The notes: generated from the sequence alone by a model not told the origin. A stretch of DNA of 64,000 nt from Acrocarpospora catenulata (GCF_018476525.1 NZ_JAHCST010000005.1:62001-126000), one strand, 5' to 3'. Shown: positions 1 through 64,000, numbered from the stretch's first letter. Program-made: numbers and translations.

Positions 1-243
1 CATGTCCCGCCCGTCGAGCACGAGCGGCGCCAGGTAACGTGCCAGCAGGTGCCAGGCGGTCTCGATGGTCTCGTAGTTGTAGTACGGCGTTTCCATCGCG
101 GTGCACTCGCCGTAGCCGGAGAGCCCGTCCGCGTCGGCCCGGACGAGGACCTTGGTCCACGTCTCGAACGACTGCCAGCGGTTCTCGAAGGGCCGGCTCA
201 GCTTGGCGGTCACCATCCGCAGCACGACGCGGTCCGGCCTCAT
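1..243 (-). CDS. Enolase-superfamily enzyme (OSBS / N-acylamino acid racemase-like), 5' part only
   Basis: Only the first 81 codons are visible; the gene runs off the left edge. The start ATG overlaps the stop of the ATP-grasp gene (ATGA), so it belongs to the leftward NRPS operon. The N-terminal capping-domain pattern is clear: an early LSRPFENRWQSFETWTKVLV stretch, then GYGECTAMETPYYNYET, which matches o-succinylbenzoate synthase / N-succinylamino acid racemase proteins of the mandelate-racemase/MLE group. The catalytic barrel, with its Lys and Asp/Glu residues, is outside the window. OSBS, racemase or dipeptide epimerase activity therefore cannot be separated. In this context, and because the NRPS modules lack epimerization domains, racemization of an amino acid or peptide is an attractive inference. 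Confidence 0.75.
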   Translation of the reverse strand, partial: MRPDRVVLRMVTAKLSRPFENRWQSFETWTKVLVRADADGLSGYGECTAMETPYYNYETIETAWHLLARYLAPLVLDGRDM

Positions 244-1559
244 GGCGACACGTCCCCGATCACGCGCACGGCCAGCTTCTGGCCGCCCTGGAACACGTTG
301 AGCCGCGGGTTCAGCCCGGCCTTCGAGCCGAAGCCGAGGACCCGGCCGCGCATCACGTAGGTGTCGAAGGTGACCGGCATGGCCGTGATCGACGGGTGGT
401 CAGGACCGATCGTCGGGTAGGCCGTGGGCGGGATGTGGGCCTGGGCGACGTGGCCGTCCGACAGCCCGGCGATGATGGCGTCCTCCCAGCCGGTCCGGGA
501 GACGGCCCGGCCGATGGTGACGCCGTCGCCGCGGATGTCGTAGGGCTCCTTGAGCACGTAGCGGTGCGGGCGCTCGATCAGGTCGTCGTACAGCAGGGCG
601 GTGCCGTCCACCCCGGGCGCGTCCTTGGCGACGCGGCGCGTCCACGGCAGCAGCCGGGCCACCAGCGCCCGCTCCTCGTCGGAGAAGAGTTCGGCGAAGC
701 GCGGCTCCTGCGGCAGGGCCAGCGACAGTTTGCTCTCCGCGACGTAGCGCGCGCCGAAGGGGTTGACGTGCGTGAACGAGTCCGTCTGTACGGCGTCGAG
801 CCAGCGCGCGACGAACCCGCCGTCGGCGGTCAGCGCCCGCCAGGGGGCGGTGTTGAGCTTGTTCCAGCAGGCGTCGGCGGGCCGCCCGCCGAAGTGCACC
901 CGCCCGCGGGTGACCCGCAGGTCGCGCGGGTCGGCCACGTAGGCGTCCACGCCCGCGGCGGTGAAGGCGGCGGCCATCTCGCTGCTCTCCCGGGTCACCG
1001 CCCCGGCCGGTTGCAGGATCGCCACGTGCTCGGGCCACCCGAGCACGTCGAGCAGCGCGTGCTCGGAGGTGTAGGTCAGCGGCGAAGCCGGGCCGAGGTC
1101 CACGCCGAGCCGCTCGAGCACCTCCGCCACGATCTGGTTGATCCGCCCGGTGAACAGGCTCCCGGCGGGCGCGTCGGCGTTGTTCTCCAGCAGGTACGGA
1201 CGCTCGGTGCCCTGCTCCAGATACCCGTCGAGCCGGCAGACCTGCACCTGGTCCGCCAGCCGCCGGTCGGCCAGCACCAGCGCCTCGGCCGCCGGATCCA
1301 GGCGGTACCACCGCCGGACCTGCTCCTCCGTCTGGTACAGCCGCACGATCTTGTTGAGCAGCCGCACATAGTCCTCCGCCGCCCGGGAGAACTCCAGCGC
1401 CGCCGTCTCACTGACCGTCAGCGGCAGCGGCGAGAGCGGGAACCGCTTGTTCTGGTACGCGGGAGCCTCCCGCACCACCTCGGCCATGGCCCGGTGGACG
1501 GCGGGGCCGCGGGCGACCAGGGTCGCCGCCGCCGCGAGGGCCGAGTCCCAGCGGATCAC
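240..1559 (-). CDS. Circularly permuted ATP-grasp ligase (glutathionylspermidine-synthase-like)
   Basis: 439 aa, starting at a GTG that overlaps the aminotransferase stop (GTGA). The C-terminal half carries the features expected of circularly permuted ATP-grasp proteins: LLENNADAPAG, WNKLNTAPW, and YVLKEPYDIRGDGVTIGR as the likely ATP/Mg-binding loop. Such enzymes join a carboxylate to an amine through an acyl-phosphate. No transmembrane segment or signal peptide is seen, so it should act in the cytosol. It lies between a BCAT and an enolase-superfamily gene at the far end of the NRPS operon, so it may add a building block to the peptide or make a precursor amide. The substrate cannot be read from sequence. 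Confidence 0.65.
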   Translation of the reverse strand: MIRWDSALAAAATLVARGPAVHRAMAEVVREAPAYQNKRFPLSPLPLTVSETAALEFSRAAEDYVRLLNKIVRLYQTEEQVRRWYRLDPAAEALVLADRRLADQVQVCRLDGYLEQGTERPYLLENNADAPAGSLFTGRINQIVAEVLERLGVDLGPASPLTYTSEHALLDVLGWPEHVAILQPAGAVTRESSEMAAAFTAAGVDAYVADPRDLRVTRGRVHFGGRPADACWNKLNTAPWRALTADGGFVARWLDAVQTDSFTHVNPFGARYVAESKLSLALPQEPRFAELFSDEERALVARLLPWTRRVAKDAPGVDGTALLYDDLIERPHRYVLKEPYDIRGDGVTIGRAVSRTGWEDAIIAGLSDGHVAQAHIPPTAYPTIGPDHPSITAMPVTFDTYVMRGRVLGFGSKAGLNPRLNVFQGGQKLAVRVIGDVSP

Positions 1560-2452
1560 GACCTGACCTCCTCGAAGTAGCGGCCGACGAGCGCCCGGGT
1601 GACGGGGGAGTCCGGCCAGGCGCGCACGGCGTGCCCGTCGAAGGACCGGACCGGGGCGAACTCCAGCCCGGTGCCGCACAGGAACGCCTCGTCCGCCTGG
1701 TAGGCGTCGATCCGGCCGAGCACCGTCTCGCGCGCCGTCAGCCCGAGCGCACTCGCGCGGTCGAGCACCCAGCGGCGGGTGATGCTGGGCAGCACGCCCT
1801 CGGTGAGCGCCGGGGTCAGCAACTCGCCGTCGCGCACCAGGAACAGGGCGGCCGTCGGGGCCTCGCACAGCCGCCCGGCCGCGTTGGTCAGCACGCAGCC
1901 GTCGAAACCGGCGGCCTTGGCGTCCAGCAGCGCCAGCCGCGGCCCGCCGTAGTTGGGGATGCCCTTGGCGGCCGACGGGAAGGCCAGGTCGCAGGCGCGC
2001 TGCCAGAGGCTGACCTGCAACCGCATGCCCTCCCACGCGCCGTCGCGCAGCCAGCGTTTCCGTCCCATCGGGGTGGCCGAGATGGTGAGCGCCGGTTCGA
2101 CCTCGGCGTCCATCAGGCCGGGGTTGACCGCGTTGACGGCGATCCGCAGGTACGCGTCGTCGTCGATGCCGTTGCGCAGCACGAGGTCGTCGACCAGTTC
2201 CGGGATCTTGTCGATGCCGGGGTCGGGGATCCGGCTGAGCGCCAGCGAGTAGCCGAGCCGGCGGACGTGCGCGTCCAGCAGGAACGGCCGCACCCCCGAC
2301 CGGTCGGCCCGGCGGTAGAGCCGTACGCCCTCGAAGACCGACACGCCGTACCGGAGGGCGAGGCCGCCCACCGGCACGGTCGCGTCCGCCGCGTCGCACC
2401 ACGCGCCGGCGTGGAAGACCTGGCTTCGGTGATCTCGCTGCACGGCCGTCAC
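1556..2452 (-). CDS. Branched-chain-type (fold IV) PLP aminotransferase
   Basis: 298 aa, with a GTG start overlapping the upstream stop (GTGA). The fold type IV layout is present: YGVSVFEGVRLY near residue 35, the probable PLP lysine K163 in AAKGIPNYGG, and GRLCEAPTAALFLV after it. The family converts alpha-keto acids to amino acids (BCAT), forms D-amino acids, or lyses aminodeoxychorismate. The catalytic-lysine context is nearest to BCAT. A second BCAT lies at 35,151-36,101, so the locus has two, and each probably serves a different keto acid. The position just downstream of an aldolase-like gene suggests amination of its product (inference). Confidence 0.8.
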   Translation of the reverse strand: MTAVQRDHRSQVFHAGAWCDAADATVPVGGLALRYGVSVFEGVRLYRRADRSGVRPFLLDAHVRRLGYSLALSRIPDPGIDKIPELVDDLVLRNGIDDDAYLRIAVNAVNPGLMDAEVEPALTISATPMGRKRWLRDGAWEGMRLQVSLWQRACDLAFPSAAKGIPNYGGPRLALLDAKAAGFDGCVLTNAAGRLCEAPTAALFLVRDGELLTPALTEGVLPSITRRWVLDRASALGLTARETVLGRIDAYQADEAFLCGTGLEFAPVRSFDGHAVRAWPDSPVTRALVGRYFEEVRS

Positions 2453-3210
2453 GCGTTCGGGTAACGGAAGACAGGTTCGGAAGGGTCGTAGGCCTCGCGC
2501 AGGATGGCGTCGAAGTGACGGTGCCGCAGCTCCAGCGCCCGCACCAGGTAGTCGTGGGCCTGCTGCCGCAGCTCGGGGGTGTCGCAGTAGCGCACCAGCA
2601 GCTCGCGGGCGGCGGCCGCGTGCTCGTCCTCCAGCTCGCTGACCGCGTCGGACCCGGCGTCGCTGGAGGCGTGGTGCACGAAGAACTCGTAGCCGAAGCG
2701 GGGCAGGCCGTAGTCGTCACGCATCACCGAGAGCATGCTGCGCCCGCCGTCGGCGGTGACGATGGGCGGCTGGCCCTCCATCAGCAGCAGCACCGAGGCG
2801 ACGCCCGCGGTGAAGTGCACGTCGGTGTTGTTGCACGCGTCGATGTTGTGCGCGACCACGGCCGAGGTCTCCGCCCAGGGGCGCGGGTCGTCCAGGTACT
2901 CCCTGGTCACCCCGACCGCGCTGCCGAAGTCGGCGAAGGTGTCCAGGTGCCGCGAGGAGCCGGACAGGGACCCGGTCTCCTCCTCGTAGATGTTCTCCAC
3001 GAGCAGGGCACGCAGCCGGTAGTCGTCCACCCGGGACGCGATGCCGAGGATGTTGCGGGTCCAGAGGTTCTTGATGGGCCAGCGCTGCACGACGAACGTC
3101 TGCAACAGCCGCTGGGTGGCCTTGCCGGCGAGGATGGTCTGGTAGAGGGGGCTGGTCATCTTGCGGCGCTCGCTGATGAGCTGGTCCAGTTCCGCCACGA
3201 AGCCGGTCAT
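2449..3210 (-). CDS. Heme-oxygenase-like (HDO / TenA-PqqC-type) iron-dependent oxygenase family protein
   Basis: 253 aa from the ATG at 3210, chosen over a GTG at 3219 because AAAGGTG lies six bases before it. The all-helical TenA/PqqC/HDO pattern is visible: E78 with H88 (spacing 10, as in the SznF central domain), E145 in LLMEGQPP, then H180 and D184 in VHHASSD. HDO enzymes use two irons to oxidise amines or carboxylates, for example N-hydroxylation or oxidative decarboxylation. The last His expected in H-x3-D-x2-H is Ser187 here, so metal binding may be altered. It sits between the aldolase and aminotransferase genes, suggesting a role in making or modifying an amino-acid building block. 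Confidence 0.65.
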   Translation of the reverse strand: MTGFVAELDQLISERRKMTSPLYQTILAGKATQRLLQTFVVQRWPIKNLWTRNILGIASRVDDYRLRALLVENIYEEETGSLSGSSRHLDTFADFGSAVGVTREYLDDPRPWAETSAVVAHNIDACNNTDVHFTAGVASVLLLMEGQPPIVTADGGRSMLSVMRDDYGLPRFGYEFFVHHASSDAGSDAVSELEDEHAAAARELLVRYCDTPELRQQAHDYLVRALELRHRHFDAILREAYDPSEPVFRYPNA

Positions 3211-3224
3211 TGAATTCACCTTTG

Positions 3225-4136
3225 TTAGGAGTTCAGCAGGGGGAGCACCCCGCCCTTGGCGCGGAGGTTGGCGATCTCGTCGATGTTGAGGTTGAGCAGG
3301 CCGGACACGATCGACTCGCAGCGGGCCATCGCGCCACCCTCGCGGAGCGGGGAGATGACGTCGGCACTGGTCAGGGCGAGTGGGGTCAGGTCGAAGGGGG
3401 CCTCGCCGCGGGCCCGCAGGTAGCTGGCGAGCAGTTCGAGGCAGAGGTTGCCGCCGCCCTTGCCGAGGCCGCCGAGCGAGGCGTCGACGTACTCGCAGCC
3501 GGCGGCCAGCGCGGCGAGCGAGTTGCCGAAGGCGAGGCTGAGGCCGTCGTGCGCGTGGAAGCCGAGCGGCACCGAGGTGGCCTGCCTGGCCACCTCGACG
3601 AGCTCGGGGACGTCCTCGGGGAAGAGGCTGCCGTTGGAGTCGGCCAGGTAGAACACGTCGGCGGCGGCCCGCTCCGCCACGGCGGCGGCGGAGGCGATGG
3701 CGGCGGGATCGAGCTCGCTCACCCGGATCAGGTTGAGCGCGGCCCGCATGCCCGCGTCGTGGATGGCGGCGATCTCGCGCTCGGCCTGGTCGAACGCGGT
3801 GGGCCGGGTCGGCAGCCGGACCATGCCCACACCCAGGTCGGCCAGCTCGCGGTAGTGCGCCGCCGGGACCGGCTCGCGGACCATCACCACCAGCGTGGTC
3901 GTGTCGGCCGCGGTGGCCCGCAGCTTCTCCAGGTAGTACGGCGGGCAGGACGCGGCGGGCACGGTCCCGCCGTCCACGTCGTGCCGTTCCGGGCGGAAGT
4001 AACCGACTTCGACGCTGAGGACGCCGCCGTCGGCGACGGCGCGCACCACCCGGATCGCGTCGGACAGCGACCAGGCGTGCCGGTTCACGTAACCCCCGTC
4101 TCTGAGGGTCACGTCGAGGACGTGGGGGATGCGCAT
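3225..4136 (-). CDS. DRE-TIM metallolyase (4-hydroxy-2-oxovalerate aldolase / HMG-CoA-lyase-like)
   Basis: 303 aa; ATG preceded by AGGAG seven bases upstream. The divalent-metal DRE-TIM signature LDVTLRDGGY lies at residues 7-16, and a C-terminal HxHD metal motif (FHAHDGLS) follows, with GGLGKGGGN near the end of the barrel. Family members make or break C-C bonds next to a keto acid: HOA aldolase, isopropylmalate/homocitrate synthases, HMG-CoA lyase. DGGYVN is typical of the HOA-aldolase branch, but the protein lacks the usual C-terminal acetaldehyde-dehydrogenase-contacting region. Fifteen bases separate it from the HDO gene. Inference: it forms or cleaves a keto acid later transaminated by the neighbouring BCAT. 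Confidence 0.75.
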   Translation of the reverse strand: MRIPHVLDVTLRDGGYVNRHAWSLSDAIRVVRAVADGGVLSVEVGYFRPERHDVDGGTVPAASCPPYYLEKLRATAADTTTLVVMVREPVPAAHYRELADLGVGMVRLPTRPTAFDQAEREIAAIHDAGMRAALNLIRVSELDPAAIASAAAVAERAAADVFYLADSNGSLFPEDVPELVEVARQATSVPLGFHAHDGLSLAFGNSLAALAAGCEYVDASLGGLGKGGGNLCLELLASYLRARGEAPFDLTPLALTSADVISPLREGGAMARCESIVSGLLNLNIDEIANLRAKGGVLPLLNS

Positions 4137-4179
4137 CGGACGACTCCTCTTGCTGTGTGTCTGGCGGTGGGGTGAGGCG

Positions 4180-4857
4180 CTACAGGTGACGGACTTCGTC
4201 GCGGACGACCCGTCCGCCGACGTCGGCGGTGCCGGGACGGACGCCCGGCCGTACGTGGATCACCGAGCCGGCGCCGTGCCGCACGGTGAGGGGCCGGCCG
4301 AGGGCGGCGGACAGGCGCATGGAGGCCGACCCGCAGGCCTCGTCCTCGGTGATGCCGAGCCGCCCGGCGAAGACCCTGGCCCGGACGTGTCCCGTGGTCT
4401 CGTCCTCCCAGGCCCAGAGCTGGGTCATGTCCTGGCCGGGGTCCAGCGGGCCTGCCAGGTCGCCGACCTGGGCGGCGGTGGCCAGGCGCTCGTGCCACCA
4501 CGGCGGGGTCCCGGCCAGCGAGGCGGTGATCCAGATGCTGCCGTCCTGCTGCCGGACCGGCACGGGACCGGCCGGGGGCAGCACGGTGGCCGGCAGCGCG
4601 CCGGTCTCCCTGGCGATCGCCCAGGCGGTGCCGACGACCGGGTGACCGGCGAAGGGCAGTTCGCCGCCGGGCGTGTGGATCCGCAGCTCGCCGGTCGCGA
4701 GGTCGTCGACGTAGACCGTGGCGCTGAAGCCCAGCTTGGCCGCGAGCGTGGTCCGGTCGGCCTCGGCCACCTGACCGCCGTCGAGCACCAGGCCCAGATG
4801 GTTGCCGTACGCGCCGGCGACGTCGGTGAACACCCGCAGGACCATCACTTCAACCAT
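4180..4857 (-). CDS. PhzF-family protein lacking the catalytic glutamate
   Basis: 225 aa. The ATG at 4857 was chosen for the GGAG eight bases upstream; it overlaps the end of the NRPS gene by 13 bases. PhzF-family features are [30 protein letters not shown] and the C-terminal EDEACGSA. The glutamate that works as acid/base in PhzF (SE-T in the family) is alanine here (A46 in LGFSATVYV), and the protein is shorter than the usual 260-280 aa. It may be a non-catalytic or differently acting isomerase or binding protein. A second PhzF with the glutamate intact lies at 36,134-36,916. Position directly after the thioesterase module suggests a role in peptide tailoring. Confidence 0.8.
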
Positions 4858-7800
4858 GACCTGCTCTCCTTCGGCTTGTTGACAGCGGCCAGGATCGGGC
4901 CGACGACCGACCCGACGGCGGACAGGGACGGGGGCGAGGTCATATGCGAGTGCCCGCAGTCCAGCACCCGCGTCTCGACCCGGCCCGTGATGTGCGGCCG
5001 CCACAGCGCCACGCGCTCTGCCAGGCCGCCCTCGCGCCCGGCCTGGAAGAGCAGCGCGTCGCCGCGGAAGACGGGCGGGGTGTACTCGCGGAGCAGGCGG
5101 CCGTTGTTGACGGTCACCCGCAGCAGCGCGGCCACCACGTCGGCGTCGAGGCTGCCGAAGGCGCTGCCCTTCTCCCGCAGGATGGCCAGCACCCGCTCCG
5201 GCGAGACGTCGCCGTCCACGTCCGCCAGCACGTCCAGCCCGTCGAAGGCGAGCGCCATGATCTCCCGCTCGTCGAGCAGGTAGTCGTCGTCCGCCCCGGC
5301 GGCCGGGTAGCCGTCGAGCAGGGCCAGCAGGCCCACCTCGTCACCTTCGGCCCGCAACCGGGCCGCGATCGTGTGGGCGACGACCCCGCCGAAGGACCAG
5401 CCGAGCAGGAAGTACGGCCCGCGCGGCTGCACCTTGCGGATCTGCTCCAGGTAGTCGGCCGCGACCTCGTGCACCGAGGCGGGCAGCGGGCCGGGCTCGT
5501 GCAGGGTGCGGGACTGCAGGCCGTACACGGGGATGGCCGGGTCGAGGTGGCGGAGCAGGCCGGAGTAGCACCAGCTCATGCCGCCCCCCGGGTGCACGCA
5601 GAACAGGGCGGCGCGGCCGGAGCCGCGGCGCAGCGGCAGCATCGTGCGCAGCGCGTCGCGCGGGGAGGAGCCCGAGCCCAGTTCGGCGGCGAGCCCGGCC
5701 ACGGTGGGCGTTTCGAACAGGGCGGCGACGCCGAGGTCGTGGCCGAGGGTGGCCCTGATCCGGGTGACCAGGCGGGTGGCCAGCAGCGAGTGCCCGCCGA
5801 GGGCGAAGAAGTCATCGTGCACGCCGACCGATGGCAGGGCCAGGACCTCGGCGAACAGACCGGCCAGGAGCTCCTCGCCGGGGGTGCGCGGCAGGTCGCC
5901 TGCGGGCCCGGTGTCCTGCGGCGCGGGCAGCGCCCGGCGGTCCACCTTGCCGTTGGGGGTCAGCGGCAGCTGGTCCAGCGGCACGAACGCGGCCGGGACC
6001 ATGTAGTCGGGCAGCAGCGCGGCGGCGTGCTCGCGGACGTCGGCGAGATCGACGTTCGAGAGGTCGACGTTAAAGAGGTCGACGTCGGCGGGGACGACGT
6101 AGGCGACCAGGCGGCGGTCGCCCGGTCGGTCCTCGCGGGCCACGACGGAGGCGTGCGCGACGTCCGGGTGCCGGGTCAGCACGGCCTCGATCTCGCCGGG
6201 CTCCACCCGGTAGCCGCGGATCTTGACCTGGGCGTCGGCCCGCGTGACGAACTCCAGCGTGCCGTCGGGCAGCCAGCGGGCGATGTCCCCGGTGCGGTAG
6301 ATGCGGCCGCCGGGCGTCCCGTACGGGTCGGCGGTGAAACGCTCCGCGGTCAGGCCGGGCTGGCCCACGTAGCCGCGGGTGACCCGGGGCCCGCCGACGT
6401 ACACCTCGCCGGGCACGCCGGGCGGCACCAGGCGCAGGTGGCGGTCGAGCACGTACAGCCGGGTGTTGCCGAGCGGGCGGCCGATCGGCACGCGGCGGCC
6501 GACGCGGTGCTCGGCGGGCATCGGGTGGGAGGTGACGATGACCGTGGTCTCGGTCGGGCCGTAGCCCGCGGTGACCACCGTGCCGGGGCAGGCGTCGATC
6601 ACCCGCTGCACCGACGTGGTGGACACCAGGTCGCCGCCGGTCCACACCTGCCGCAGCAGGCCCAGCGCGTCCAGCGCCTCGTCGGCCATCAGGTTGAACA
6701 GCGCGGGCGTGAACAGCGCGCACGTCACCTGGTTCGTCGCGATGACCCGGCTCACCTCGGCCACGTCCAGGTCGCCGGGCGGGGCGAGCACGACCGTGCC
6801 GCCGGACAACAACGCCGGCCAGATCTCGAACGTGGAGGCGTCGAAGGAGTGCGGTGCGTGCATCAGCACCCGCTCCAGCGCGCCCTCGGTCCAGCCGAGG
6901 TCCAGGCTCATCACCACGACGCCCCGGTTGCTCACGGCCACGCCCTTGGGCGCGCCGGTGGAGCCGGAGGTGAACATGACGTACGCGAGCGTGTCGGGAT
7001 GCGTCGCGACCTGGGGTGGCCCGGCGGTCTCCGCGTCGGGCGCGGCGGTGAGCACGATCCCGGCGCCGCTCGCGGTCAGGATGTGGTCGCGGCGGTCGGC
7101 CGGGAGGCTGGGCATGAGCGGCAGGTAGCAGGCGCCCGCCTTGAGCACGCCGAGGATCGCCACCAGCAGGCCGGGACCACGCTCCATGATGATCGCGACC
7201 GGGGTGTCCGGTCCCGCGCCGCGCCCGGCCAGGTCGTGCGCGAGTGTGTTGGCCCGGCGGTCGAGCTGGGCGTAGGTCAGCCGGGTCTCGCCGTCGGCGA
7301 CCGCCACGGCGTCGGGGGTGCGGGCGGCCTGGGCGGCGAAGAGTTCGGCGAGTGTCGCGTCCGGCACGTCCTGGTCGGTGTCGTTCCACCCGCCCAGCAG
7401 CGTGTCCCGCTCGGCGGCGGTGAGGATCGGCAGCCGGCTGAGCGGCGTGCCGGGGTCGGCCGCGGCGGCTTCGAGGATCAGCGTCAGGCGGGTGACCAGG
7501 CTTTCCGCCGTCGCGTGGTCGAAAAGCTCGGTGCGGTAGACCAGCTCACCGGTGATGCCGCCCTCCTCGTGGTCGGTGAGCTCGTGGTCGGTGAGCTCGT
7601 GGTCGGTGAGGTTGAACGACAGGTCGAACTGCCCGGCCACCGACGAGGTCCGCGCCACCTGGACGCGCAGGCCCGGCAGGTCGAAGTCGGGCGTCTGGTT
7701 CTTGTGCAGCATCACGCTGGTCTGGAAGAGCGGGTGGCGGCTGAGCGAACGCGGCGGGTTGACCACCTCGACCAGCCGGTCGAAGGGCATGTCCTGGTGG

Positions 7801-10800
7801 GCGTACGCGCCGAGGTCGGCCTCGCGGACCCGCGCCAGCAGTTCGCGGAAGCTCGGGTCGCCGGAGGTGTCGGCGCGCAGCACGAGCGTGTTGACGAAGA
7901 AGCCGACCAGGTCGTCCAGCGCGTCGTGGGTGCGGCCCGCCGAGCCGGAGCCCAGCGGGATGTCGGTGCCCGCGCCCAGCCGGGTGAACAGCGCCGCGAC
8001 CGCCGCCTGGAGCACCATGAACAACGTCGCGCCGCCGGCCCTGGCCAGGTCGAGCAGGCGACCGTGCAGGTCCGCGGGGATCGCGACGGGGACCAGGCCG
8101 CCGCGCTGGTCGGAGACGCTCGGCCGGGCGTGGTCGTACGGCAGGGCCAGCTCGTCCGGCAGCCCCGCCAGGTACTCGCGCCAGAAGGCGTCCTGCTCGC
8201 CGAGGCCGCGCTCGCGCTGCCAGAGCGCGTAGTCGGCGTACTGCACGGGAAGCGGTTCCCAGCCGGGCGCGCGTCCGGCCAGACGGGCGGCGTACGCGGT
8301 GGCCAGGTCGCGGGCGAGCGGGGCCATCGACCAGCCGTCGGAGGCGATGTGGTGGGTGAGCAGGACCAGCACGTGCCGGTCCCGTCCGGCGCGCAGCAGC
8401 CACGCCTTGAGCGGGACCTCGGTGGTCAGGTCGAACACGTGCCGCGCGGCCTCCGCGACCGCCGTCTCCAGCTTGCTCTTCGCGATCACCACCCGGGTGA
8501 GCAGCCTGCCCGCGACCTCCTCGACCGGCAGGATCTTCTGGTACGGCTGCCCGTCGTGCTCGGGGAAGACCGTGCGCAGGCTCTCGTGCCGGGCCACGAC
8601 GTCGGTGAGGGCGGCGGAGAGCGCGCGCCACTGGAGCGGGCCGTCCAGGCGCAGGATCAGCGGCAGGTTGTAGGTCCAGCCCAGGGCGTCCAGGCGGCTG
8701 AGGAACCACAACCGCTGCTGGGCGTAGGAGGGCGGCAGCAGCTCGGGGCGCGGTCCTGCGACCAGGGGCCGGCCGGTGTCGGCCCGCTCCAGCGTCCGGG
8801 CCAGGCCGGCGACGGTGGGCGCGTCGAACACGGCGGCCACGCCGACCTCCTGGCCGAGCGCGCTCCTGATCCGGTTGACCAGGCGGGTGGCGAGCAGCGA
8901 GTGCCCGCCGAGGGCGAAGAAGTCGTCGTGGATCCCGACCGACGGCAGGCCGAGCAGCCCGGCGAACAGCCCGGCCAGGACGTCCTCGCGCGGGGTGCGC
9001 GGGGCGGTGTCGTCACGTTCCGGCGCGGCCGGGGCGGGGAGGGCGGCACGGTCGAGCTTGCCGTTGGGGGTGATCGGCAGTTCGTCGAGCGCCGTGAACG
9101 CGCCCGGGATCATGTACTCGGGCAGGTGCCGGGCGGCGTGCTCGCGCAGCGCGTCCAGGTCGGCCCCGGCCGGGAGCACGTACGCCACCAGGCGGCCCTC
9201 GACCGGCAGGACGGTGGCGTGGCTGATGTCCGGGTGGCGGGTGAGCACGGCCTCGACCTCGGCGGGCTCGACCCGGTAGCCGCGGATCTTGACCTGGCTG
9301 TCGACCCGTCCGGCGAAGTCCAGCACGCCGTCCGGCAGCCAGCGGGCCAGGTCGCCGGTGCGGTACATGCGCTCGCCTGGCGGCCCGTACGGGTCGGCGA
9401 CGAAGCGGTCGGCGGTGAGGGCGGGCTGGCCCAGGTAGCCGCGGGCCAGTCCGGGCCCGGCGAGGTAGAGCTCGCCCTCGACGCCGGGCGGGACCGGCCG
9501 CAGGGCGCGGTCGAGCACGTAGCCGCGGGTGTTGTCCATCGGCCGCCCGATCGGCACCCGATCGGGGACGTTCCCGGTCATCGTGTGCCGGGTGGCGCAC
9601 ATGGTGGTCTCGGTCGGGCCGTAGAGGGCGCGCACGGTCAGCCCGGGGGAGTGCGCGAGCACCCGCCGAACGGCCGCGGCCGGCACCACGTCGCCGCCGG
9701 TCAGCACCTCGCCGACGCCCGCGAAGGCGGCCGGGCTCTCCTCGGCGACCACCTGGAACAGCCCGGCGGTCGCGTGCACCCGGGCCCTGGCGTCGCGCGG
9801 CAGCAGCCGGTCGAGCGCGGTCAGGTCCACCTCGCCGGGCGGCGCGACCACGACCGTTCCGCCCGTCAGCAGCGGCACCCAGATCTCCAGCGTCGAGGCG
9901 TCGAAGGCGTGCGGCGCGTGGAACAGGAACCGCACGGGCTCGGCCGCGCGCCAGCCCCGGTCGAGCGCGAACGCGGCCACGCCCTGGTTGGTGACCGCCA
10001 CGCCCTTGGGGACGCCGGTCGACCCCGAGGTGTACATGACGTAGGCGAGGTCGCCCGGCAGGCCCTTCACCGCGGGCGGCTCGGGTGTGCCGGTCGCGGG
10101 GACGGCGTCCACCACGGTCACGGCTCCGCTGCGGGCCAGCATCTCGGCGCGGCGCTCGGGCGGCGCGTCCGGCGCCAGCGGCAGGTAGCAGGCACCGGCC
10201 TTGAGCACTCCGAGGAACGCGACCAGCAGATCGGGGCCGCGCTCCAGCTCGACGGCGACCGGCACGTCGGGGCCCGCGCCGAGCCGGGCCAACTGGTGCG
10301 CCAGCGTGTTGGCGCGCCGGTCGAGCTCGGCGTAGGTCAGCTCGGTCCGCGGGTCGGTCTGCGGGGCGGCGACCGCGATCGCGTCGGGCGTGCGGGCCGC
10401 CTGGGCGGCGAACAGCTCGGCCAGGGTGGCGTTCGGCAGCGGATACGCCGTGTCGTTCCAGGTCTTCAGGATCGTGTGGTGCTCGTCGGCGGTGAGGACG
10501 GGCAGGCGGCTGAGCGGGGTGTCGGGGTTGTCTGCCGCCGCTTCGAGGATCAGCGTGAGGCGGGTGACCAGGCTTTCCGCCGTGGCCCGCTCGAACAGCT
10601 CGGTGCGGTAGACCAGCTCGCCCGCGAGCTCCGTCGTGAAATTGAACGACAGGTCGAACTGGGCGGTCGCCGCCTCGACCTCGCTCACCTCGGCCGCGAG
10701 GTCGCCCAGCTCGAAGCCGGCCGTCTCGTTGTTCTGGAGCACGAGCATGGTCTGGAAGAGGGGGTGGCGGCTGAGGGATCGGGCGGGGTTGAGGGCTTCG

Positions 10801-11771
10801 ACGAGGCGGTCGAAGGGGAGGTCCTGGTGGGCGTAGGCGGTGAGGTCGGTTTCGCGTACGCGGGTGAGGAGCTGGCGGAAGGTCGGGTCGCCGGAGGTGT
10901 CGGCGCGCAGGACGAGGGTGTTGACGAAGAATCCGACCAGGTCGGTGAGGGCTTCGTCGTTACGTCCTGCCACGACGGAACCGAGGGGGATGTCGGTTCC
11001 GGCACCGAGCCGGGTGAACAGGGCGGCCACGGCCGCGTGCAGCGCCATGAACAACGTCGCGCCCTCACCACGCGCGACCCGCGACAGCCGCTCCCGCGTC
11101 TGGCGGCCCAGCAGGATCGGCACGCTCGCGCCCGCGTGCGACGACACTGCCGGCCGCGCCCGGTCGTACGGCAGGGCCAGCTGCTCCGGCAGGTCGCGGA
11201 GGTGCTCCCGCCAGTGGCCGAGCTGACGGGACATCTCACTGCCCGGGTCGGATTCGTCGCCGAGCACCTCCCGCTGCCAGAGCGAGTAGTCGGCGTACTG
11301 GACGGGGAGGGGTTGCCAGTTGGGTGCGTGTCCGGTGAGGCGGGCGGCGTAGGCGGTGGCGAGGTCGCGGGCGAGGGGTGCCATGGACCAGCCGTCGCCG
11401 GCGATGTGGTGCAGGACGATCAGGAGGGTGTGGTCGGGGAAGAGCCAGGCGCGCAGGGGGGTGTCGGTGGTGAGGTCGAAGGTGTGGCGTGCGGCTTGGG
11501 CGGGGTCGCCGTGGGGGGCGATGGTGAGGACGTCGGCGTGGTCGAGGATTTGCTGGCGTGGTTCGCCGTCGGTTTCGGGGAAGATCGTGCGGAGGCTTTC
11601 GTGTCGTGCCACGAGGTCGGCGAAGGCGGCGGTGAGGGCGGCCAGGTCCGGCGCGGCCGACAACCGCAACACCAGCGGCAGGTTGAAGCCCGCGCCCGCC
11701 GGGTCGAGCCGGCTGAGGAACCACAGCCGCTGCTGGGCGTAGGACAGCGGAATCGTCGGGGTGGTGGTCAT
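4845..11771 (-). CDS. Non-ribosomal peptide synthetase, modules 4-5 (C-A-T-C-A-T-TE)
   Basis: 2308 aa, ATG overlapping the stop of the first NRPS (ATGA). Domains: C (about 1-430, HHIAGDGWS near 124), A ([10 protein letters not shown] near 577), T ([10 protein letters not shown] near 955), C (from 1015, HHIASDGWS), A ([10 protein letters not shown] near 1595), T (near 1994), and a type I thioesterase (2043-2308) with GWSFGG, Ser2126 as nucleophile and a CGHSHM histidine. Aligned by eye to GrsA, module 4 reads D-A-L-H-L-G-L-M-C, close to the Hpg code DIFHLGLLC. Module 5 reads D-A-F-L-W-G-G-V-I, which I do not recognise. No epimerization domains are seen. The TE releases the chain; linear versus cyclic release is not decided. 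A 15-bp tandem repeat (7566-7610) sits in the second C domain. Confidence 0.95.
7566..7610. repeat. Three perfect 15-bp tandem repeats inside an NRPS C domain
   Basis: The unit CTCGTGGTCGGTGAG is repeated three times without change. On the coding (minus) strand it gives LTDHE repeats in a loop of the module-5 condensation domain. It is in frame and probably a slippage expansion in a surface loop. Confidence 0.9.
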
Positions 11772-14700
11772 CGGCCCTCCCTGGCGGCGAGCGCGCGGGG
11801 CCGCAGCTTCGGCCGGGCCGGCGCGCTGTCGGGTGGCGCGGTCAGACGGGCGGCGAGCGAGGCCGCGGTCGGCGCCTCGAACAGGGCGACCACCGTGAGG
11901 TCGACGTCGAGCGCCGCGCGGACGCGGTTGACCAGGCGGGTGGCCAGCAGCGAGTGCCCGCCCAGGTCGAAGAAGTTGTCGTCCGGGCCGACCTGCGGCA
12001 GGGAGAGCACGTCCGCGAACAGCCGGCACAGGGCCTCTTCCTGCGGCGTGCGCGGCGCGGTGGTCCCGATCTGGGTCTGTGGCGCGGGCAGCGCCCGGCG
12101 GTCGACCTTGCCGTTCGCGGTGAGCGGCAGCCGGTCCAGGGTCACGAAGGCGGCCGGGACCATGTAGTCGGGCAGGCTGAGCGCGGCGTGCGCCCGTACC
12201 GCGGGCACGTCGGCCGTGCCGTCGGCGGGTACCAGGTAGGCGACCAGGCGGCGGTCGCCGGGCCGGTCCTCGCGGGGGACCACGGCGGCGTGGGCCACGT
12301 CCGGGTGGCGGGTGAGCACGGTCTCGATCTCGCCGGGCTCGACCCGGTAGCCGCGGATCTTGACCTGGCCGTCGGCGCGTCCGACGAAGTCGAGCACGCC
12401 GTCCGGCAGCCGGCGGGCCAGGTCGCCGGTTCGGTAGAGGCGTTCGCCCGGCGGGCCGTACGGGTCGGCGACGAAGCGCTCGGCGGTCAGGCCCGGCTGG
12501 GCGACGTAGCCGCGGGCCAGGCCGGAGCCGCCGACGTACAGTTCGCCGGTCACGCCGGGCGGCACGATCCGCAGCCAGCGGTCCAGGACGTACAGACGGG
12601 TGTTGTCCATCGGCGTGCCGATCGGCATGGTGCGCCCGTCGGCCTCGCTCACCGGATGCCAGGACGAGATGACCGTGGTCTCGGTGGTGCCCCAGGCGGT
12701 GGCCACCTGGGTGCCGGAGCCGCGGCGCAGCAGCCGGGCCACCGACTCCACCGACACGACGTCACCGGCCGCCCAGACCAGGCGCAGCCCCGCCAGCGCG
12801 TCCGGCGCGTCCTCGACCATCAGGTGGAACAGGGCCGCGGTGAACACCGCCGAGGTGACCCCGCCCGACCGGATGGTCCTGGCCAGGACCTCGGTGTCCA
12901 GGTCCCCGGCCGGCGCCACCACGATCCGCCCGCCGGACAGCAACGGCGTCCAGATGTCGAACGTGGACGCGTCGAACGCCAGCGCCGAGTGCATCAGCGC
13001 GCGGTCCGGCGGCTCGGCCCGCCACCGGCTGTCCAGCGCGAAGTCCACGACGTTGCGCTGGGTGACGAGGATGCCCTTCGGCGCGCCGGTCGAGCCGGAG
13101 GTGTACATGATGTACGCCCCCTGGTCGGGGTGGATTCCGATGTCCGGCGGCAGGTCACGGGAAGCACGGTCGGGCCGGAGCACGGTCAGTCCGGACGTGT
13201 CGGGGCCGTCGGTGATCAGGATGCGCGCCCCGGTCTGCCGGATCATGAACTCGCGGCGGCCGGGCGGCGCGTTGTGCGGCAGCGGCAGGTAGACGCCGCC
13301 TGCCTTGAGCACGCCGAGCACGCTCACCACGTACTCCGCCGACCGTCGCTGCAGAATCGCGACCGGCTCGTCTCTGCCGACCCCCTCGCCGGCCAGGCGG
13401 CAGGCCAGCGCGTTGGCGCGCCGGTCCAGCTCGGCGTAGGTCAGCAGCACGTCGTCGTCGTGCACGGCGACCGCGTCGGGCGTCCGCCGCGCCTGCGCCG
13501 CGAACAGCTCGGGCAGCGAGCCGACCGGCGTCACGCGCGCGGTGTCGTTCCAGCCGCGCGTCAGGCAGTCACGCTCGGACGGGGTGAGGATCTCGACCCG
13601 GCCGATGGGCAGGTCCGGTTCGGCGGCCACGGCGTCGAGCAGCCGCAGCAGCCGGTCGGCCATGCTTTCCACGGTCGCCCGGTCGAACAGCTCGGTCCGG
13701 AACCGGAGGTCGGCGGTGATGCCCTCCGGCGTGCGGTCCTCGCCGTGGTTCTCGACCATGCTGATGGACAGGTCGAAGTCGACAGGACCGACCCGGATCG
13801 CGTCCCCGCCGCCCGCGCCCGCGTCCACCTCGGCGGTCACGCCGTCGAGCGCGAACTCGGCGCGCACGTTGTTCTGGAGCACCAGCATGGTCTGGAACAG
13901 CGGATGCCGGGCCAGCGAGCGGGCCGGGTTGAGCGCCTCGACCAGCCGGTCGAACGGCAGATCCTGGTGGGCGTACGCGCCGAGGTCGGCCTCGCGGACC
14001 CGGGCCAGCAGTTCGCGGAAGCTCGGGTCGCCTGAGGTGTCGGCGCGCAGCACCAGCGAGTTGACGAAGAAGCCGACCAGGTCGTCCAGGGCCTCGTCGC
14101 CGCGGCCCGCGACGGCCAGGCCGAGGGGGATGTCGGTGCCCGCGCCCAGCCGGGTGTAGAGCGCGGCCACCGCCGCGTGCATGACCATGAACAGGGTGGC
14201 GCCGCTCTCCCTGGCCAGGCCCGCCAGCCGGTTGTGCAGCTCGCCGGGCACCTGGAACGACACCAGGTCGCCGCGGTGGTCCGACACGCTCGGCCGTGGC
14301 CGGTCGTACGGCAGCGCCAGCTCCTCGGGGAGCTCGCTGAGCCGGTCCCGCCAGAAGGCCAGGTGGTCGCTGGTGTCGAGGTCGTGCTGCCAGAGCGCGT
14401 AGTCGGCGTACTGCACCGGCAGCGGCGGCCAGTCCGGCGCGCGTTCCGCCGCCCTCGCGGCGTACGCGGAGCTCAGGTCGCGGGCGAGCGGGCCCATGGA
14501 CCAGCCGTCACCGGCGATGTGGTGGAGCACCAGCACGAGCACGTGCTCGTCCGGGGCCTGGCGCAGCAGCCAGGCCTTGAGCGGGGTGTCGGCGGTCAGG
14601 TCGAACTGGTGCCCGGCCGCCGCGGCGACCTGCTCGTCCAGCGCGTCCGGCTCGACGTCGGCGACGGTGAGGAAGTCCCCGGCGGTGACGCCCGGCAGGA

Positions 14701-17700
14701 TGCGCTGCCGTGGCTCGCCCCCGATCTCGGGGAAGACGGTGCGCAGGCTCTCGTGCCGGTTCACCACGTCGGTCAGGGCGCCGGTCAGCGCGGCGGTGTC
14801 CAGGGGGCCGCGCAGCCGCAACACCAGCGGCCAGCCCAGGCCGTTCAACCGGCTGAGGAACCACAACCGCTGCTGGGCGGAGGAGAGCGGCAGGTCGTCC
14901 GGGCGCGGGCGGGCGACCAGCGGGGGCGCGGCGTCGGCCGTCGCCCGGGCCAGGGCTTCGGCCAGACCGGCGGGGGAGGGCGACTCGAAGACCGCCGCGA
15001 CGCCGAGGTCGCGGCCGAGCGCCGCCCTGATCCGGTTGACCAGGCGGGTGGCGAGCAGCGAGTGCCCGCCGAGGGCGAAGAAGTCGTCGTGCGCGCCGAC
15101 CGCGGGCAGCCCGAGCAGGTCGGCGAAGAGGTTGGCGACGATCTCCTCGTGCGGGGTGCGCGCCGTGTCCGCGCCCGTCCGCACCGCGGGGGTCGGGAGC
15201 GCGTCCCGGTCGAGCTTGCCGTTCGGGGTGAGCGGCAGCCGGTCCAGCGCCACGTACGCCGCCGGGAGCATGTAGTCGGGCAGCGTGCGGGCGGCCAGCG
15301 CGGCCACCGCGGGCACGTCCCGGTCGGTCGCGCCGACCAGGTAGCCGATCAGGCGCTCGTCCCGGACCGCCACGTGTGCGTCGGCGACGGCCGGGTGCGC
15401 GGTCAGCGCCGACTCGATCTCGCCCGGTTCGACGCGGTAGCCGCGTACCTTCACCTGGGCGTCGGTGCGGCCGATGAACTCCAGCGTGCCGTCGGGCCGT
15501 CGCCGGGTGAGGTCGCCGGTGCGGTAGAGGCGGGCGCCTGGCGGGCCGTACGGGTCGGCGACGAAGCGTTCCGCGGTGAGCGCGGGCTGGCCGAGGTAGC
15601 CGCGGGCCAGGCCGTTCCCGCCGATGTAGAGCTCGCCCGGCACGCCGGGCGGCACCGGGCGCAGCCACTCGTCGAGCACGTAGAGGCGGGTGTTGTCCAT
15701 CGGGCCGCCCAGCGGGACGGACGCCGGGACGGTGGCCGCGTCCGTCAGCGGGTGCCGGGTGGAGCAGGTGGTGGTCTCGGTCGGGCCGTACAACGCGCGG
15801 ATGGTGAGCCAGGGCCGGCCGTCGAGCACGCGGCGGACGGCCGCGGCGGACACCACGTCGCCGCCGGTGAGGACCTCCCGCACACCGTCGAAGTTGGCCG
15901 GCTCCTCGGCGAGCGCCGAGAACAGGCCGGAGGTCAGCCAGAGCCGGGTGACGCCGAGCGCCGGGTCGATCCGGGTCAGCGCGCCGGGCGGGGCGATCAC
16001 GATGCGGCCGCCGCGCAGCAGCGGGACCCAGAGCTCGTGCACGGACGCGTCGAAGCCGGTCGGCGAGTGCATGAGCACGGTCTGCGGAGCCGTCCACACC
16101 TCGTCGGAGACGAAACCGGCCGCGTTGCGGTGGGTCAGCGCGACGCCCTTGGGCACCCCGGTGGAGCCGGAGGTGAACATCACGTACGCCAGGTGGTCGG
16201 GCCGCGGATCCACCAGCGGGGCGTTGTCCCGGCGTCCGGCCGGGCAGGGCAGCACGTGCCGGGTGCCGCCCACGCCGGGCCGGTCGGTGACCAGGATGTC
16301 CGCGCCCGCCTGCTCGATCATCAGGCGCAGCCGCTCGGGCGGCGCGTCGACGGGCAGCGGCACGTAGCAGGCGCCCGCCTTCAGCACGCCGAGCACGGTC
16401 ACGACCAGCTCGGCCGACCGGTCGAGCAGCACCGCGACCGGCGTGTCGGGGCCGGCGCCGAGCGCGGCCAGTTCGTGCGCGACCAGGTTGGCGCGCCGGT
16501 CGAGGTCGCGGTAGCTCAGCTCGGTCGCGCCGTCCGTGACGGCCGGCGCGTCCGGCGTGCGGACGAGCTGCTGGTCGAAGAGCCTGACCAAGGTGGGGTA
16601 GGCGATGTCGCGCCCGGTCTCGTTCCAGGCGCCGAGGATCGTCCGCCGTTCGTCGCCGGTGAGGACGGGCAGGCGGCTGAGCGGGGTGTCGGGGTTCTCG
16701 GCCGCCGCTTGGAGGATCAGCGTCAGCCGGGTGACCAGGCTCTCTGCCGTGGCCCGCTCGAACAGCTCGGTGCGGTAGATCAGCTCACCGGTGATGCCGC
16801 CGGACGGCTGGTCGGTGAGGTTGAAGAACAGGTCGAACTGGGCCGCCGAGGAGGTGGCGGAGCGGGTGTCCACGGACAGGCCCGCCAGGTCGAACCCGAT
16901 CGTCTCGTTGTTCTGGAGCACCAGCATGGTCTGGAAGAGGGGGTGCCGGCTGAGGGAGCGCGCCGGGTTGAGGGCTTCGACGAGACGGTCGAAGGGGAGG
17001 TCCTGGTGGGCGAACGCGGTGAGGTCGGTTTCGCGTACCCGGGTGAGGAGCTGGCGGAAGGTCGGGTCGCCGGAGGTGTCGGCGCGCAGGACCAGGGTGT
17101 TGACGAAGAACCCGACCAGGTCGGTGAGGGCTTCGTCGTTACGTCCCGCCACGACCGAACCGAGGGGGATGTCGGTCCCCGCGCCGAGCCGGGTGAACAG
17201 GGCCGCCACGGCCGCGTGCACGGCCATGAACAACGTCGCGCCGCTCTCGCGGGCCAGCCCGAGCAGCGCCTCGTGCACGGCCGCCGGGATGGCGAAGGGA
17301 AGCAGCTCGCCCTGGTAGCTGGAGGAGGTCGGCCGCGGCCGGTCGTACGGCAACGCGAGCTCATCGGGGATACCGGCCAGAGTGTCCCGCCAGAAGGCCA
17401 CGTCGCCCGTGCTGTCGAGCTCGCGCTGCCAGAGCGCGTAGTCGGCGTACTGGACGGGGAGGGGTTGCCAGTCGGGTGCGTGTCCGGTGAGGCGGGCGGC
17501 GTAGGCGGTGGCGAGGTCGCGGGCGAGGGGTGCCATGGACCAGCCGTCGCCGGCGATGTGGTGCAGGACGATCAGGAGGGTGTGGTCGGGGAAGAGCCAG
17601 GCGCGCAGGGGGGTGTCGGTGGTGAGGTCGAAGGTGTGGCGTGCGGCTTGGGCGGGGTCGCCGTGGGTGGCGATGGTGAGGACGTCGGCGTGGTCGAGGA

Positions 17701-20700
17701 TTTGCTGGCGTGGTTCGCCGTCGGTTTCGGGGAAGATCGTGCGGAGGCTTTCGTGTCGTGCCACGAGGTCGGCGAAGGCGGCGGTGAGGGCGGCCACGTC
17801 GGGCGCGGCCGACAACCGCAACACCAGCGGCAGGTTGTAGGTCCAGCCGAGCGGATCGAGCCGGGTCAGCAGCCACACGCGGCGCTGCGCGTACGACAAC
17901 GGCAGGGACTCGGGGCGTTCGCGCACGCTCAGGGCCGGGCCCGCCTCGCCGGAACCGGCGAGGACCTGCGCCAGCCCGGCCACCGTGGGCGAGGCGAAGA
18001 GCGTGGCGACGGCCAGGTCGCGGCCGAGCACCGCGCGGATCCGGTTGATCAGGCGGGTGGCCAGCAGCGAGTGCCCGCCCAGGTCGAAGAAGCTGTCGTC
18101 GATGCCGACCCGGGAGTGCCCCAGCAGGTCGGTGACCATCTCGCAGAGCGTGCGCTCCAGCGGGGTGCGCGGCCCGCGGCCGGAGATCTCGCCGCCGAAG
18201 TCCGGCTCGGGCAGCGCCCGGCGGTCCAGTTTGCCGCTCGTGTTCAGCGGCAGCCGGTCCAGGAACGTGAACGCCGCCGGGACCATGTAAGCGGGAAGCC
18301 GCGCGCCCAGCGCCGTCCGCAGTTCGGCGACCAGGAGACCGCGCCGCCGCGTCGCGATGGGATCGTTGGTGAACGGCCCCGCGACGGACGTCGCCAGATA
18401 GGTCCCGTCCACGGCCGCGTCGGCGGCCCTGGTGAAGACGACGTCGAGGCGCTCCTCGTCGTGCGGCGACCAGGTGATCGCGGCCTGGTAGCCGTACCGG
18501 GCGGCCAGTTCCGGCCACCGCTCGGGATCGGGCCCCGAGGTCTCCGCGGCCCTGATCGCCGCCACCGGCGGGAGCAGCCCCTCCTGGACCGCCCGCGCCG
18601 CCGCGACCTCTCCGGCCACCCGGCCGTTCGGCACCCCCGTCAGCCGGAACCCGCCCGGAGCGCCCGCGAAAAGATCGTGGCTCTCGACCGCCTCGTCCCA
18701 TGACACCGCGGGCAGCGTGGCCAGCCGGCGCGCCCTGACCGGGCCCTTGTGGAGGACGACGTCGTAGCGGTGGCGGGTCAGTTCGTTGTGATCGGCCCCG
18801 CGCTTGATCCGCACGTCCACGGCCGCGGCGTCCAGCGTGGCGAAGAAGTCGGGGTCGACGAGCAGTTCCTTCTCCAGCGCGACGGCTTGCTCGACCTCGC
18901 GCCGCAGAGTCACGGCGTCCTCGCCGTCGCCGGCCTGCCCGAGCCGGATCGCGGTCCACATCGCCCGGACGAGACGGAGGTTGCGCACATCGCCCACGAA
19001 GATCCGGCCGCCCGGCCGGATCAGGCCGAGCAGCTGGTTCAGCACCCGGCGCAGGTAGTCCTCGTCGGGGAAGTACTGGATGACCGAGTTGATGATCACG
19101 GTGTCGAAGTGACCGGCGGGCAGTCCGTCGAGCACGTCGGCCGCCTGGGCGGCGAGCCTGACCTTCGCGGCCAGCTCCGGCACGGACGGCAGCCAGGCGC
19201 GCAGGCCCTCGATCGCGGGCGCCGAGTAGTCGGTCCCCCAGTACTCCTCGGCGAACGGCGCGATCTCCGACAGGATCAGGCCGGACCCGACGCCGACCTC
19301 CAGCACGCGCTGTGGCCCGAACGCCAGCACGCGGTCCACGATCGCCTGCCGCCAGCGGGCCATCTGCTCCTCGGGGATGGCGTCGCCGGTGTAGCTGCTG
19401 TTCCAGCCGGAGAAGTCCGAGCCGAACCCGCGGTGGTCGATCTCGGTGTACACCTCGTCGTAGATCTGCCGCCATTCGTCGACGTGCTGCCCGGCGCCCT
19501 CCTGGTGGGACGCGGCGTCCTCGGCCGGCACCACGTACGCGGCCAGGCGGCGCTCGCCGTGCCGGTCCTCGTGGACCACGACCCGCGCCTGCTCGACGGC
19601 GGGGTGCGCGCCGAGCGTGGCCTCGATCTCGCCGAGTTCGATCCGCAGGCCGCGGACCTTGACCTGGTCGTCCGCCCGCCCCAGGTAGGCCAGCTGCCCG
19701 TCGGGGAGCCTGCGGACCAGGTCGCCGGTCCGGTACATGCGGCTGCCGTCGGCGGCGAACGGGTCGGCCACGAACCGCTCGGCGGTCAGGCCGGGGCGGC
19801 GCACGTAGCCGCGGGCGAGCGCGTCGCCGCCGGCGTACAGCTCGCCCTCCTCGGCCGGGTTCAGCCGGCCGTCCAGCACGTACAGCCGGGTGGCGCCGAC
19901 GGGCAGGCCGATCGGCGGCGCGTCGTGACCGGCCACCAGCGGGCGGCTGATCGTCACGGCCATGGTCGCCTCGGTCGGGCCGTAGGCGTTGACCATGCGG
20001 CGGCCCGGGGCCCAGGCGCGCACCAGGGCGGGCGGGCAGGCCTCACCGCCGACCAGCAGGCCACGCAACTCCGGCAACTCGGACGGTCCGGGCGAGGGTG
20101 CGGTGGCCAGCACCGACGGCGGGACGATCGAGTAGTTCACGCCGTGCTCGGCGAAGAAGCCGCTCAGCTCGGCGCCGCCCACGAGCTCCGGCGGCGCGAT
20201 CGCGAGGGCGGCGCCCGAGCCCAGCGCCAGCAGGAGCTCGATGATCGAGGCGTCGAAGCTCGGCGACGCCATGAGCGCGACCACTCCGCCGGGCTCGACC
20301 CCGGCGCTGCTCAGCAGGTCCTCGGTGAACTCCGCGATCCCCGCGTGCGTCACCGCGACGCCCTTCGGCCGTCCGGTCGAACCCGAGGTGTAGATCACGT
20401 ACGCCAGCTGGGACGGCAGCAACCCGCCCGGTGAGCCGGCGTCTCCGGCCAGGTCCTCGACCAGGTCGGTGCCGAAGTCGTCGACGACCTCGCCGACGAG
20501 GATGTGCTCGACGCCGGGGGTCTCGGGCAGGCCGGGCGCGAGCTCCGCCGTGGTCAGCAGGCAGCGGGGCCGCGTGTCGGCGCACATGAACGCGATCCGT
20601 TCGGCCGGCAGGCGCGGGTCGACCGGCATGAAGGCGCCGCCGGCCCGCATGGCGGCCAGCATGGCGACCACCAGGTCAGCCGAGCGCGGCAGGGCCAGCG

Positions 20701-20869
20701 CCACCACCTCGTCGGTGCCGACGCCCCGCGCCGCCAGGGCGCGCGCCGTCCGGTCGACCCGCGCCGCCAGCTCCGCGTACGTGCGCACGTGGCCGCCGGC
20801 GATCAGCGCCGGCGCGGCCGGGGTCTCGGCGGCCCACCGCCTGACCAGGTCGGGGATCGTGTACCACAT
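11768..20869 (-). CDS. Non-ribosomal peptide synthetase, modules 1-3 (A-nMT-T-C-A-T-C-A-T)
   Basis: 3033 aa, ATG two bases after the MbtH stop. It begins directly with an A domain ([12 protein letters not shown]), so it is the loading/initiation protein. Module 1 has an N-methyltransferase embedded after A8 (SAM motif VLEVGVGSG near residue 523; MT roughly 466-780), then T ([10 protein letters not shown] near 926). C-A-T follows (HHIAGDGWS near 1103, A3 core near 1563, T near 1936), then C-A-T (2118, 2586, 2970). Codes read by eye: module 1 D-A-I-I-L-G-A-M-A; module 2 D-A-H-W-L-G-L-T-C; module 3 D-A-F-V-W-A-A-V-I. The A5 motif of module 3 is AWGTTE instead of YGPTE. The first residue should be N-methylated. 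There is no epimerase or terminal TE; the chain passes to the downstream NRPS. Confidence 0.95.
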
Positions 20870-20871
20870 GG

Positions 20872-21090
20872 CTACGACCGGCCGGTACGCAGCGCCGCCA
20901 CCAGGCTCGCGGGGCGCATGTCGGTCCAGTGCTCGGCCACGTAGTCCAGGCACTCGCGGCGGCTCCCGGCCGTCAGCACGACCTGCCACCCGGCCGGCAC
21001 ATCGGCGAACTCCGGCCACAACGAGTGCTGGCCCTCCGCGTTCACAAGAACCCGGTACACCGCCGCGTCGTCCTCGAACGGGTTGCTCAT
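20872..21090 (-). CDS. MbtH-family adenylation-domain partner
   Basis: 72 aa. The ATG at 21,090 (MSNPFEDD) has GGAG seven bases upstream and is preferred over longer in-frame starts, since MbtH proteins begin NPF. The family core is present: NPFEDD, the [12 protein letters not shown] segment and AGWQVV, with the two invariant tryptophans. MbtH proteins bind and stabilise A domains of the same cluster. It is the first gene of the leftward operon, so its promoter should drive both NRPS genes and the tailoring genes beyond. Confidence 0.95.
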
Positions 21091-21156
21091 GGATCTCTCC
21101 ATAGGTCGGTGAAGCGAGTGGACGAGATCATCGTCAGCGGCCGTGCGAAGAACGGA

Positions 21157-21196
21157 CAACCCTTAATCTCGACCCTTATTCAGCGACCCCTGAACC
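21157..21196. promoter_or_regulatory. Three direct repeats (ACCCTT core) in the divergent MbtH-HmaS promoter region
   Basis: CAACCCTTAATCT (21157-21169), CGACCCTTATTCAG (21170-21183) and CGACCCCTGAACC (21184-21196) follow each other with a 13-14 base period. A fourth, looser copy (GACCCTTTGA, from 21250) overlaps the -35 of the rightward promoter. Placement between the two large operons suggests a pathway-regulator binding site, for example for the LAL or the LuxR-type response regulator. This is inference only. Confidence 0.45.
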
Positions 21197-21247
21197 ATTT
21201 ATCGGCACCCCTCGGAAAACGCCGAGCTCCTATTCCCCGCCATTTCG

Positions 21248-21277
21248 TTGACCCTTTGAAAAATGCCTTCGTAGGCT
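21248..21277 (+). promoter_or_regulatory. Candidate promoter of the Hpg / building-block operon
   Basis: TTGACC (21248-21253), 18 bases, TAGGCT (21272-21277), placing the transcript start near 21284 and about 34 bases before the HmaS ATG. It resembles a principal-sigma promoter. The rest of 21091-21317 holds the direct repeats and no gene. Confidence 0.5.
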
Positions 21278-21317
21278 GCTGAGCGAATTAATCCGGTCCA
21301 TTTCCGTGGGGGTACTC

Positions 21318-22322
21318 ATGACGCACCGAACGGCTGGATCGCATGCCGCGATCGACCACGTCGAGCTGTACGTGGGCGACGCGGCCGCCCGGTCCGGCGA
21401 ATTCGTCCAGCGGTACGGCTTCCACGTCGCCGGACGGCGGCACGCGGCGGATCACGAGTCGGTCGTGCTGCGCCGGGGCCACATCACCCTCGTGGTCACC
21501 CAGGGAACCGCCGACGACCACCCCGCCAGCGCGTACGTCCTGCAGCACGGGGACGGCGTGGCCACCATCGCCCTGCGGGTGCCGGACGCGGCGGCGGCCA
21601 CGGCCGACGCCCTGGCCGCCGGCGCCGAGCGGCTGCGCGAGGGGATCGCCGGCTTCGGCGACGTCGCCCACGTCTTCGTCGACGGCCCGGCCGGCCCGGC
21701 CGGCCCGGCCGACTCTGACGAACCCGCCCCGCCCGGCCTGACCGACATCGACCACGTGGCCGTCTGCCTGGAGTCCGGCACCCTGGCCGACACCGTCGCC
21801 CACTACGAGCGCGCGTTCGGCTGGCAGCAGATCTTCGAGGAGAACATCCACGTCGGCGCGCAGGCCATGCAGTCCAAAGTGGTGCAGAGCCGCTCCGGCG
21901 AGGTCACCATCACCCTGCTGCAGCCCCTGCCCGGCGCCCAGCCCGGCCAGATCGACGACTTCCTCAAGAACCACGGCGGCTCCGGCGTGCAGCACCTGGC
22001 CTTCAGCGTGCCCGACATCCTGCGCGCGGTGGACGAGCTGGGCGAGCGCGGCGTGCGTTTCCTGAGCACGCCCGGCCCCTACTACCAGGAGCTGGCCGGC
22101 CGTCTCGACCACCCGGCGCATCCGGTGTCGGCGCTGCGCAGCCGCGGCATCCTGGCCGACCAGGACCACGACGGCCAGCTCTTCCAGATCTTCACCCGCT
22201 CCGAGCACCCGCGCGGCACCCTGTTCATGGAGCTGATCGAACGGCAGGGCGCCACCACGTTCGGCAGCAACAACATCCGCAAGCTCTACGAGGCCGTCGA
22301 GCGCGCCACCAGGGACGCCTGA
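21318..22322 (+). CDS. hmaS: 4-Hydroxymandelate synthase (HPPD-like Fe(II) dioxygenase)
   Basis: 334 aa from the ATG at 21318 (GGGGG six bases upstream); a GTG 12 bases earlier is possible. Two vicinal-oxygen-chelate halves are seen, with iron ligands H146 (DIDHVAV), H226 (GVQHLAF) and E305 (FMELIER). The stretch SKVVQSRSGEVTITL matches hydroxymandelate synthases rather than HPPD, whose equivalent reads SKVM..GNGRVKFPI. It converts 4-hydroxyphenylpyruvate to 4-hydroxymandelate, the first step to 4-hydroxyphenylglycine. The call is strongly supported by Hmo and HpgT directly downstream. It overlaps Hmo by TGATG. Confidence 0.92.
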   Translation: MTHRTAGSHAAIDHVELYVGDAAARSGEFVQRYGFHVAGRRHAADHESVVLRRGHITLVVTQGTADDHPASAYVLQHGDGVATIALRVPDAAAATADALAAGAERLREGIAGFGDVAHVFVDGPAGPAGPADSDEPAPPGLTDIDHVAVCLESGTLADTVAHYERAFGWQQIFEENIHVGAQAMQSKVVQSRSGEVTITLLQPLPGAQPGQIDDFLKNHGGSGVQHLAFSVPDILRAVDELGERGVRFLSTPGPYYQELAGRLDHPAHPVSALRSRGILADQDHDGQLFQIFTRSEHPRGTLFMELIERQGATTFGSNNIRKLYEAVERATRDA

Positions 22323-23416
22323 TGACCTCCGCGGCCATCTCCTGGGCGTCGATGCTGGAGGCGGAGCGCGCGGCGATGGCCGCGCTGCCCGCCGACGCGT
22401 TCGACTTCGTGGCCGGCGGGAGCGGCGGCGAGCGCACCCTGCGCGCCAACGTCGGCGCGTTCGACCGCTGCGCGGTGGTGCCGCGGGTGCTGCGCGACGT
22501 CTCCCACCCCGACCTGGCCACGGTCCTGTTCGGCACCCCGGCGAGCATGCCGGTGGCGATCGCGCCGATGGCCTTCCAGGGGGCGATCCACCCCGGCGGC
22601 GAACCCGCGCTCGCGGCGGCGGCCAGGGACGCCGGCGTGCCGTTCACCGCGGCGACCCTGTCCGGCGTGCCGATCGAGGAGATCGCCGCGACCGGCGCGG
22701 ACACCTGGTTCCAGCTCTACTGGCTGCGCGACCGGGGCGTGACCGCCGAACTGGTCGCCCGGGCCGACGCGGCCGGCTGCGGCGTGCTGATGCTGACCGT
22801 GGACGTCCCGGCCATGGGGCGGCGGCTGCGTGACGTGCGCAGCGGATTCACGCTCCCGGCCGAGGTCCGCCCGGCCAACCTCAGGGCGCCCGACGACGCG
22901 GCGCGCACCCGGCGGACCGGGCGCTCCCCGCTGGCCGAGCACGCGGCGGTCACCATCGACCCGTCGCTCGACTGGTCGGCCGTGGAGTGGCTGCGTGCGC
23001 GGACGTCGGCCCGGCTGGTGCTGAAGGGCGTGCTCGACCCGCGCGACGCGCGCCGGGCGGCCGACCTCGGCGTGGACGGCCTGGTCGTCTCCAACCACGG
23101 TGGCAGGCAACTGGACGGCGCGGTGGCCAGCCTGACCGCGCTCGCCGCCGTGCGGGAGGCCGTCGGCGACCGCTGCCAGCTGCTGCTCGACGGCGGCGTA
23201 CGGGACGGCGGCGACGTGCTGAAGGCGCTCGCCCTCGGCGCGTCCGGCGTGCTGCTCGGCAGGCCCGCGCTCTGGGGGCTCGCCGCGGGCGGCAGGGACG
23301 GCGCCGCCGCGGTGCTGGCGCTGCTGCGCACCGAGCTGGAGAACGCGCTGGCCCTCGCCGGGTGCCCCGACCTCGCCGCCGCGGGCCGGCTCACGGCGGA
23401 GGTGTTCCCATGCTAG
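22322..23416 (+). CDS. hmo: 4-Hydroxymandelate oxidase (FMN alpha-hydroxy acid dehydrogenase)
   Basis: 364 aa, ATG overlapping the HmaS stop. This is a flavin-dependent alpha-hydroxy-acid oxidase: TIM-barrel protein with the catalytic histidine H259 in VSNHGGRQLDG and the FMN phosphate-binding LLDGGVRDGGDV followed by ALGASGVLLGRP. It oxidises 4-hydroxymandelate to 4-hydroxybenzoylformate, the second Hpg step. The fixed order HmaS-Hmo-HpgT is as in other Hpg-containing peptide clusters. It overlaps HpgT by seven bases. Confidence 0.92.
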   Translation: MTSAAISWASMLEAERAAMAALPADAFDFVAGGSGGERTLRANVGAFDRCAVVPRVLRDVSHPDLATVLFGTPASMPVAIAPMAFQGAIHPGGEPALAAAARDAGVPFTAATLSGVPIEEIAATGADTWFQLYWLRDRGVTAELVARADAAGCGVLMLTVDVPAMGRRLRDVRSGFTLPAEVRPANLRAPDDAARTRRTGRSPLAEHAAVTIDPSLDWSAVEWLRARTSARLVLKGVLDPRDARRAADLGVDGLVVSNHGGRQLDGAVASLTALAAVREAVGDRCQLLLDGGVRDGGDVLKALALGASGVLLGRPALWGLAAGGRDGAAAVLALLRTELENALALAGCPDLAAAGRLTAEVFPC

Positions 23417-24663
23417 ACCTGAGCGAACTCCACCCGTCGCTCTCCGATCCCGCGCTGACCTCGATGAACCTGCTCAACGAGGTGGCCGACCGCTACCCCG
23501 GGGCGATCTCGTTCGCCCCCGGCCGGCCGTACGCCGGGTTCTTCTCCGTCGAGGACGTGCACCGCTACCTGCGCGTCTACGTCGACCACATCGGCCCGCG
23601 GGTCGCCCGCGATCGGCTCTTCCAGTACGGCAGGACCAAGGGCGTCATCCAGGACCTCATCGCCAGGAACCTGGCGGCGGACGAGGGCATCACGGCCGAC
23701 CCCGAGTCGATCGTGGTCACCGTCGGCTGCCAGGAGGCGCTCTTCCTGCTGATGCGCACGCTGCGCGCGGACGAGCGGGACGTGCTGCTGGCCACCACCC
23801 CGATGTACGTGGGCGTCACCGGCGCGGCCCGGCTGACCGACCTGCCCGTCGTTCCGGTCGAGAGCGGCCGGACCGGCATCGACCTGGACGACTTCGCCGC
23901 CAAGATCGACAAATGCCGGCGGGACGGGTTGCGCCCCCGGGCCTGCTACCTGGTGCCCGACTTCGCCAACCCGACCGGGCTCAGCCTCGACCTGGAGACC
24001 CGGCTGGCGCTGCTCGACCTGGCCGCCGAGCAGGACGTGCTGCTGCTTGAGGACAATCCGTACGGGCTGTTCGGGCCGCGGATGCCGACCCTGAGGTCGC
24101 TGGATCGCCACGGCGTGGTGGTCTACCTCGGGTCGTACTCCAAGACCGCGATGCCGGGCGCCCGGGTCGGCTTCGTGGCCGCCGGGCAGCCGGTGCGCGG
24201 CGGCGGCACCCTCGCCGACGAGCTGGCCAAGGTCAAGAGCATGATCAGCGTCAACACGCCGCCCGTCGCGCAGGCGGTCATCGCCGGCAAGCTGCTGGAG
24301 AACGACTTCGACCTGCGCGCGGCCAACCGCGCCGAGACCGAGCTGTACGGACGCAACCTGCGCCTGCTCCTGGACGGCCTGGCCCGCCGCTTCCCGCCGC
24401 CCTCGCGGGTGACCTGGAACCGGCCGGGCGGCGGCTTCTTCGCCGTGCTGAGCGTGCCGTTCACCGCCGACGACGAGGTGCTCGCGCACTCGGCACGGGA
24501 GCACGGGGTCATCTGGACCCCGATGCACCACTTCTACGGCGGGCAGGGCGGCCACCGGCAGATCCGCCTGGCCTGCAGCCTGCTCACACCGGATCAGATC
24601 GACGCCGGACTCGACCGCCTCGCGGCGCTGATCAGCGAATGGGAGCAAAGGGGAGAGCAGTGA
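23410..24663 (+). CDS. hpgT: 4-Hydroxyphenylglycine aminotransferase
   Basis: 417 aa; the ATG at 23410 has GGAGG seven bases upstream and overlaps the end of hmo. Fold type I PLP aminotransferase: substrate/PLP segments PDFANPTGLSL and EDNPYGLFG, and PLP lysine K245 in GSYSKTAMPGARVGF. It transaminates 4-hydroxybenzoylformate to 4-hydroxyphenylglycine, often with tyrosine as donor, which returns 4-hydroxyphenylpyruvate to HmaS. A full Hpg pathway is thus encoded here apart from a prephenate dehydrogenase, which must come from primary metabolism. Confidence 0.9.
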   Translation: MLDLSELHPSLSDPALTSMNLLNEVADRYPGAISFAPGRPYAGFFSVEDVHRYLRVYVDHIGPRVARDRLFQYGRTKGVIQDLIARNLAADEGITADPESIVVTVGCQEALFLLMRTLRADERDVLLATTPMYVGVTGAARLTDLPVVPVESGRTGIDLDDFAAKIDKCRRDGLRPRACYLVPDFANPTGLSLDLETRLALLDLAAEQDVLLLEDNPYGLFGPRMPTLRSLDRHGVVVYLGSYSKTAMPGARVGFVAAGQPVRGGGTLADELAKVKSMISVNTPPVAQAVIAGKLLENDFDLRAANRAETELYGRNLRLLLDGLARRFPPPSRVTWNRPGGGFFAVLSVPFTADDEVLAHSAREHGVIWTPMHHFYGGQGGHRQIRLACSLLTPDQIDAGLDRLAALISEWEQRGEQ

Positions 24664-25460
24664 CAACCGCGTTATCAGACAATCTCGTGCTGTTCGGCAC
24701 AGAGGTCACCGACCGCCTCGAACCGCAGCACATCCTCCGACTGTCCGCCGGTGTCGTGGCCGCGGTCCGGGTTCGCGACTTCTTCACGCGGCACCAGTGC
24801 CAGGAGGTCATGCGCGCGCTCGAAGGCTGCGAGATGGGCAGCTACGACGAGCGGTTCGTGCAGCCCCGGGTGGCCAAGCTGGGCCCGGCGGCGTACGACT
24901 ACTACGGCAACAACGGCCTCACCGCCGAGTACTGGGACTACGGCGACCGCTCCGCCAAGGCCAGGGCCACGCTGCTGCACGGCGAGGACCCGCTGGACCT
25001 GGCCGCCGACCGGCTCCGCGAGGGCTGGCACGACGACGTCCGGCGGGCCACGTCCGGCGGACGGCCCATGTTCGCCGGCATGATCCGCGAGATCAACCAG
25101 GGCGCTCGGATGCACTTCGACGAGGTCGTCCGCGAGTTCCCCGGGCTGCTGGACGAGATCCCCGTCTGCCAGCTCGCCTTCAACTGCTTCCTGTCGATGC
25201 CGGAGGGCGGCGGCGAGTCCGTCGTCTTCCGCCGCCGCTGGCGGCCCTCCGACGAGGGCCACCGGGACGGCTACGGCTACGACTCGGCCCTCGCCGAGGA
25301 CCAGCCGGTGGCCGAGGTCAGAGCCGAACTCGGCGACGGCGTCCTGTTCGATCCCCGCAACTATCACCTCGTCCGTCCGAACGCAGGCAGTGGACGGAGG
25401 GTGACCCTGTCGTTCTTCATCGGAATCACGACGCGGGGTCCCCTCCATATCTGGTCATGA
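24660..25460 (+). CDS. 2-Oxoglutarate/Fe(II)-dependent oxygenase-like protein (TTA codon at position 5)
   Basis: 266 aa from a GTG that overlaps the HpgT stop (GTGA). A jelly-roll 2OG dioxygenase pattern is seen: H152-x-D154 in MHFDEVV, distal H236 in DPRNYHLVRP, and a following arginine (about 246) for 2OG binding before VTLSFFIG. Family members hydroxylate amino acids, free or carrier-bound. The fifth codon is TTA (24672-24674), rare in high-GC actinomycetes and usually a mark of bldA control; this could make translation of the following operon growth-phase dependent through coupling. The substrate is unknown; beta-hydroxylation of a residue of the peptide is an inference. Confidence 0.75.
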   Translation: MTTALSDNLVLFGTEVTDRLEPQHILRLSAGVVAAVRVRDFFTRHQCQEVMRALEGCEMGSYDERFVQPRVAKLGPAAYDYYGNNGLTAEYWDYGDRSAKARATLLHGEDPLDLAADRLREGWHDDVRRATSGGRPMFAGMIREINQGARMHFDEVVREFPGLLDEIPVCQLAFNCFLSMPEGGGESVVFRRRWRPSDEGHRDGYGYDSALAEDQPVAEVRAELGDGVLFDPRNYHLVRPNAGSGRRVTLSFFIGITTRGPLHIWS

Positions 25461-26521
25461 AAGGGATTCGACCGGTGAGAGAGCTCAACATCAACGGCCG
25501 CGCCATATCCGATGACTCCGACGCCTACGTGATAGCCGAGATCGGCCACAATCACGAGGGCGACCTGGCCAAGGCCGAGGAACTGCTGCGCCGCGCCGCG
25601 GCCAGTGGTGCCAGCGCCGCCAAGCTGCAGAAGCGCGACAACAAGCGGCTCTTCACCCGCCGCATGTACGACGAGCCGTACACCGGCCGCAACAGCTACG
25701 GCGCCACCTACGGCCTGCACCGCGAGGCCCTGGAGTTCGGCCGGCGCGAGTACCGGGAGCTGGCCGTGCTCGCCGCCGAGCTGGGCATCGACTTCATCTC
25801 GACCGCCTTCGACTTCGGCAGCGTCGACTTCCTCGCCGAGCTGGACCTCCCGGCGATCAAGATGGCCTCCGCCGACCTGACCAACATCCCCCTGCTGACC
25901 TACGCCGCCAAGGTGGGCAAACCGCTCATCGTCAGCACCGGCGCCGCCGACATGGACGCGGTGCGGCGGGCCTGCGACGCGATCCTGCCCATCAACCCCG
26001 AGCTGGCGCTGCTCCAGTGCACCGCGGTCTACCCGGCCACCCCGGCCGAGCTCAACCTCTCCGTGATCACCACCTACCGCGCGGAGTTCCCGACCACGGT
26101 GATCGGGTTCTCCGGGCACGACCTGGGCCCCGAGCTGAGCTGGACCGCGTTCGCGCTCGGCGCCCGTGTGATCGAGAAGCACCTCACCCTGGACCGCACC
26201 CGCCCGGGCAGCGACCACCACTTCTCGCTGGAGCCGCAGGACCTGGCCGCGCTGGTGGAGGGGCTGCGCCGCAACCGCGAGGCGCTCGGCGACCCGGTCA
26301 AGCGGCTGCTGCCGCAGGAGCGCCTCGCGCTGCGCAAGATGGGCAAGAAGCTGGTCGCCGGGCGGCCGCTGCGGGCCGGGCACCGGCTCACCGGGGAGGA
26401 CATCGCGATCAGGTCGCCCGGCGACGGGCTGAGCCCCGACCAGATGACGCTCGTGCTGGGCCGCTGCCTCGCCCAGGATCTCGAACCCGACGCGGACATC
26501 ACGCTGGGGGTGCTGATCTAG
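25457..26521 (+). CDS. NeuB-like (sialic acid synthase family) C-C bond-forming synthase
   Basis: 354 aa from an ATG overlapping the previous stop (ATGA). A GTG at 25475 preceded by AAAGGG is an alternative start. The N-terminal barrel matches NeuB: AEIGHNHEGDLAKAEELL, AAKLQKRDN, FISTAFDF, IKMASADLTNIPLL, KPLIVSTGAADM, LLQCTAVYP, IGFSGHD and VIEKHLTLDR. A C-terminal SAF antifreeze-like domain follows (VAGRPLRAGHRLTGEDI, then IRSPGDGLSP). Such enzymes add phosphoenolpyruvate to an aldose to give a 2-keto-3-deoxy acid. No nucleotidyltransferase or glycosyltransferase accompanies it, so the product may feed the peptide rather than a glycan (inference). Confidence 0.88.
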   Translation: MKGIRPVRELNINGRAISDDSDAYVIAEIGHNHEGDLAKAEELLRRAAASGASAAKLQKRDNKRLFTRRMYDEPYTGRNSYGATYGLHREALEFGRREYRELAVLAAELGIDFISTAFDFGSVDFLAELDLPAIKMASADLTNIPLLTYAAKVGKPLIVSTGAADMDAVRRACDAILPINPELALLQCTAVYPATPAELNLSVITTYRAEFPTTVIGFSGHDLGPELSWTAFALGARVIEKHLTLDRTRPGSDHHFSLEPQDLAALVEGLRRNREALGDPVKRLLPQERLALRKMGKKLVAGRPLRAGHRLTGEDIAIRSPGDGLSPDQMTLVLGRCLAQDLEPDADITLGVLI

Positions 26522-27318
26522 TGATTGACCTGTCCGGAAACGTGGCGGTCGTCACGGGCGTGCTGGGACGCCTGGGGGCGGTCTGGGTGAAGGCGTTGCT
26601 CGACGCCGGCGCCCGCGTCGCCGGGCTGGACGTCAGGGACGGGCCGAGCCCGCAGCTGAAGGAAGTGCTCGACGGCCGCGAGGACGAGTTCGTGCTCATC
26701 CCCGCCGACATCACCGAGCCCGGGCGGCTGCGCGCCGCGCTCGCCGAGTGCCTTTCGGCGCTCGGCGCGCCGTCGGTGCTGGTCAACAACGCGGGCATCG
26801 ACCAGCCGCCGTCCGCGCTCGGCGGCAGCTGGCGGTTCTCCGACATCCCGGACGAGGCCTCCGGCGGGGTGTTCGCGGTCAACGCGCACGGCACGCTCCG
26901 GGTCTGCCAGGTGTTCGGGTCGGAGATGGCCCGCCGCGGCCGGGGGTCGATCATCAACATCGGCTCCCTCTACGGCGGGCTCGCCCCCGATCCCCGGCTC
27001 TACGAGCATCTGCCGCTGGATCCGCCGTTCCTCAAACCCCCCGCGTACGGAATGTCCAAGGCCGGGGTGGCCTCGCTGACCCGCTACCTGGCCGCGTTGT
27101 GGGGCCCGGAGGGGGTGCGGGTGAACACGCTGTCGCCGGGCGGCGTGCTCGGTGACCAGGACCCGGCCTTCCGCGAGAAGTTCGGGGCCAGGGTGCCGAT
27201 GCGCCGGATGGCGGAGGCGGACGACCTGGTCGGGCCGCTGCTCTTCCTCGCCTCCGACCTCAGCAGATATGTGACGGGCGTGGAGCTCGTCGTCGACGGC
27301 GGCTACAGCTGCTGGTGA
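26521..27318 (+). CDS. Short-chain dehydrogenase/reductase (PtmA-like)
   Basis: 265 aa; the GTG shares a base with the NeuB stop. Rossmann start VAVVTGVLGRLGAVW, NNAG at LVNNAGIDQ, catalytic S in NIGSLYG, and Y176-x3-K180 in YGMSKAG. The region around DPRLYEHL and the C-terminal RVNTLSPGGV resemble SDRs placed beside NeuB-type genes in flagellin-glycosylation and legionaminic-type loci, where they oxidise or reduce a sugar. It probably acts on the same intermediate as the neighbouring NeuB-like synthase. Cofactor preference is not resolved. Confidence 0.88.
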   Translation: MIDLSGNVAVVTGVLGRLGAVWVKALLDAGARVAGLDVRDGPSPQLKEVLDGREDEFVLIPADITEPGRLRAALAECLSALGAPSVLVNNAGIDQPPSALGGSWRFSDIPDEASGGVFAVNAHGTLRVCQVFGSEMARRGRGSIINIGSLYGGLAPDPRLYEHLPLDPPFLKPPAYGMSKAGVASLTRYLAALWGPEGVRVNTLSPGGVLGDQDPAFREKFGARVPMRRMAEADDLVGPLLFLASDLSRYVTGVELVVDGGYSCW

Positions 27319-27331
27319 TGGGAGGAGAGCC

Positions 27332-29269
27332 ATGCGCAGGACGCTGTCCTGGGTGCCGCGCCGCGAGTTCCTGCGGGTGCTGGCGGAGGTGCCGGACCCG
27401 GGCGACCGGGCCCGGGCGTTCGCCACGATGTCACGGATCAACACGCTGCACATGATCAGCCGGGCCGGGTCGGGTCACCTGGGCTCCAGCTTCAGCGCCG
27501 CCGACCTGGTCGCCTGGCTCCTGCTGGCGGAGCTGCGCGAGCCGTTCACCGCGGCGGGCGACGTCTACTTCTCCTCCAAGGGGCACGACGCCCCCGGACT
27601 GTACGCCTCGCTGATCGGCCTCGGCCTGCTCGGCGAGGACCTGCTGCACCGGCTCCGCCGCCTGGACGGGCTGCCCGGCCACCCCGACGTGAACACGCCC
27701 GGCATGCCGTTCAACACCGGCTCGCTGGGCATGGGCATCTCCAAGGCCAAGGGCCTGATCCTCGCCGACCGGCTCAGCGGCCGGCGGCGGCGGGTGTACG
27801 TGCTGACCGGCGACGGTGAGCTGCAGGAAGGCCAGAACTGGGAGGCCCTGGCCGGGGCGGCCCGGCAGGCCATGGGCGAGCTGACCGTCATCGTCGACCA
27901 CAACAAGATCCAGTCGGACACCTGGGTGCGCGACGTCAGCGACCTCGGCGACCTGGCCGCCAAGTTCACCGCCGCGGGCTGGGCCGCGCTCCGCTGCGAC
28001 GGCCACGACGTCGCCGCGATCGCCGCCACGCTGGCGGAACGCCGCACGGCCTTCGCCGGGCAGCCCGCCGTCATCGTGGCCGACACCGTCAAGGGTGGTG
28101 GTTGCGCCACGTTCGCCGCCACCTCGATGGCCCCCGGCGAGTGGCGGTATCGCCACCACAGCGGGGCTCCCACGCCGCAGGACCACGACCAGGCCCAGGG
28201 CGAGCTGCTGACCACGCTGGCCGCCGTGCTTGAGCCGTACGACCTGGAACCGGTGGCGCTGGAGAGCGCCACCGTGGACCTGCCCGCCAAACCGGGCGGT
28301 CCCCGGCTCCCGGAGATCTACGGACGGCTGCTGACCGAGCGGGCCGCCAACGACGAGCGGGTGGTCGCGCTCGACGCGGACCTGATCCTGGACACCGGCC
28401 TGATCCCGTTCCGCGACGCGCACCCCGGGCGGTTCGTGGAGTGCGGCATCGCCGAGCAGGACATGGTCTCGATGGCCGGCGGCCTGGCCGCGGGCGGGAT
28501 GGTGCCGTTCGCGCACTCCTTCTCCTGCTTCCTGCACGCCCGCCCCAACGAGCAGATCTACAACAACGCCACCGAGGGCCGCCGGGTCGTCTACGTCGGC
28601 AGCCTCGCCGGCCTGCTCCCGGCCGCCCCCGGCCACTCCCACCAGGCCGTGCGCGACGTCGGCGCGCTGTCGGGCGTGCCCGGCCTGGTCATCCTCGAAC
28701 CCGCGCACGCGGCCGAGCTGGCCGAGGCCGTGGACTACTGCCTGACCGCCCCCGACAGCGTCTACCTCCGGCTGGCCAGCGTGCCCGTGCCCGCCGAGGT
28801 GGCCGCGCTGCCGGCCGCGCCGCTGGTGACCGGGCGCGGGCAGGTCGTGCGCCCGGGCGACGGCAGCGTGGTGGCGCTCGGCGCGGGCCCGGTCGTGCTG
28901 GCTCACCTGCTGCGCGCCGCGGAACGGCTGGCCGGCGAGGGCGTCTCGGTGACCGTCGCCAACCTGCCCTGGCACAACCGGCTCGACTCCGCCTGGCTCG
29001 CCGAACTGGTCGCCGAGGCCGGCCACCTGTTCGTGGTCGAGCACCAGTACGCCCGGGGCGGCCAGGCCGACCTGATCGCCCGCACCCTGCTGGACCTGGA
29101 CCCGTGGGCCCGCCCCACGCTGCGCGGCCTCGCGCTCACCGGCATACCGCGCTGCGGCGCGGACGACGAGGTGCTGACCGCGCACGGTCTGCACGCCGAC
29201 AACCTGGCCGCGGCCATCGGCGCCGCGCTGCCCCCTCGATTGGAGACAGCCGATGGACACCGTCTATAA
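27332..29269 (+). CDS. Transketolase (full length, N- and C-terminal halves in one chain)
   Basis: 645 aa, ATG preceded by GGAGGAG. The thiamine diphosphate motif is GDGELQEGQNWEA ending at DHNKIQSD. The pyrimidine-binding half has the active-site Glu region ECGIAEQDMVSMAGG and a histidine-rich PGHSHQAVRD; the C-terminal domain ends in FVVEHQYARGGQADL. Transketolases move two-carbon ketol units between sugar phosphates. A dedicated copy in a peptide operon suggests construction of a ketose-like or aminosugar precursor, as transketolases do in some antibiotic pathways. It overlaps the RraA-like gene by 17 bases. Confidence 0.92.
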   Translation: MRRTLSWVPRREFLRVLAEVPDPGDRARAFATMSRINTLHMISRAGSGHLGSSFSAADLVAWLLLAELREPFTAAGDVYFSSKGHDAPGLYASLIGLGLLGEDLLHRLRRLDGLPGHPDVNTPGMPFNTGSLGMGISKAKGLILADRLSGRRRRVYVLTGDGELQEGQNWEALAGAARQAMGELTVIVDHNKIQSDTWVRDVSDLGDLAAKFTAAGWAALRCDGHDVAAIAATLAERRTAFAGQPAVIVADTVKGGGCATFAATSMAPGEWRYRHHSGAPTPQDHDQAQGELLTTLAAVLEPYDLEPVALESATVDLPAKPGGPRLPEIYGRLLTERAANDERVVALDADLILDTGLIPFRDAHPGRFVECGIAEQDMVSMAGGLAAGGMVPFAHSFSCFLHARPNEQIYNNATEGRRVVYVGSLAGLLPAAPGHSHQAVRDVGALSGVPGLVILEPAHAAELAEAVDYCLTAPDSVYLRLASVPVPAEVAALPAAPLVTGRGQVVRPGDGSVVALGAGPVVLAHLLRAAERLAGEGVSVTVANLPWHNRLDSAWLAELVAEAGHLFVVEHQYARGGQADLIARTLLDLDPWARPTLRGLALTGIPRCGADDEVLTAHGLHADNLAAAIGAALPPRLETADGHRL

Positions 29270-29927
29270 CGAGCTGATCCGGCCCGCCGCGGAGCTGGTC
29301 GCCGGGTTCCGCGACGTGCTGGCCGAGTACAGCCCGAGCTGCCTGGTCACCGACGCCCAGCGGCGCAGGGGCGCGATCGGCGGCCTGCTGCCGGTCACGC
29401 CCAAGGACAGGGTGGCCGGTCCCGCGCTCACCGTCGAACTGGCCGTGGACGACCTGGTCGACTGCATGCCGGTGCTGGCCCGCGCCAAGCCTGGCGACGT
29501 CATCGTGCTGGCCTGCCACGGCGTGACCCGCACGGCCATGTGGGGCGGCCTGATGTCCACCCTGTCGCTGAAGGCCGGCGTCGCCGCCGGGATCGTCGAC
29601 GGCGCCATCCGCGACGTGGACGAGATCCGCGACCTCGGCTTCCCCGTCTGGTACCGCTCGACCGTGCCGCGGCCCTCGCCGACCGCCGTGCACGACCGCA
29701 CCGAGCCGGTCCGGGTCAACGTGCCGATCGTCGTCGACGGCCAGGTGATCAACCCCGGTGACCTCGTCGTCGCCGACGAGAACGGCATCGCCGTCGTCCC
29801 CGCGGACCAGGCGGAGGTCGTGCTGGCGCAGACCAAGGTGCAGATCGGCAAGGAGCGGGTGATCCGCGAGAAGATCGCGTCCGGCGCCACCGTGACCGAG
29901 CTGCTGGCCGAGTTCGGCCACCTGTGA
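29253..29927 (+). CDS. RraA / HMG-CHA aldolase-fold protein (class II pyruvate aldolase-like)
   Basis: 224 aa; ATG with GGAG seven bases upstream, inside the end of the transketolase gene. The RraA-fold metal site is recognisable: WGGLMSTLSLKAGVAAGIVDG then R-D in AIRDVDEIR (the G-x20-R-D pattern of 4-hydroxy-4-methyl-2-oxoglutarate aldolases), and PGDLVVADENGIAVVP near the C-terminus. Members cleave or form hydroxy-keto acids to pyruvate, or decarboxylate oxaloacetate. Next to NeuB and transketolase it may make or trim a keto-acid chain. It could instead be a non-catalytic RraA-like protein, but in this operon catalysis seems likelier. Confidence 0.82.
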   Translation: MDTVYNELIRPAAELVAGFRDVLAEYSPSCLVTDAQRRRGAIGGLLPVTPKDRVAGPALTVELAVDDLVDCMPVLARAKPGDVIVLACHGVTRTAMWGGLMSTLSLKAGVAAGIVDGAIRDVDEIRDLGFPVWYRSTVPRPSPTAVHDRTEPVRVNVPIVVDGQVINPGDLVVADENGIAVVPADQAEVVLAQTKVQIGKERVIREKIASGATVTELLAEFGHL

Positions 29928-30775
29928 TGCGGATCTACCTGACCGGCGCGGACGGTCTGCTCGGCACCGCCGTGACCGCCGCCCTGGCCGCGGAACCCGA
30001 GACGGCGCACTGGCCCGTGCTCGGTGTGTCGGTGGGCGACTTCGACATCGCCGACGGCACGGCCGTGCGCCGCTCGATCGACGCGTTCGCGCCCGACGTC
30101 GTGCTGCACGCCGCCGGGCTCGCCGTCGTCGACGCCTGCGAGAGCGACCCGCGGCTGGCCATGCGGGTCAACGTCGAGGGCACCAGCCACGTCGCCGAGG
30201 CCTGCGCCCGCCTCGACGCGCGGCTGGTCTACATCTCCAGCGACTACGTCTTCGACGGGCGGCGCGGCGGCTACCGCGAGAGCGACGCGCCCAACCCGGT
30301 CAGCGTCTACGGCCTTACCAAACTCGCCGGGGAGCGCCTGGCCGCCCTCGTGCCCAGCCACCTCGTGGTGCGGACCTCCTGGTTGTACGGCGGTGCGTGC
30401 GACCAGGTCGCCGAGTTGACGGCCGCGCTGCGCGCGGGGGAGCGGCCGGCCCTGATCGACGACCAGTTCAGCGGCCCGACCCACGTCGACGAGCTGGCCC
30501 GCGCCCTGGTGTGGCTGCTGCGCCACCCGTACACCGGCACCATCCACGCGGCCAACGGCGGCCGCGCGTCCTGGTACGACGTCGGCCGCGAGGTCGCCCG
30601 CCACCTCGGCGGCGAGGTGACCCGGGCCGGTCTCGCGGACTTCGGCTTCGTCGGGGAACGGCCGCGCGACTCGCACCTGCGGATGGACCGCATCGCCTCG
30701 CTGGGCCACCCCATGGCGCACTGGACCGAGGCGCTGGCGCGGTTCTGCGCCCGGCTCCCGGCGCTGGGGGTGTGA
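29927..30775 (+). CDS. RmlD-like NAD(P)H-dependent sugar reductase
   Basis: 282 aa; ATG at 29927 in a TGATG junction (a GTG three bases earlier is possible). Extended SDR: YLTGADGLLGTAV at the N-terminus, catalytic Y-x3-K in YGLTKLAGE, and the RTSWLYG segment typical of dTDP-4-dehydrorhamnose reductases. RmlD reduces a 4-keto dTDP-sugar. No RmlA, B or C is present in the window, so a role on a free keto sugar or keto acid made by the preceding enzymes is more plausible than dTDP-rhamnose formation. Confidence 0.85.
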   Translation: MRIYLTGADGLLGTAVTAALAAEPETAHWPVLGVSVGDFDIADGTAVRRSIDAFAPDVVLHAAGLAVVDACESDPRLAMRVNVEGTSHVAEACARLDARLVYISSDYVFDGRRGGYRESDAPNPVSVYGLTKLAGERLAALVPSHLVVRTSWLYGGACDQVAELTAALRAGERPALIDDQFSGPTHVDELARALVWLLRHPYTGTIHAANGGRASWYDVGREVARHLGGEVTRAGLADFGFVGERPRDSHLRMDRIASLGHPMAHWTEALARFCARLPALGV

Positions 30776-30776
30776 G

Positions 30777-31409
30777 GTGGCCGTCCGCGCGCTCTTCCTC
30801 GACTTCGACGGGCTGATCTGCGACACCGAGCGGGCCGCGCTGCGCGCCTGGCAGGAGCTGTACGCCTCGTTCGACCTGGAGTACCCCGACGCGCTGTGGG
30901 TCCGCATGGCGGGCAACTCACGCGGTTCCGAGGTCGCGCTGGCCGACCTGCGCGTCAAGCTCGGCCGGACCATCGGGCCCGAGGTGCTCGCCTGGCAGCG
31001 CGGGCGCCGGGCTCAGCTGGCCGACCTGGAGCCGGCCCGGCCGGGCGTGCCCGAACTGCTGACCGCCGCCGCGGCCCGGGGCGTCCCGGTGTCGGTGGTG
31101 TCCAGCAGCCCCGCCCGCTGGGTGGGACACCACCTGACCCGGCTGCGCCTGGCCGGGTTCTCCTCGGTGGTCACCGGAGAGGACGCCGCCCTGCACAAGC
31201 CCTCCCCGGACCTTTACCGCGTCGCGTTGCGCCGGGCGGGTGTGCCCGCCGGGGAGGCGCTCGCCGTGGAGGACTCGGTCATCGGCGTGCGCGCCGCCAA
31301 GGCCGCCGGTCTCGCCTGCGTCGCGGTGCCGGGGCGGCCGGGTCCTGTCGCGGGGGCGGATGCCGTACTCGACCGTCTCGACCTGCTCGACCTGGGGGAG
31401 TGGACATGA
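30777..31409 (+). CDS. HAD-superfamily phosphatase (beta-phosphoglucomutase-like subgroup)
   Basis: 210 aa, GTG one base after the RmlD stop. Motif I is FLDFDGLICDTE, motif II serine in VSVVSSSP, motif III lysine near HKPSPDLY, and motif IV is AVEDSVIGVRAA, with a helical cap between. This is the usual arrangement of HAD-IA phosphatases and beta-phosphoglucomutases. NeuB-type and transketolase reactions leave phosphorylated intermediates, so dephosphorylation of a sugar-like acid before transamination fits the order of genes. Confidence 0.88.
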   Translation: MAVRALFLDFDGLICDTERAALRAWQELYASFDLEYPDALWVRMAGNSRGSEVALADLRVKLGRTIGPEVLAWQRGRRAQLADLEPARPGVPELLTAAAARGVPVSVVSSSPARWVGHHLTRLRLAGFSSVVTGEDAALHKPSPDLYRVALRRAGVPAGEALAVEDSVIGVRAAKAAGLACVAVPGRPGPVAGADAVLDRLDLLDLGEWT

Positions 31410-32656
31410 CCGTGCACCCGGCGGAGGTCCGGGCCAGCCTGGCCAGGCACGTGCAGGTGAGCACGCTCGACGTGGTGGTCGACCTGGCGCGCAGCCAGGG
31501 CTCCCAGCTGGTCGACGCGCGCACCGGCGAGGCGTACCTGGACCTGCTCTCCTTCTACGGCTCGTTGCCGCTCGGCCTGAACCATCCGGCGCTGGCCGAG
31601 CCGGAGTTCGTGGCGACCCTGGTTACGGCCGCCGCGCACAAGGTGACCAATCCGGACCTGCACACGGTCGAGTACGCCCGGTTCGTCGAGACCTTCGTCC
31701 GCGTGCTCGGCGATCCCGCGTTGCCGCACCTGTTCTTCATCGACGGCGGCGCGCTGGCGGTCGAGAACGCCCTGAAGATCGCCTTCGACTGGAAGTCGCG
31801 GCGCACGGGACAGCCGGCGCTTGAGGTCATGCACCTGCGCCACGCGTTCCACGGCCGCAGCGGCTACACGATGAGCCTGACCAACACCGATCCCGCCGTC
31901 ACCGACCGCTACCCGGCCTGGCGGTGGCCGCGCCTGGACTTCCGCGACGGCCTCCGGCCCGCCGCCGACTACCTCGCCGCACACGCCGACCGGGTGGCCT
32001 GCTTCATCGCCGAGCCCATCCAGGGCGCGGGCGGCGACAACCACGTCGACCCCGCGTTCCTGCGCGGCATGCAGGAGTTGTGCCACCGCCACGACGTGCT
32101 GTTCGTGCTGGACGAGGTGCAGACGGGGTGCGGGGCGTCCGGCACGCGCTGGACCTATGAGCAGCTGGGACTGGCTCCGGACGTGGTCGCGTTCGGCAAG
32201 CGCACCCAGGTGTGCGGGGTGATGGCCGGCCGGCGGGTGGACGAGACCGGCAACGTTTTCACGGTGCCCTCCCGGCTGGGATCGACCTGGGGCGGGAACC
32301 TGGCGGACATGGTCCGGGCGACCCGGATCCTGGAGGTGGTCGAGCGCGACCGGCTCATCCCGCGAACCGCGGCGTTGGGGGGCTACCTGCTGGAGTTGGT
32401 CCAGCAGCTCGGCCTGGCTCACCCGGGGCTGGTCGCCAACCCGCGCGGGCGCGGGCTGATGGCCGCGTTCGACCTGCCCGACGCGGGCACCCGGGCCGAG
32501 TTCCTGCGGCGGATGCGCGTGCACGAACGGGTGTTGCTGCTGCCCGGCGGCGAGCGCGCGGTGCGGTTCCGCCCCGCGCTCACGATCTCCCGCGACGAGC
32601 TGGCCAAAGGGGCCGCGGCGGCGGACAGGGTGTTGTCCGGAATGGGGGCGTCATGA
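31406..32656 (+). CDS. Class III PLP aminotransferase (L-lysine 6-aminotransferase-like)
   Basis: 416 aa, ATGA overlap with the phosphatase gene. Overall resemblance is to lysine epsilon-aminotransferases: LSFYGSLPLGLNHP, FIDGGALAVENALK, RHAFHGRSGYTMSLTN, FIAEPIQGAGGDNHV, LDEVQTGCGASG, and PLP lysine K265 in AFGKRTQVCG. These enzymes transaminate terminal aldehydes of lysine or ornithine. Here the acceptor may instead be an aldehyde or ketone of the operon's building block. I see no lysine 2,3-aminomutase or pipecolate gene to support a simple lysine route. Confidence 0.85.
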   Translation: MTVHPAEVRASLARHVQVSTLDVVVDLARSQGSQLVDARTGEAYLDLLSFYGSLPLGLNHPALAEPEFVATLVTAAAHKVTNPDLHTVEYARFVETFVRVLGDPALPHLFFIDGGALAVENALKIAFDWKSRRTGQPALEVMHLRHAFHGRSGYTMSLTNTDPAVTDRYPAWRWPRLDFRDGLRPAADYLAAHADRVACFIAEPIQGAGGDNHVDPAFLRGMQELCHRHDVLFVLDEVQTGCGASGTRWTYEQLGLAPDVVAFGKRTQVCGVMAGRRVDETGNVFTVPSRLGSTWGGNLADMVRATRILEVVERDRLIPRTAALGGYLLELVQQLGLAHPGLVANPRGRGLMAAFDLPDAGTRAEFLRRMRVHERVLLLPGGERAVRFRPALTISRDELAKGAAAADRVLSGMGAS

Positions 32657-33477
32657 CCCGGCTGGGGGACATCGCGTTCCTCAACTGCCATCCGATCCGG
32701 TGGGGGCTGGCGCGGCTCGGGGCTCGGTACCCGCTGCGGTCCGACACGCCGCCCCGGCTGGGGGAGGCGCTGCTCGGGCGGCGGCTCGACGTCAGCCCGG
32801 TGAGCCTGGTGCACGCGCTGCGCCATCGGGATCGGCTGGTGGTGCTGCCGGGCCTGGCGATCGGCAGCGACGGGCCGGTGCGGTCGTGTGTGCTGGCCGG
32901 CCGGGTCCCGCCGTACGAGCTGGACGGGCGGCCGGTGGCGCTGACCAGGGTGAGCAGGACCAGCGTGCTGCTGGCGCGGATGTTCCTGGAGGACGTGGCC
33001 GGGGTCCGCCCGGTGTACGTGCCGCCGGACGCGGACGCCGACGCGCGGGTGCTGATCGGCGACGAGGCGCTGAGGTGCACGCTCCGCACGCCGCCCGGCT
33101 GGGCCGTGCACGACCTCGGCCAGGTCTGGCACGAGTGGACCGGGCTGCCGATGGTCTTCGCGGTCTGGGCCGCGCGGCGCGAGTTCGCCGCCGCCAACCC
33201 CGCCGCGGTCGCCGACGTGCGCCGCACCCTGACCGCCGCGATCACGCTGGCCCGCGCGCACCCCCGCGAGGTCGCCGCGTCGGCCGCGCCCGGCTCGGGC
33301 CTGCGGCCGGACGAACTGGCCGCGTACTTCGGCGGGCTGGACTTCTCGCTCGGCGAGCGGCAGACGGCCGCGATCCGCGTGTTCTCCCGGCTCGCCGGGG
33401 CCAGGACCGCGCGGGCGGAACGGTTCGCCGAGCTCACCATCGACGCCCGCGGGCTGGAGGAAGGTCTCCTTAAATGA
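32653..33477 (+). CDS. MqnA/MqnD-like chorismate dehydratase family protein
   Basis: 274 aa, ATGA overlap. The start GDIAFLNCHPIRWGL is typical of MqnA (menaquinone futalosine pathway), followed by the periplasmic-binding-protein-like fold: DVSPVSLVHALR, TRVSRTSVLLARMFLE, and FAVWAARREFAAANP. MqnA removes water from chorismate to 3-enolpyruvylbenzoate. None of the other futalosine genes is here, so it may be a housekeeping enzyme caught in the operon, or more likely a re-used member acting on an enolpyruvyl or keto-acid substrate of this pathway. Confidence 0.8.
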   Translation: MTRLGDIAFLNCHPIRWGLARLGARYPLRSDTPPRLGEALLGRRLDVSPVSLVHALRHRDRLVVLPGLAIGSDGPVRSCVLAGRVPPYELDGRPVALTRVSRTSVLLARMFLEDVAGVRPVYVPPDADADARVLIGDEALRCTLRTPPGWAVHDLGQVWHEWTGLPMVFAVWAARREFAAANPAAVADVRRTLTAAITLARAHPREVAASAAPGSGLRPDELAAYFGGLDFSLGERQTAAIRVFSRLAGARTARAERFAELTIDARGLEEGLLK

Positions 33478-33803
33478 TCAAGCATGTGGTGCTCTTCAAG
33501 CTGAAACCAGGCGTCTCCTGGGAGGATCCGATCGCGCAGCGCGCGGAGCGGATGGCCGCGCGGGTCGGCGAGGAGGTCGGCGACCTGCTGACCTGGCAGG
33601 CCGCGCGGAACATCTCGCCGCGTGCCATCGCCTACGACTTCCTCGTCGTCGGCACGGTGGCCGACGAGGACGCCCTCGACCGCTACCTGGTCCACCCGTT
33701 CCACCAGCAGTCCGTGCGGCTCTGGCGGGAGATCAGCGACTGGGTGATGGTCGACGTCGTCGAGAGTGACGTGAACGGAGGCATCCGTGTTCACGCTGTT
33801 TGA
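33474..33803 (+). CDS. Dabb (stress-responsive A/B barrel) domain protein
   Basis: 109 aa, ATGA overlap with the MqnA-like gene. It begins MIKHVVLFKLKPG and carries VGTVADEDALDRYLVHPFH with a V-x-DV-ES ending, the standard dimeric alpha+beta barrel (Dabb). The fold is used by small cyclases and decarboxylases such as olivetolic acid cyclase, as well as by proteins of unknown role. Placement between MqnA-like and ligase genes suggests it handles a small keto or aromatic intermediate. The reaction is not predictable. Confidence 0.85.
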   Translation: MIKHVVLFKLKPGVSWEDPIAQRAERMAARVGEEVGDLLTWQAARNISPRAIAYDFLVVGTVADEDALDRYLVHPFHQQSVRLWREISDWVMVDVVESDVNGGIRVHAV

Positions 33804-35151
33804 CGAGCGGATGGCCAGGTTCGGGCGGGAGTTGCGCGACGACTACGCCGCCTTCGTCGCCGGGCGCTGGTCGGCGGTGGACCTCGCCGCGCACCAGCTC
33901 GACCGGCTGCGCGCGACCGTCGCGTACGCGCAGGTCAACTCGCCCTTCTACCGCGACCACCTGGCCGGCATCGACCCGGCCACGCTGACCGGCCCCGAAA
34001 GCCTGCCGTTCACCACCAAGGACGACCTGCGCCGCGCGCGGGCCCGCATCCTGTCCCGCCCGCTGCCCCGAGCCTGGATCTACTACGAGACCACCGGCAC
34101 CACCGGCGCCAGCACGCCCTGCCCGCGCGACAACGTGGACTCCCTCAGCAACAACATGGCGCTGACCTTCTACTACGGCACGATCTTCCGGCAGTACGGG
34201 GACGGCCAGGTGATCGGTGTGTCCGGGCCGACCGAGATGCACGCGTTCGGCGACACCTTCGGAGACGTCTGCCGCAACCTGGACCTGGCGGTGGCGAAGA
34301 TGTGGCCGCACTCGCCCATGGTCGGCTACGGCCGGGCCCTGGAGGTGCTCCGCGACCTCCCGCTGACCGGTCTGTTCAGCACCCCTGGCATGGCGCTCGC
34401 GCTGGCCAAGCGGGCGCATGCGGCCGGTCTCGACCCGCGCCGCGACTTCCGGCTCGACGTGATCATGTGCACCGGGGAGCCGGCCTCGCCGAGCCTGCTG
34501 GAGAACGTCGGCGCCGTCTGGGGCGCCACGGCGTACAACGCGCTCTACGCCTCCCAGGAGGCCTCCGTGCTCGGCGCCGCCGCGGCCGACGGCCTCCTCT
34601 ACACGGTGCCGCTGCTCAACTACTACGAGGTCGTCGACCCGGCCACCGGCGCGGCCGCGGCGGCGGGCGAGCTGGTCGTCACCTCGCTCTACCAGGGCAG
34701 CAAGCCGCTGGTCCGCTACCGCACCGGCGACCTGGTGCGGCTGACCCCGCCACGGCCCGGCGCCCCGATCCCCGCGCCCACCCTCGAAGTCCTCGGGCGC
34801 ACCCGCGACGAACTGACCGTCGGCGGCCGCAGGATCAGCGGGCTGGACCTGGAGGACCTGCTGCTCCGCCGCCCGCGCGGCTACCTCGACTACCAGATCG
34901 TGATCGACGCCGACGGGCTCACGCTGCGACTCGAACCGCCGCCCGGCGGCCTGCGGGTGGACGAGGCCGCCATGGCCCGCGACTGCCACGACGCGCTCGG
35001 CGTGCCGCTCCGGGTGGAGTACGGCCCGGTGGGCGCGGTCAGCACGACCGGCGCGATGGTCAGCTGGAAGGCCGCCAGGGTCGAGGACCGGCGCCAGGCC
35101 GACGACGCCGAGCGCGCCGTGGCCCTGGCCATCGCCGCCGGGAGGTCGTGA
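33787..35151 (+). CDS. Adenylate-forming ligase (phenylacetate-CoA ligase-like)
   Basis: 454 aa; GTG with GGAGG upstream, overlapping the Dabb gene by 17 bases. PaaK-type features: VNSPFYRDHL, P-loop YYETTGTTGAS, LYASQEASVLG (A5 region), [12 protein letters not shown], and GRTRDELTVGGRRI before the short C-terminal domain. Such enzymes activate a carboxylate as AMP ester and pass it to CoA or a carrier. No free-standing carrier protein is encoded nearby, so the acceptor may be CoA, a small amine, or an NRPS T domain. It could activate an acyl starter or a keto acid. Confidence 0.85.
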   Translation: MFTLFDERMARFGRELRDDYAAFVAGRWSAVDLAAHQLDRLRATVAYAQVNSPFYRDHLAGIDPATLTGPESLPFTTKDDLRRARARILSRPLPRAWIYYETTGTTGASTPCPRDNVDSLSNNMALTFYYGTIFRQYGDGQVIGVSGPTEMHAFGDTFGDVCRNLDLAVAKMWPHSPMVGYGRALEVLRDLPLTGLFSTPGMALALAKRAHAAGLDPRRDFRLDVIMCTGEPASPSLLENVGAVWGATAYNALYASQEASVLGAAAADGLLYTVPLLNYYEVVDPATGAAAAAGELVVTSLYQGSKPLVRYRTGDLVRLTPPRPGAPIPAPTLEVLGRTRDELTVGGRRISGLDLEDLLLRRPRGYLDYQIVIDADGLTLRLEPPPGGLRVDEAAMARDCHDALGVPLRVEYGPVGAVSTTGAMVSWKAARVEDRRQADDAERAVALAIAAGRS

Positions 35152-36101
35152 TGACGACTCCGCGGGTCATCCCGTGGGCGTACCACGAAGGAAGGTTCGT
35201 GCCCCTCGCCGACGCGCGGGTGCCGGTCACCACGCAGGCGTTGCAGTACGGCACGGGCGTCTTCGAAGGCATCCGCGCCTACCGGCAGCCGGACGGCGGT
35301 CTCGCCCTGTTCCGCGCCGACGACCACTACCGGCGGCTGCTGGACAGTTGCGCCATGTTGCGCATCGAGGTGGGGCTGACGGTCGAGGAGTTGTGCGCGA
35401 TCACCGCCGAACTGCTCGGCCGCGCCGGGCCTGATGGCGGTGACGTCTACGTGCGGCCCCTGGCGTACAAACTCCGGCTGCTGCCCGGCACACCCCCCGG
35501 GGTCCAGCTGCGCGGCGTCTCCGACGCGTTCTCCATCAACGCCTTCGAGATGGGGTCCTACACCGACAAGCAGGGCATCCGCTGCGCGCTCAGCGCGTGG
35601 CGGCGCCCGCCGGAGGACGTGCTCCCCGTCCGGGCCAAGATCACCGGTGGGTACGTCAACAACGCCCTCGCCCTCGACGACGCCCGCGCGTCCGGGTACG
35701 CCGACGCCATCCTGCTCAACACCCGCGGCCAGGTCGCCGAGGCCACGACCGCCAACGTCCTGGCCGTACGGCAGGGCACGCTGGTCACCCCGCCCGCCTC
35801 GGCCGGGATCCTGGCGGGCATCACCCGCGACACCGTTCTCACGCTGGCGTCCGACCTCGGTGTGCCGGCGGAGGTGCGCGAGCTGACCCGCGACGACCTG
35901 TTCACCGCCGAAGAGGTCTTCCTTGCCGGCACCGGAGCCGAGATCGTCCCCGTGATCGAACTGGCCGGCCGCGCCATCGGCTCAGGCCGGCCGGGACCGG
36001 TCACGACGTCCCTCGCCGCTGCCTACACGGACGTGGTGCGCGGCCGGAACCCCCGTCACGCGGCATGGCTCCGGCCCGTCGCCGAACTGGTGGCACGCTG
36101 A
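35151..36101 (+). CDS. Branched-chain amino acid aminotransferase (IlvE-like)
   Basis: 316 aa, TGATG junction with the ligase gene; last gene of the rightward operon. Fold IV signatures: PWAYHEGRFVPL, QALQYGTGVFEGIRAY, YVRPLAYK, PLP lysine K163 in VRAKITGGYVNNALA, NTRGQVAEATTANVLAV and AEEVFLAGTGAEIVPV. It is closer to standard IlvE than the BCAT at 1,556-2,452. It should convert a keto acid, perhaps an elongated one from the LeuA-like protein, to the amino acid loaded by the NRPS. Confidence 0.92.
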   Translation: MTTPRVIPWAYHEGRFVPLADARVPVTTQALQYGTGVFEGIRAYRQPDGGLALFRADDHYRRLLDSCAMLRIEVGLTVEELCAITAELLGRAGPDGGDVYVRPLAYKLRLLPGTPPGVQLRGVSDAFSINAFEMGSYTDKQGIRCALSAWRRPPEDVLPVRAKITGGYVNNALALDDARASGYADAILLNTRGQVAEATTANVLAVRQGTLVTPPASAGILAGITRDTVLTLASDLGVPAEVRELTRDDLFTAEEVFLAGTGAEIVPVIELAGRAIGSGRPGPVTTSLAAAYTDVVRGRNPRHAAWLRPVAELVAR

Positions 36102-36131
36102 AAGCTCCCCGCCTCGTCCGGCGGGGAGCTT
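36102..36131. terminator. Bidirectional terminator between convergent operons
   Basis: Perfect 12-bp inverted repeat: AAGCTCCCCGCC (36102-36113), six-base loop, GGCGGGGAGCTT (36120-36131). It begins directly after the BCAT stop and ends two bases before the stop of the convergent PhzF gene, so it can serve both transcripts. Confidence 0.85.
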
Positions 36132-36133
36132 CT

Positions 36134-36916
36134 TCAAACGTGCAGCTGACCTGACCAGACGCTGACCGCCTGCCCGGCCAGCTCGACGCGGTCGCCACGC
36201 AGTGTGGTCACCACCGTTCCGCCACGCGCCGACAACTGGGCACCGGTGAGCCGGTCCCGCCCCAGCCGCTCCGACCAGTACGGGGACAGCACACAGTGCG
36301 CCGACCCGGTGACGGGGTCCTCCGGCACTCCGTAGCGGGGGGCGAAGAAGCGCGACACGAAGTCCGCGCCCTGGCCGATCGCCGCCGCCGTGAGGATCAC
36401 GCCCCGCGTGTCGATCTCGGCCAGCCGGTCGAAGTCGGGTGCCGCGGCGCGCACCTCGTCCTCCGTACCGACCTCGACCAGCAGGTCGAACCGGCTGCGG
36501 CCCACCCACCCGGGTTTGACGCCGAGCGCCTCGGCCAGCCCGGCGGGCGCGGCGGCCTCGGCCGCCGCGATCGCGGGAAAGTCCATCGTGATCAGCCCAC
36601 CGGGGGCCTGGTCCGTGGTCAGCACCCCGCTCAGCGTGTCGAACGCCACCCGCCCGGACGCCCGGCCCGTGCTGTAGAGCACGTGCGCGGTCGCCAGCGT
36701 CGCGTGGCCGCAGAGCGCGACCTCCGCCGCCGGGGTGAACCAGCGCAGTGACCGGCCCAGCAGGAACGCGGTCTCCGAATGGCGCATCTCGGCGGCCACG
36801 GCCCGCATCCAGTCGTCGGAGACCGGCCCGTCCAGCAGGCAGACGGCCGCGGGATTGCCACGGAAAGGCGTGTCGGTGAAAGAGTCCACCGTGCAGACCA
36901 GCATGTCAGTGACCAT
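36134..36916 (-). CDS. PhzF-family isomerase/epimerase (catalytic Glu present)
   Basis: 260 aa; ATG at 36916 overlaps the stop of the cyclodeaminase gene. PhzF layout with two mirror halves: CTVDSFTDTPFRGNPAAV, catalytic E48 in MRHSETAFL, CGHATLATAHV, and YGVPEDPVTGSAHC. Members isomerise or epimerise small dienes and amino acids, as in phenazine synthesis (PhzF). With a BacA-like gene in the same operon it could move a double bond in a decarboxylated prephenate derivative (inference). Confidence 0.9.
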   Translation of the reverse strand: MVTDMLVCTVDSFTDTPFRGNPAAVCLLDGPVSDDWMRAVAAEMRHSETAFLLGRSLRWFTPAAEVALCGHATLATAHVLYSTGRASGRVAFDTLSGVLTTDQAPGGLITMDFPAIAAAEAAAPAGLAEALGVKPGWVGRSRFDLLVEVGTEDEVRAAAPDFDRLAEIDTRGVILTAAAIGQGADFVSRFFAPRYGVPEDPVTGSAHCVLSPYWSERLGRDRLTGAQLSARGGTVVTTLRGDRVELAGQAVSVWSGQLHV

Positions 36917-37910
36917 CCAGGGAGAACTCCAGCCCCCGGCCTGCGGCCTTGGCTGCCGCCGCGATCGCGAAGCCGGACATGATGTCCTGCACGCCGAGGC
37001 CCAGCGACTTGTAGAGGGTGATCTCGTCGTCCCTCGTCCGGCCGGGGTGGGCGCCGAGCAGCACCTCGCCGATCTCGGCCAGGATGTGGCCGTGGTCCAC
37101 CAGTTCGGCCTCCACTGCGCCGCGCAGGTCGCCGGACTCGCGGGTGGCCGACTCGCGGCTGTCCACGAAGAGCGAGGCCGCCGCCACGGCGTCCGGGAAC
37201 AGCTCCCGGTGGTCGATGAACGACGAGCCGACCGCGTTCACGTGCGCGCCGGGCGCCAGATCGGCGGCCCGCACGATCGGGTCCCGGGTGGAGGTGGTCG
37301 TGCAGACGAGGTCGGCGCCGGCGAGCGCGGCGGCCGGGCCGTCGGTGGCCTCGACCGTGACGCCCAGCTCCTCGTACGCCCACTCCACGTACGCCTTGAC
37401 GTGGTCGGGGTTGGGGCTCCACACGCGGACCCGGCGCAGCGGCCGTACCAGCCGGATGGACTCCAGGTGGCTGCGCGCCTGCACGCCCGAGCCCAGGATG
37501 GCCAGGTCACCGGCGTCGGGCCGGGCCAGCGCGCCGGTGGCGACCGCGGTCACGGCGGCCGTGCGCACGGCGGTCACGGCGGAGGCGTCCATCATCGCCA
37601 GCGGCCGCGCCGTCTCCCGGTCGAAGACGATCACGACGCCGATGTGCAGGTCGAGCCCGCGCGCGGGGTTCTCCGGCTTGAGCATCATCGCCTTCAGCCC
37701 GAAGCCCGCCCAATCGTCGCCGCTGTCGTCGCCGCTGACGTAGCCGGGCATCGTGCCCATCAGCCCGGTCTCCCCTTCGGGGCGCAGGATCGTCCGCAGC
37801 GGCAGCGTGACCTTACCCCCGCTGTAACGCCGCATCGCCTCGGCCATCACCTCGACGGCGGTGGACATCGGGTAGAGCTCACGGACCGCGGGTCCATCGA
37901 TCACGAGCAT
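36906..37910 (-). CDS. Ornithine cyclodeaminase / mu-crystallin family NAD(P)-dependent enzyme
   Basis: 334 aa, ATG preceded by GTGAGGA; its start overlaps the end of the BacA-like gene. Family pattern: VMAEAMRRYSGGKVTLPLR, the DASAVTAVRTAAVTAVA segment, the dinucleotide-binding LAILGSGVQARSHLES, and SSFIDHRELF. The family includes ornithine cyclodeaminase, alanine dehydrogenase, ketimine reductases and SbnB. Here an imine reduction or oxidative deamination of an amino acid seems possible. No SbnA-like cysteine-synthase partner is present, so a diaminopropionate route is not supported. Confidence 0.9.
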   Translation of the reverse strand: MLVIDGPAVRELYPMSTAVEVMAEAMRRYSGGKVTLPLRTILRPEGETGLMGTMPGYVSGDDSGDDWAGFGLKAMMLKPENPARGLDLHIGVVIVFDRETARPLAMMDASAVTAVRTAAVTAVATGALARPDAGDLAILGSGVQARSHLESIRLVRPLRRVRVWSPNPDHVKAYVEWAYEELGVTVEATDGPAAALAGADLVCTTTSTRDPIVRAADLAPGAHVNAVGSSFIDHRELFPDAVAAASLFVDSRESATRESGDLRGAVEAELVDHGHILAEIGEVLLGAHPGRTRDDEITLYKSLGLGVQDIMSGFAIAAAAKAAGRGLEFSLDGH

Positions 37911-38500
37911 GGGTCCTCACTTCGGGAGTGCAGGGTGAAGGCCGACCACAACATGCGGATGGGCCGGGTGCGTGAGATGAACTCCAGCTCGTGCACGAGC
38001 GCCGCCGGCTGCGTGGTCAGCGCCAGGTCGGTCTCCGCGCGCCGCGCCGTGGCCGCCGCCACGCTGGTGGAGTCGGTGTAGAGGATCGTGGTCACCGCGT
38101 GCCGCGCCGGGAGCAGCTCGCCCACCAGGGGGGCCGCCGCCGGGTGCGTGGCGATGCTGACCGCGTGCGGTACGCTCCCCGGGCATGGCGTGGCCAGCCC
38201 GTACGGGGGAGTGTCGTACACGAAGGCGAGCGCGAGGGAGAACTCGCGGTCCATGTAGAACGTGTTGATGCCGCTGTAGGCGTTGGCGACCAGCAGGTGA
38301 CTGACCCGCCCCGCCTTGAGCTCCGCCGCGGCCTCCTCGTACGTGTCGAGCAGCCGGACCCGCGACGGGCCACCCCGGCCGCGCGCCGCCCACAGGTGGA
38401 CCGCGGCACTTTCACTGCTGGTTCCCTCGGGCCCGAGCGTCGCGATGGACTCCAGGGGGACCGCAGCGGAAGGGTCAGCGACAAGCCATTGCTGAAACAC
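37901..38500 (-). CDS. BacA/prephenate-decarboxylase-like protein (prephenate dehydratase fold)
   Basis: 199 aa from the GTG at 38500, which has AGGGG eight bases upstream; a GTG at 38509 is also open. Resemblance to BacA of bacilysin synthesis is visible along the chain: IATLGPEGTSSESAA, LLDTYEEAA, NAYSGINTFYM, YDTPPYGLAT, TDSTSVAAATARR, DLALTTQPAA and a final PIRMLWSAF. The T-R-F motif of true prephenate dehydratases is absent, as in non-aromatising prephenate decarboxylases. Such enzymes give dihydro-4-hydroxyphenylpyruvate, precursor of cyclohexenyl or tetrahydrotyrosine residues. No BacB-like cupin is in the window; the adjacent PhzF could replace that isomerase. Confidence 0.72.
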   Translation of the reverse strand: MFQQWLVADPSAAVPLESIATLGPEGTSSESAAVHLWAARGRGGPSRVRLLDTYEEAAAELKAGRVSHLLVANAYSGINTFYMDREFSLALAFVYDTPPYGLATPCPGSVPHAVSIATHPAAAPLVGELLPARHAVTTILYTDSTSVAAATARRAETDLALTTQPAALVHELEFISRTRPIRMLWSAFTLHSRSEDPCS

Positions 38501-38608
38501 CAGTGTCACCCCTGAATATCGTTTTCCGGCGGGGCGCGTGGAGCGCTTTCCTAAGCTTTTCCTAGAGTTTTCTCGGCGGCCTGCGGCCGGGTCAATGAAT
38601 GGCCCGGG

Positions 38609-38632
38609 AATTAGGGGGCGAAAATTAGGGGG
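38609..38632. promoter_or_regulatory. Direct repeat AATTAGGGGG x2 upstream of the aldo-keto reductase gene
   Basis: AATTAGGGGG at 38609-38618 and again at 38623-38632, spacing 14, in the 199-bp divergent region between the BacA-like and aldo-keto reductase genes. It is a plausible LuxR/LAL-type site for either direction. A nearby pair TTTCCTAAG / TTTCCTAGA lies on the BacA side. Role is inferred from position only. Confidence 0.35.
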
Positions 38633-38699
38633 TTGCCCCGCGTCCCGGCCACGGTTTACTCATTAATGCCGACGGCGGAACGGCGACGTGGAAGGTCAG

Positions 38700-39614
38700 A
38701 TGCGCGTTACCTTGGCTGCGTCCGGGATCGGACTGGGCTGTATGTCCATTTCTGGAGCGTACGGACATGTGAGTAGTGCGTCCGGGACGGCCCTGATCCG
38801 CCGTGCCCTGGATTCCGGGGTCACCCTGATCGACGCGTACGATCCGGGCGGGCAGGCCGAGTCGCTGGTCGGCCGCGCGCTCGCCGGCCGCGACGGGGTC
38901 ATGATCTCGACGGGCACCGGCTCGTGGCGGGTGGCCGGCGACTGCGAGGCCTCCCTGCGCCGCCTGCGGATGGACCGCATCGACCTCTACTCGGTCAGCC
39001 CAGCCGTGCCAGGACGCTCGATCGAGGCGACCATGGAGAGGGCCGCCCGGCTGCTGGAATCCGGCAAGGTCGCCGCAATCGCCGTGCGCGGCGTCACCGC
39101 CGGCGAACTGCGCCGCGCGCACGCCGTCTGCCCGGTCACGGCGCTCGTCGCCGAATACTCGTTGTGGCACCGCACCCCAGAGGACGGCGAGATCGCCGCC
39201 GCCCGGGAACTCGGCCTGGACGTCATCGCCTGCCGCCCGCTCGGCCGGGGGTTCCTCGGCGGGCGCATCACCTCACCCGGCCAGCTCCGGACGGGGGACC
39301 GCCGCCGCGCCGACCGCCGGTTCACCTCGGCCCGGCTGGCCGCCGCGCTCCCCCGGCTGCGCGCCGCGCAACGGGTCGCCGCCGACCTGGACATCGGGAT
39401 CAGCCGGCTCGCCCTGGCCTGGCTGCGGGCCCAGGGCGAGCACATCGTGCCCGTGCCCAGTACCAGGGACCCGATCCACCTGGAGATGAACCTCAGCGCC
39501 GCGAAGGTCCGGCTCACCCCCGGCCACCTGCGCCGCCTGGACGAGGCCTTCCCTCCGGGAAACCCCTCGGGGGAGCGGGCCGGCGCCCCGCCATCAGGTC
39601 GCGGTGCGGGGTGA
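38700..39614 (+). CDS. Aldo-keto reductase-like protein with degenerate active site
   Basis: 304 aa; ATG at 38700 is preceded by GGAAGG. AKR landmarks are clear: IGLGCMSISGAYG, LVGRALAGRDG, LESGKVAAIAVRGVT, AEYSLWHRTPE, CRPLGRGFLGG and VPSTRDPIHLEMNL. However, the catalytic lysine region that reads STKxG in the family is ISTGTGSW, and the YxHR/QH histidine region is YSVSPAVPG, so Lys and His appear lost. It may bind NADP without normal reduction, or have a non-enzymatic role. Its last 101 bases overlap the convergent response-regulator gene. Confidence 0.8.
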   Translation: MRVTLAASGIGLGCMSISGAYGHVSSASGTALIRRALDSGVTLIDAYDPGGQAESLVGRALAGRDGVMISTGTGSWRVAGDCEASLRRLRMDRIDLYSVSPAVPGRSIEATMERAARLLESGKVAAIAVRGVTAGELRRAHAVCPVTALVAEYSLWHRTPEDGEIAAARELGLDVIACRPLGRGFLGGRITSPGQLRTGDRRRADRRFTSARLAAALPRLRAAQRVAADLDIGISRLALAWLRAQGEHIVPVPSTRDPIHLEMNLSAAKVRLTPGHLRRLDEAFPPGNPSGERAGAPPSGRGAG

Positions 39615-40236
39615 TGAGCGAGGCCGCCATCGCCTTGTTCACCGCGTCGATCCGGGACACCGCGCCGAGCTTGGCGAACACGTTCCGCAGGTGACGCTTG
39701 ATGGTCGCCTCGGTCAGCGTCAGCCGGGTGGCGATCTGGTGGTTGCTGAGCGCGTCGGCGGCCAGCTCCAGGATCTCCCGCTCCCGGTCGGTCAGGGTCG
39801 CGGCGGTCGGCGACTGCTCCAGCTTGGCCAGCGACTCGCGGGACACCGACAACACCACCCGGTCGGTCTCGTTGTGCACGCTGCGCACCGCCGCGACCAG
39901 CTCCTGCCAGTGCACGCTCTTCAGCAGGTAACCCCTGATCCCCTTGGCCAGCAGTTGGCGCAACAGCTGCGGGCCGTCGTACATGCTGAGGATGAGGATC
40001 TGACTGCGCGGTGAGGCCGAGCGCATCCGGGTCACCGTGTCGGTGACCTCCTCCCCGGGCATCTCCACGTCCAGCAGGACGATGTCGGGGCGCTCCCGCG
40101 CGACCACCGCCACGGCGGCGTAGGAGTCACCCGCCTCCCCGACGACATGCAGGTCCTCCTGCGATTCCAGGATCTCGCGCAGCCCTTCGCGGAAGAGCGC
40201 GTGATCGTCAACGATCACGATGTTGATTTCACCCAT
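39514..40236 (-). CDS. NarL/LuxR-family response regulator
   Basis: 240 aa; ATG at 40236 with AAGG eight bases upstream. Receiver domain 1-125 with D10/D11, phospho-acceptor D56 in IVLLDVEMPG and K106 in GYLLKSV. The C-terminal LuxR helix-turn-helix is at about 147-205 (LTDREREILELAADALSNHQ, then RLTLTEATIKRHLRNVF). It is encoded 20 bases after the histidine kinase and should be its partner. A proline/glycine-rich tail of about 30 residues lies antisense to the end of the aldo-keto reductase gene. It likely regulates genes of this cluster. Confidence 0.93.
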   Translation of the reverse strand: MGEINIVIVDDHALFREGLREILESQEDLHVVGEAGDSYAAVAVVARERPDIVLLDVEMPGEEVTDTVTRMRSASPRSQILILSMYDGPQLLRQLLAKGIRGYLLKSVHWQELVAAVRSVHNETDRVVLSVSRESLAKLEQSPTAATLTDREREILELAADALSNHQIATRLTLTEATIKRHLRNVFAKLGAVSRIDAVNKAMAASLITPHRDLMAGRRPAPPRGFPEGRPRPGGAGGRG

Positions 40237-40256
40237 GTCCTGGCCTTCGGAGTGAC

Positions 40257-41330
40257 TCAGAGCGGTATGAGCAGTTCGACGCGGGTGCCGCCGCCGCCGG
40301 GGCTGCTGTTCACGGCGACCGAGCCGCCGACGGCCCGGGCCCGTTCCTGCATGGATCGCAGGCCCACCCCGCCGCCGTGGACCGGCCGGCGGGTGGTGTC
40401 GAAGCCGGTGCCGTCGTCGTCGACGGAGGCGCGTAGTTCGTGCGGGGCGATGTCCACCCGGATGAGGACGATCGACGGCGCGCCGTGGCCGAGCGCGTTC
40501 CTGGCGGCCTCCCTCAGGATGAGGAAGGTCTCGTCGAGCACGTGGGGGGTGGCCCACATCTCGTTGCCGTTGACCTTGGCGCTGACCACCGCGTCCTCGG
40601 TGGAGGTGCTTTCGAGGTAACCGAGCAGCGCCTTCTCCAGGCTGTTCAGCGGGTCGGGCGGATGCAACTCGGAGGTGACGGCCCGCAGGTTGTGCATGGT
40701 CTCCAGGGTGGCCTGCATCGCGACCTGAACCTTGGCCAGCGCGGCCACCGGCTCACTGTCGCGGTACAGCTCGAACAGCTCCAGATGCCGCTGGGTGACG
40801 CTCACCCAGTGGCCGATCCGGTCGTGCAGCTCCCGGGCGATGCGCCGCCGCTCCTCCTGCTGGGCCTCGCGGACCCGGTTGAGCAGAAAACTTGAGTAGC
40901 CGGTCGCGGCCTCCCTGACCCGGGCGTTGATGCTCTGCTCCAGGCTCAGCACCGCCAGCGCGAACACCCGCCGGCCCTCCTCGTCTCCGGGGAGGTGCTG
41001 TTCCAGGGTGCGTACGACGGCCTGGAACCAGGCGGACGCGGCCCGCAGGGACTGCTCGGGATGCACGCCGGTCTCGGCGCGGGTGGCGCCGATCTCGTGG
41101 GCCAGCCGCGAGTGGTGACGGTCGAGGCGCAGTTCTCCGCCATGCAACGCCTCGCCCATGTCGTCAAGGATCTGCCCGGCGTTGGCCAGGGCCTGAGCGA
41201 GTGCCGTCCGGTCCCGGCTCAACGGATTGTCGGACTGCTCCAAAGCGCGTGCGTAAGCGTTCAGTATCTCCGCGCGATGGTGGTCGATGTAGCGCCGAGG
41301 GGTGTCCTCCGCCAACGAACCCTCCAACAT
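40257..41330 (-). CDS. Cytoplasmic NarL-type sensor histidine kinase
   Basis: 357 aa. No transmembrane helix or signal peptide is seen, so the signal is probably intracellular. The N-terminal 150 residues form an unrecognised helical sensor. A HisKA_3 dimerisation region follows with H169 in ERRRIARELHDRIGHW, then HATPase_c with REAARNALGHG (N box) and DDDGTGFD (G box). It lies 34 bases after UbiA and 20 before the response regulator, suggesting one operon. No clear ribosome site precedes the ATG, so the start is uncertain. Confidence 0.9.
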   Translation of the reverse strand: MLEGSLAEDTPRRYIDHHRAEILNAYARALEQSDNPLSRDRTALAQALANAGQILDDMGEALHGGELRLDRHHSRLAHEIGATRAETGVHPEQSLRAASAWFQAVVRTLEQHLPGDEEGRRVFALAVLSLEQSINARVREAATGYSSFLLNRVREAQQEERRRIARELHDRIGHWVSVTQRHLELFELYRDSEPVAALAKVQVAMQATLETMHNLRAVTSELHPPDPLNSLEKALLGYLESTSTEDAVVSAKVNGNEMWATPHVLDETFLILREAARNALGHGAPSIVLIRVDIAPHELRASVDDDGTGFDTTRRPVHGGGVGLRSMQERARAVGGSVAVNSSPGGGGTRVELLIPL

Positions 41331-41364
41331 GGAGGCGGCCGATTGGCTCCATCCTGGACCAGAC

Positions 41365-42300
41365 CTATGAAATCGGCAATATGTTTTCCGCTGTTTCGGG
41401 CAACAACGCCGCGATATGCACCGCGTATTGCGTAACCATGAACAGACGGTAAGGGCGGCGTTGCCGAACGCGATTTCCGCGGGCCGCCGCGCTAAGGCAG
41501 AGAATGGCTATTCCGGTGGCCCCGGCCAGCATTGTCCCGGCGGACCGCAGTAATGGCGTGTCGAACGTGACCGAAACCGCGCAGAAGGTCAGCGCGAGCC
41601 CGAGCGCCGCGCCGGAGAGCACCCACCGCGCCCGCCGCTCGCCGAGGGCCGCGATCGCCGAACTGCGCCCGGCCGCCGCATCCCCGGCGATGTCCGGCAG
41701 ATCCTTGGCCAGCGTGCCCACCACCGCCATCCACAACGACCCGGCCACCGCCAGCATCGGCAGCACGGCGATGTCCTGCACCGGCACGTTCGGCGCGGTG
41801 AACCCGGCGCAGTACGACAACAGCCCGCCGGACATCCCGACGACGGCCGTGGTGCTGGAGCGCCGCTTGAGGTAGAACGGCGGCCCCGAGTAGGCGAACC
41901 CGAGCACCAGCAGCGCGGCGACCAGATGGGGTGTCAGGCCGCCCAGCACGAGCGAGCCCAGCAACGCCGCCACGGCCGCGGCCAGCGACACCGTCAGCGC
42001 CGCCGCCGGCGCCAGGTCGCCCCGCGCGATCGGCCGCCGCGACCCGTTGACCTGGTCTTCGCGCAGGTCCATCGCCCCGTTGAACAGGTAGACCGCGAAG
42101 ACCGCCAGTTCCCAGACCACGGCGGTGGCGCAGACCCGCGTCACGTCCCAGCCGGCCACCCGGGTCTCCAGCGCCGCACCCGTCGCGAAACGCATCAGGA
42201 AAATAACGAGAACGGATGGACGTGCCTCGGTCACGCACATTCCGAGGGTGCGGCCGAAGCCGCCGCGGAGCGGTTGCGAGAGAAGTCTGATGGTCGCCAT
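41365..42300 (-). CDS. UbiA-family membrane prenyltransferase (contains a TTA codon)
   Basis: 311 aa from the ATG at 42300; a GTG at 42318 would add six residues, and neither has a strong ribosome site. Multi-pass integral membrane protein. The first prenyl-diphosphate motif is N-G-A-M-D-L-R-E-D (74-82), a variant of NDxxDxxxD; the second is KDLPDIAGD. UbiA enzymes attach prenyl chains to aromatic or other small acceptors at the membrane. A TTA codon (41551-41553) marks it as a probable bldA target. It could prenylate an aromatic residue of the product, such as Hpg, or a quinone. The linkage with a two-component system is unexplained. Confidence 0.88.
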   Translation of the reverse strand: MATIRLLSQPLRGGFGRTLGMCVTEARPSVLVIFLMRFATGAALETRVAGWDVTRVCATAVVWELAVFAVYLFNGAMDLREDQVNGSRRPIARGDLAPAAALTVSLAAAVAALLGSLVLGGLTPHLVAALLVLGFAYSGPPFYLKRRSSTTAVVGMSGGLLSYCAGFTAPNVPVQDIAVLPMLAVAGSLWMAVVGTLAKDLPDIAGDAAAGRSSAIAALGERRARWVLSGAALGLALTFCAVSVTFDTPLLRSAGTMLAGATGIAILCLSAAARGNRVRQRRPYRLFMVTQYAVHIAALLPETAENILPIS

Positions 42301-42477
42301 GCCGGGGAGTATGCGCACTCTTTACGCAGGTCGTTAAGTGTGCTGCGCAGGAGGTGGTAGCCGGCGTACTCCTTTCGATACTCCACCGGTTCCTCCGGTC
42401 CACTTTCATTGCCCGCGCCCGGGCCCGGCAATAGCGTCCAGGCGTCGAGCACGTCTCGGACCGAGAAAGGAATTGCC

Positions 42478-44091
42478 GTGGACACCACGCGATACACACC
42501 TTTTCCCGCGGTCGGGCTGCCGGGGCGCCGCTGGCCGGACCGCGCCATCCAGGCAGCGCCACGCTGGCTCTCCACCGACCTGCGGGACGGCAACCAGTCC
42601 CTGGTCAACCCGATGGACCCCGCACGCAAACTCGTCATGTTCGACCTGCTGGTCCGCATGGGCTACAAGGAGATCGAAGTCGGCTTCCCGGTAGCCAGCC
42701 AGGACGACCACGACTTCGTGCGCATGCTCGTCGAACGTGACCTCATCCCCGACGACGTGCGCATCACGGTCATGACCCCGGCGCGCGACGAGCTGCTCCG
42801 GCGCACCCTGGAGAGCGTTCGGGGCGCCGCCCGCGCCACCGTGCACCTCTACAACGCCACCGCGCCGTTCTTCCGCGACGTCGTCTTCGGGATGACCCGG
42901 GACGAGTGCCGCGACCTCGCGGTGCAGGGCACCCGCCTGATGCTGAAGTACGCGGAAAGGTCGCTCGAGGGCTGCGATCTCTCCTTCCAGTACTCACCCG
43001 AGCTGTTCAACGAGACCGAACTCGACTTCGCGCTGGAGGTGTGCGAGTCGGTCATGGACGTGTGGGAGCCGGGGCCCGCCCGCGAGATCATCCTCAACTT
43101 CCCGACCACGGTCGAGCGATCGACCCCGAACCTGTTCGCCGACCAGATCGAGTGGCTGGACCGCAACCTGACCCGGCGCGAGCACGTGTGCCTGTCGATC
43201 CACCCGCACAACGACCGCGGCACCGGCGTGGCCACGGCCGAACTGGCGCTGCTGGCGGGGGCACAGCGGGTGGAGGGCTGCCTGTTCGGCAACGGGGAGC
43301 GGGCCGGCAACCTCGACCTGGTCACCCTCGGCATGAACATGTACAGCCAGGGCGTCGACCCCGGGATCGACTTCTCCGACATCACCGCCATCCGGCAGGT
43401 CGTCGAGCACTGCAACGAACTGCCCGTGCACCCCCGGCATCCGTACGCGGGGGACCTGGTCTACACCGCCTTCTCCGGGGCTCACCAGGACGCCATCCGC
43501 AAGGGCTTCCACGCGCGGGCACGCGCCGCCGAGCAGGCCGGCGCGGACCCGCGTGAGCTGCCGTGGACCATTCCGTACCTGCCGATCGACCCGCAGGACA
43601 TCGGCCGCACCTACGAGGAGATCGTGCGCATCACCAGCCAGTCCGGCAAGGGCGGCGTCGCCTACCTGATGAGCTCCTGCCACGGCATCGACCTGCCGGA
43701 GGCCATGCGCGCCGACTTCGCCCGCGTCGTCCAGGCCGCCACCGATGCCGCCGGCGGCGAACTCCCGGCCGAGGACCTGGGCCGGCTGTTCGAACGCGAA
43801 TACCTGGCCAGGGTCGCCCCGCTGGGCCCGCTCGTGCCGGTCACCCTCTACCTCCAGGGGGCCAGGCTCGACGCCCGGACCGGCGACGACGTGCACACTC
43901 TGGGCGGCAGCCTGGCGGCGCTCAACATCGACGTCCGCATGATCCACCGGGCCGGGGTGGCCGGCTCCGACCGGGTGATGGCCTACGCCGAGTGCGTGGT
44001 CGGCGGGCGTCCCGTCTGGGGTGCGGGCCGCGACCGCGACGTCATCGGCGCTTCCTGCGCGGCCGTGCGCTCCGCGCTGGCCCGGGCCTGA
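42478..44091 (+). CDS. leuA: 2-Isopropylmalate synthase (LeuA-type keto-acid chain elongation)
   Basis: 537 aa from the GTG at 42478 (AAAGGA seven bases upstream). DRE-TIM catalytic start STDLRDGNQSLVNPMDP, metal motif HPHNDRGTGVATAE, and GCLFGNGERAGNLDL. A C-terminal LeuA regulatory domain is present (LYLQGARLD to the end). It condenses acetyl-CoA with an alpha-keto acid. As a primary enzyme it makes leucine; inside this locus it may lengthen a keto acid for a homo-amino acid residue, with one of the two BCATs. It precedes the LAL regulator by nine bases and is likely co-transcribed with it. Confidence 0.9.
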   Translation: MDTTRYTPFPAVGLPGRRWPDRAIQAAPRWLSTDLRDGNQSLVNPMDPARKLVMFDLLVRMGYKEIEVGFPVASQDDHDFVRMLVERDLIPDDVRITVMTPARDELLRRTLESVRGAARATVHLYNATAPFFRDVVFGMTRDECRDLAVQGTRLMLKYAERSLEGCDLSFQYSPELFNETELDFALEVCESVMDVWEPGPAREIILNFPTTVERSTPNLFADQIEWLDRNLTRREHVCLSIHPHNDRGTGVATAELALLAGAQRVEGCLFGNGERAGNLDLVTLGMNMYSQGVDPGIDFSDITAIRQVVEHCNELPVHPRHPYAGDLVYTAFSGAHQDAIRKGFHARARAAEQAGADPRELPWTIPYLPIDPQDIGRTYEEIVRITSQSGKGGVAYLMSSCHGIDLPEAMRADFARVVQAATDAAGGELPAEDLGRLFEREYLARVAPLGPLVPVTLYLQGARLDARTGDDVHTLGGSLAALNIDVRMIHRAGVAGSDRVMAYAECVVGGRPVWGAGRDRDVIGASCAAVRSALARA

Positions 44092-44100
44092 GGGGCGGTC

Positions 44101-46779
44101 ATGGAACTCGCCGAACGCGACGAAGCCGTCGCACAGCTGCGCGGCCTGCTCGACGACGCCGTCCACGGGGAAGGCAGGATCGCCCTGGTCGGGGGAGCGA
44201 TCGGCGTCGGCAAGAGCGCCCTCCTCGACGACCTGGTCGACCTGGCCTTCGAGCGTGGCGCGCTGGCCCTGCACGCGGTCTGCTCCAGCGCCGAGACCGA
44301 GCTGCCGCTGGCCGTGCTGGGCCAGTTGCTGCACAACGCCCCGCTCGTGGTCGCCGACCGCGAGCGCATGCTGAGCCTGCTCGACGAGGGCGTGCGCGAG
44401 ACCGGCGACCGGGTCGACTCGCATGTGGCCCATGCGCTCTGCGCCATGCTGCTCGAACTGGCGGAACGTTGCCCGCTGCTGATCGTGGTGGACGACGTGC
44501 AGTTCGCCGACCAGGCGTCGTTGTTGTGCCTGTCCTACCTGGCGCGGCGGGTGCGGTTCCGGCACGTGCTGGCCGCGTTCAGCCACGCCGACGTGGCCTG
44601 GCACCCGCCGGCGCTCTTCCAGGCCGACCTGCTCCGCCAGCCGCACTGCCGGCACCTGCGGCTCGGCCCGCTCTCCCCGGCGGGCGTCGCCCGGCTGGCC
44701 GAGCAGGTCGCGAGCCCGGCGGAGGCCGCCCGGCTGCACCACGCCACCGGCGGCAGCCCCCTGCTGGTGACGGCCCTGCTCGCGGATCCCCCCGGCGGCG
44801 GCGAGAACTACGGCAGGGCCGTGCTCTCCTGCCTCGGCCGGGCCGAGCCGTGGCTGCCGCGGGTCGCCCGCGCGCTCGCCGTACTGGGGCAGGCCGGCGA
44901 CGTCCGCCCCGGCGAGGTGAGCAAACTGACCGGCCTCGGCACCGACGCCGTCGAGTACGGCCTGCGCTCCCTGGCCGAAATGGGTGTGCTCGACGAGGCC
45001 GGCCGGTTCCGCCACCGCGCGGCGCCGGCCGCCATCCTCACCGACATGGACCAGGACGACCGGGCGGCCCTGCACCGCAGCGCCGCCGAGCTGGCCTTCC
45101 GTGGTGGCGCCGCGGCCGAGGCGGTCGCCGGGCACCTGGTGGCCGCCAGCGACGGCGGCGGCCCCTGGGCCGTACCCGCCCTGGAGGAGGCCGCCAGGAC
45201 GGCCCTGGACGAGGGCAGGGTCGCCGACGCCGTCACCTACCTCACCTTCGCCGACGGCGCCTGCGCCGACGAGCAACGCCGGGCGGAGATCAAAACCCTG
45301 CTGGTCCGGGCCGAATGGCGCATCAACCCCGGCGCGCCCACCCTCTACCTGGCCGAACTGGCGGACGCGCTGCGCTCCGGCTGCCTGGCCGACGCCGACG
45401 CCGTCGTGCTGGCCAAGGCGCTCATGTGGCACGGCAGGTTCGACGACGCCGCCGACGTGCTCACCCACGTCGGCCCCGCGACCGGCATGGACGCCCGCGC
45501 CGTCGCCGAGGTGCGGGCCACCCGCGCCTGGCTGCGCTGCACCTACCCCCTGATGACCGGGCACCTGCCGGACGCGCCCGCCGACGGCCGGGTCATCACC
45601 TCCGCCCGCAGCATCCAGCGGCTGCAGGCCGCCGCCGGGCTCGCCACCGTGCTCACCGGCGAGCCAGGGGCCGAGGTCGTGCCCGACCTGGAACGCGTCC
45701 TGCGCGGGGCCCGGCTGGACGACATGTCCATGGACGCGGTCGAGTGCGCGCTGCTGGCCATGACCTTCGGCGGGCGGCTGGACCTGGCCGCGCCCTGGTG
45801 CGACGCGTACATCGAGGAGGCTGTCGCCCGCCGCGCGCCCAGCCGGCAGGCGCGGCTGGCCGCCATCCGGGCCGAGATCAGCCTGCGCCAGGGCGACCTG
45901 ATGGCCGCCGACCGCTACGGGGAACTCGCCCTTCACCTGGTGCCCGCCACGAGCTGGGGCGTCGCGCTCGGCGGGCCGCTGTCCGTCCGGCTGCGGGCCC
46001 TGACCGCCATGGGCCGTCACGAGGAAGCCGCCGAGCTGGCGGTCCAGCCGGTGCCCGACCCGATGGCGAACACCCGTTACGGCCTGCAGTACCTGGACGC
46101 CCGCGGTCACTGCCATCTCGCGGCCGGTGATCCGCGTGCCGCCCTGCGTGACTTCAGCACCGTGGGTGAGCTGACCGCTTCGTGGGCGCTTGACCGCCCT
46201 GGCCTGGTCAGCTGGCGGCTGGGCGCGGCCGAGGCGCTGACGCGCACCGGGCGTTCCGCCCGGGCGCGCCAGCTCATCCAGGACCAGATCGGCCTTGCAG
46301 GTCCGCTGTTAACCCGCGAGTACGGCGCGGCCCTGCGCCTGCTCGCCGCCGCCGGAGAACCCCGCATCCGCCCCCAGCTGTTGCGCCAGGCCGCCGACCT
46401 GCTCCAGGAGGCCGGCGCCCGTTATGAACTGGCCTGCGCCCTGACCGACCTGTGCTCCGCCTACACCCGGGCCGGAGAAGCCCGCCGAGCCAGAACCGTC
46501 CGGAAACAGGCCCTCACCCTGGCCGAGGAGTGCGCGGCCGAACCCCTCGTCCGCGCGCTCTCCTCGGACGCAGAACCCGGCGGACGTCCCGAATCCTCCA
46601 CCCTCAGCAGCGCGGAACGCCGGGTCGCCGACCTGGCCGCGATCGGCTACAGCAACCGCGAAATCGCCGACAAACTCTTCATCACCGTCAGCACGGTCGA
46701 ACAACACCTGACCCGCATCTACCGCAAACTCAACATCAGCCGCCGCGACCTGCCCGTCGAACTGACCACCGCCCGCTGA
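44101..46779 (+). CDS. LAL-type (large ATP-binding LuxR) transcriptional activator with a TTA codon
   Basis: 892 aa. Walker A GGAIGVGKS at 31-39, Walker B VVDDVQFAD around 126-133, a long TPR-like helical middle, and a LuxR helix-turn-helix at about 833-890 (LSSAERRVADLAAIGYSNRE, then VSTVEQHLTRIYRKL). LAL proteins are typical pathway-specific activators of antibiotic clusters. Codon 737 is TTA (46309-46311), so its production should depend on the bldA leucyl-tRNA, tying the cluster to development. It is the last gene before a strong terminator, which fits the right boundary of the cluster. Confidence 0.93.
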   Translation: MELAERDEAVAQLRGLLDDAVHGEGRIALVGGAIGVGKSALLDDLVDLAFERGALALHAVCSSAETELPLAVLGQLLHNAPLVVADRERMLSLLDEGVRETGDRVDSHVAHALCAMLLELAERCPLLIVVDDVQFADQASLLCLSYLARRVRFRHVLAAFSHADVAWHPPALFQADLLRQPHCRHLRLGPLSPAGVARLAEQVASPAEAARLHHATGGSPLLVTALLADPPGGGENYGRAVLSCLGRAEPWLPRVARALAVLGQAGDVRPGEVSKLTGLGTDAVEYGLRSLAEMGVLDEAGRFRHRAAPAAILTDMDQDDRAALHRSAAELAFRGGAAAEAVAGHLVAASDGGGPWAVPALEEAARTALDEGRVADAVTYLTFADGACADEQRRAEIKTLLVRAEWRINPGAPTLYLAELADALRSGCLADADAVVLAKALMWHGRFDDAADVLTHVGPATGMDARAVAEVRATRAWLRCTYPLMTGHLPDAPADGRVITSARSIQRLQAAAGLATVLTGEPGAEVVPDLERVLRGARLDDMSMDAVECALLAMTFGGRLDLAAPWCDAYIEEAVARRAPSRQARLAAIRAEISLRQGDLMAADRYGELALHLVPATSWGVALGGPLSVRLRALTAMGRHEEAAELAVQPVPDPMANTRYGLQYLDARGHCHLAAGDPRAALRDFSTVGELTASWALDRPGLVSWRLGAAEALTRTGRSARARQLIQDQIGLAGPLLTREYGAALRLLAAAGEPRIRPQLLRQAADLLQEAGARYELACALTDLCSAYTRAGEARRARTVRKQALTLAEECAAEPLVRALSSDAEPGGRPESSTLSSAERRVADLAAIGYSNREIADKLFITVSTVEQHLTRIYRKLNISRRDLPVELTTAR

Positions 46780-46783
46780 CCCT

Positions 46784-46821
46784 CTCGACAAAGCCCCGGC
46801 TCCAGCCGGGGCTTTGTCGAG
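46784..46821. terminator. Strong bidirectional terminator at the cluster boundary
   Basis: Perfect 18-bp inverted repeat with a two-base loop: CTCGACAAAGCCCCGGCT (46784-46801) and its complement (46804-46821). It lies between the LAL stop and the stop of the convergent glucanase gene. Confidence 0.9.
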
Positions 46822-46833
46822 ACCGAGGGGATC

Positions 46834-48471
46834 TCAGGATTGGGTGACGAGCCGGAACGACTGCGCGCCGGTGCCGTTGCAGGTGTACTGCACCAACTGG
46901 ACGCTGTTGGCGGTGGACGCGCCTGGCACGTCGATGCACTTGCCGCTGTGCCGGGCCGTGAAGTGGTAGTAACCGCCGCCTTCGGAAACGGCCAGCCATT
47001 GCTGGTTGTTGCCGCCGCCATAGGCCCACAGGTGCAGCAACGCGTTGTCCGCGGTGGACACCCCGCTCACGTCCACCACCTGGGCGGGGTTGTTGCGGTT
47101 GTTGATCCGCACGTAGCCGCCGCTGGTGGGCTGGAGCTGGAACTGTTGCGCGTAGGAGTTGTTGCAGGTGTACTGCTGGATCGCCGTCCCGTTCGCGGTG
47201 CCGGAGGAGCGGGCGTCAAGGCACTTGCCGCTGGTCTTGTTGACCAGGCTGACCCATGAGGCCGGGGGATTGGGGTCGCCGGCGCCGAACGGGCTCAGGA
47301 TGATGCCGGCCGAGCGCGGGTCGCCGTCGTGCACCAGCGATTCGAAGGCGCCGACGTCGTCGAAGGCGAAGGCGTAGGCCTTCTTGTCGACCATGTTCGC
47401 GTGAATGATCTTCGCGTACTGGTTGGTTGGGTTGTTGAGGTAGAACTGGGACGCGTCCAGGCTGGGCTGGGTGTCGATGGTGCCGAGGGTGCCGCGGTTC
47501 AGGGCGGCGCACAGCGTGCGGGCGATCGGCCCGACGACCTGGTCGTTGGGCGCGTGCAGGTTGCCGTCGCAGCCCCAGACATGGGCGCTGGTCGGCTTGT
47601 TGAACGACGCGACCTGCTGTCCGGCGGAGTTGGTGAAGTTCATGACGTTGCCGCTGGTCCGGCCGAAGTACCTGATGGCGGGCTGGTCGGTGAACGGCAC
47701 CACGGTCAGTGTCCTGCCGGTGTAGGCGTTCCACGCCGAGGTGATGTAGCCGTCCAGGTAGGTGGGGCTGAACAGGCCGGCCTCGGCCGCCTTGCCCGGC
47801 GCGAGGACGCGCAGCACGGTGCCGTCGGAACGGGTGTAGGCGGTGTTCGCCCATCCTGCCTGCGCCCGGATCGAGTTGATCGTGGTTTGGCGCCCGTTGG
47901 AGACGACGTCGCCGGTGCGCTTGGTGGCGCCGGTGGCGCCGGTCACGGTGACGGCGTGCGGGACGGCGAACATGTCGACCTGGGAGCTGTTGAGCCAGAG
48001 CCCGGAGTCGTTGTAGGTGAACTCGCTCCAGTCGAACAGGATGTCGCGGTTCGGGTCGCCGCTCGCCCACGGCGCGGGTTGCACGAGTCCGTCGGGGGTC
48101 AGGAAGAACTTGAGTTTCTCGCCGAAGGAGAAGTACGCCCGGCCGGAAAAGCCACGCGGGAACCGGATGGTCGTGCTGGCACCGTTTCCGGGTCCGGCGA
48201 TGGACACGTCCGGGGCCGGTGACGGCGGAATCTGGCCGCCGGTCCAGGGGACGAAGGTGCCGGCCGCGTTGACGTAGCCGAGCCGGCCGGTGCTGAGGTT
48301 GACGCCGATCACGTACAGATAGACCGCGTCGGCGCGGCCTGTGCTGTTGGTTACGGTCACGGGCAGGAGAGCGGGTCCGATCGCCTGGGCGGGCGCAGGG
48401 GCGGCGAGCGCGATCGGAATGGCCATGGCGATCGCGGCCAGGGTGCCTAAGACCCTTCGCTTGGTAGGCAT
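46834..48471 (-). CDS. Secreted GH64 beta-1,3-glucanase with CBM13 (ricin-type) domain
   Basis: 545 aa. Signal peptide 1-29 (KRR, hydrophobic core, APAPAQA). GH64 domain about 35-395 with FDWSEFTYND, the probable acidic catalytic region, and AHVWGCDGNLHAPND. A CBM13 lectin domain from about 407 has repeated Q-x-W-type units (SGKCLDARS, QQYTCN, SGKCIDVPG, QSFRLV). GH64 enzymes release laminaripentaose-type products from beta-1,3-glucan of fungal walls. It is divergent from a GH81 gene with a matched operator, so both should be induced together. It is unrelated to the peptide cluster. Confidence 0.92.
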   Translation of the reverse strand: MPTKRRVLGTLAAIAMAIPIALAAPAPAQAIGPALLPVTVTNSTGRADAVYLYVIGVNLSTGRLGYVNAAGTFVPWTGGQIPPSPAPDVSIAGPGNGASTTIRFPRGFSGRAYFSFGEKLKFFLTPDGLVQPAPWASGDPNRDILFDWSEFTYNDSGLWLNSSQVDMFAVPHAVTVTGATGATKRTGDVVSNGRQTTINSIRAQAGWANTAYTRSDGTVLRVLAPGKAAEAGLFSPTYLDGYITSAWNAYTGRTLTVVPFTDQPAIRYFGRTSGNVMNFTNSAGQQVASFNKPTSAHVWGCDGNLHAPNDQVVGPIARTLCAALNRGTLGTIDTQPSLDASQFYLNNPTNQYAKIIHANMVDKKAYAFAFDDVGAFESLVHDGDPRSAGIILSPFGAGDPNPPASWVSLVNKTSGKCLDARSSGTANGTAIQQYTCNNSYAQQFQLQPTSGGYVRINNRNNPAQVVDVSGVSTADNALLHLWAYGGGNNQQWLAVSEGGGYYHFTARHSGKCIDVPGASTANSVQLVQYTCNGTGAQSFRLVTQS

Positions 48472-48585
48472 TTGCCAAAGTCCTCACATTCGTCGAGTGA
48501 GGCGGCTCAGGTAAGAGGAGCGGGACGGGTTCCCTCGCCGGGAAGAAGGTTCACGAGTACTCGTCTTGGAAGAGCCTCCAGTGTA

Positions 48586-48628
48586 GAGAGCGCTCTCGCA
48601 GGTTAGGCCGGGCTCCCTCGCTCGTCAA
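48586..48628 (-). promoter_or_regulatory. GH64 promoter with overlapping palindromic operator
   Basis: On the minus strand: TTGACG (48623-48628), 17 bases, TAACCT (48600-48605), then the perfect palindrome GAGAGCGCTCTC (48586-48597) over the expected transcript start. The palindrome is of the kind bound by LacI-family sugar regulators. Confidence 0.7.
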
Positions 48629-48835
48629 TGGACAAGGGCGACGGGCGCGCCTCGCGCGGTCCGCCGCGGGAGGACCGCCGTTCCCTCGCATCCGCCCACG
48701 CCGGTGCCACCCGCTGGTCGACGTCGCAGCCCGCACCCCGAGGGCGTGCGGCGCCGGGGCGGCTGTGGCGCCGCGACACCGGACCGCATTGACCTGCACC
48801 GGAGGGATTAACCTCCGGGCAATCACTGAGAAACA

Positions 48836-48885
48836 TTGACGAGAAGTATTCCGGGCGTTAGTTTGCGCGCTGAGAGAGCGCTCTC
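48836..48885 (+). promoter_or_regulatory. GH81 promoter with the same palindromic operator
   Basis: TTGACG (48836-48841), 17 bases, TAGTTT (48859-48864), then GAGAGCGCTCTC (48874-48885) just past the expected start. It mirrors the GH64 promoter. The rest of 48472-49021 holds no gene I can support. Confidence 0.7.
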
Positions 48886-49021
48886 AGTGCAGTGGCGAGC
48901 CCGTCCGCTTTCTCCGGTGCGTCCCCGATTCCATCTCGAAACCGAGACATCACCCGCTGTAGCCACCGATCCGTCCGCCCCCCGACTCTCGCACCCCCGG
49001 TCGTCCCCCCACGGAGGAAAA

Positions 49022-52000
49022 ATGGACCAGCCCATCGGGGCTCAGTTACCCGGCACCTCGCTGCCCAGCGCCGGCCCGCCGGCCCGCCGTACCGTGTCGC
49101 GGCCGGTCGTGGTCGGCGTGGTGCTGGCGATGATCGCCACGATGCTCGCCTTCGTGGCCGGCACGCCTGCCGCCCAGGCGGGCACGGTCGGCGCCGGGTC
49201 GTACGCCGATACGCTGCCGGCCGGCCGTGCCCTGCCGTCCGGCTGCGGATCGCTGTCGACCAACCCGCGCGCCTACGTCACCGCGAACGCCCCGGCCGGC
49301 GCGGTCCCCACCAACGACTGGTGGTCGTCGCTGCTGTTCAAGCGGCTCGACTGCGCCTACGGCGAGCCGCTGCACGCGCACCCGATCTCGTATGACACGT
49401 TCGCCGGCGGCCTCGGCTTCTCCTACAACACCGTGGCCGCGATCAGCGGCACCGCGACCGGCGTCGGGGAGTACCACTACCCGTACGTGCAGGACATCCT
49501 GGTCGGCGTGACCGGGCTGAACTCGCCGGACACCAAGGTGGACGGCTGGACGGACTGGACGGTCACCCCGTACTGGAGTGACGGCACGCGGACGCTGAAG
49601 GCCACGATCGGGCACGGCCTGCCGTTCGCCTACTTCCAGAAGACCGGCGGCAACGCGCAGATCACCACCAGCGGCACCCCGACCGTGTGGTCCAACAGCG
49701 GCGGGACCATCGGGTTCACCGTCAACGGCAAGGACTACCTCGGCTTCGCCCCCAGCGGCTCGACCTGGACGGTCAGCGGGACCAGCATCTCCTCGACGCT
49801 GAACGGGCAGAACTACTTCTCGGTCGCGGTGCTGCCGACGTCGCCGTCGACCCCGGCGGCCACCCGCACCAGCCTGGCGAACACCTACGCGCAGTACGCC
49901 CACGCGCACGTCACCGGCACCCGGGTGTCGTACTCCTACAACCCCGGCACCTCGAACGTCAGCACCACCTACACCTTCACCACCACGGCCCGGGAAGGCA
50001 ACGCGAGCGGCACCGTCATCGCGCTCTACCCGCACCAGTGGAACTACCTGACCGGCTCGACGCCGCTGGCGCAGACCTACATCTCGGCGCGCGGCCAGAT
50101 GAAGGTGGTCACCGGCACCTCGTTCAGCACGACGATGAAGTTCCAGGGTGTGCTGCCGGAGATTCCGGCGGTCGGCGACAACGCCGGTGGCGACCTGACC
50201 ACCATCACCAACTACCTGAACGCGGAGCTCGGCGACCCCACAGCAGGCCTCGGCGACGACACCTACTGGACCGGCAAGGGCCTGGGCCGGGCGGCACGCA
50301 TCGCGGAGATCGCCGACCAGCTCAACCTGACCGCTGTCCGGGACTCGGCGCTCAACCGCATCCGGACCAGGCTCAACGACTGGTTCACCGCCAGCCCGGG
50401 AAAGACCAGCCGGGTCTTCTACTACAACTCGGCTTGGGGCACCCTGCTCGGCTACCCGGCCTCCTACGGCTCGGACGCCGAGCTCAACGACCACCACTTC
50501 CACTACGGCTACTACATCGCGGCCGCGGCGACGCTGGCGAAGTTCGACCCGACCTGGGCGACCAACGGCCAGTACGGCGGCATGGTCGACCTGCTGATCC
50601 GAGACGCCAACAACTACGACCGCAACGACACCCGCTTCCCGTACCTGCGTGACTTCGACATCTATGCGGGCCACGACTGGGCGTCCGGGCACGGCGCGTT
50701 CGGCTCCGGCAACAACCAGGAGTCCTCCTCGGAGGGGATGAACTTCGCCAACGCCCTGATCCAGTGGGGTCAGGCGACCGGCAACACCGCCGTCCGCGAC
50801 GCCGGCGTGTTCATCTACGCCACCCAGACCGCGGCGATCCAGGAGTACTGGTTCGACGTGCGCAACCAGAACTTCCCGTCCACCTTCGGGCATTCCACGG
50901 TCGGCATGGTCTGGGGCTCCGGCGGCGCGTACGCCACCTGGTTCAGCGCCGAGCCCGAGATGATCCAGGGCATCAACATGCTGCCGATCACCGGTGGCCA
51001 CTTCTACCTCGGCGAGTACCCGGCCTACGTGCTGACCAACTACAACGAGCTGGTCACCAACAACGGCGGCCCACCGACGGTCTGGCAGGACATCCTCCAG
51101 GAGTTCCGGGCACTCGGCGACGGACCGGCCGCTCTGGCAGCTTTCCAGGCCAATCCAGGATTCACCTCCGAGGAGGGCGAGAGCAAGGCGCACACCTTCC
51201 ACTGGCTGCGCAACCTGGCCTCGCTGGGTACGGTGGACACCACGGTCACCGCGAACCACCCGCTGGCGAAGGTCTTCGTGAAGAACGGTGTACGGACCTA
51301 CGTAGCCTCCAACATCACCAACAGCTCCCTGACGGTGACCTTCTCCAACGGCACGACGCTGACCGCGCCGGCCGGCAAGACCGTCACCTCGGGCCTGTTC
51401 ACCTGGAGCGGCGGCAACGCGACCGGGGGCGGCACGCCGTCGCCCAGCCCGTCGCCCAGCCCGTCCCCGTCCCCGAGCCCGTCGCCCTCGCCGTGCACAC
51501 CGACCTCGCTGCTCTCGCAGGGCCGACCGGCCACCTCGTCGAGCATCGAGAGCGGCTACCCGGCCAACCTGGCGTTCGACGGCGACGGGGCCACCCGCTG
51601 GTCGAGCGCGTTCAGCGACCCGCAGTGGATCCAGGTGGACCTCGGCTCGGTGCAGAACATCTCGTCGGTGCAACTGACCTGGGAGACCGCTTACGGGCGG
51701 TCGTACCAGATCCAGACCTCCACCAACGGGACGACCTGGACCGACATCTACACCACCACCACCGGTGACGGCGGCACGGACAACCTGACGGTGTCCGGGT
51801 CGGGCCGCTACGTGCGGCTCTACGGTACGGCGCGCGGCACCGCATGGGGCTACTCGCTGTGGGAGTTCAAGGTCTACGGCGGTGGCGTCTGCACCAGCCC
51901 GTCGCCCAGCCCGTCGCCCTCACCGCCCGCTCAGTTCTCCGCCAACCGGTACCCGCAGTCGAACGGCTCGCTGCCGGGGACGACGGGTGCGGCCGGCAGC

Positions 52001-52402
52001 GTCACACTGGCCGCGGCCAATGGCAACCACGACGGTGTCCCGACCAACGCCGCCGTCTACAACGCGACCGGGCTGACCGGCACGTTCAGCGGCGCGGCCA
52101 CCACGTTCGACGTGTTCGTGGACGCCGGGACCAACGTCGGCAACGCCACGCAGATCAGGGTCTCCTACGACCTGACCGGCAACGGCAGCTGGGACCGGGT
52201 GGAGACGTACGCGTACTTCGCCACCGACCCGGTGAGCGGCTGGGAGCACTACACCCAGGCGTCCGGGGTGAAGACGGCCACCGGCGCCCTCGGCAACCTG
52301 GCCAACGGCTCGGTGCGGGTCGAGATCTGGAGCGCGATCGGCTCCACCACGACCAACGTCGGGATCGGCAACCAGAGCGTCATCCGCCTGCCCTTCGCGT
52401 AG
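49022..52402 (+). CDS. Secreted GH81 endo-beta-1,3-glucanase with F5/8-type and C-terminal binding modules
   Basis: 1126 aa from the ATG at 49022, preceded by GGAGG; longer in-frame starts lack this. Long N-region then signal segment ending AGTPAAQA near residue 56. GH81 catalytic domain about 60-790: PTNDWWSSLLF, ELNDHHFHYGYYIAAAA, and the catalytic-acid region NQESSSEGMNFA. Ser-Pro linker about 805-825, F5/8 type C (CBM32-like) module 826-956, second Ser-Pro linker, and a beta-rich C-terminal module 970-1126 that may be a glucan-binding domain. It cleaves beta-1,3-glucan outside the cell. Divergent partner of the GH64 gene. Confidence 0.93.
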   Translation: MDQPIGAQLPGTSLPSAGPPARRTVSRPVVVGVVLAMIATMLAFVAGTPAAQAGTVGAGSYADTLPAGRALPSGCGSLSTNPRAYVTANAPAGAVPTNDWWSSLLFKRLDCAYGEPLHAHPISYDTFAGGLGFSYNTVAAISGTATGVGEYHYPYVQDILVGVTGLNSPDTKVDGWTDWTVTPYWSDGTRTLKATIGHGLPFAYFQKTGGNAQITTSGTPTVWSNSGGTIGFTVNGKDYLGFAPSGSTWTVSGTSISSTLNGQNYFSVAVLPTSPSTPAATRTSLANTYAQYAHAHVTGTRVSYSYNPGTSNVSTTYTFTTTAREGNASGTVIALYPHQWNYLTGSTPLAQTYISARGQMKVVTGTSFSTTMKFQGVLPEIPAVGDNAGGDLTTITNYLNAELGDPTAGLGDDTYWTGKGLGRAARIAEIADQLNLTAVRDSALNRIRTRLNDWFTASPGKTSRVFYYNSAWGTLLGYPASYGSDAELNDHHFHYGYYIAAAATLAKFDPTWATNGQYGGMVDLLIRDANNYDRNDTRFPYLRDFDIYAGHDWASGHGAFGSGNNQESSSEGMNFANALIQWGQATGNTAVRDAGVFIYATQTAAIQEYWFDVRNQNFPSTFGHSTVGMVWGSGGAYATWFSAEPEMIQGINMLPITGGHFYLGEYPAYVLTNYNELVTNNGGPPTVWQDILQEFRALGDGPAALAAFQANPGFTSEEGESKAHTFHWLRNLASLGTVDTTVTANHPLAKVFVKNGVRTYVASNITNSSLTVTFSNGTTLTAPAGKTVTSGLFTWSGGNATGGGTPSPSPSPSPSPSPSPSPSPCTPTSLLSQGRPATSSSIESGYPANLAFDGDGATRWSSAFSDPQWIQVDLGSVQNISSVQLTWETAYGRSYQIQTSTNGTTWTDIYTTTTGDGGTDNLTVSGSGRYVRLYGTARGTAWGYSLWEFKVYGGGVCTSPSPSPSPSPPAQFSANRYPQSNGSLPGTTGAAGSVTLAAANGNHDGVPTNAAVYNATGLTGTFSGAATTFDVFVDAGTNVGNATQIRVSYDLTGNGSWDRVETYAYFATDPVSGWEHYTQASGVKTATGALGNLANGSVRVEIWSAIGSTTTNVGIGNQSVIRLPFA

Positions 52403-52410
52403 CCAATGAC

Positions 52411-52440
52411 GGCGGCGGGCCGCACGAGCGGCCCGCCGCC
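52411..52440 (+). terminator. GH81 terminator
   Basis: GGCGGCGGGCCGC (52411-52423), loop ACGA, GCGGCCCGCCGCC (52428-52440): a perfect 13-bp stem eight bases after the stop. Confidence 0.85.
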
Positions 52441-52631
52441 ATCACCATCGGTGACCTCCCCGGCATACTTCTTGCGCCTCGCATTCGAGGCCCAGGAACT
52501 CCACCAGGGTGACCTTGCCGCCCGCGGCTGTCGACGCGGACCAGCCATGAGTCGCGATCACCGCAATATTGATCTTGCGGGAGCGGTGTACTCCCGTTTC
52601 GTTCCCGATTTCATGGTCAGCGATCTTCGAA
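52441..52631. other. Presumed left junction of the integrated element; no complete gene
   Basis: No complete gene can be supported here. On the minus strand, 52442-52556 can be read as a short thioredoxin-like stretch (GGKVTLVEFLGLECEA) with no proper start or cysteine pair, possibly a remnant of a gene interrupted by integration. A GCCTCG-CATT-CGAGGC hairpin lies within it. The attachment core cannot be defined without the right end. No tRNA gene is recognisable. Confidence 0.35.
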
Positions 52632-52637
52632 ACGAAA

Positions 52638-52662
52638 AATCCCAGGCCGTTGACCTGGGATT
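52638..52662 (-). terminator. Integrase terminator (Rho-independent)
   Basis: On the minus strand a 9-bp stem AATCCCAGG / CCTGGGATT with seven-base loop (arms 52654-52662 and 52638-52646), followed by a T-run TTTTCGTTTCG. Confidence 0.8.
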
Positions 52663-52750
52663 CTCTGGGTGGACGATACTGGGAATGTGCCATCTGGGGG
52701 CAAAAGTCCAAGGTAGACCGGTTTCTGTGGGCTTGAGGGTCAGCACAACG

Positions 52751-53956
52751 TCAGCACGCGGCACGATCTTCTTCTGGCGTGATGGCCGCTTGATAGGCGT
52801 TCTCCATTGCTTCAAGGGCGCGGTCCCATGCCTCCTCAAGTAGGTGTGCGTAGGTCTTGTAGGTCTCGTTGATGTCCTTGTGGCCGAGCCAATGGGACAG
52901 GTCGGTGATCGGGATGCCCTGGGAGAGTTGCATGGAGGCGTAGGCGTGTCTGAGGCCGTGGATGGTGAAGTCCTCGGGGAGTCCGGCCGCCTTGGCAGCG
53001 GCCTTGAACTTGACGCGGAACACTTCATGGTTCACGTACGGGTGCCTGCGTCCCTGGAACAGGTAGCCGTCTTCGTTGCTGCTGTGGCTGTCCAGGTGGG
53101 TGGTAATGACCTTGTGGATGAACCGGGGAAGGGGGATGTCCCGGTATTCGCCTTCCTCTCGGTGCTTGAGCGGGCCTAAGCCGTGCTTCTGGGTGACCTG
53201 CTGGGAGATTCTGATTCGCTTGCCGCCGAACAGAAGGCAGTCTTCGTTGAAGGCGAGGACTTCGCCGATGCGTAGGCCGCACCCGGCCATGAGCCAGACG
53301 GTTGCCGCCCAGTCGGGGGGCATGCCCTCGGCGAGTTTGGCGATCTGTGCCCAGGTGGGGACGTAGAAGTCTTTCCGCCTGGTTGCGGTGGGGAGTTCGA
53401 TCTCGGTGCAGGGGGACTCGGGGATGAGCTTGTCTCGTACGGCTTCATCCATGATCGAGTTGATCACGGCGTAGCAGCCGTTGACGGTACTGGGGGAGTA
53501 GCCGTCTGCCCGCATCGTGGTGATGAGGTCCTTGATGTGCTGCCGCTTGATCCCGTTGAGCTTGAGGTGGCCGAGCGCGGGTGTGATGTGGTTGCGGAGG
53601 TAGGAGCGGTAGCGCTCCAGGGTGTTGGGCTTGAGGACTCGCCCGATCAACCACTTGGTGGTGCAGTCGGAGAAGAGGATGTTGCCCGCCTTGGGGTCCA
53701 GGGTGCGGCGTAGGCCCGTGACCTTGTCGGCCTTGATCTCCAGGATGAATGCTTCGGCGTCGCGTTTCATCTCGTGGGGGTAGGACTGCTCTTTCTGGGG
53801 GGTGCCCCGGCCTCCGAGCCGGTAGCGGACGGTCCAGGAGTGCGGGCACTTGTTCCAGGTGCGTTCAGCGGTCTTGCGGTCGTCGGAACTGCGGAGGTCG
53901 AGTTTGCGCGCGGCTTTGGTGTCGGCGCATTCGCATTTCTTGAGCAGGTTGGCCAC
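52751..53956 (-). CDS. int: Site-specific tyrosine recombinase (phage-type integrase)
   Basis: 401 aa from a GTG directly after the stop of the HTH gene. N-terminal DNA-binding region including an AP2-like arm domain, a SAM-like core-binding domain (about 92-180), and a catalytic domain with R229 (GCGLRIGEVL), H333-x2-R336 (HGLRHAYAS), H359 (WLGHKDI) and the nucleophile tyrosine, Y369 or Y366 in NETYKTYAHL. It integrates and, with an excisionase, excises the element. Location at the left end of the foreign block is typical. Codons are less GC-biased than in the flanking cluster. Confidence 0.95.
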   Translation of the reverse strand: MANLLKKCECADTKAARKLDLRSSDDRKTAERTWNKCPHSWTVRYRLGGRGTPQKEQSYPHEMKRDAEAFILEIKADKVTGLRRTLDPKAGNILFSDCTTKWLIGRVLKPNTLERYRSYLRNHITPALGHLKLNGIKRQHIKDLITTMRADGYSPSTVNGCYAVINSIMDEAVRDKLIPESPCTEIELPTATRRKDFYVPTWAQIAKLAEGMPPDWAATVWLMAGCGLRIGEVLAFNEDCLLFGGKRIRISQQVTQKHGLGPLKHREEGEYRDIPLPRFIHKVITTHLDSHSSNEDGYLFQGRRHPYVNHEVFRVKFKAAAKAAGLPEDFTIHGLRHAYASMQLSQGIPITDLSHWLGHKDINETYKTYAHLLEEAWDRALEAMENAYQAAITPEEDRAAC

Positions 53957-54544
53957 TTAGGTTTCTTTCTGGGAGAGCAGTTGCTGTGCTGTGGAGGTGA
54001 GTTCGGCGCTGAGGGTGGTTCCGGTGCGGGTTTGGAGGAGCAGGCCCATGTCCCGGGCGCGGCGGACGCGGGCGCTGATGGTGTTGCGGGAGACGCCGGA
54101 GGCTTCGGCCATGACGTGGATCGGGCGTCGCTCTCCTGTGTATATAAGGCGGACATATTCGGCAGCCACGAGGGCGTAGTCATGCGGGGTCTCTACGCGC
54201 TCGGGCAGCGGCCGGGGGGCTTCCTCGGGATAGAAGGTGGCCCGTAGGCGTGGCAGCCATTCGGCGAGGGTCTTGCGGGCGTCGCCTAGGGGGACGGCTC
54301 GTAGGACGTCCAGGGTGATCCCGTCGCGTTCTTTAGTTTTGTCGGGGTCGAACTCCTCTCGTATGCGGACTTCCATGGGTCCGCTGATGGGTGCGCGGAG
54401 GTCTGCGGAGATGATCACTGTGCAGCCCTGCACGTCGTAGACGCCGATGAGGTCGGCGGGCTGGCTGTCGTACCGTGCGGCGGGGTAGAGGGCCCAGCCG
54501 GGTGGGAGAGTCCAGCCGTGAGGGCTGAGGTCGATGGGTTCCAC
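53957..54544 (-). CDS. HTH regulatory protein of the element
   Basis: 195 aa, GTG start. The N-terminal 120 residues are unrecognised. A helix-turn-helix lies near residues 140-170 (HVMAEASGVSRNTISARV, then RRARDMGLLL). It is transcribed with the integrase (stop and integrase GTG adjoin) and divergently from the excisionase-like gene, the usual position of an element repressor or integrase regulator. Inverted repeats in the shared upstream region are candidate binding sites. Confidence 0.65.
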   Translation of the reverse strand: MEPIDLSPHGWTLPPGWALYPAARYDSQPADLIGVYDVQGCTVIISADLRAPISGPMEVRIREEFDPDKTKERDGITLDVLRAVPLGDARKTLAEWLPRLRATFYPEEAPRPLPERVETPHDYALVAAEYVRLIYTGERRPIHVMAEASGVSRNTISARVRRARDMGLLLQTRTGTTLSAELTSTAQQLLSQKET

Positions 54545-54610
54545 ATCACCAAGTTAACACACGGCACCCGGCTTGCGCCATGTGTCATATCTGGCCTATC
54601 GTTGAACCAG

Positions 54611-54639
54611 GCACACGGAAACAGGTTGCAACCGTGTGC
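54611..54639. promoter_or_regulatory. Nested inverted repeats between int-regulator and xis genes
   Basis: GCACACGG (54611-54618) pairs with CCGTGTGC (54632-54639), and the palindrome GGTTGCAACC (54624-54633) lies inside. A related ACACACGG lies about 50 bases to the left. Candidate operator for the divergent HTH regulator. TTGACA at 54650-54655 could be a -35 for the rightward genes, without a good -10. Confidence 0.45.
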
Positions 54640-54730
54640 TAGTGGCTCCTTGACAACTCAACAGCGGACGACAGCCCCCACCAGCGCTCCATGTGGGCGC
54701 GGAACCCACCCCCGGCAGAAAGAGCAGCGT

Positions 54731-54913
54731 TTGAGCAGCGGCGGCAGCAATCGACTCATGTCGGTTGACGACGTGGCGGACTACTTGGGCGTGTCCAAGG
54801 CCACGATCTACGGCCAGTGGAAGACCTGGGGCTTGCCCGGCTTCAAGATCGGCAAGCACCTCAGATTCAGACAGCGCAACGTGGAGACCTGGCTAGAACG
54901 CCAGTCCCTCTAA
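54731..54913 (+). CDS. xis: Excisionase-like small HTH (MerR/HTH_17 type) protein
   Basis: 60 aa from the TTG at 54731; an ATG at 54758 gives 51 aa, and neither has a clear ribosome site. The HTH_17 pattern is complete: MSVDDVADYLGVSKATIYG, then GFKIGKHLRFRQRNVETWL. Such proteins bend DNA and direct the integrase toward excision. First gene of the rightward element operon. Confidence 0.8.
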   Translation: MSSGGSNRLMSVDDVADYLGVSKATIYGQWKTWGLPGFKIGKHLRFRQRNVETWLERQSL

Positions 54914-54939
54914 ACGATCATCAGCGAAGGGATTCGATC

Positions 54940-55158
54940 ATGACTGAACGGAAGACAGAAGACGGCGGTATGGACCGCCAGCGACTCACCGTGGATGACC
55001 TGCTTTGGGTGGTCGATGAGATCGAGGTCGATGGCAAGGTGTATCGCCACAAGATGTTGGTTCCGAAGGAGGGCAGGTACAGGCAGATCATGGATGCTCT
55101 GGGGTACGCGCTCCGGCAGGACGGGGCCGATAACCAGAGTCTGCGGATGGGCGCATGA
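54940..55158 (+). CDS. Small protein of unknown function (element operon)
   Basis: 72 aa; ATG with GAAGGGA eight bases upstream. Acidic N-terminal half (LTVDDLLWVVDEIEVDGKVY) and a basic RYRQIMDALGYALRQD. No known domain recognised. It overlaps the next gene by ATGA, so the two are translationally coupled. Confidence 0.6.
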   Translation: MTERKTEDGGMDRQRLTVDDLLWVVDEIEVDGKVYRHKMLVPKEGRYRQIMDALGYALRQDGADNQSLRMGA

Positions 55159-55556
55159 CGCTACCTGAACAAGCGTGGGGGAAGCTCTTCCAGCGTTATG
55201 CGAGCAGTATCGGCCGGAAGGGGGTCGGGCTGTCCCTGGATACCCGGCTGTTGCTGGTGGCGATAGGCCGGGCCAACAACACCGGTCATGCCGTCTTCAT
55301 CCCCGGAGAACTACAGCGCATTCTCGGTCGTGGACTGCCGGACGGCACGCGCAAGCCTGCCTCTCGCTCGACGGTCTACGCGACTCTCAAGAAGCTTCGT
55401 GAGGCCGGGTTGATGATGCCGGGAGGAGGTGAGACATGCGTGTGGCTCGTGCGGGAGTTGTGGGAACGGCAGAGGGCGCGGGGATCGCTCTGCCCCATCC
55501 ACCGCACCTACAAGCCCGGATACATCACCCGCCCGGACACTGGGGAGGCCGCCTAG
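55155..55556 (+). CDS. Winged-helix-like protein of the element (possible replication or control factor)
   Basis: 133 aa, ATGA overlap with the preceding gene. The middle part SRSTVYATLKKLREAGLMMPG looks like a winged helix, preceded by a helical LDTRLLLVAIGRANNTGHA. This is common in element-encoded regulators and replication initiators. No catalytic motif seen. It is followed by a terminator hairpin at 55796. Confidence 0.6.
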   Translation: MTLPEQAWGKLFQRYASSIGRKGVGLSLDTRLLLVAIGRANNTGHAVFIPGELQRILGRGLPDGTRKPASRSTVYATLKKLREAGLMMPGGGETCVWLVRELWERQRARGSLCPIHRTYKPGYITRPDTGEAA

Positions 55557-55701
55557 ATCTGCCGTCCAGTTCTACGGAATCGGACTGAATGGTTTTCGAT
55601 TCCCGGACTGGGTTGCCCGTCTGGCGTGGGCAAACACGACACCCTCTCTACTTCTCCTATGACAGGAGGGTGAGGAGGGTAACGACGAACCTCATCCAGG
55701 A

Positions 55702-55763
55702 GGGGCGGCCGGTTCAGGGCCGCCCCCACGGGGGAGTTCCTAGTGGGCGTCTTCGAGACGCCC
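55702..55763 (+). other. Two stem-loops in the leader between the xis operon and capsid genes
   Basis: Stem GGGGCGGCC/GGCCGCCCC (55702-55710 with 55718-55726) and stem GGGCGTCT/AGACGCCC (55745-55752 with 55756-55763, loop TCG). The stretch 55557-56037 contains no gene I can support. It holds these hairpins and two terminators and may be an untranslated RNA or attenuator region. Confidence 0.5.
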
Positions 55764-55795
55764 CCAAGTTTCTTTACTTTCCTCAACTTGTGTGT

Positions 55796-55835
55796 GGCCC
55801 CGGTCTCCGTGCCGGGGCCCACTTCTTTCTTTCTT
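55796..55835 (+). terminator. Terminator with pyrimidine tail
   Basis: GGCCCCGG (55796-55803) and CCGGGGCC (55812-55819), loop of eight, then a C/T tract (CTTCTTTCTTTCTTCTTC). Ends transcription from the xis operon. Confidence 0.75.
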
Positions 55836-55964
55836 CTTCAAGAGTGGGATCTCCTGTGACACACATCACAGGTTCCATGTCCGGACCTTCTGTCATTGTC
55901 CGCCCTATATGCATGTGAGTGAGGGGGCCCAGCCCGTAAGGCTGACGGCGTCTGATCCCTCAGT

Positions 55965-55992
55965 AAAGGCAGTCCTCCGGGCTGCCTTTTTT
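55965..55992 (+). terminator. Rho-independent terminator ahead of the scaffold gene
   Basis: AAAGGCAG (55965-55972), CTGCCTTT (55982-55989) and a run of six T. It lies 45 bases before the scaffolding-protein gene, so it could act as an attenuator for the capsid genes. Confidence 0.8.
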
Positions 55993-56037
55993 CATGCCCG
56001 CCGCCCGGAACGGGTCGGCATCGATTGGAGATCCGAA

Positions 56038-56496
56038 ATGGACGACAGCACGACTGAGGCGACCACCGTAACGGAGCAGGTCGCCGACGTTGATGGAACC
56101 CCGCAGTTCGAGAACGACGCGGAACGGTGGAAGTACTTTTCCCGCGTCAACGAGAACAGGTGGAAGAAGGCCACCGCTGACCTGGAGGCCGCTACGGCCA
56201 AGGTCGCGGAACTGGAGCAGATCATCTCCCAGAGACGCGAACAGGACACCCTGACCCAGATCCGCACCATCGCCAGCGAGCGCGGTGTCGAACTGGATGA
56301 CGAGGCCATGGCCGCGCTCAACCTCACCGCCTTCGTGACGGAGGCCGGAGAGATCGACTCTGCCGCACTTACCGGGTTCCTCAGCCGTTTCGGTCCCACT
56401 CGGCCCAAGTTCGCTCAGAACCTCGGCATCGGTCCACAGGGACGGAACGGCTCATCTCGACCGAGCATCCCTCTCGACGCCCGCCAGCGTCGATGA
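56038..56496 (+). CDS. Phage scaffolding-protein-like (capsid assembly)
   Basis: 152 aa; ATG with GGAG seven bases upstream. Acidic N-terminus, a central coiled coil (VNENRWKKATADLEAATAKV, then AELEQIISQRREQD, about 38-80), and a C-terminus rich in R/S/P. This is the size and composition of tailed-phage scaffolds, which lie directly before the major capsid gene, as here. It guides capsid shell assembly and is later removed. No capsid protease is encoded next to it. Confidence 0.75.
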   Translation: MDDSTTEATTVTEQVADVDGTPQFENDAERWKYFSRVNENRWKKATADLEAATAKVAELEQIISQRREQDTLTQIRTIASERGVELDDEAMAALNLTAFVTEAGEIDSAALTGFLSRFGPTRPKFAQNLGIGPQGRNGSSRPSIPLDARQRR

Positions 56497-56518
56497 CTGT
56501 CCCTGAAAGGACGTTCCC

Positions 56519-57439
56519 TTGGCAATCAACCCGATGCCCGACTATGCCCACGAGGGCACCTATTCATGGGTGCCGACCGAGTGGAGCAACGAACTTCTTA
56601 CCCAGTTCGACCCGCTTCTGGTGTGGGCCTCTCCGCTGGTGTGCAACCGCGACTATGAAGGCGACATCAGCGAAAAGGGTGACCGGGTCGTTGTCAACGG
56701 CCTGATCCGGCCCAGCGTCGGCAAGTACACCGACACGGACGGCATGACGATCGAGGATTTGCAGACGGTCGAACAGTTCGTTGACGTCAGCGAGGCCGAT
56801 TATGTGGCCTTCTATGTCCGCGACATCGAAAAGGTTCAAGTCTCCGGAGCCCTCACCGCACCCGCAACCCAGGAGTCCATCAAGTCCCTGGCCAACGAGA
56901 CCGATACCTTCGTCGGCGCGAAGGTCGCGGGCTCGGCAACCGCGATGCCCCAGGTGGACGTGAGCGGCATCGCCAAGAGCCAGGACAAGGGCGAGGCGCT
57001 GCTTGAAGCCGTCTTCGACATGATGGAGCGCCTGGACACCGCCAAGGTCCCGGGCGGCCGGTATGCGGTCGTCTCCCCGAAGGTGAAGCGCTACCTTCTG
57101 CGCGCCCCGGACGTCGCCAACGCCGCCGCTCTGGGTGAAGGCGGGGCCACCGCTCACGGCGTGGTGGCTTCCCTGGCCGGGTTCACGGTCGTGTCCACGA
57201 CGGCGATGCCGGCAGGTGTGGAGATCCTGGCCGGCCACCGGGCGTTCACCACCTTCGCCAGCCAGTTCACGAACTTCCGCAGTCAGCCGGTGGAGAAGTA
57301 CCGCCGCAACCAGGTTGACGCCCTGCACCTGTACGGCGCACGGGTGCTGTCCTTCCCTGGCGGCGCTCAGCCGGTCACCCCGGACGTGGCTGTGCTCAAC
57401 TCCGAGGGCCTTCTCAAGGCCGCCGTCAAGTGGTCATGA
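56519..57439 (+). CDS. Phage major capsid protein (P22/HK97-type)
   Basis: 306 aa from a TTG with AAAGGA eight bases upstream. The sequence matches actinophage major capsid proteins with a P22-like coat layout: MPDYAHEGTYSWVPTEW start, KGDRVVVNGLIRPSVGKYT, EQFVDVSEADYVAFYVRDIE, PGGRYAVVSPKVKRYLLRAP and a C-terminal RVLSFPGGAQPVTPDVAVL. It would form the shell of a small phage-like particle. No portal, terminase or tail gene is present in the visible part of the element. Confidence 0.85.
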   Translation: MAINPMPDYAHEGTYSWVPTEWSNELLTQFDPLLVWASPLVCNRDYEGDISEKGDRVVVNGLIRPSVGKYTDTDGMTIEDLQTVEQFVDVSEADYVAFYVRDIEKVQVSGALTAPATQESIKSLANETDTFVGAKVAGSATAMPQVDVSGIAKSQDKGEALLEAVFDMMERLDTAKVPGGRYAVVSPKVKRYLLRAPDVANAAALGEGGATAHGVVASLAGFTVVSTTAMPAGVEILAGHRAFTTFASQFTNFRSQPVEKYRRNQVDALHLYGARVLSFPGGAQPVTPDVAVLNSEGLLKAAVKWS

Positions 57440-57467
57440 CCTTCAGGAGCTAACCAGCTCAAAATCC

Positions 57468-57515
57468 AGCCCCGAGTTCGTTCCCGTGCGGGACGGCTCG
57501 GGGCTTTTCTTGTTT
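57468..57515 (+). terminator. Capsid-operon terminator
   Basis: AGCCCCGAG (57468-57476) with CTCGGGGCT (57497-57505), an inner TCCCG/CGGGA stem, then TTTCTTGTTT. It stands 28 bases after the capsid stop and also faces the end of the leftward membrane-protein gene. Confidence 0.85.
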
Positions 57516-57528
57516 CTATCGGCAAGAC

Positions 57529-57780
57529 TCATACCAGGGCTTCGTTACTCGGAGGAGCTTCATCGGGTGGCGAAGACGCATCCCCAGTTCCGCGGGGTAA
57601 TTCCGGAGCTGCTTCCGGGCCCTTCCCTCGACGCATAAGCGTGTCGAACAGCTTTTGGGCGATGTCACTACGCCGCTCATCCTTGGAGAACATCGCGACC
57701 ATCGCGCAAACGAAGGTCAGGACCGCGTAGACCGCTGCCGACCCGAGGCCCGCCAGTATCAAGGCGACCACGTAGCTCAT
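57529..57780 (-). CDS. Small membrane protein of unknown function
   Basis: 83 aa; ATG with AGGAG four bases upstream. One hydrophobic segment (about 3-32: VVALILAGLGSAAVYAVLTF) followed by a charged region KDERRSDIAQKLFDTLMRRG and a proline/acidic tail. It has its own promoter and a hairpin in the leader. It stands alone on the opposite strand between capsid and helicase genes, the place where satellites and prophages carry cargo or exclusion genes, but no function can be stated. Confidence 0.65.
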   Translation of the reverse strand: MSYVVALILAGLGSAAVYAVLTFVCAMVAMFSKDERRSDIAQKLFDTLMRRGKGPEAAPELPRGTGDASSPPDEAPPSNEALV

Positions 57781-57789
57781 TCTTCTCCT

Positions 57790-57866
57790 GCCCGTTCCAA
57801 TAGTCCTTAAAGACTTGAACGGGCGTTCGCAAGCTCACTAATACAGGTCCCGGCGCCACAGGTCAA
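57790..57866 (-). promoter_or_regulatory. Promoter and leader hairpin of the small membrane protein gene
   Basis: Minus strand: TTGACC (57861-57866), 17 bases, TATTAG (57838-57843). In the leader GCCCGTTC/GAACGGGC (57790-57797 with 57817-57824) with an inner AGTC/GACT stem forms a hairpin that ends one base from the ribosome site. Confidence 0.65.
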
Positions 57867-58363
57867 GTCGATGAGGAAAAGATGTCCAAACAGTGCTCAT
57901 CGGACATTGCTACCCGAACGGTACAAGTCGAGTGACGGACGCTTGACGGCCACCACGGCAGGCGGGGGGACCTCCAGGAGGGCACATCTAGAGCCGTGCA
58001 TCTGCCTTCCCGGGCAGTTTTGGGGTCGGCGGGCAACCGCCGCTCCTAATCAACAGCGAACTCGCCGCAGGCTCAAAAGGCCAGTTGGGTATGGTTTGTT
58101 GGAATATTCGTTCTTTCTGCGAAGTGCCCATGGGGGCTTTCCAGCGAGTTCCCAGACTCGTACATGGTCGGAGGAGGCAGGACCCTCGGGCCCGCGGGCG
58201 GGCATATGTATGTACCCCCCCACCCATCCGCTGACGTGCGCAAACGCGCACCTGCACCTAACGCTGTGAGCGTGGCCACGCAAGAATGAAGTAAGGGCAG
58301 GTCAGAGGGGTTATTTCTTCTCTCTTCACGCCCAGACAAAACTAAGAAAGTCGCTCGACTTTA
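57867..58363. other. Gene-free stretch of the element
   Basis: No open frame here has a ribosome site, a recognisable motif or consistent codon use. G/C content falls relative to the flanks, and a few short repeats occur near 58200-58260 (tatgtatgt; TGCGCAAACGCGCA). It may hold an origin or packaging site, but nothing direct shows this. Confidence 0.4.
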
Positions 58364-58393
58364 TTGACAGGCCAATAAGCCGTGCCCTAACTT
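58364..58393 (+). promoter_or_regulatory. Candidate promoter of the helicase-like gene
   Basis: TTGACA (58364-58369), 18 bases, TAACTT (58388-58393), about 150 bases before the ATG of the helicase-like gene. Confidence 0.5.
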
Positions 58394-58548
58394 CCTGTCT
58401 TGTCCGACTTCGACCGGCGCAAAGCCGCCGCAACGTGATGACGATTCTCACGAACTAATGAAGTCGGCCCAGAACACAGACCAGCCCACAACGCTCCTCT
58501 CTCTCCAAAGACTCACGCTGTGGGCCAGCACAGGAAGGCTACCAAGCC

Positions 58549-60052
58549 ATGCACGACAACCAGCCTGTCATCAGCCCCGAGGCGTTCCACGGCCTGTTCG
58601 GTGAGATCACCAACGCGCTGGACCCCTACACCGAGGGGGCCAAAGTGGGGGTGATGATGTCCCTGATGTCGGCCTACAGCGCCTACATCGGCCACGGGCC
58701 GACCGTGGAGACCGGCAAGGGCTCTTCCCCGCTGGCTCTGTGGAGCGTCCTTGTGGGCGTCTCCGGCAAGGGCCGTAAGGGAACGGCTACCGGCATGGCC
58801 ATGCGCGTGGTCGAAGCGGCCTTCGCCAGCTTCGCCGAAAACAGCGTGGTAGACGGCCTTCCCGCTACCGGGCTGGGGCTCATCACGGAGTTGGCGGACC
58901 GTGCCGAAGGGACCCTTGCCACTCCGGTGCTGTTCGTGGAGGAGGAGGGGGACGCGCTGTTGTCCAATGCGCGTCGTGACGCCAAGGTGGGCGTCTACCT
59001 CCGCAAGGCGTTCGACGCCCAGACCATCGCCCCACAAGACCAAGATAGATGACCTGCGGGTACGCCGTCCCCACCTGGGCCTGATCATGCACGTGCAGCC
59101 CAAGAACTGGGCTGCGGTCTCCGGTGGTAAGGACGCTACCGGGGGGACCTGGAACCGCGTTCTGCCGGTATGGGTCAACCAGTCCAAGACCTTGCCGGTC
59201 TTCGAGTCCTCCGACGCGCACGAGGTCGTCAGGGCGGCAGCGCGGGCATTGCGGCAGGCTGGCGACTACGCCCGCCAGGTGGACACCGTGACCGTGCCCC
59301 GGTACGTGGCCCACGTCTTCGAGTCCAAGCACCGGCCCATCGTGGAAGCGATGATCTCCACCGAAGCCATGAGCCAGTACGCCGAACGGGCGATGGCGTA
59401 CATGATCCGGCTGGCCGCTCTGTTCGCCCTGTCCGAGCACCGCGACGAGGTCAGCGAACGCGACTTTGACGCCGCTCTCGCGCTGGTCACCTACTCGATT
59501 CAGACCATCGCCTACGTCCTGCCCGAAGCCGAAGCCTCCGAGGAAGCGTCGCTGTCGGTCAAGGTCGAGAACTTCATCCGGGAGGCCGGGAACACCGGCC
59601 GCACGGCCACTGAGATCTACCGGGCGTTGAACATCAAGGCCAGCGAGCTACGCGATATCGTCGCCCAGCTCGACACGATCGAGGTCACCAAGAGCCAGAG
59701 TGGCATGGGTCGGCCCAGCATGATCTACCGCTACGTGGACCTGGACGTTACCGACGGGGCGGCCGAAGAGGGAATTAATGAACTCCCGGCCCTGCCCGCC
59801 CCCGCCGTCGAAGAGATCGACGAAACGAGGGAACTCCCCGCCGTGGCCGGTCTGGGTGAGGACTGGGAGGACCTGTGGGAGGCGTACGACGCTGACAAGG
59901 CTCAGGAAGAGGCCCTTCGGGCCAGCATGGCACCCAAGCCCAAGCCGTCCCCGGAGGTCGGCACGTGGGCCAAGGCCCCCGCCCTGGTCTTCCAGGCTCC
60001 TAGCGATGACGAGTGGGACGCCCTTCTCGATGACCTGGACGAGGTGGCTTGA
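58549..60052 (+). pseudogene. DUF3987-like helicase/replication protein interrupted by a frameshift
   Basis: Two overlapping frames together make one protein. Frame 1 (58549-59052) carries YSAYIGHGPTVETGKG, a P-loop-like VGVSGKGRKGTA, VLFVEEEGDALLSNARRD and KVGVYLRKAFDAQTIA. Frame 2 then continues HKTKIDDLRVRRPHLGLIMH to the end at 60052 (TAG GTWNRVLPVW region and a winged-helix-like GRTATEIYRALNIKASELRD). The switch falls at a run of four C (59030-59033): one C fewer restores AHKTKIDDLRV. It may be a decayed gene, a sequencing error, or +1 frameshifting. The family is found as replication helicases in actinomycete elements and phages. Confidence 0.7.
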
Positions 60053-60064
60053 CCCTCCGCGTAG

Positions 60065-60086
60065 GGCCCCGGCTTCGGCCGGGGCC
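60065..60086 (+). terminator. Terminator with UUCG tetraloop
   Basis: GGCCCCGGC (60065-60073), TTCG, GCCGGGGCC (60078-60086), twelve bases after the helicase stop. Confidence 0.8.
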
Positions 60087-60094
60087 TACCCCGT

Positions 60095-60141
60095 GTGTAC
60101 GTCACCCGCCTACGTATGTACGTGAAAGACATGACGTACAC
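60095..60141. repeat. Long inverted repeat with internal TACGTA copies
   Basis: GTGTACGTCA (60095-60104) and TGACGTACAC (60132-60141) enclose TACGTATGTACGTG. Four ACGT cores occur in 47 bases. It sits between two convergent genes, so it is not obviously a promoter; it could be a protein-binding or origin-type site. Confidence 0.6.
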
Positions 60142-60143
60142 GA

Positions 60144-60575
60144 CTACCGGCCTGCCGGACATCGGTAGTTGGGGGCGTGTCTGTCGGGGCAGCCGACGAC
60201 GGCGGTATGGCTGTAGCGCTCCCCCTTCAGCCAGTGACCCCACGCCATGCTTCCGCAGTGCGTCAGCGCTTCGCGGGCGTACTGAAGTCGCTCGTCAGCC
60301 CCACCCAAACGCTGTTCCTGGTCTGGGTAGGCGAAGGACGGCGAGAGTTGCCGCCATTGCTCCCCTAGCCAGCCGAGCACGGTTTCCAGGTCCCCCGACG
60401 CCTTGATGTACGTCGGGGGCTTCAGAAGCCAATCGCACATCCGGTAGGGCGGTAGTGGGGAGTTGCGGAACTCGTCCGGCGGTGTCGGCGGGAGCGGTGG
60501 CCTGCGGGCCCCGTCCGCCCTGTCCAGGGACGAGGCTTGACCGCTCCATTGGTATGCGTGGTAATGCCCCGGCAT
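60144..60575 (-). CDS. Hypothetical protein of the element
   Basis: 143 aa; ATG with GAGGA five bases upstream. Pro-rich N-terminal third, then LETVLGWLGEQWRQLSPSF and EALTHCGSMAWGHWLKGER. I do not recognise the family. The even codon use and ribosome site support a real gene. It is the last gene of the leftward accessory block. Confidence 0.6.
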   Translation of the reverse strand: MPGHYHAYQWSGQASSLDRADGARRPPLPPTPPDEFRNSPLPPYRMCDWLLKPPTYIKASGDLETVLGWLGEQWRQLSPSFAYPDQEQRLGGADERLQYAREALTHCGSMAWGHWLKGERYSHTAVVGCPDRHAPNYRCPAGR

Positions 60576-60635
60576 TCAATCCTCGTTATGAACAGCGGCC
60601 CCCGCGTGAGGACGCGCGGGGGCCTATTTCTGTGT

Positions 60636-60854
60636 TTACAGCGTCCCTACAGCGGCGGCGAAGCCGTCCAGCTCATCCCGCGAGAATCGCAGCGTACCGG
60701 CTGCGGGGTTCTTGCTGTCCCGCAACGCGAACGCGTCCGGCAGGCCCGGAATGGGCGCGATTTCCACGCAGGTTTCTTGGTCTTCTTCCTGCTGGTTTCC
60801 GCCGCAGAGGCGACGGAACGCGGCGCCTGTCAGTTCTACGGCGTAAATGTCCAT
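60636..60854 (-). CDS. DUF397 protein
   Basis: 72 aa from the ATG at 60854, which has GGAGG five bases upstream; a GTG two codons earlier is possible. The C-terminal pattern FALRDSKNPAAGTLRFSRDE and the N-terminal VELTGAAFRRLC are those of DUF397. These small proteins usually lie beside XRE/DUF5753 regulators in actinomycetes; one is present at 62,268-63,107. They probably act as a pair, with the small protein modulating the regulator. Confidence 0.85.
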   Translation of the reverse strand: MDIYAVELTGAAFRRLCGGNQQEEDQETCVEIAPIPGLPDAFALRDSKNPAAGTLRFSRDELDGFAAAVGTL

Positions 60855-61011
60855 TTGCACCTCCCTTCATTTCGTATGCGAATTTGGTTCCCTGGAGGGT
60901 CATTGGGGCGGAAAGCCGACCTTCCGCCTGGTGGCAAGTACAGTCACAGCCTGGGCACTTATTGTGATCTTCAATGCCTTCGCTTTTGCAGTTGTCGCTG
61001 TAGTTCGCCAT
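60673..61011 (-). CDS. Possible Cys-rich small protein overlapping the DUF397 gene
   Basis: Start ATG four bases after the stop of the upstream Cys-rich gene (TGA-GGAA-ATG). The first 55 residues have a plausible composition (MANYSDNCKSEGIEDHNKCP, then CDCTC-H), with a C-x2-C-x-C-x-C-H cluster. The remainder reads in another frame across DUF397 and becomes Arg/Pro-rich, as a shadow frame would. Real translation may end earlier or not occur. Reported because the start is coupled to a well-supported neighbour. Confidence 0.35.
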   Translation of the reverse strand: MANYSDNCKSEGIEDHNKCPGCDCTCHQAEGRLSAPMTLQGTKFAYEMKGGANGHLRRRTDRRRVPSPLRRKPAGRRPRNLRGNRAHSGPAGRVRVAGQQEPRSRYAAILAG

Positions 61012-61015
61012 TTCC

Positions 61016-61162
61016 TCATTGCCCGTGTTTGCATTCGCATTTCACGTCGTCTTCCAAGAACGCTGTGCCGGTGCACTTGTTACATGCACCCCCCATGCAC
61101 ATTCCGCAGCGGCGGACAGGCAGCGGCGGGGGTGGCTCCGGCTCCGAACCGTTCTGACTCAT
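61016..61162 (-). CDS. Cys-rich micro-protein (zinc-ribbon-like), 48 aa
   Basis: ATG at 61162 has an excellent ribosome site, GGGAGGTGA, seven bases upstream. The protein opens MSQNGSEPEPPPPLPVRR and carries CGMC, CNKC and CECKH, i.e. three paired cysteine sets within 30 residues, suggesting one or two zinc sites. Its size makes it easy to miss. It heads a short leftward set with the Cys-rich frame and DUF397. Function unknown; a small regulatory or toxin-antitoxin-type protein is possible. Confidence 0.7.
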   Translation of the reverse strand: MSQNGSEPEPPPPLPVRRCGMCMGGACNKCTGTAFLEDDVKCECKHGQ

Positions 61163-61327
61163 TGATTCACCTCCCTCCCCCCGAGGCTGGCGGGCGGCGG
61201 GGCGGGAACCTCCCCCTCAGGAGTCCATCCGCCCCGCCGCGCCTTTCCCCTCCGGCAGGCCCACATCCCGCGCCATACGGGGGCATTAACGCGGGCGGCT
61301 CGTCGGCCGCCGGAGGAGCTGCATCCC

Positions 61328-61651
61328 CTACCCGTCCGGCGTCGCCCCGGGATTGGTAGGGCTGTCCTGGTGGCCGCAGATCATTCCCGCCGCATCCGTG
61401 GCGTTCCGGACCGGCAGTAGGCGCGGTGACTCTGTCTTGAACAGCGACACCATGAACGTTCGCGCCCGGGGGGCGATGGTGACCCTTGCTCGCTCCGCGC
61501 CCCCCGTGTCGAACACCATCAGGTTCGGGAGTGCTGCCCCGGCCCCGTCCGGCCCGGGGAAGTAGGCCGTAGTCATGCCGCGCTGGACCACCAACGTTTC
61601 CAGCTCTCTCAGGGCGTGTTCGTCGCTGCCGATCGCAGCCACCCCGCTCAT
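61328..61651 (-). CDS. Hypothetical protein co-translated with the anti-sigma-like ATPase
   Basis: 107 aa; ATG at 61651 shares bases with the stop of the ATPase gene (TGATG). Sequence around LRELETLVVQRGMTTAYFPG and ARTFMVSLFKTESPRLL has no motif I recognise. The size and pairing with an ATP-binding protein resemble accessory genes seen beside XRE/DUF397 loci. Confidence 0.6.
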   Translation of the reverse strand: MSGVAAIGSDEHALRELETLVVQRGMTTAYFPGPDGAGAALPNLMVFDTGGAERARVTIAPRARTFMVSLFKTESPRLLPVRNATDAAGMICGHQDSPTNPGATPDG

Positions 61652-62076
61652 CAGCCCGCCCTGCCTTCAGCGTTCGCGGTCAGGTCCATGACGAACCACA
61701 CCACGCGACCCGCCTCGTCGTCGGCGTAGCTCCAGGCGCGAGCCATGGCCGCGACCAGAACAAGGCCGCGCCCGCCCTCCCCGAACGGGTCGGGGCTGAC
61801 ACACGGCCACTTGTCTTCTTCTGAGCCCTCGTCGATCACATCGACGTGGATGAAGCCGGGACCTTCGGCCACCGCGACGGTTATTTGTCCGCCGTTCCCG
61901 GACCTTGAGTGCCTAATCGAGTTGGTGACCAACTCCGAGGTAAGTAGGGCGATGTCATCGAGTCGGGGGAAGCCGTCGCCGAGGAGCCTGCGAACGAAGT
62001 GACGTGCTTCATGAACGCTTTCAGGCTTACCTACCAGGTCGAGAGTCCCTAAGACGCTGCCTGTCGTTGTGGCCAT
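61651..62076 (-). CDS. ATP-binding anti-sigma-factor-like protein (HATPase_c, RsbW/SpoIIAB type)
   Basis: 141 aa from the ATG at 62076 (AGGTG upstream). The GHKL fold motifs are compact: LLTSELVTNSIRHS (N box), VDVIDEGSEEDKW (G1) and GEGGRGLVLVAAM (G2). Proteins like this bind ATP and control sigma factors or partner regulators. It lies in the same accessory block as XRE/DUF5753, DUF397 and DUF6879 genes, a common actinobacterial grouping. Confidence 0.88.
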   Translation of the reverse strand: MATTTGSVLGTLDLVGKPESVHEARHFVRRLLGDGFPRLDDIALLTSELVTNSIRHSRSGNGGQITVAVAEGPGFIHVDVIDEGSEEDKWPCVSPDPFGEGGRGLVLVAAMARAWSYADDEAGRVVWFVMDLTANAEGRAG

Positions 62077-62203
62077 CACCGCACCTATCAGCCGGGTTCA
62101 CCTGTTCACCGGCCCCGGTGGATTGCACGGCGGCCGGTGGCGTTCGGCGGGCTGTGCGGGGCCTTGCTCCGACGGTAGGTGGCCCTGTCATGGCCCATCA
62201 ACA

Positions 62204-62222
62204 AGATTGCTCCAGATTGCTA
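62204..62222. promoter_or_regulatory. Tandem GATTGCT motifs upstream of the ATPase gene
   Basis: AGATTGCT at 62204-62211 and 62214-62221, ten bases apart; the second extends to GATTGCTA. The same octamer GATTGCTA recurs at 63849-63856 upstream of the other leftward group. Candidate operator of the XRE regulator encoded between them. Confidence 0.4.
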
Positions 62223-62267
62223 GAAAATGTCGTGGCGTCCCATCCCCTGGCATCCCGAAGCAACTAG

Positions 62268-63107
62268 CTAACCTTCTGCGCTCAGGTCAGCAATCGCCTT
62301 TGTGATAATACGGCGCGCACTCTGTCCATAGAGTGCGATTTCCGCGAGAGCATCAAATACCTTCACATAAAGTTCGATCTCGCTAGGCTGCATAAGAGTC
62401 AGTTCCGCAGCAAGCGTCTCCACGAGTACCGTGTGATCTTCCAGGATGTGGAACCCATGCAGAGGGGTTACCGGATACGACGCTCGCAGAGGGATGATGC
62501 CGAGCTTCAATCTAGGCAGAGAAGTGGCAACAGATAGTCGATCTAGCTGCTCAATAAGTATTTCTTTGGGTGCAGTACCATACCGAAGCGCGGCTTCGGT
62601 CATCACGATATGGGTATCGGCCACGTATAGGACATCTTGCCGTCGCAGGCGCGCTCTTATGCCTTCTTCAATATCATCCGGGGCGCCCCATGTTTTAACC
62701 GATTGCTTAAATCGCTCCCTTATGTAAGGAGGGATTTGGAGAAGGCCGGGTATTACGGAACACTGAAACGCGCGAATCCGGGTGACCTGTGATTCGAGTT
62801 GTCGAATCTCTTCCTGTCGATTCTTTACACCAGCATGCAGACGGCGTTTCCACTCCATGTACTTCGATTCCAGGGACCGGAGTTCGGCGATCAGGTCCCG
62901 CTCTTTATCCGAAGCATCCGCTAGCTTGACCCAAAGGCGGATGTCAGAGTCGGTGGGCGTCTGCTTTCCAAGCTCTATCTTGCTGACCTTGGATGCCTGC
63001 CACCCTGCCTGTTTGGCGAGTTCCTTGCCGCTCAAGCCCGCGTCTAACCGGATCTCCCTGAGCTTCAGGCCCAGTGTTTCTCTCGCTTGCCGTATGTTGC
63101 TAGACAC
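62268..63107 (-). CDS. XRE-family regulator with DUF5753 domain
   Basis: 279 aa from the GTG at 63107, giving the usual start VSSNIRQARETLG; a longer frame exists upstream but is unlikely. N-terminal XRE helix-turn-helix (LREIRLDAGLSGKELAKQAG, then KVSKIELGKQTP), and a C-terminal DUF5753 region from about 95 (IRAFQCSVIPGLLQIPPYIR, DVLYVADTHIVMTEAALRYG). Its start overlaps the end of the DUF6879 gene. Such regulators pair with DUF397 proteins. Lower GC than the biosynthetic cluster supports transfer with the element. Confidence 0.9.
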   Translation of the reverse strand: MSSNIRQARETLGLKLREIRLDAGLSGKELAKQAGWQASKVSKIELGKQTPTDSDIRLWVKLADASDKERDLIAELRSLESKYMEWKRRLHAGVKNRQEEIRQLESQVTRIRAFQCSVIPGLLQIPPYIRERFKQSVKTWGAPDDIEEGIRARLRRQDVLYVADTHIVMTEAALRYGTAPKEILIEQLDRLSVATSLPRLKLGIIPLRASYPVTPLHGFHILEDHTVLVETLAAELTLMQPSEIELYVKVFDALAEIALYGQSARRIITKAIADLSAEG

Positions 63108-63627
63108 GTGCGGCAAATTCGTCACGAGAAGTCGATAGGGTCCAAGCGAGATCGAACCAGCGGCAATGCTCAGTGACCAAGGCAGAATCATCGATCAGTT
63201 CGGCACCGAGAAGCGACCCGTCTTCAGCATCGAAATGAAGGACTGCCGAAAGCGTACGATCAAAGCACCAGACATCGAACTGCGGGATTCCTGCCTTAAT
63301 CGCAGCTTCGCGGTCTAGATAGCGTATGTCTTCCCCGGCTCGGTTATTGGCTTGGGCTCCATAGAGCCCGAAACGAGCATAATCTGACAGCGGAAGGGAG
63401 ACTATGCGAACTCGCTGGAAGCGCCGCCCCTCCGCTGTCGCTGCGCGGATCGCTTGGAGCCATGGCCGTCTTGCCCATTCCGGATCGGGATTCCCATCGA
63501 GGAAACGCCGTAGCGGCTCCCGCTCGACTGGAGAGTTATACCAGTCGCGCATTTCAAGCCGTTGGGCAGTTGATCGGAACGAAGTGAACAGCTCTTGAAA
63601 GCGTTCACCTCTGACCAGCTCCGGCAC
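63100..63627 (-). CDS. DUF6879-family protein
   Basis: 175 aa from a GTG with AAGGAG eight bases upstream. The pattern FQELFTSFRSTAQRLEMRDW, an R-V-R-I-V-S-LPLSDYARFGLYG middle and WCFDRTLSAVLHFDAEDG are those of the actinobacterial DUF6879 group, often found next to XRE/DUF5753 regulators. It ends inside the start of the XRE gene, so they are co-translated. The biochemical role is unknown. Confidence 0.8.
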   Translation of the reverse strand: MPELVRGERFQELFTSFRSTAQRLEMRDWYNSPVEREPLRRFLDGNPDPEWARRPWLQAIRAATAEGRRFQRVRIVSLPLSDYARFGLYGAQANNRAGEDIRYLDREAAIKAGIPQFDVWCFDRTLSAVLHFDAEDGSLLGAELIDDSALVTEHCRWFDLAWTLSTSRDEFAARV

Positions 63628-63632
63628 GCGCG

Positions 63633-63830
63633 TTACTCCTTCGGGATGAACTTGAGCATCTCACGGGGAATCTCAATGATCGCTTCTGTCGGTCCGAGAT
63701 TGACGGCGTCTGCGAGCGTCTCAGGGTCAAGGATGATCGTCCCTTGGATTGCAACCGTACCGCGAGAGGTCTCGTACGCGGCGGGACAGTCGCCGTTCTC
63801 TGACGAGGTACCTAGGAATCGTAGGCGCAT
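63633..63830 (-). CDS. Small protein of the XRE/DUF6879 operon
   Basis: 65 aa; ATG with AAGGA seven bases upstream. It begins MRLRFLGTSSENGDCPAAYE and ends EIPREMLKFIPKE, a pattern shared by small proteins that come first in XRE-DUF6879 operons. It is five bases before the DUF6879 GTG. Function unknown. Confidence 0.7.
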   Translation of the reverse strand: MRLRFLGTSSENGDCPAAYETSRGTVAIQGTIILDPETLADAVNLGPTEAIIEIPREMLKFIPKE

Positions 63831-63848
63831 TGCGTGATCCTTCCGGGT

Positions 63849-63870
63849 GATTGCTAAGGATAGCTAGCAA
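63849..63870. promoter_or_regulatory. Inverted repeat upstream of the XRE operon
   Basis: GATTGCTA (63849-63856) followed by TAGCAA (63865-63870): TTGCTA and its complement 8 bases apart, 20-40 bases before the first ATG of the leftward operon. Likely autoregulatory operator. Confidence 0.45.
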
Positions 63871-64000
63871 CATCGACGGTGGGAGACCAAGACGAGGATG
63901 TCAACCCTTCCCGGACATGAGGAAGCCCCTGGACGCTGGGGCCGAAGCAGATGCGGGCGCGGGCGTTGGACTCCTTGCGTCGTCGCCAGCCATCGCGACG
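63871..64000. other. Right edge of the window; no gene assigned
   Basis: No start-to-stop frame of useful length. A minus-strand reading from the edge (RRKESNARARICFG and so on) could be the C-terminus of a gene lying to the right, but this cannot be confirmed. No attachment-site repeat of the left junction was found. Confidence 0.3.

Follow-up and report, generated by a model that had tools for sequence, protein, structure and literature searches.

The window, the 64,000-nucleotide stretch G000:C127:62001-126000 of the 10.3-Mb genome of the actinomycete Acrocarpospora catenulata (the host), contains seven open reading frames between 25457 and 32656, all on the plus strand and tightly coupled, with junctions that are overlaps of 4–17 bases or gaps of 1–13 bases (Table 1). 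The original prediction had named seven enzyme families in genes that overlap or lie no more than 13 bases apart, directly after the hydroxyphenylglycine (Hpg) genes and a 2OG oxygenase, and this arrangement was borne out by the reading frames and by the Pfam families, which agree with all seven assignments. The start of the NeuB gene overlaps the upstream oxygenase gene by 4 bases, and the oxygenase gene in turn follows HmaS, Hmo and HpgT. Sugar-acid dehydrogenases are among the NCBIfam models nearest to the classical SDR, which scores far below the cut-off of every one of these models. The oxygenase contains an HxD motif (HFDEV, read by eye) and because of this motif is likely to be a hydroxylase rather than a halogenase; the proteins predicted from the S. 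zaomyceticus cluster described below include no homolog of it.

Table 1. Position of the block, its upstream genes and the associated peptide synthetase and regulator genes in the window.
Feature	Position	Strand	Remarks
NRPS2: C-A4-T-C-A5-T-TE	4845..11771	-	
NRPS1: A1-MT-T-C-A2-T-C-A3-T	11768..20869	-	orthologous to NRPS of version-1 Streptomyces (58.6%, 3106 aa)
HmaS, Hmo, HpgT (4-hydroxyphenylglycine supply)	21306..24663	+	kept upstream of block in version 1
WelO5-like 2OG/Fe(II) oxygenase	24639..25460	+	same overlap chain as block
NeuB-family PEP-dependent synthase with SAF domain	25457..26521	+	Pfam, NCBIfam, residue map
Classical SDR	26518..27318	+	NNAG and YxxxK intact
Transketolase-like TPP enzyme (TKT)	27332..29269	+	TPP core intact
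RraA-fold enzyme	29253..29927	+	R123, D124, E199 kept; D102 replaced by G
RmlD-like extended SDR reductase	29924..30775	+	YxxxK intact
HAD phosphatase, beta-PGM-like subfamily	30777..31409	+	DxD intact
Class III aminotransferase (AT3), derived from L-lysine 6-transaminase	31406..32656	+	E243A, N328G, Y63
LuxR-type regulator	44101..46779	+	common to version-1 Streptomyces clusters

The operon runs past 32656, at once into an MqnA-like gene (PF02621; 32656–33477) and then into genes for a PaaK-like ligase and a second BCAT-like protein. The MqnA-like gene is the only PF02621 member in the host genome and none was found in the 14 relatives searched; its product looks like a cluster-specific enzyme of the chorismate-dehydratase type that would supply an aromatic unit; the gene of the PaaK/BagE-like ligase adjoins it. 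A second operon on the minus strand (36134–38509) contains PhzF, ornithine-cyclodeaminase-like and weak prephenate-dehydratase-like genes and suggests another unusual residue, and a second PhzF-like gene lies at 4180–5004. Just left of the window, the cluster goes on with the genes of locus L110 (G000:C127:52001-62000), which encode a class II DAHP synthase-like protein, a second RraA-family protein, a MenC-like enzyme of the enolase superfamily, and MlrC-like and nitroreductase-like proteins. Towards the other end (46834–52402), a gene for a GH64 beta-1,3-glucanase with a ricin-type lectin domain adjoins one for a GH81-type protein in the opposite orientation. Between 52751 and 64000 the GC content falls to about 0.62 and a phage-type integrase, capsid-like proteins and DUF3987 proteins are encoded, which suggests an integrated element.

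Distribution and versions of the block

The search with NeuB in 299 genomes of the same order returned five other genomes at 62–71% identity, and the search with RraA in 395 genomes of the same class matched 5, the host included. At five of these loci, neighbourhood reading found NeuB, SDR, TKT, RraA and RmlD in that order. With so few matches in order and class, the block is therefore rare. An RraA alignment run against about 85,000 genomes matched 14 loci at 57% identity or more, all of them actinomycete and all with NeuB-SDR-TKT-RraA; together with one plasmid locus, three more genomes and the window, these make up 19 distinct actinomycete loci from several genera. The gene order is conserved among them, and chance can therefore be ruled out. 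The block of the 18 other loci mostly adjoins peptide-bond-forming enzymes. A more distant RraA match (48%) in Caldisericota (L029) was rejected as a related block, as its neighbourhood is catabolic and contains neither NeuB nor TKT. Nonomuraea endophytica, which has the full block, also carries at G251:C21 (L013) a second, solitary NeuB of the block type (66%) without SDR or TKT, near MFS and GSP-synthase-like genes.

The block occurs in two main versions. Version 1 is represented by the window and by the loci of S. zaomyceticus (L016), Streptomyces sp. TSRI0281 (L017), S. hydrogenans (L018) and Streptomyces sp. NBC_01237 (L075), the last on a plasmid record, and has the order HmaS-Hmo-HpgT-NeuB-SDR-TKT-RraA-RmlD-HAD-AT3, followed by the LuxR regulator. 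Orthologs of NRPS1 (59–60%) and NRPS2 (45–47%) were found in the S. zaomyceticus, TSRI0281 and NBC_01237 loci, and an NRPS-type stretch in the DNA of the S. hydrogenans locus that was examined. Thus, the co-occurrence of these families in actinomycete NRPS clusters, for which the original prediction had proposed a neighbourhood check, was found in Streptomyces, where Hpg genes and NRPS are kept with the block. In Micromonospora rosaria (L027) a minimal version, NeuB-SDR-TKT-RraA-BCAT-QOR, lies beside NRPS genes.

Version 2 comprises 13 loci (L015, L019-L026, L028, L095-L097), in which a BCAT-type aminotransferase replaces AT3 and a sugar-lactone-type FAD oxidase, present in all 13, is inserted between RmlD and HAD; HAD was not found in L028. 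In the flanks, as read from partial Pfam annotation, ATP-grasp ligase-type genes were found in 11 of the 13, all but L022 and L095, the latter a short contig. Genes for an MFS carrier, an aldo-keto reductase and a quinone oxidoreductase are usual as well, and in L025 an NRPS lies about 3 kb beyond the aminotransferase gene. The BCAT-like gene of the window (35148–36101) was rejected as an ortholog of the version-2 aminotransferase, its product being mostly 37–42% identical to those enzymes (49% to one fragmented sequence) as compared with 55–86% among themselves. The original prediction had regarded the occurrence of the block in many genomes without NRPS genes as evidence against it; taken literally, the 13 version-2 loci are such genomes, but the ATP-grasp ligases there still point to a peptide. 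The lactone oxidase and the further reductases of version 2 would also fit lactone or polyol products, and thereby a block whose product, a hydroxy or oxo acid or a small polyol acid, is either released or serves as a unit other than an amino acid, the aminotransferase acting elsewhere. We consider this quite unlikely, given that every one of the 19 loci has an aminotransferase, either class III or BCAT, linked to its block, and most have peptide-bond-forming enzymes.

The adenylation domains of the version-1 synthetases were compared for a site at which an amino acid made by the block might be used; their codes single out no monomer. A2 and A4 resemble Hpg-activating domains, and the pockets of A3 (DAFVWAAVIK) and A5 (DAFLWGAVIK) look aromatic or hydrophobic rather than polar, which would leave A1 (DAIILGAM..) or A3 for the block product. 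A1 to A3 are orthologous in the Streptomyces clusters. No substrate is assigned to A1, and its grouping, on long branches, is with an A domain from M. rosaria (96/91). On these weak grounds A1, and with less likelihood A3, is the candidate site. The first NRPS module has a methyltransferase domain inside the A1 region. A5 of the window is closest to A3 and A4 (59–60%) and A2 to A5 are all related, a kinship that suggests module duplication.

Conserved and replaced residues in the block enzymes

The NeuB of the window scored 274.8 with TIGR03569 (cut-off 399.65) and 208.9 with TIGR03586 (cut-off 340.25), both below the equivalog cut-offs for nonulosonic acid (NulO) synthases. In N. meningitidis numbering, the residues for PEP and metal (K53, Q55, K129, S132, Y186, S213, H215, E234 and H236) are kept in 19 of the 19 block NeuBs, and those recognizing the N-acyl sugar are replaced in every one (E134D, N184A, F288K, R314S). 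R314 lies in the SAF domain and is the arginine by which the N-acetyl group is recognized. When the contigs of 14 blocks were checked, several of them short, no CTP_transf_3 or NTP_transferase match was found within about 55 kb on the same contig, the nearest being about 57 kb from a block. The second, canonical-looking NeuB of the host (G000:C94:21207), for which a CTP_transf_3 match lies upstream at a distance of about 0.7 kb, served as an internal positive control. In addition, no glycosyltransferase was found among the annotated reading frames of the window, so that the lack of both transferases claimed by the original prediction held within these limits. Folds like those of NeuB and the RmlD-like enzyme typically belong to sugar-nucleotide pathways, and would be accounted for if the block made an activated sugar of the nonulosonic-acid type for glycosylation of the peptide; this is nevertheless highly improbable in view of the sub-threshold NeuB scores, the loss of R314, N184 and E134 in all 19 loci, the pairing of version 2 with amino-acid ligases and the finding of no CTP/NTP transferase near the 14 blocks and no glycosyltransferase among the annotated reading frames of the window. 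The predicted role, supply of an amino acid to peptide assembly and not of a sugar donor, is supported by the Hpg and NRPS linkage, the ATP-grasp ligases and the lack of CTP/NTP transferases near the 14 blocks, and "polyhydroxylated or deoxy" is a plausible description of the amino acid from the enzyme classes.

A similar pattern was observed in the transketolase and the RraA-fold enzyme. The TPP and catalytic residues H37, H77, H110, D155, N185, K244, H258 and E366 are kept in 15 of 15 block transketolases, and the acceptor-phosphate residues R318, S345, H416 and R474, together with D424, are replaced in all 15; the primary transketolase of the host keeps these five. In the RraA-fold enzyme, R123 and D124 (R120 and D121 of the block) are kept in all 19 copies and E199 is matched by an invariant Glu (E201) in an alignment of six sequences, while D102 of the D-x20-R-D motif is Gly in 18 copies and Ala in one. 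With D102 replaced, the enzyme may catalyse a reaction other than an aldol, decarboxylation or dehydration step. The motifs of the SDR, RmlD-like and HAD enzymes were intact in the block copies found when residues were mapped across loci. As far as the mapped residues tell, the cofactor chemistry is intact in the NeuB, TKT, SDR, RmlD-like and HAD enzymes, and NeuB, TKT and RraA appear to have been recruited with rewired substrate pockets.

The aminotransferase AT3 passes the NCBIfam model for L-lysine 6-transaminase (LAT; TIGR03251) with 559.3 against a cut-off of 520.8. In LAT, position 243 holds a glutamate that acts as a switch in recognizing the substrate. In a tree of 19 sequences the five block AT3s formed one clade (100/100) apart from 14 LATs, among them the separate LAT of the host itself. 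E243A and N328G are found in 5 of 5 block AT3s as against E and N in 14 of 14 LATs, F/V63Y is a further fixed difference, and the PLP lysine K300, the substrate arginines R170 and R422, and T330 are kept. The best PDB match of AT3 is 2jjh, which has Ala at 243, unlike the wild type. Although the NCBIfam score suggested a normal LAT, this assignment was rejected on the residue map. Without the switch, the free R422 should favour alpha-carboxylate substrates (2-oxo acids), the same job as that of the version-2 BCAT, and because of the loss of the switch (E243A) AT3 is predicted to be an alpha-keto-acid aminotransferase.

The scores and kept residues of AT3 (TIGR03251 above cut-off; K300, R170, R422 and T330) could also be taken to mean that the pathway consists of the first six genes alone and that AT3 is a lysine 6-transaminase making aminoadipate semialdehyde, either as a building block in its own right (pipecolate or aminoadipate) or as an aldehyde extended by the transketolase, as semialdehyde extension by a transketolase is known in azinomycin (PMC9570651). 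We regard this as unlikely, since the glutamate switch, to which Tripathi and Ramachandran (2006) assign, by their title as given in PMC4726150, a part in substrate recognition by M. tuberculosis LAT, is lost in 5 of 5 AT3s together with N328, and since version-2 loci have no LAT ortholog yet have the same TKT. The switch-less LAT also cautions against trusting an annotation solely because it clears a curated cut-off.

Proposed pathway and comparison with known systems

In the reading that we hold to be probable, the genes of the block form a pathway dedicated to a non-proteinogenic alpha-amino acid, a precursor which is put into a peptide by the NRPS here or by ATP-grasp ligases in version 2. 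The NeuB-type enzyme would condense PEP with an aldehyde or aldose that is not N-acylated into a 2-oxo-3-deoxy acid, and the transketolase-like enzyme would transfer a ketol unit of two carbons, with a non-phosphorylated partner as its donor or acceptor. RraA would carry out a step of the pyruvate-enolate type (aldol, decarboxylation or dehydration), the SDR and RmlD-like enzymes would set the oxidation state and HAD would take off a phosphate. In the last step the aminotransferase, a switch-less LAT relative in version 1 and BCAT-like in version 2, would convert the 2-oxo acid to an amino acid, which is probably hydroxyl-rich. In this course, the substrates, the order of the steps, the chain length and the NRPS module using the product are inferred. 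Single steps have precedents in the azinomycin transketolase (PMC9570651) and in an RraA-fold dehydratase/decarboxylase whose substrate is a 2-keto-3-deoxy acid (PMC8563752).

No described pathway with this enzyme set was found in the open-access literature searched, and the original prediction likewise knew of none. The wider proposal, for which we see about even chances, is that three enzymes have been recruited into an undescribed route to a sugar-like alpha-amino acid: a PEP synthase of the sialic-acid type, a transketolase blind to phosphate and an RraA that is not an aldolase. This route would be a mobile precursor module common to the NRPS and ATP-grasp-ligase clusters of actinomycetes. 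Dedicated precursor pathways decide which building blocks are open to peptide antibiotics, and carbohydrate-style C-C assembly ending in an amino acid would, if true, widen the known monomer chemistry. In genome mining, the recurring module could be used to find peptide clusters of two unexplored kinds, and the 19 loci include culturable Streptomyces and Actinomadura strains, making the proposal directly testable.

The block shares the NeuB fold, the SAF domain and the PEP and metal residues with the nonulosonic acid (sialic, legionaminic and pseudaminic acid) pathways. Unlike them, it lacks a cytidylyltransferase and N-acyl hexosamine genes, its NeuB falls below the NulO cut-offs with R314, N184 and E134 changed, and this NeuB is joined to TKT, RraA and an aminotransferase. 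In the aminoshikimate type of logic, an aldehyde made by a transketolase is combined with a PEP-dependent synthase. The block also combines a transketolase with a PEP-aldol synthase, but the latter is of the NeuB family and not a DAHP synthase, and there is no dehydroquinate-synthase step among the block genes.

Among HMG/CHA aldolase and other RraA-fold enzymes, roles of R123, D124 and E199 are described for the aldolase (PMC5065237), and FlDet is a 2-keto-3-deoxy-glucarate (KDGR) dehydratase/decarboxylase (PMC8563752). The block RraA keeps their fold, enolate-stabilising Arg and metal acids and differs from them in the replacement of D102 by Gly or Ala in 19 of 19 copies and in its biosynthetic context. 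In the route to the azabicycle (DADH) of azinomycin and vazabitide, the transketolase AziC5/C6 adds two carbons to an amino-acid semialdehyde and an aminotransferase follows (PMC9570651), so that there too a transketolase builds a non-proteinogenic amino acid. DADH formation differs in using an N-acetylglutamate kinase/reductase or carrier-protein route and a transketolase named as the pair AziC5/C6, whereas the block has NeuB, RraA, RmlD, HAD and a single-chain TKT, and neither an N-acetylglutamate kinase/reductase nor a LysW-type carrier was found near TKT among the annotated reading frames of the window. Finally, AT3 belongs to the same family as the L-lysine 6-transaminase Rv3290c, scoring over its cut-off with the PLP lysine and both substrate arginines in place, but it has lost the E243 switch, has N328G and Y63, and forms a clade separate from the LAT of its own host.
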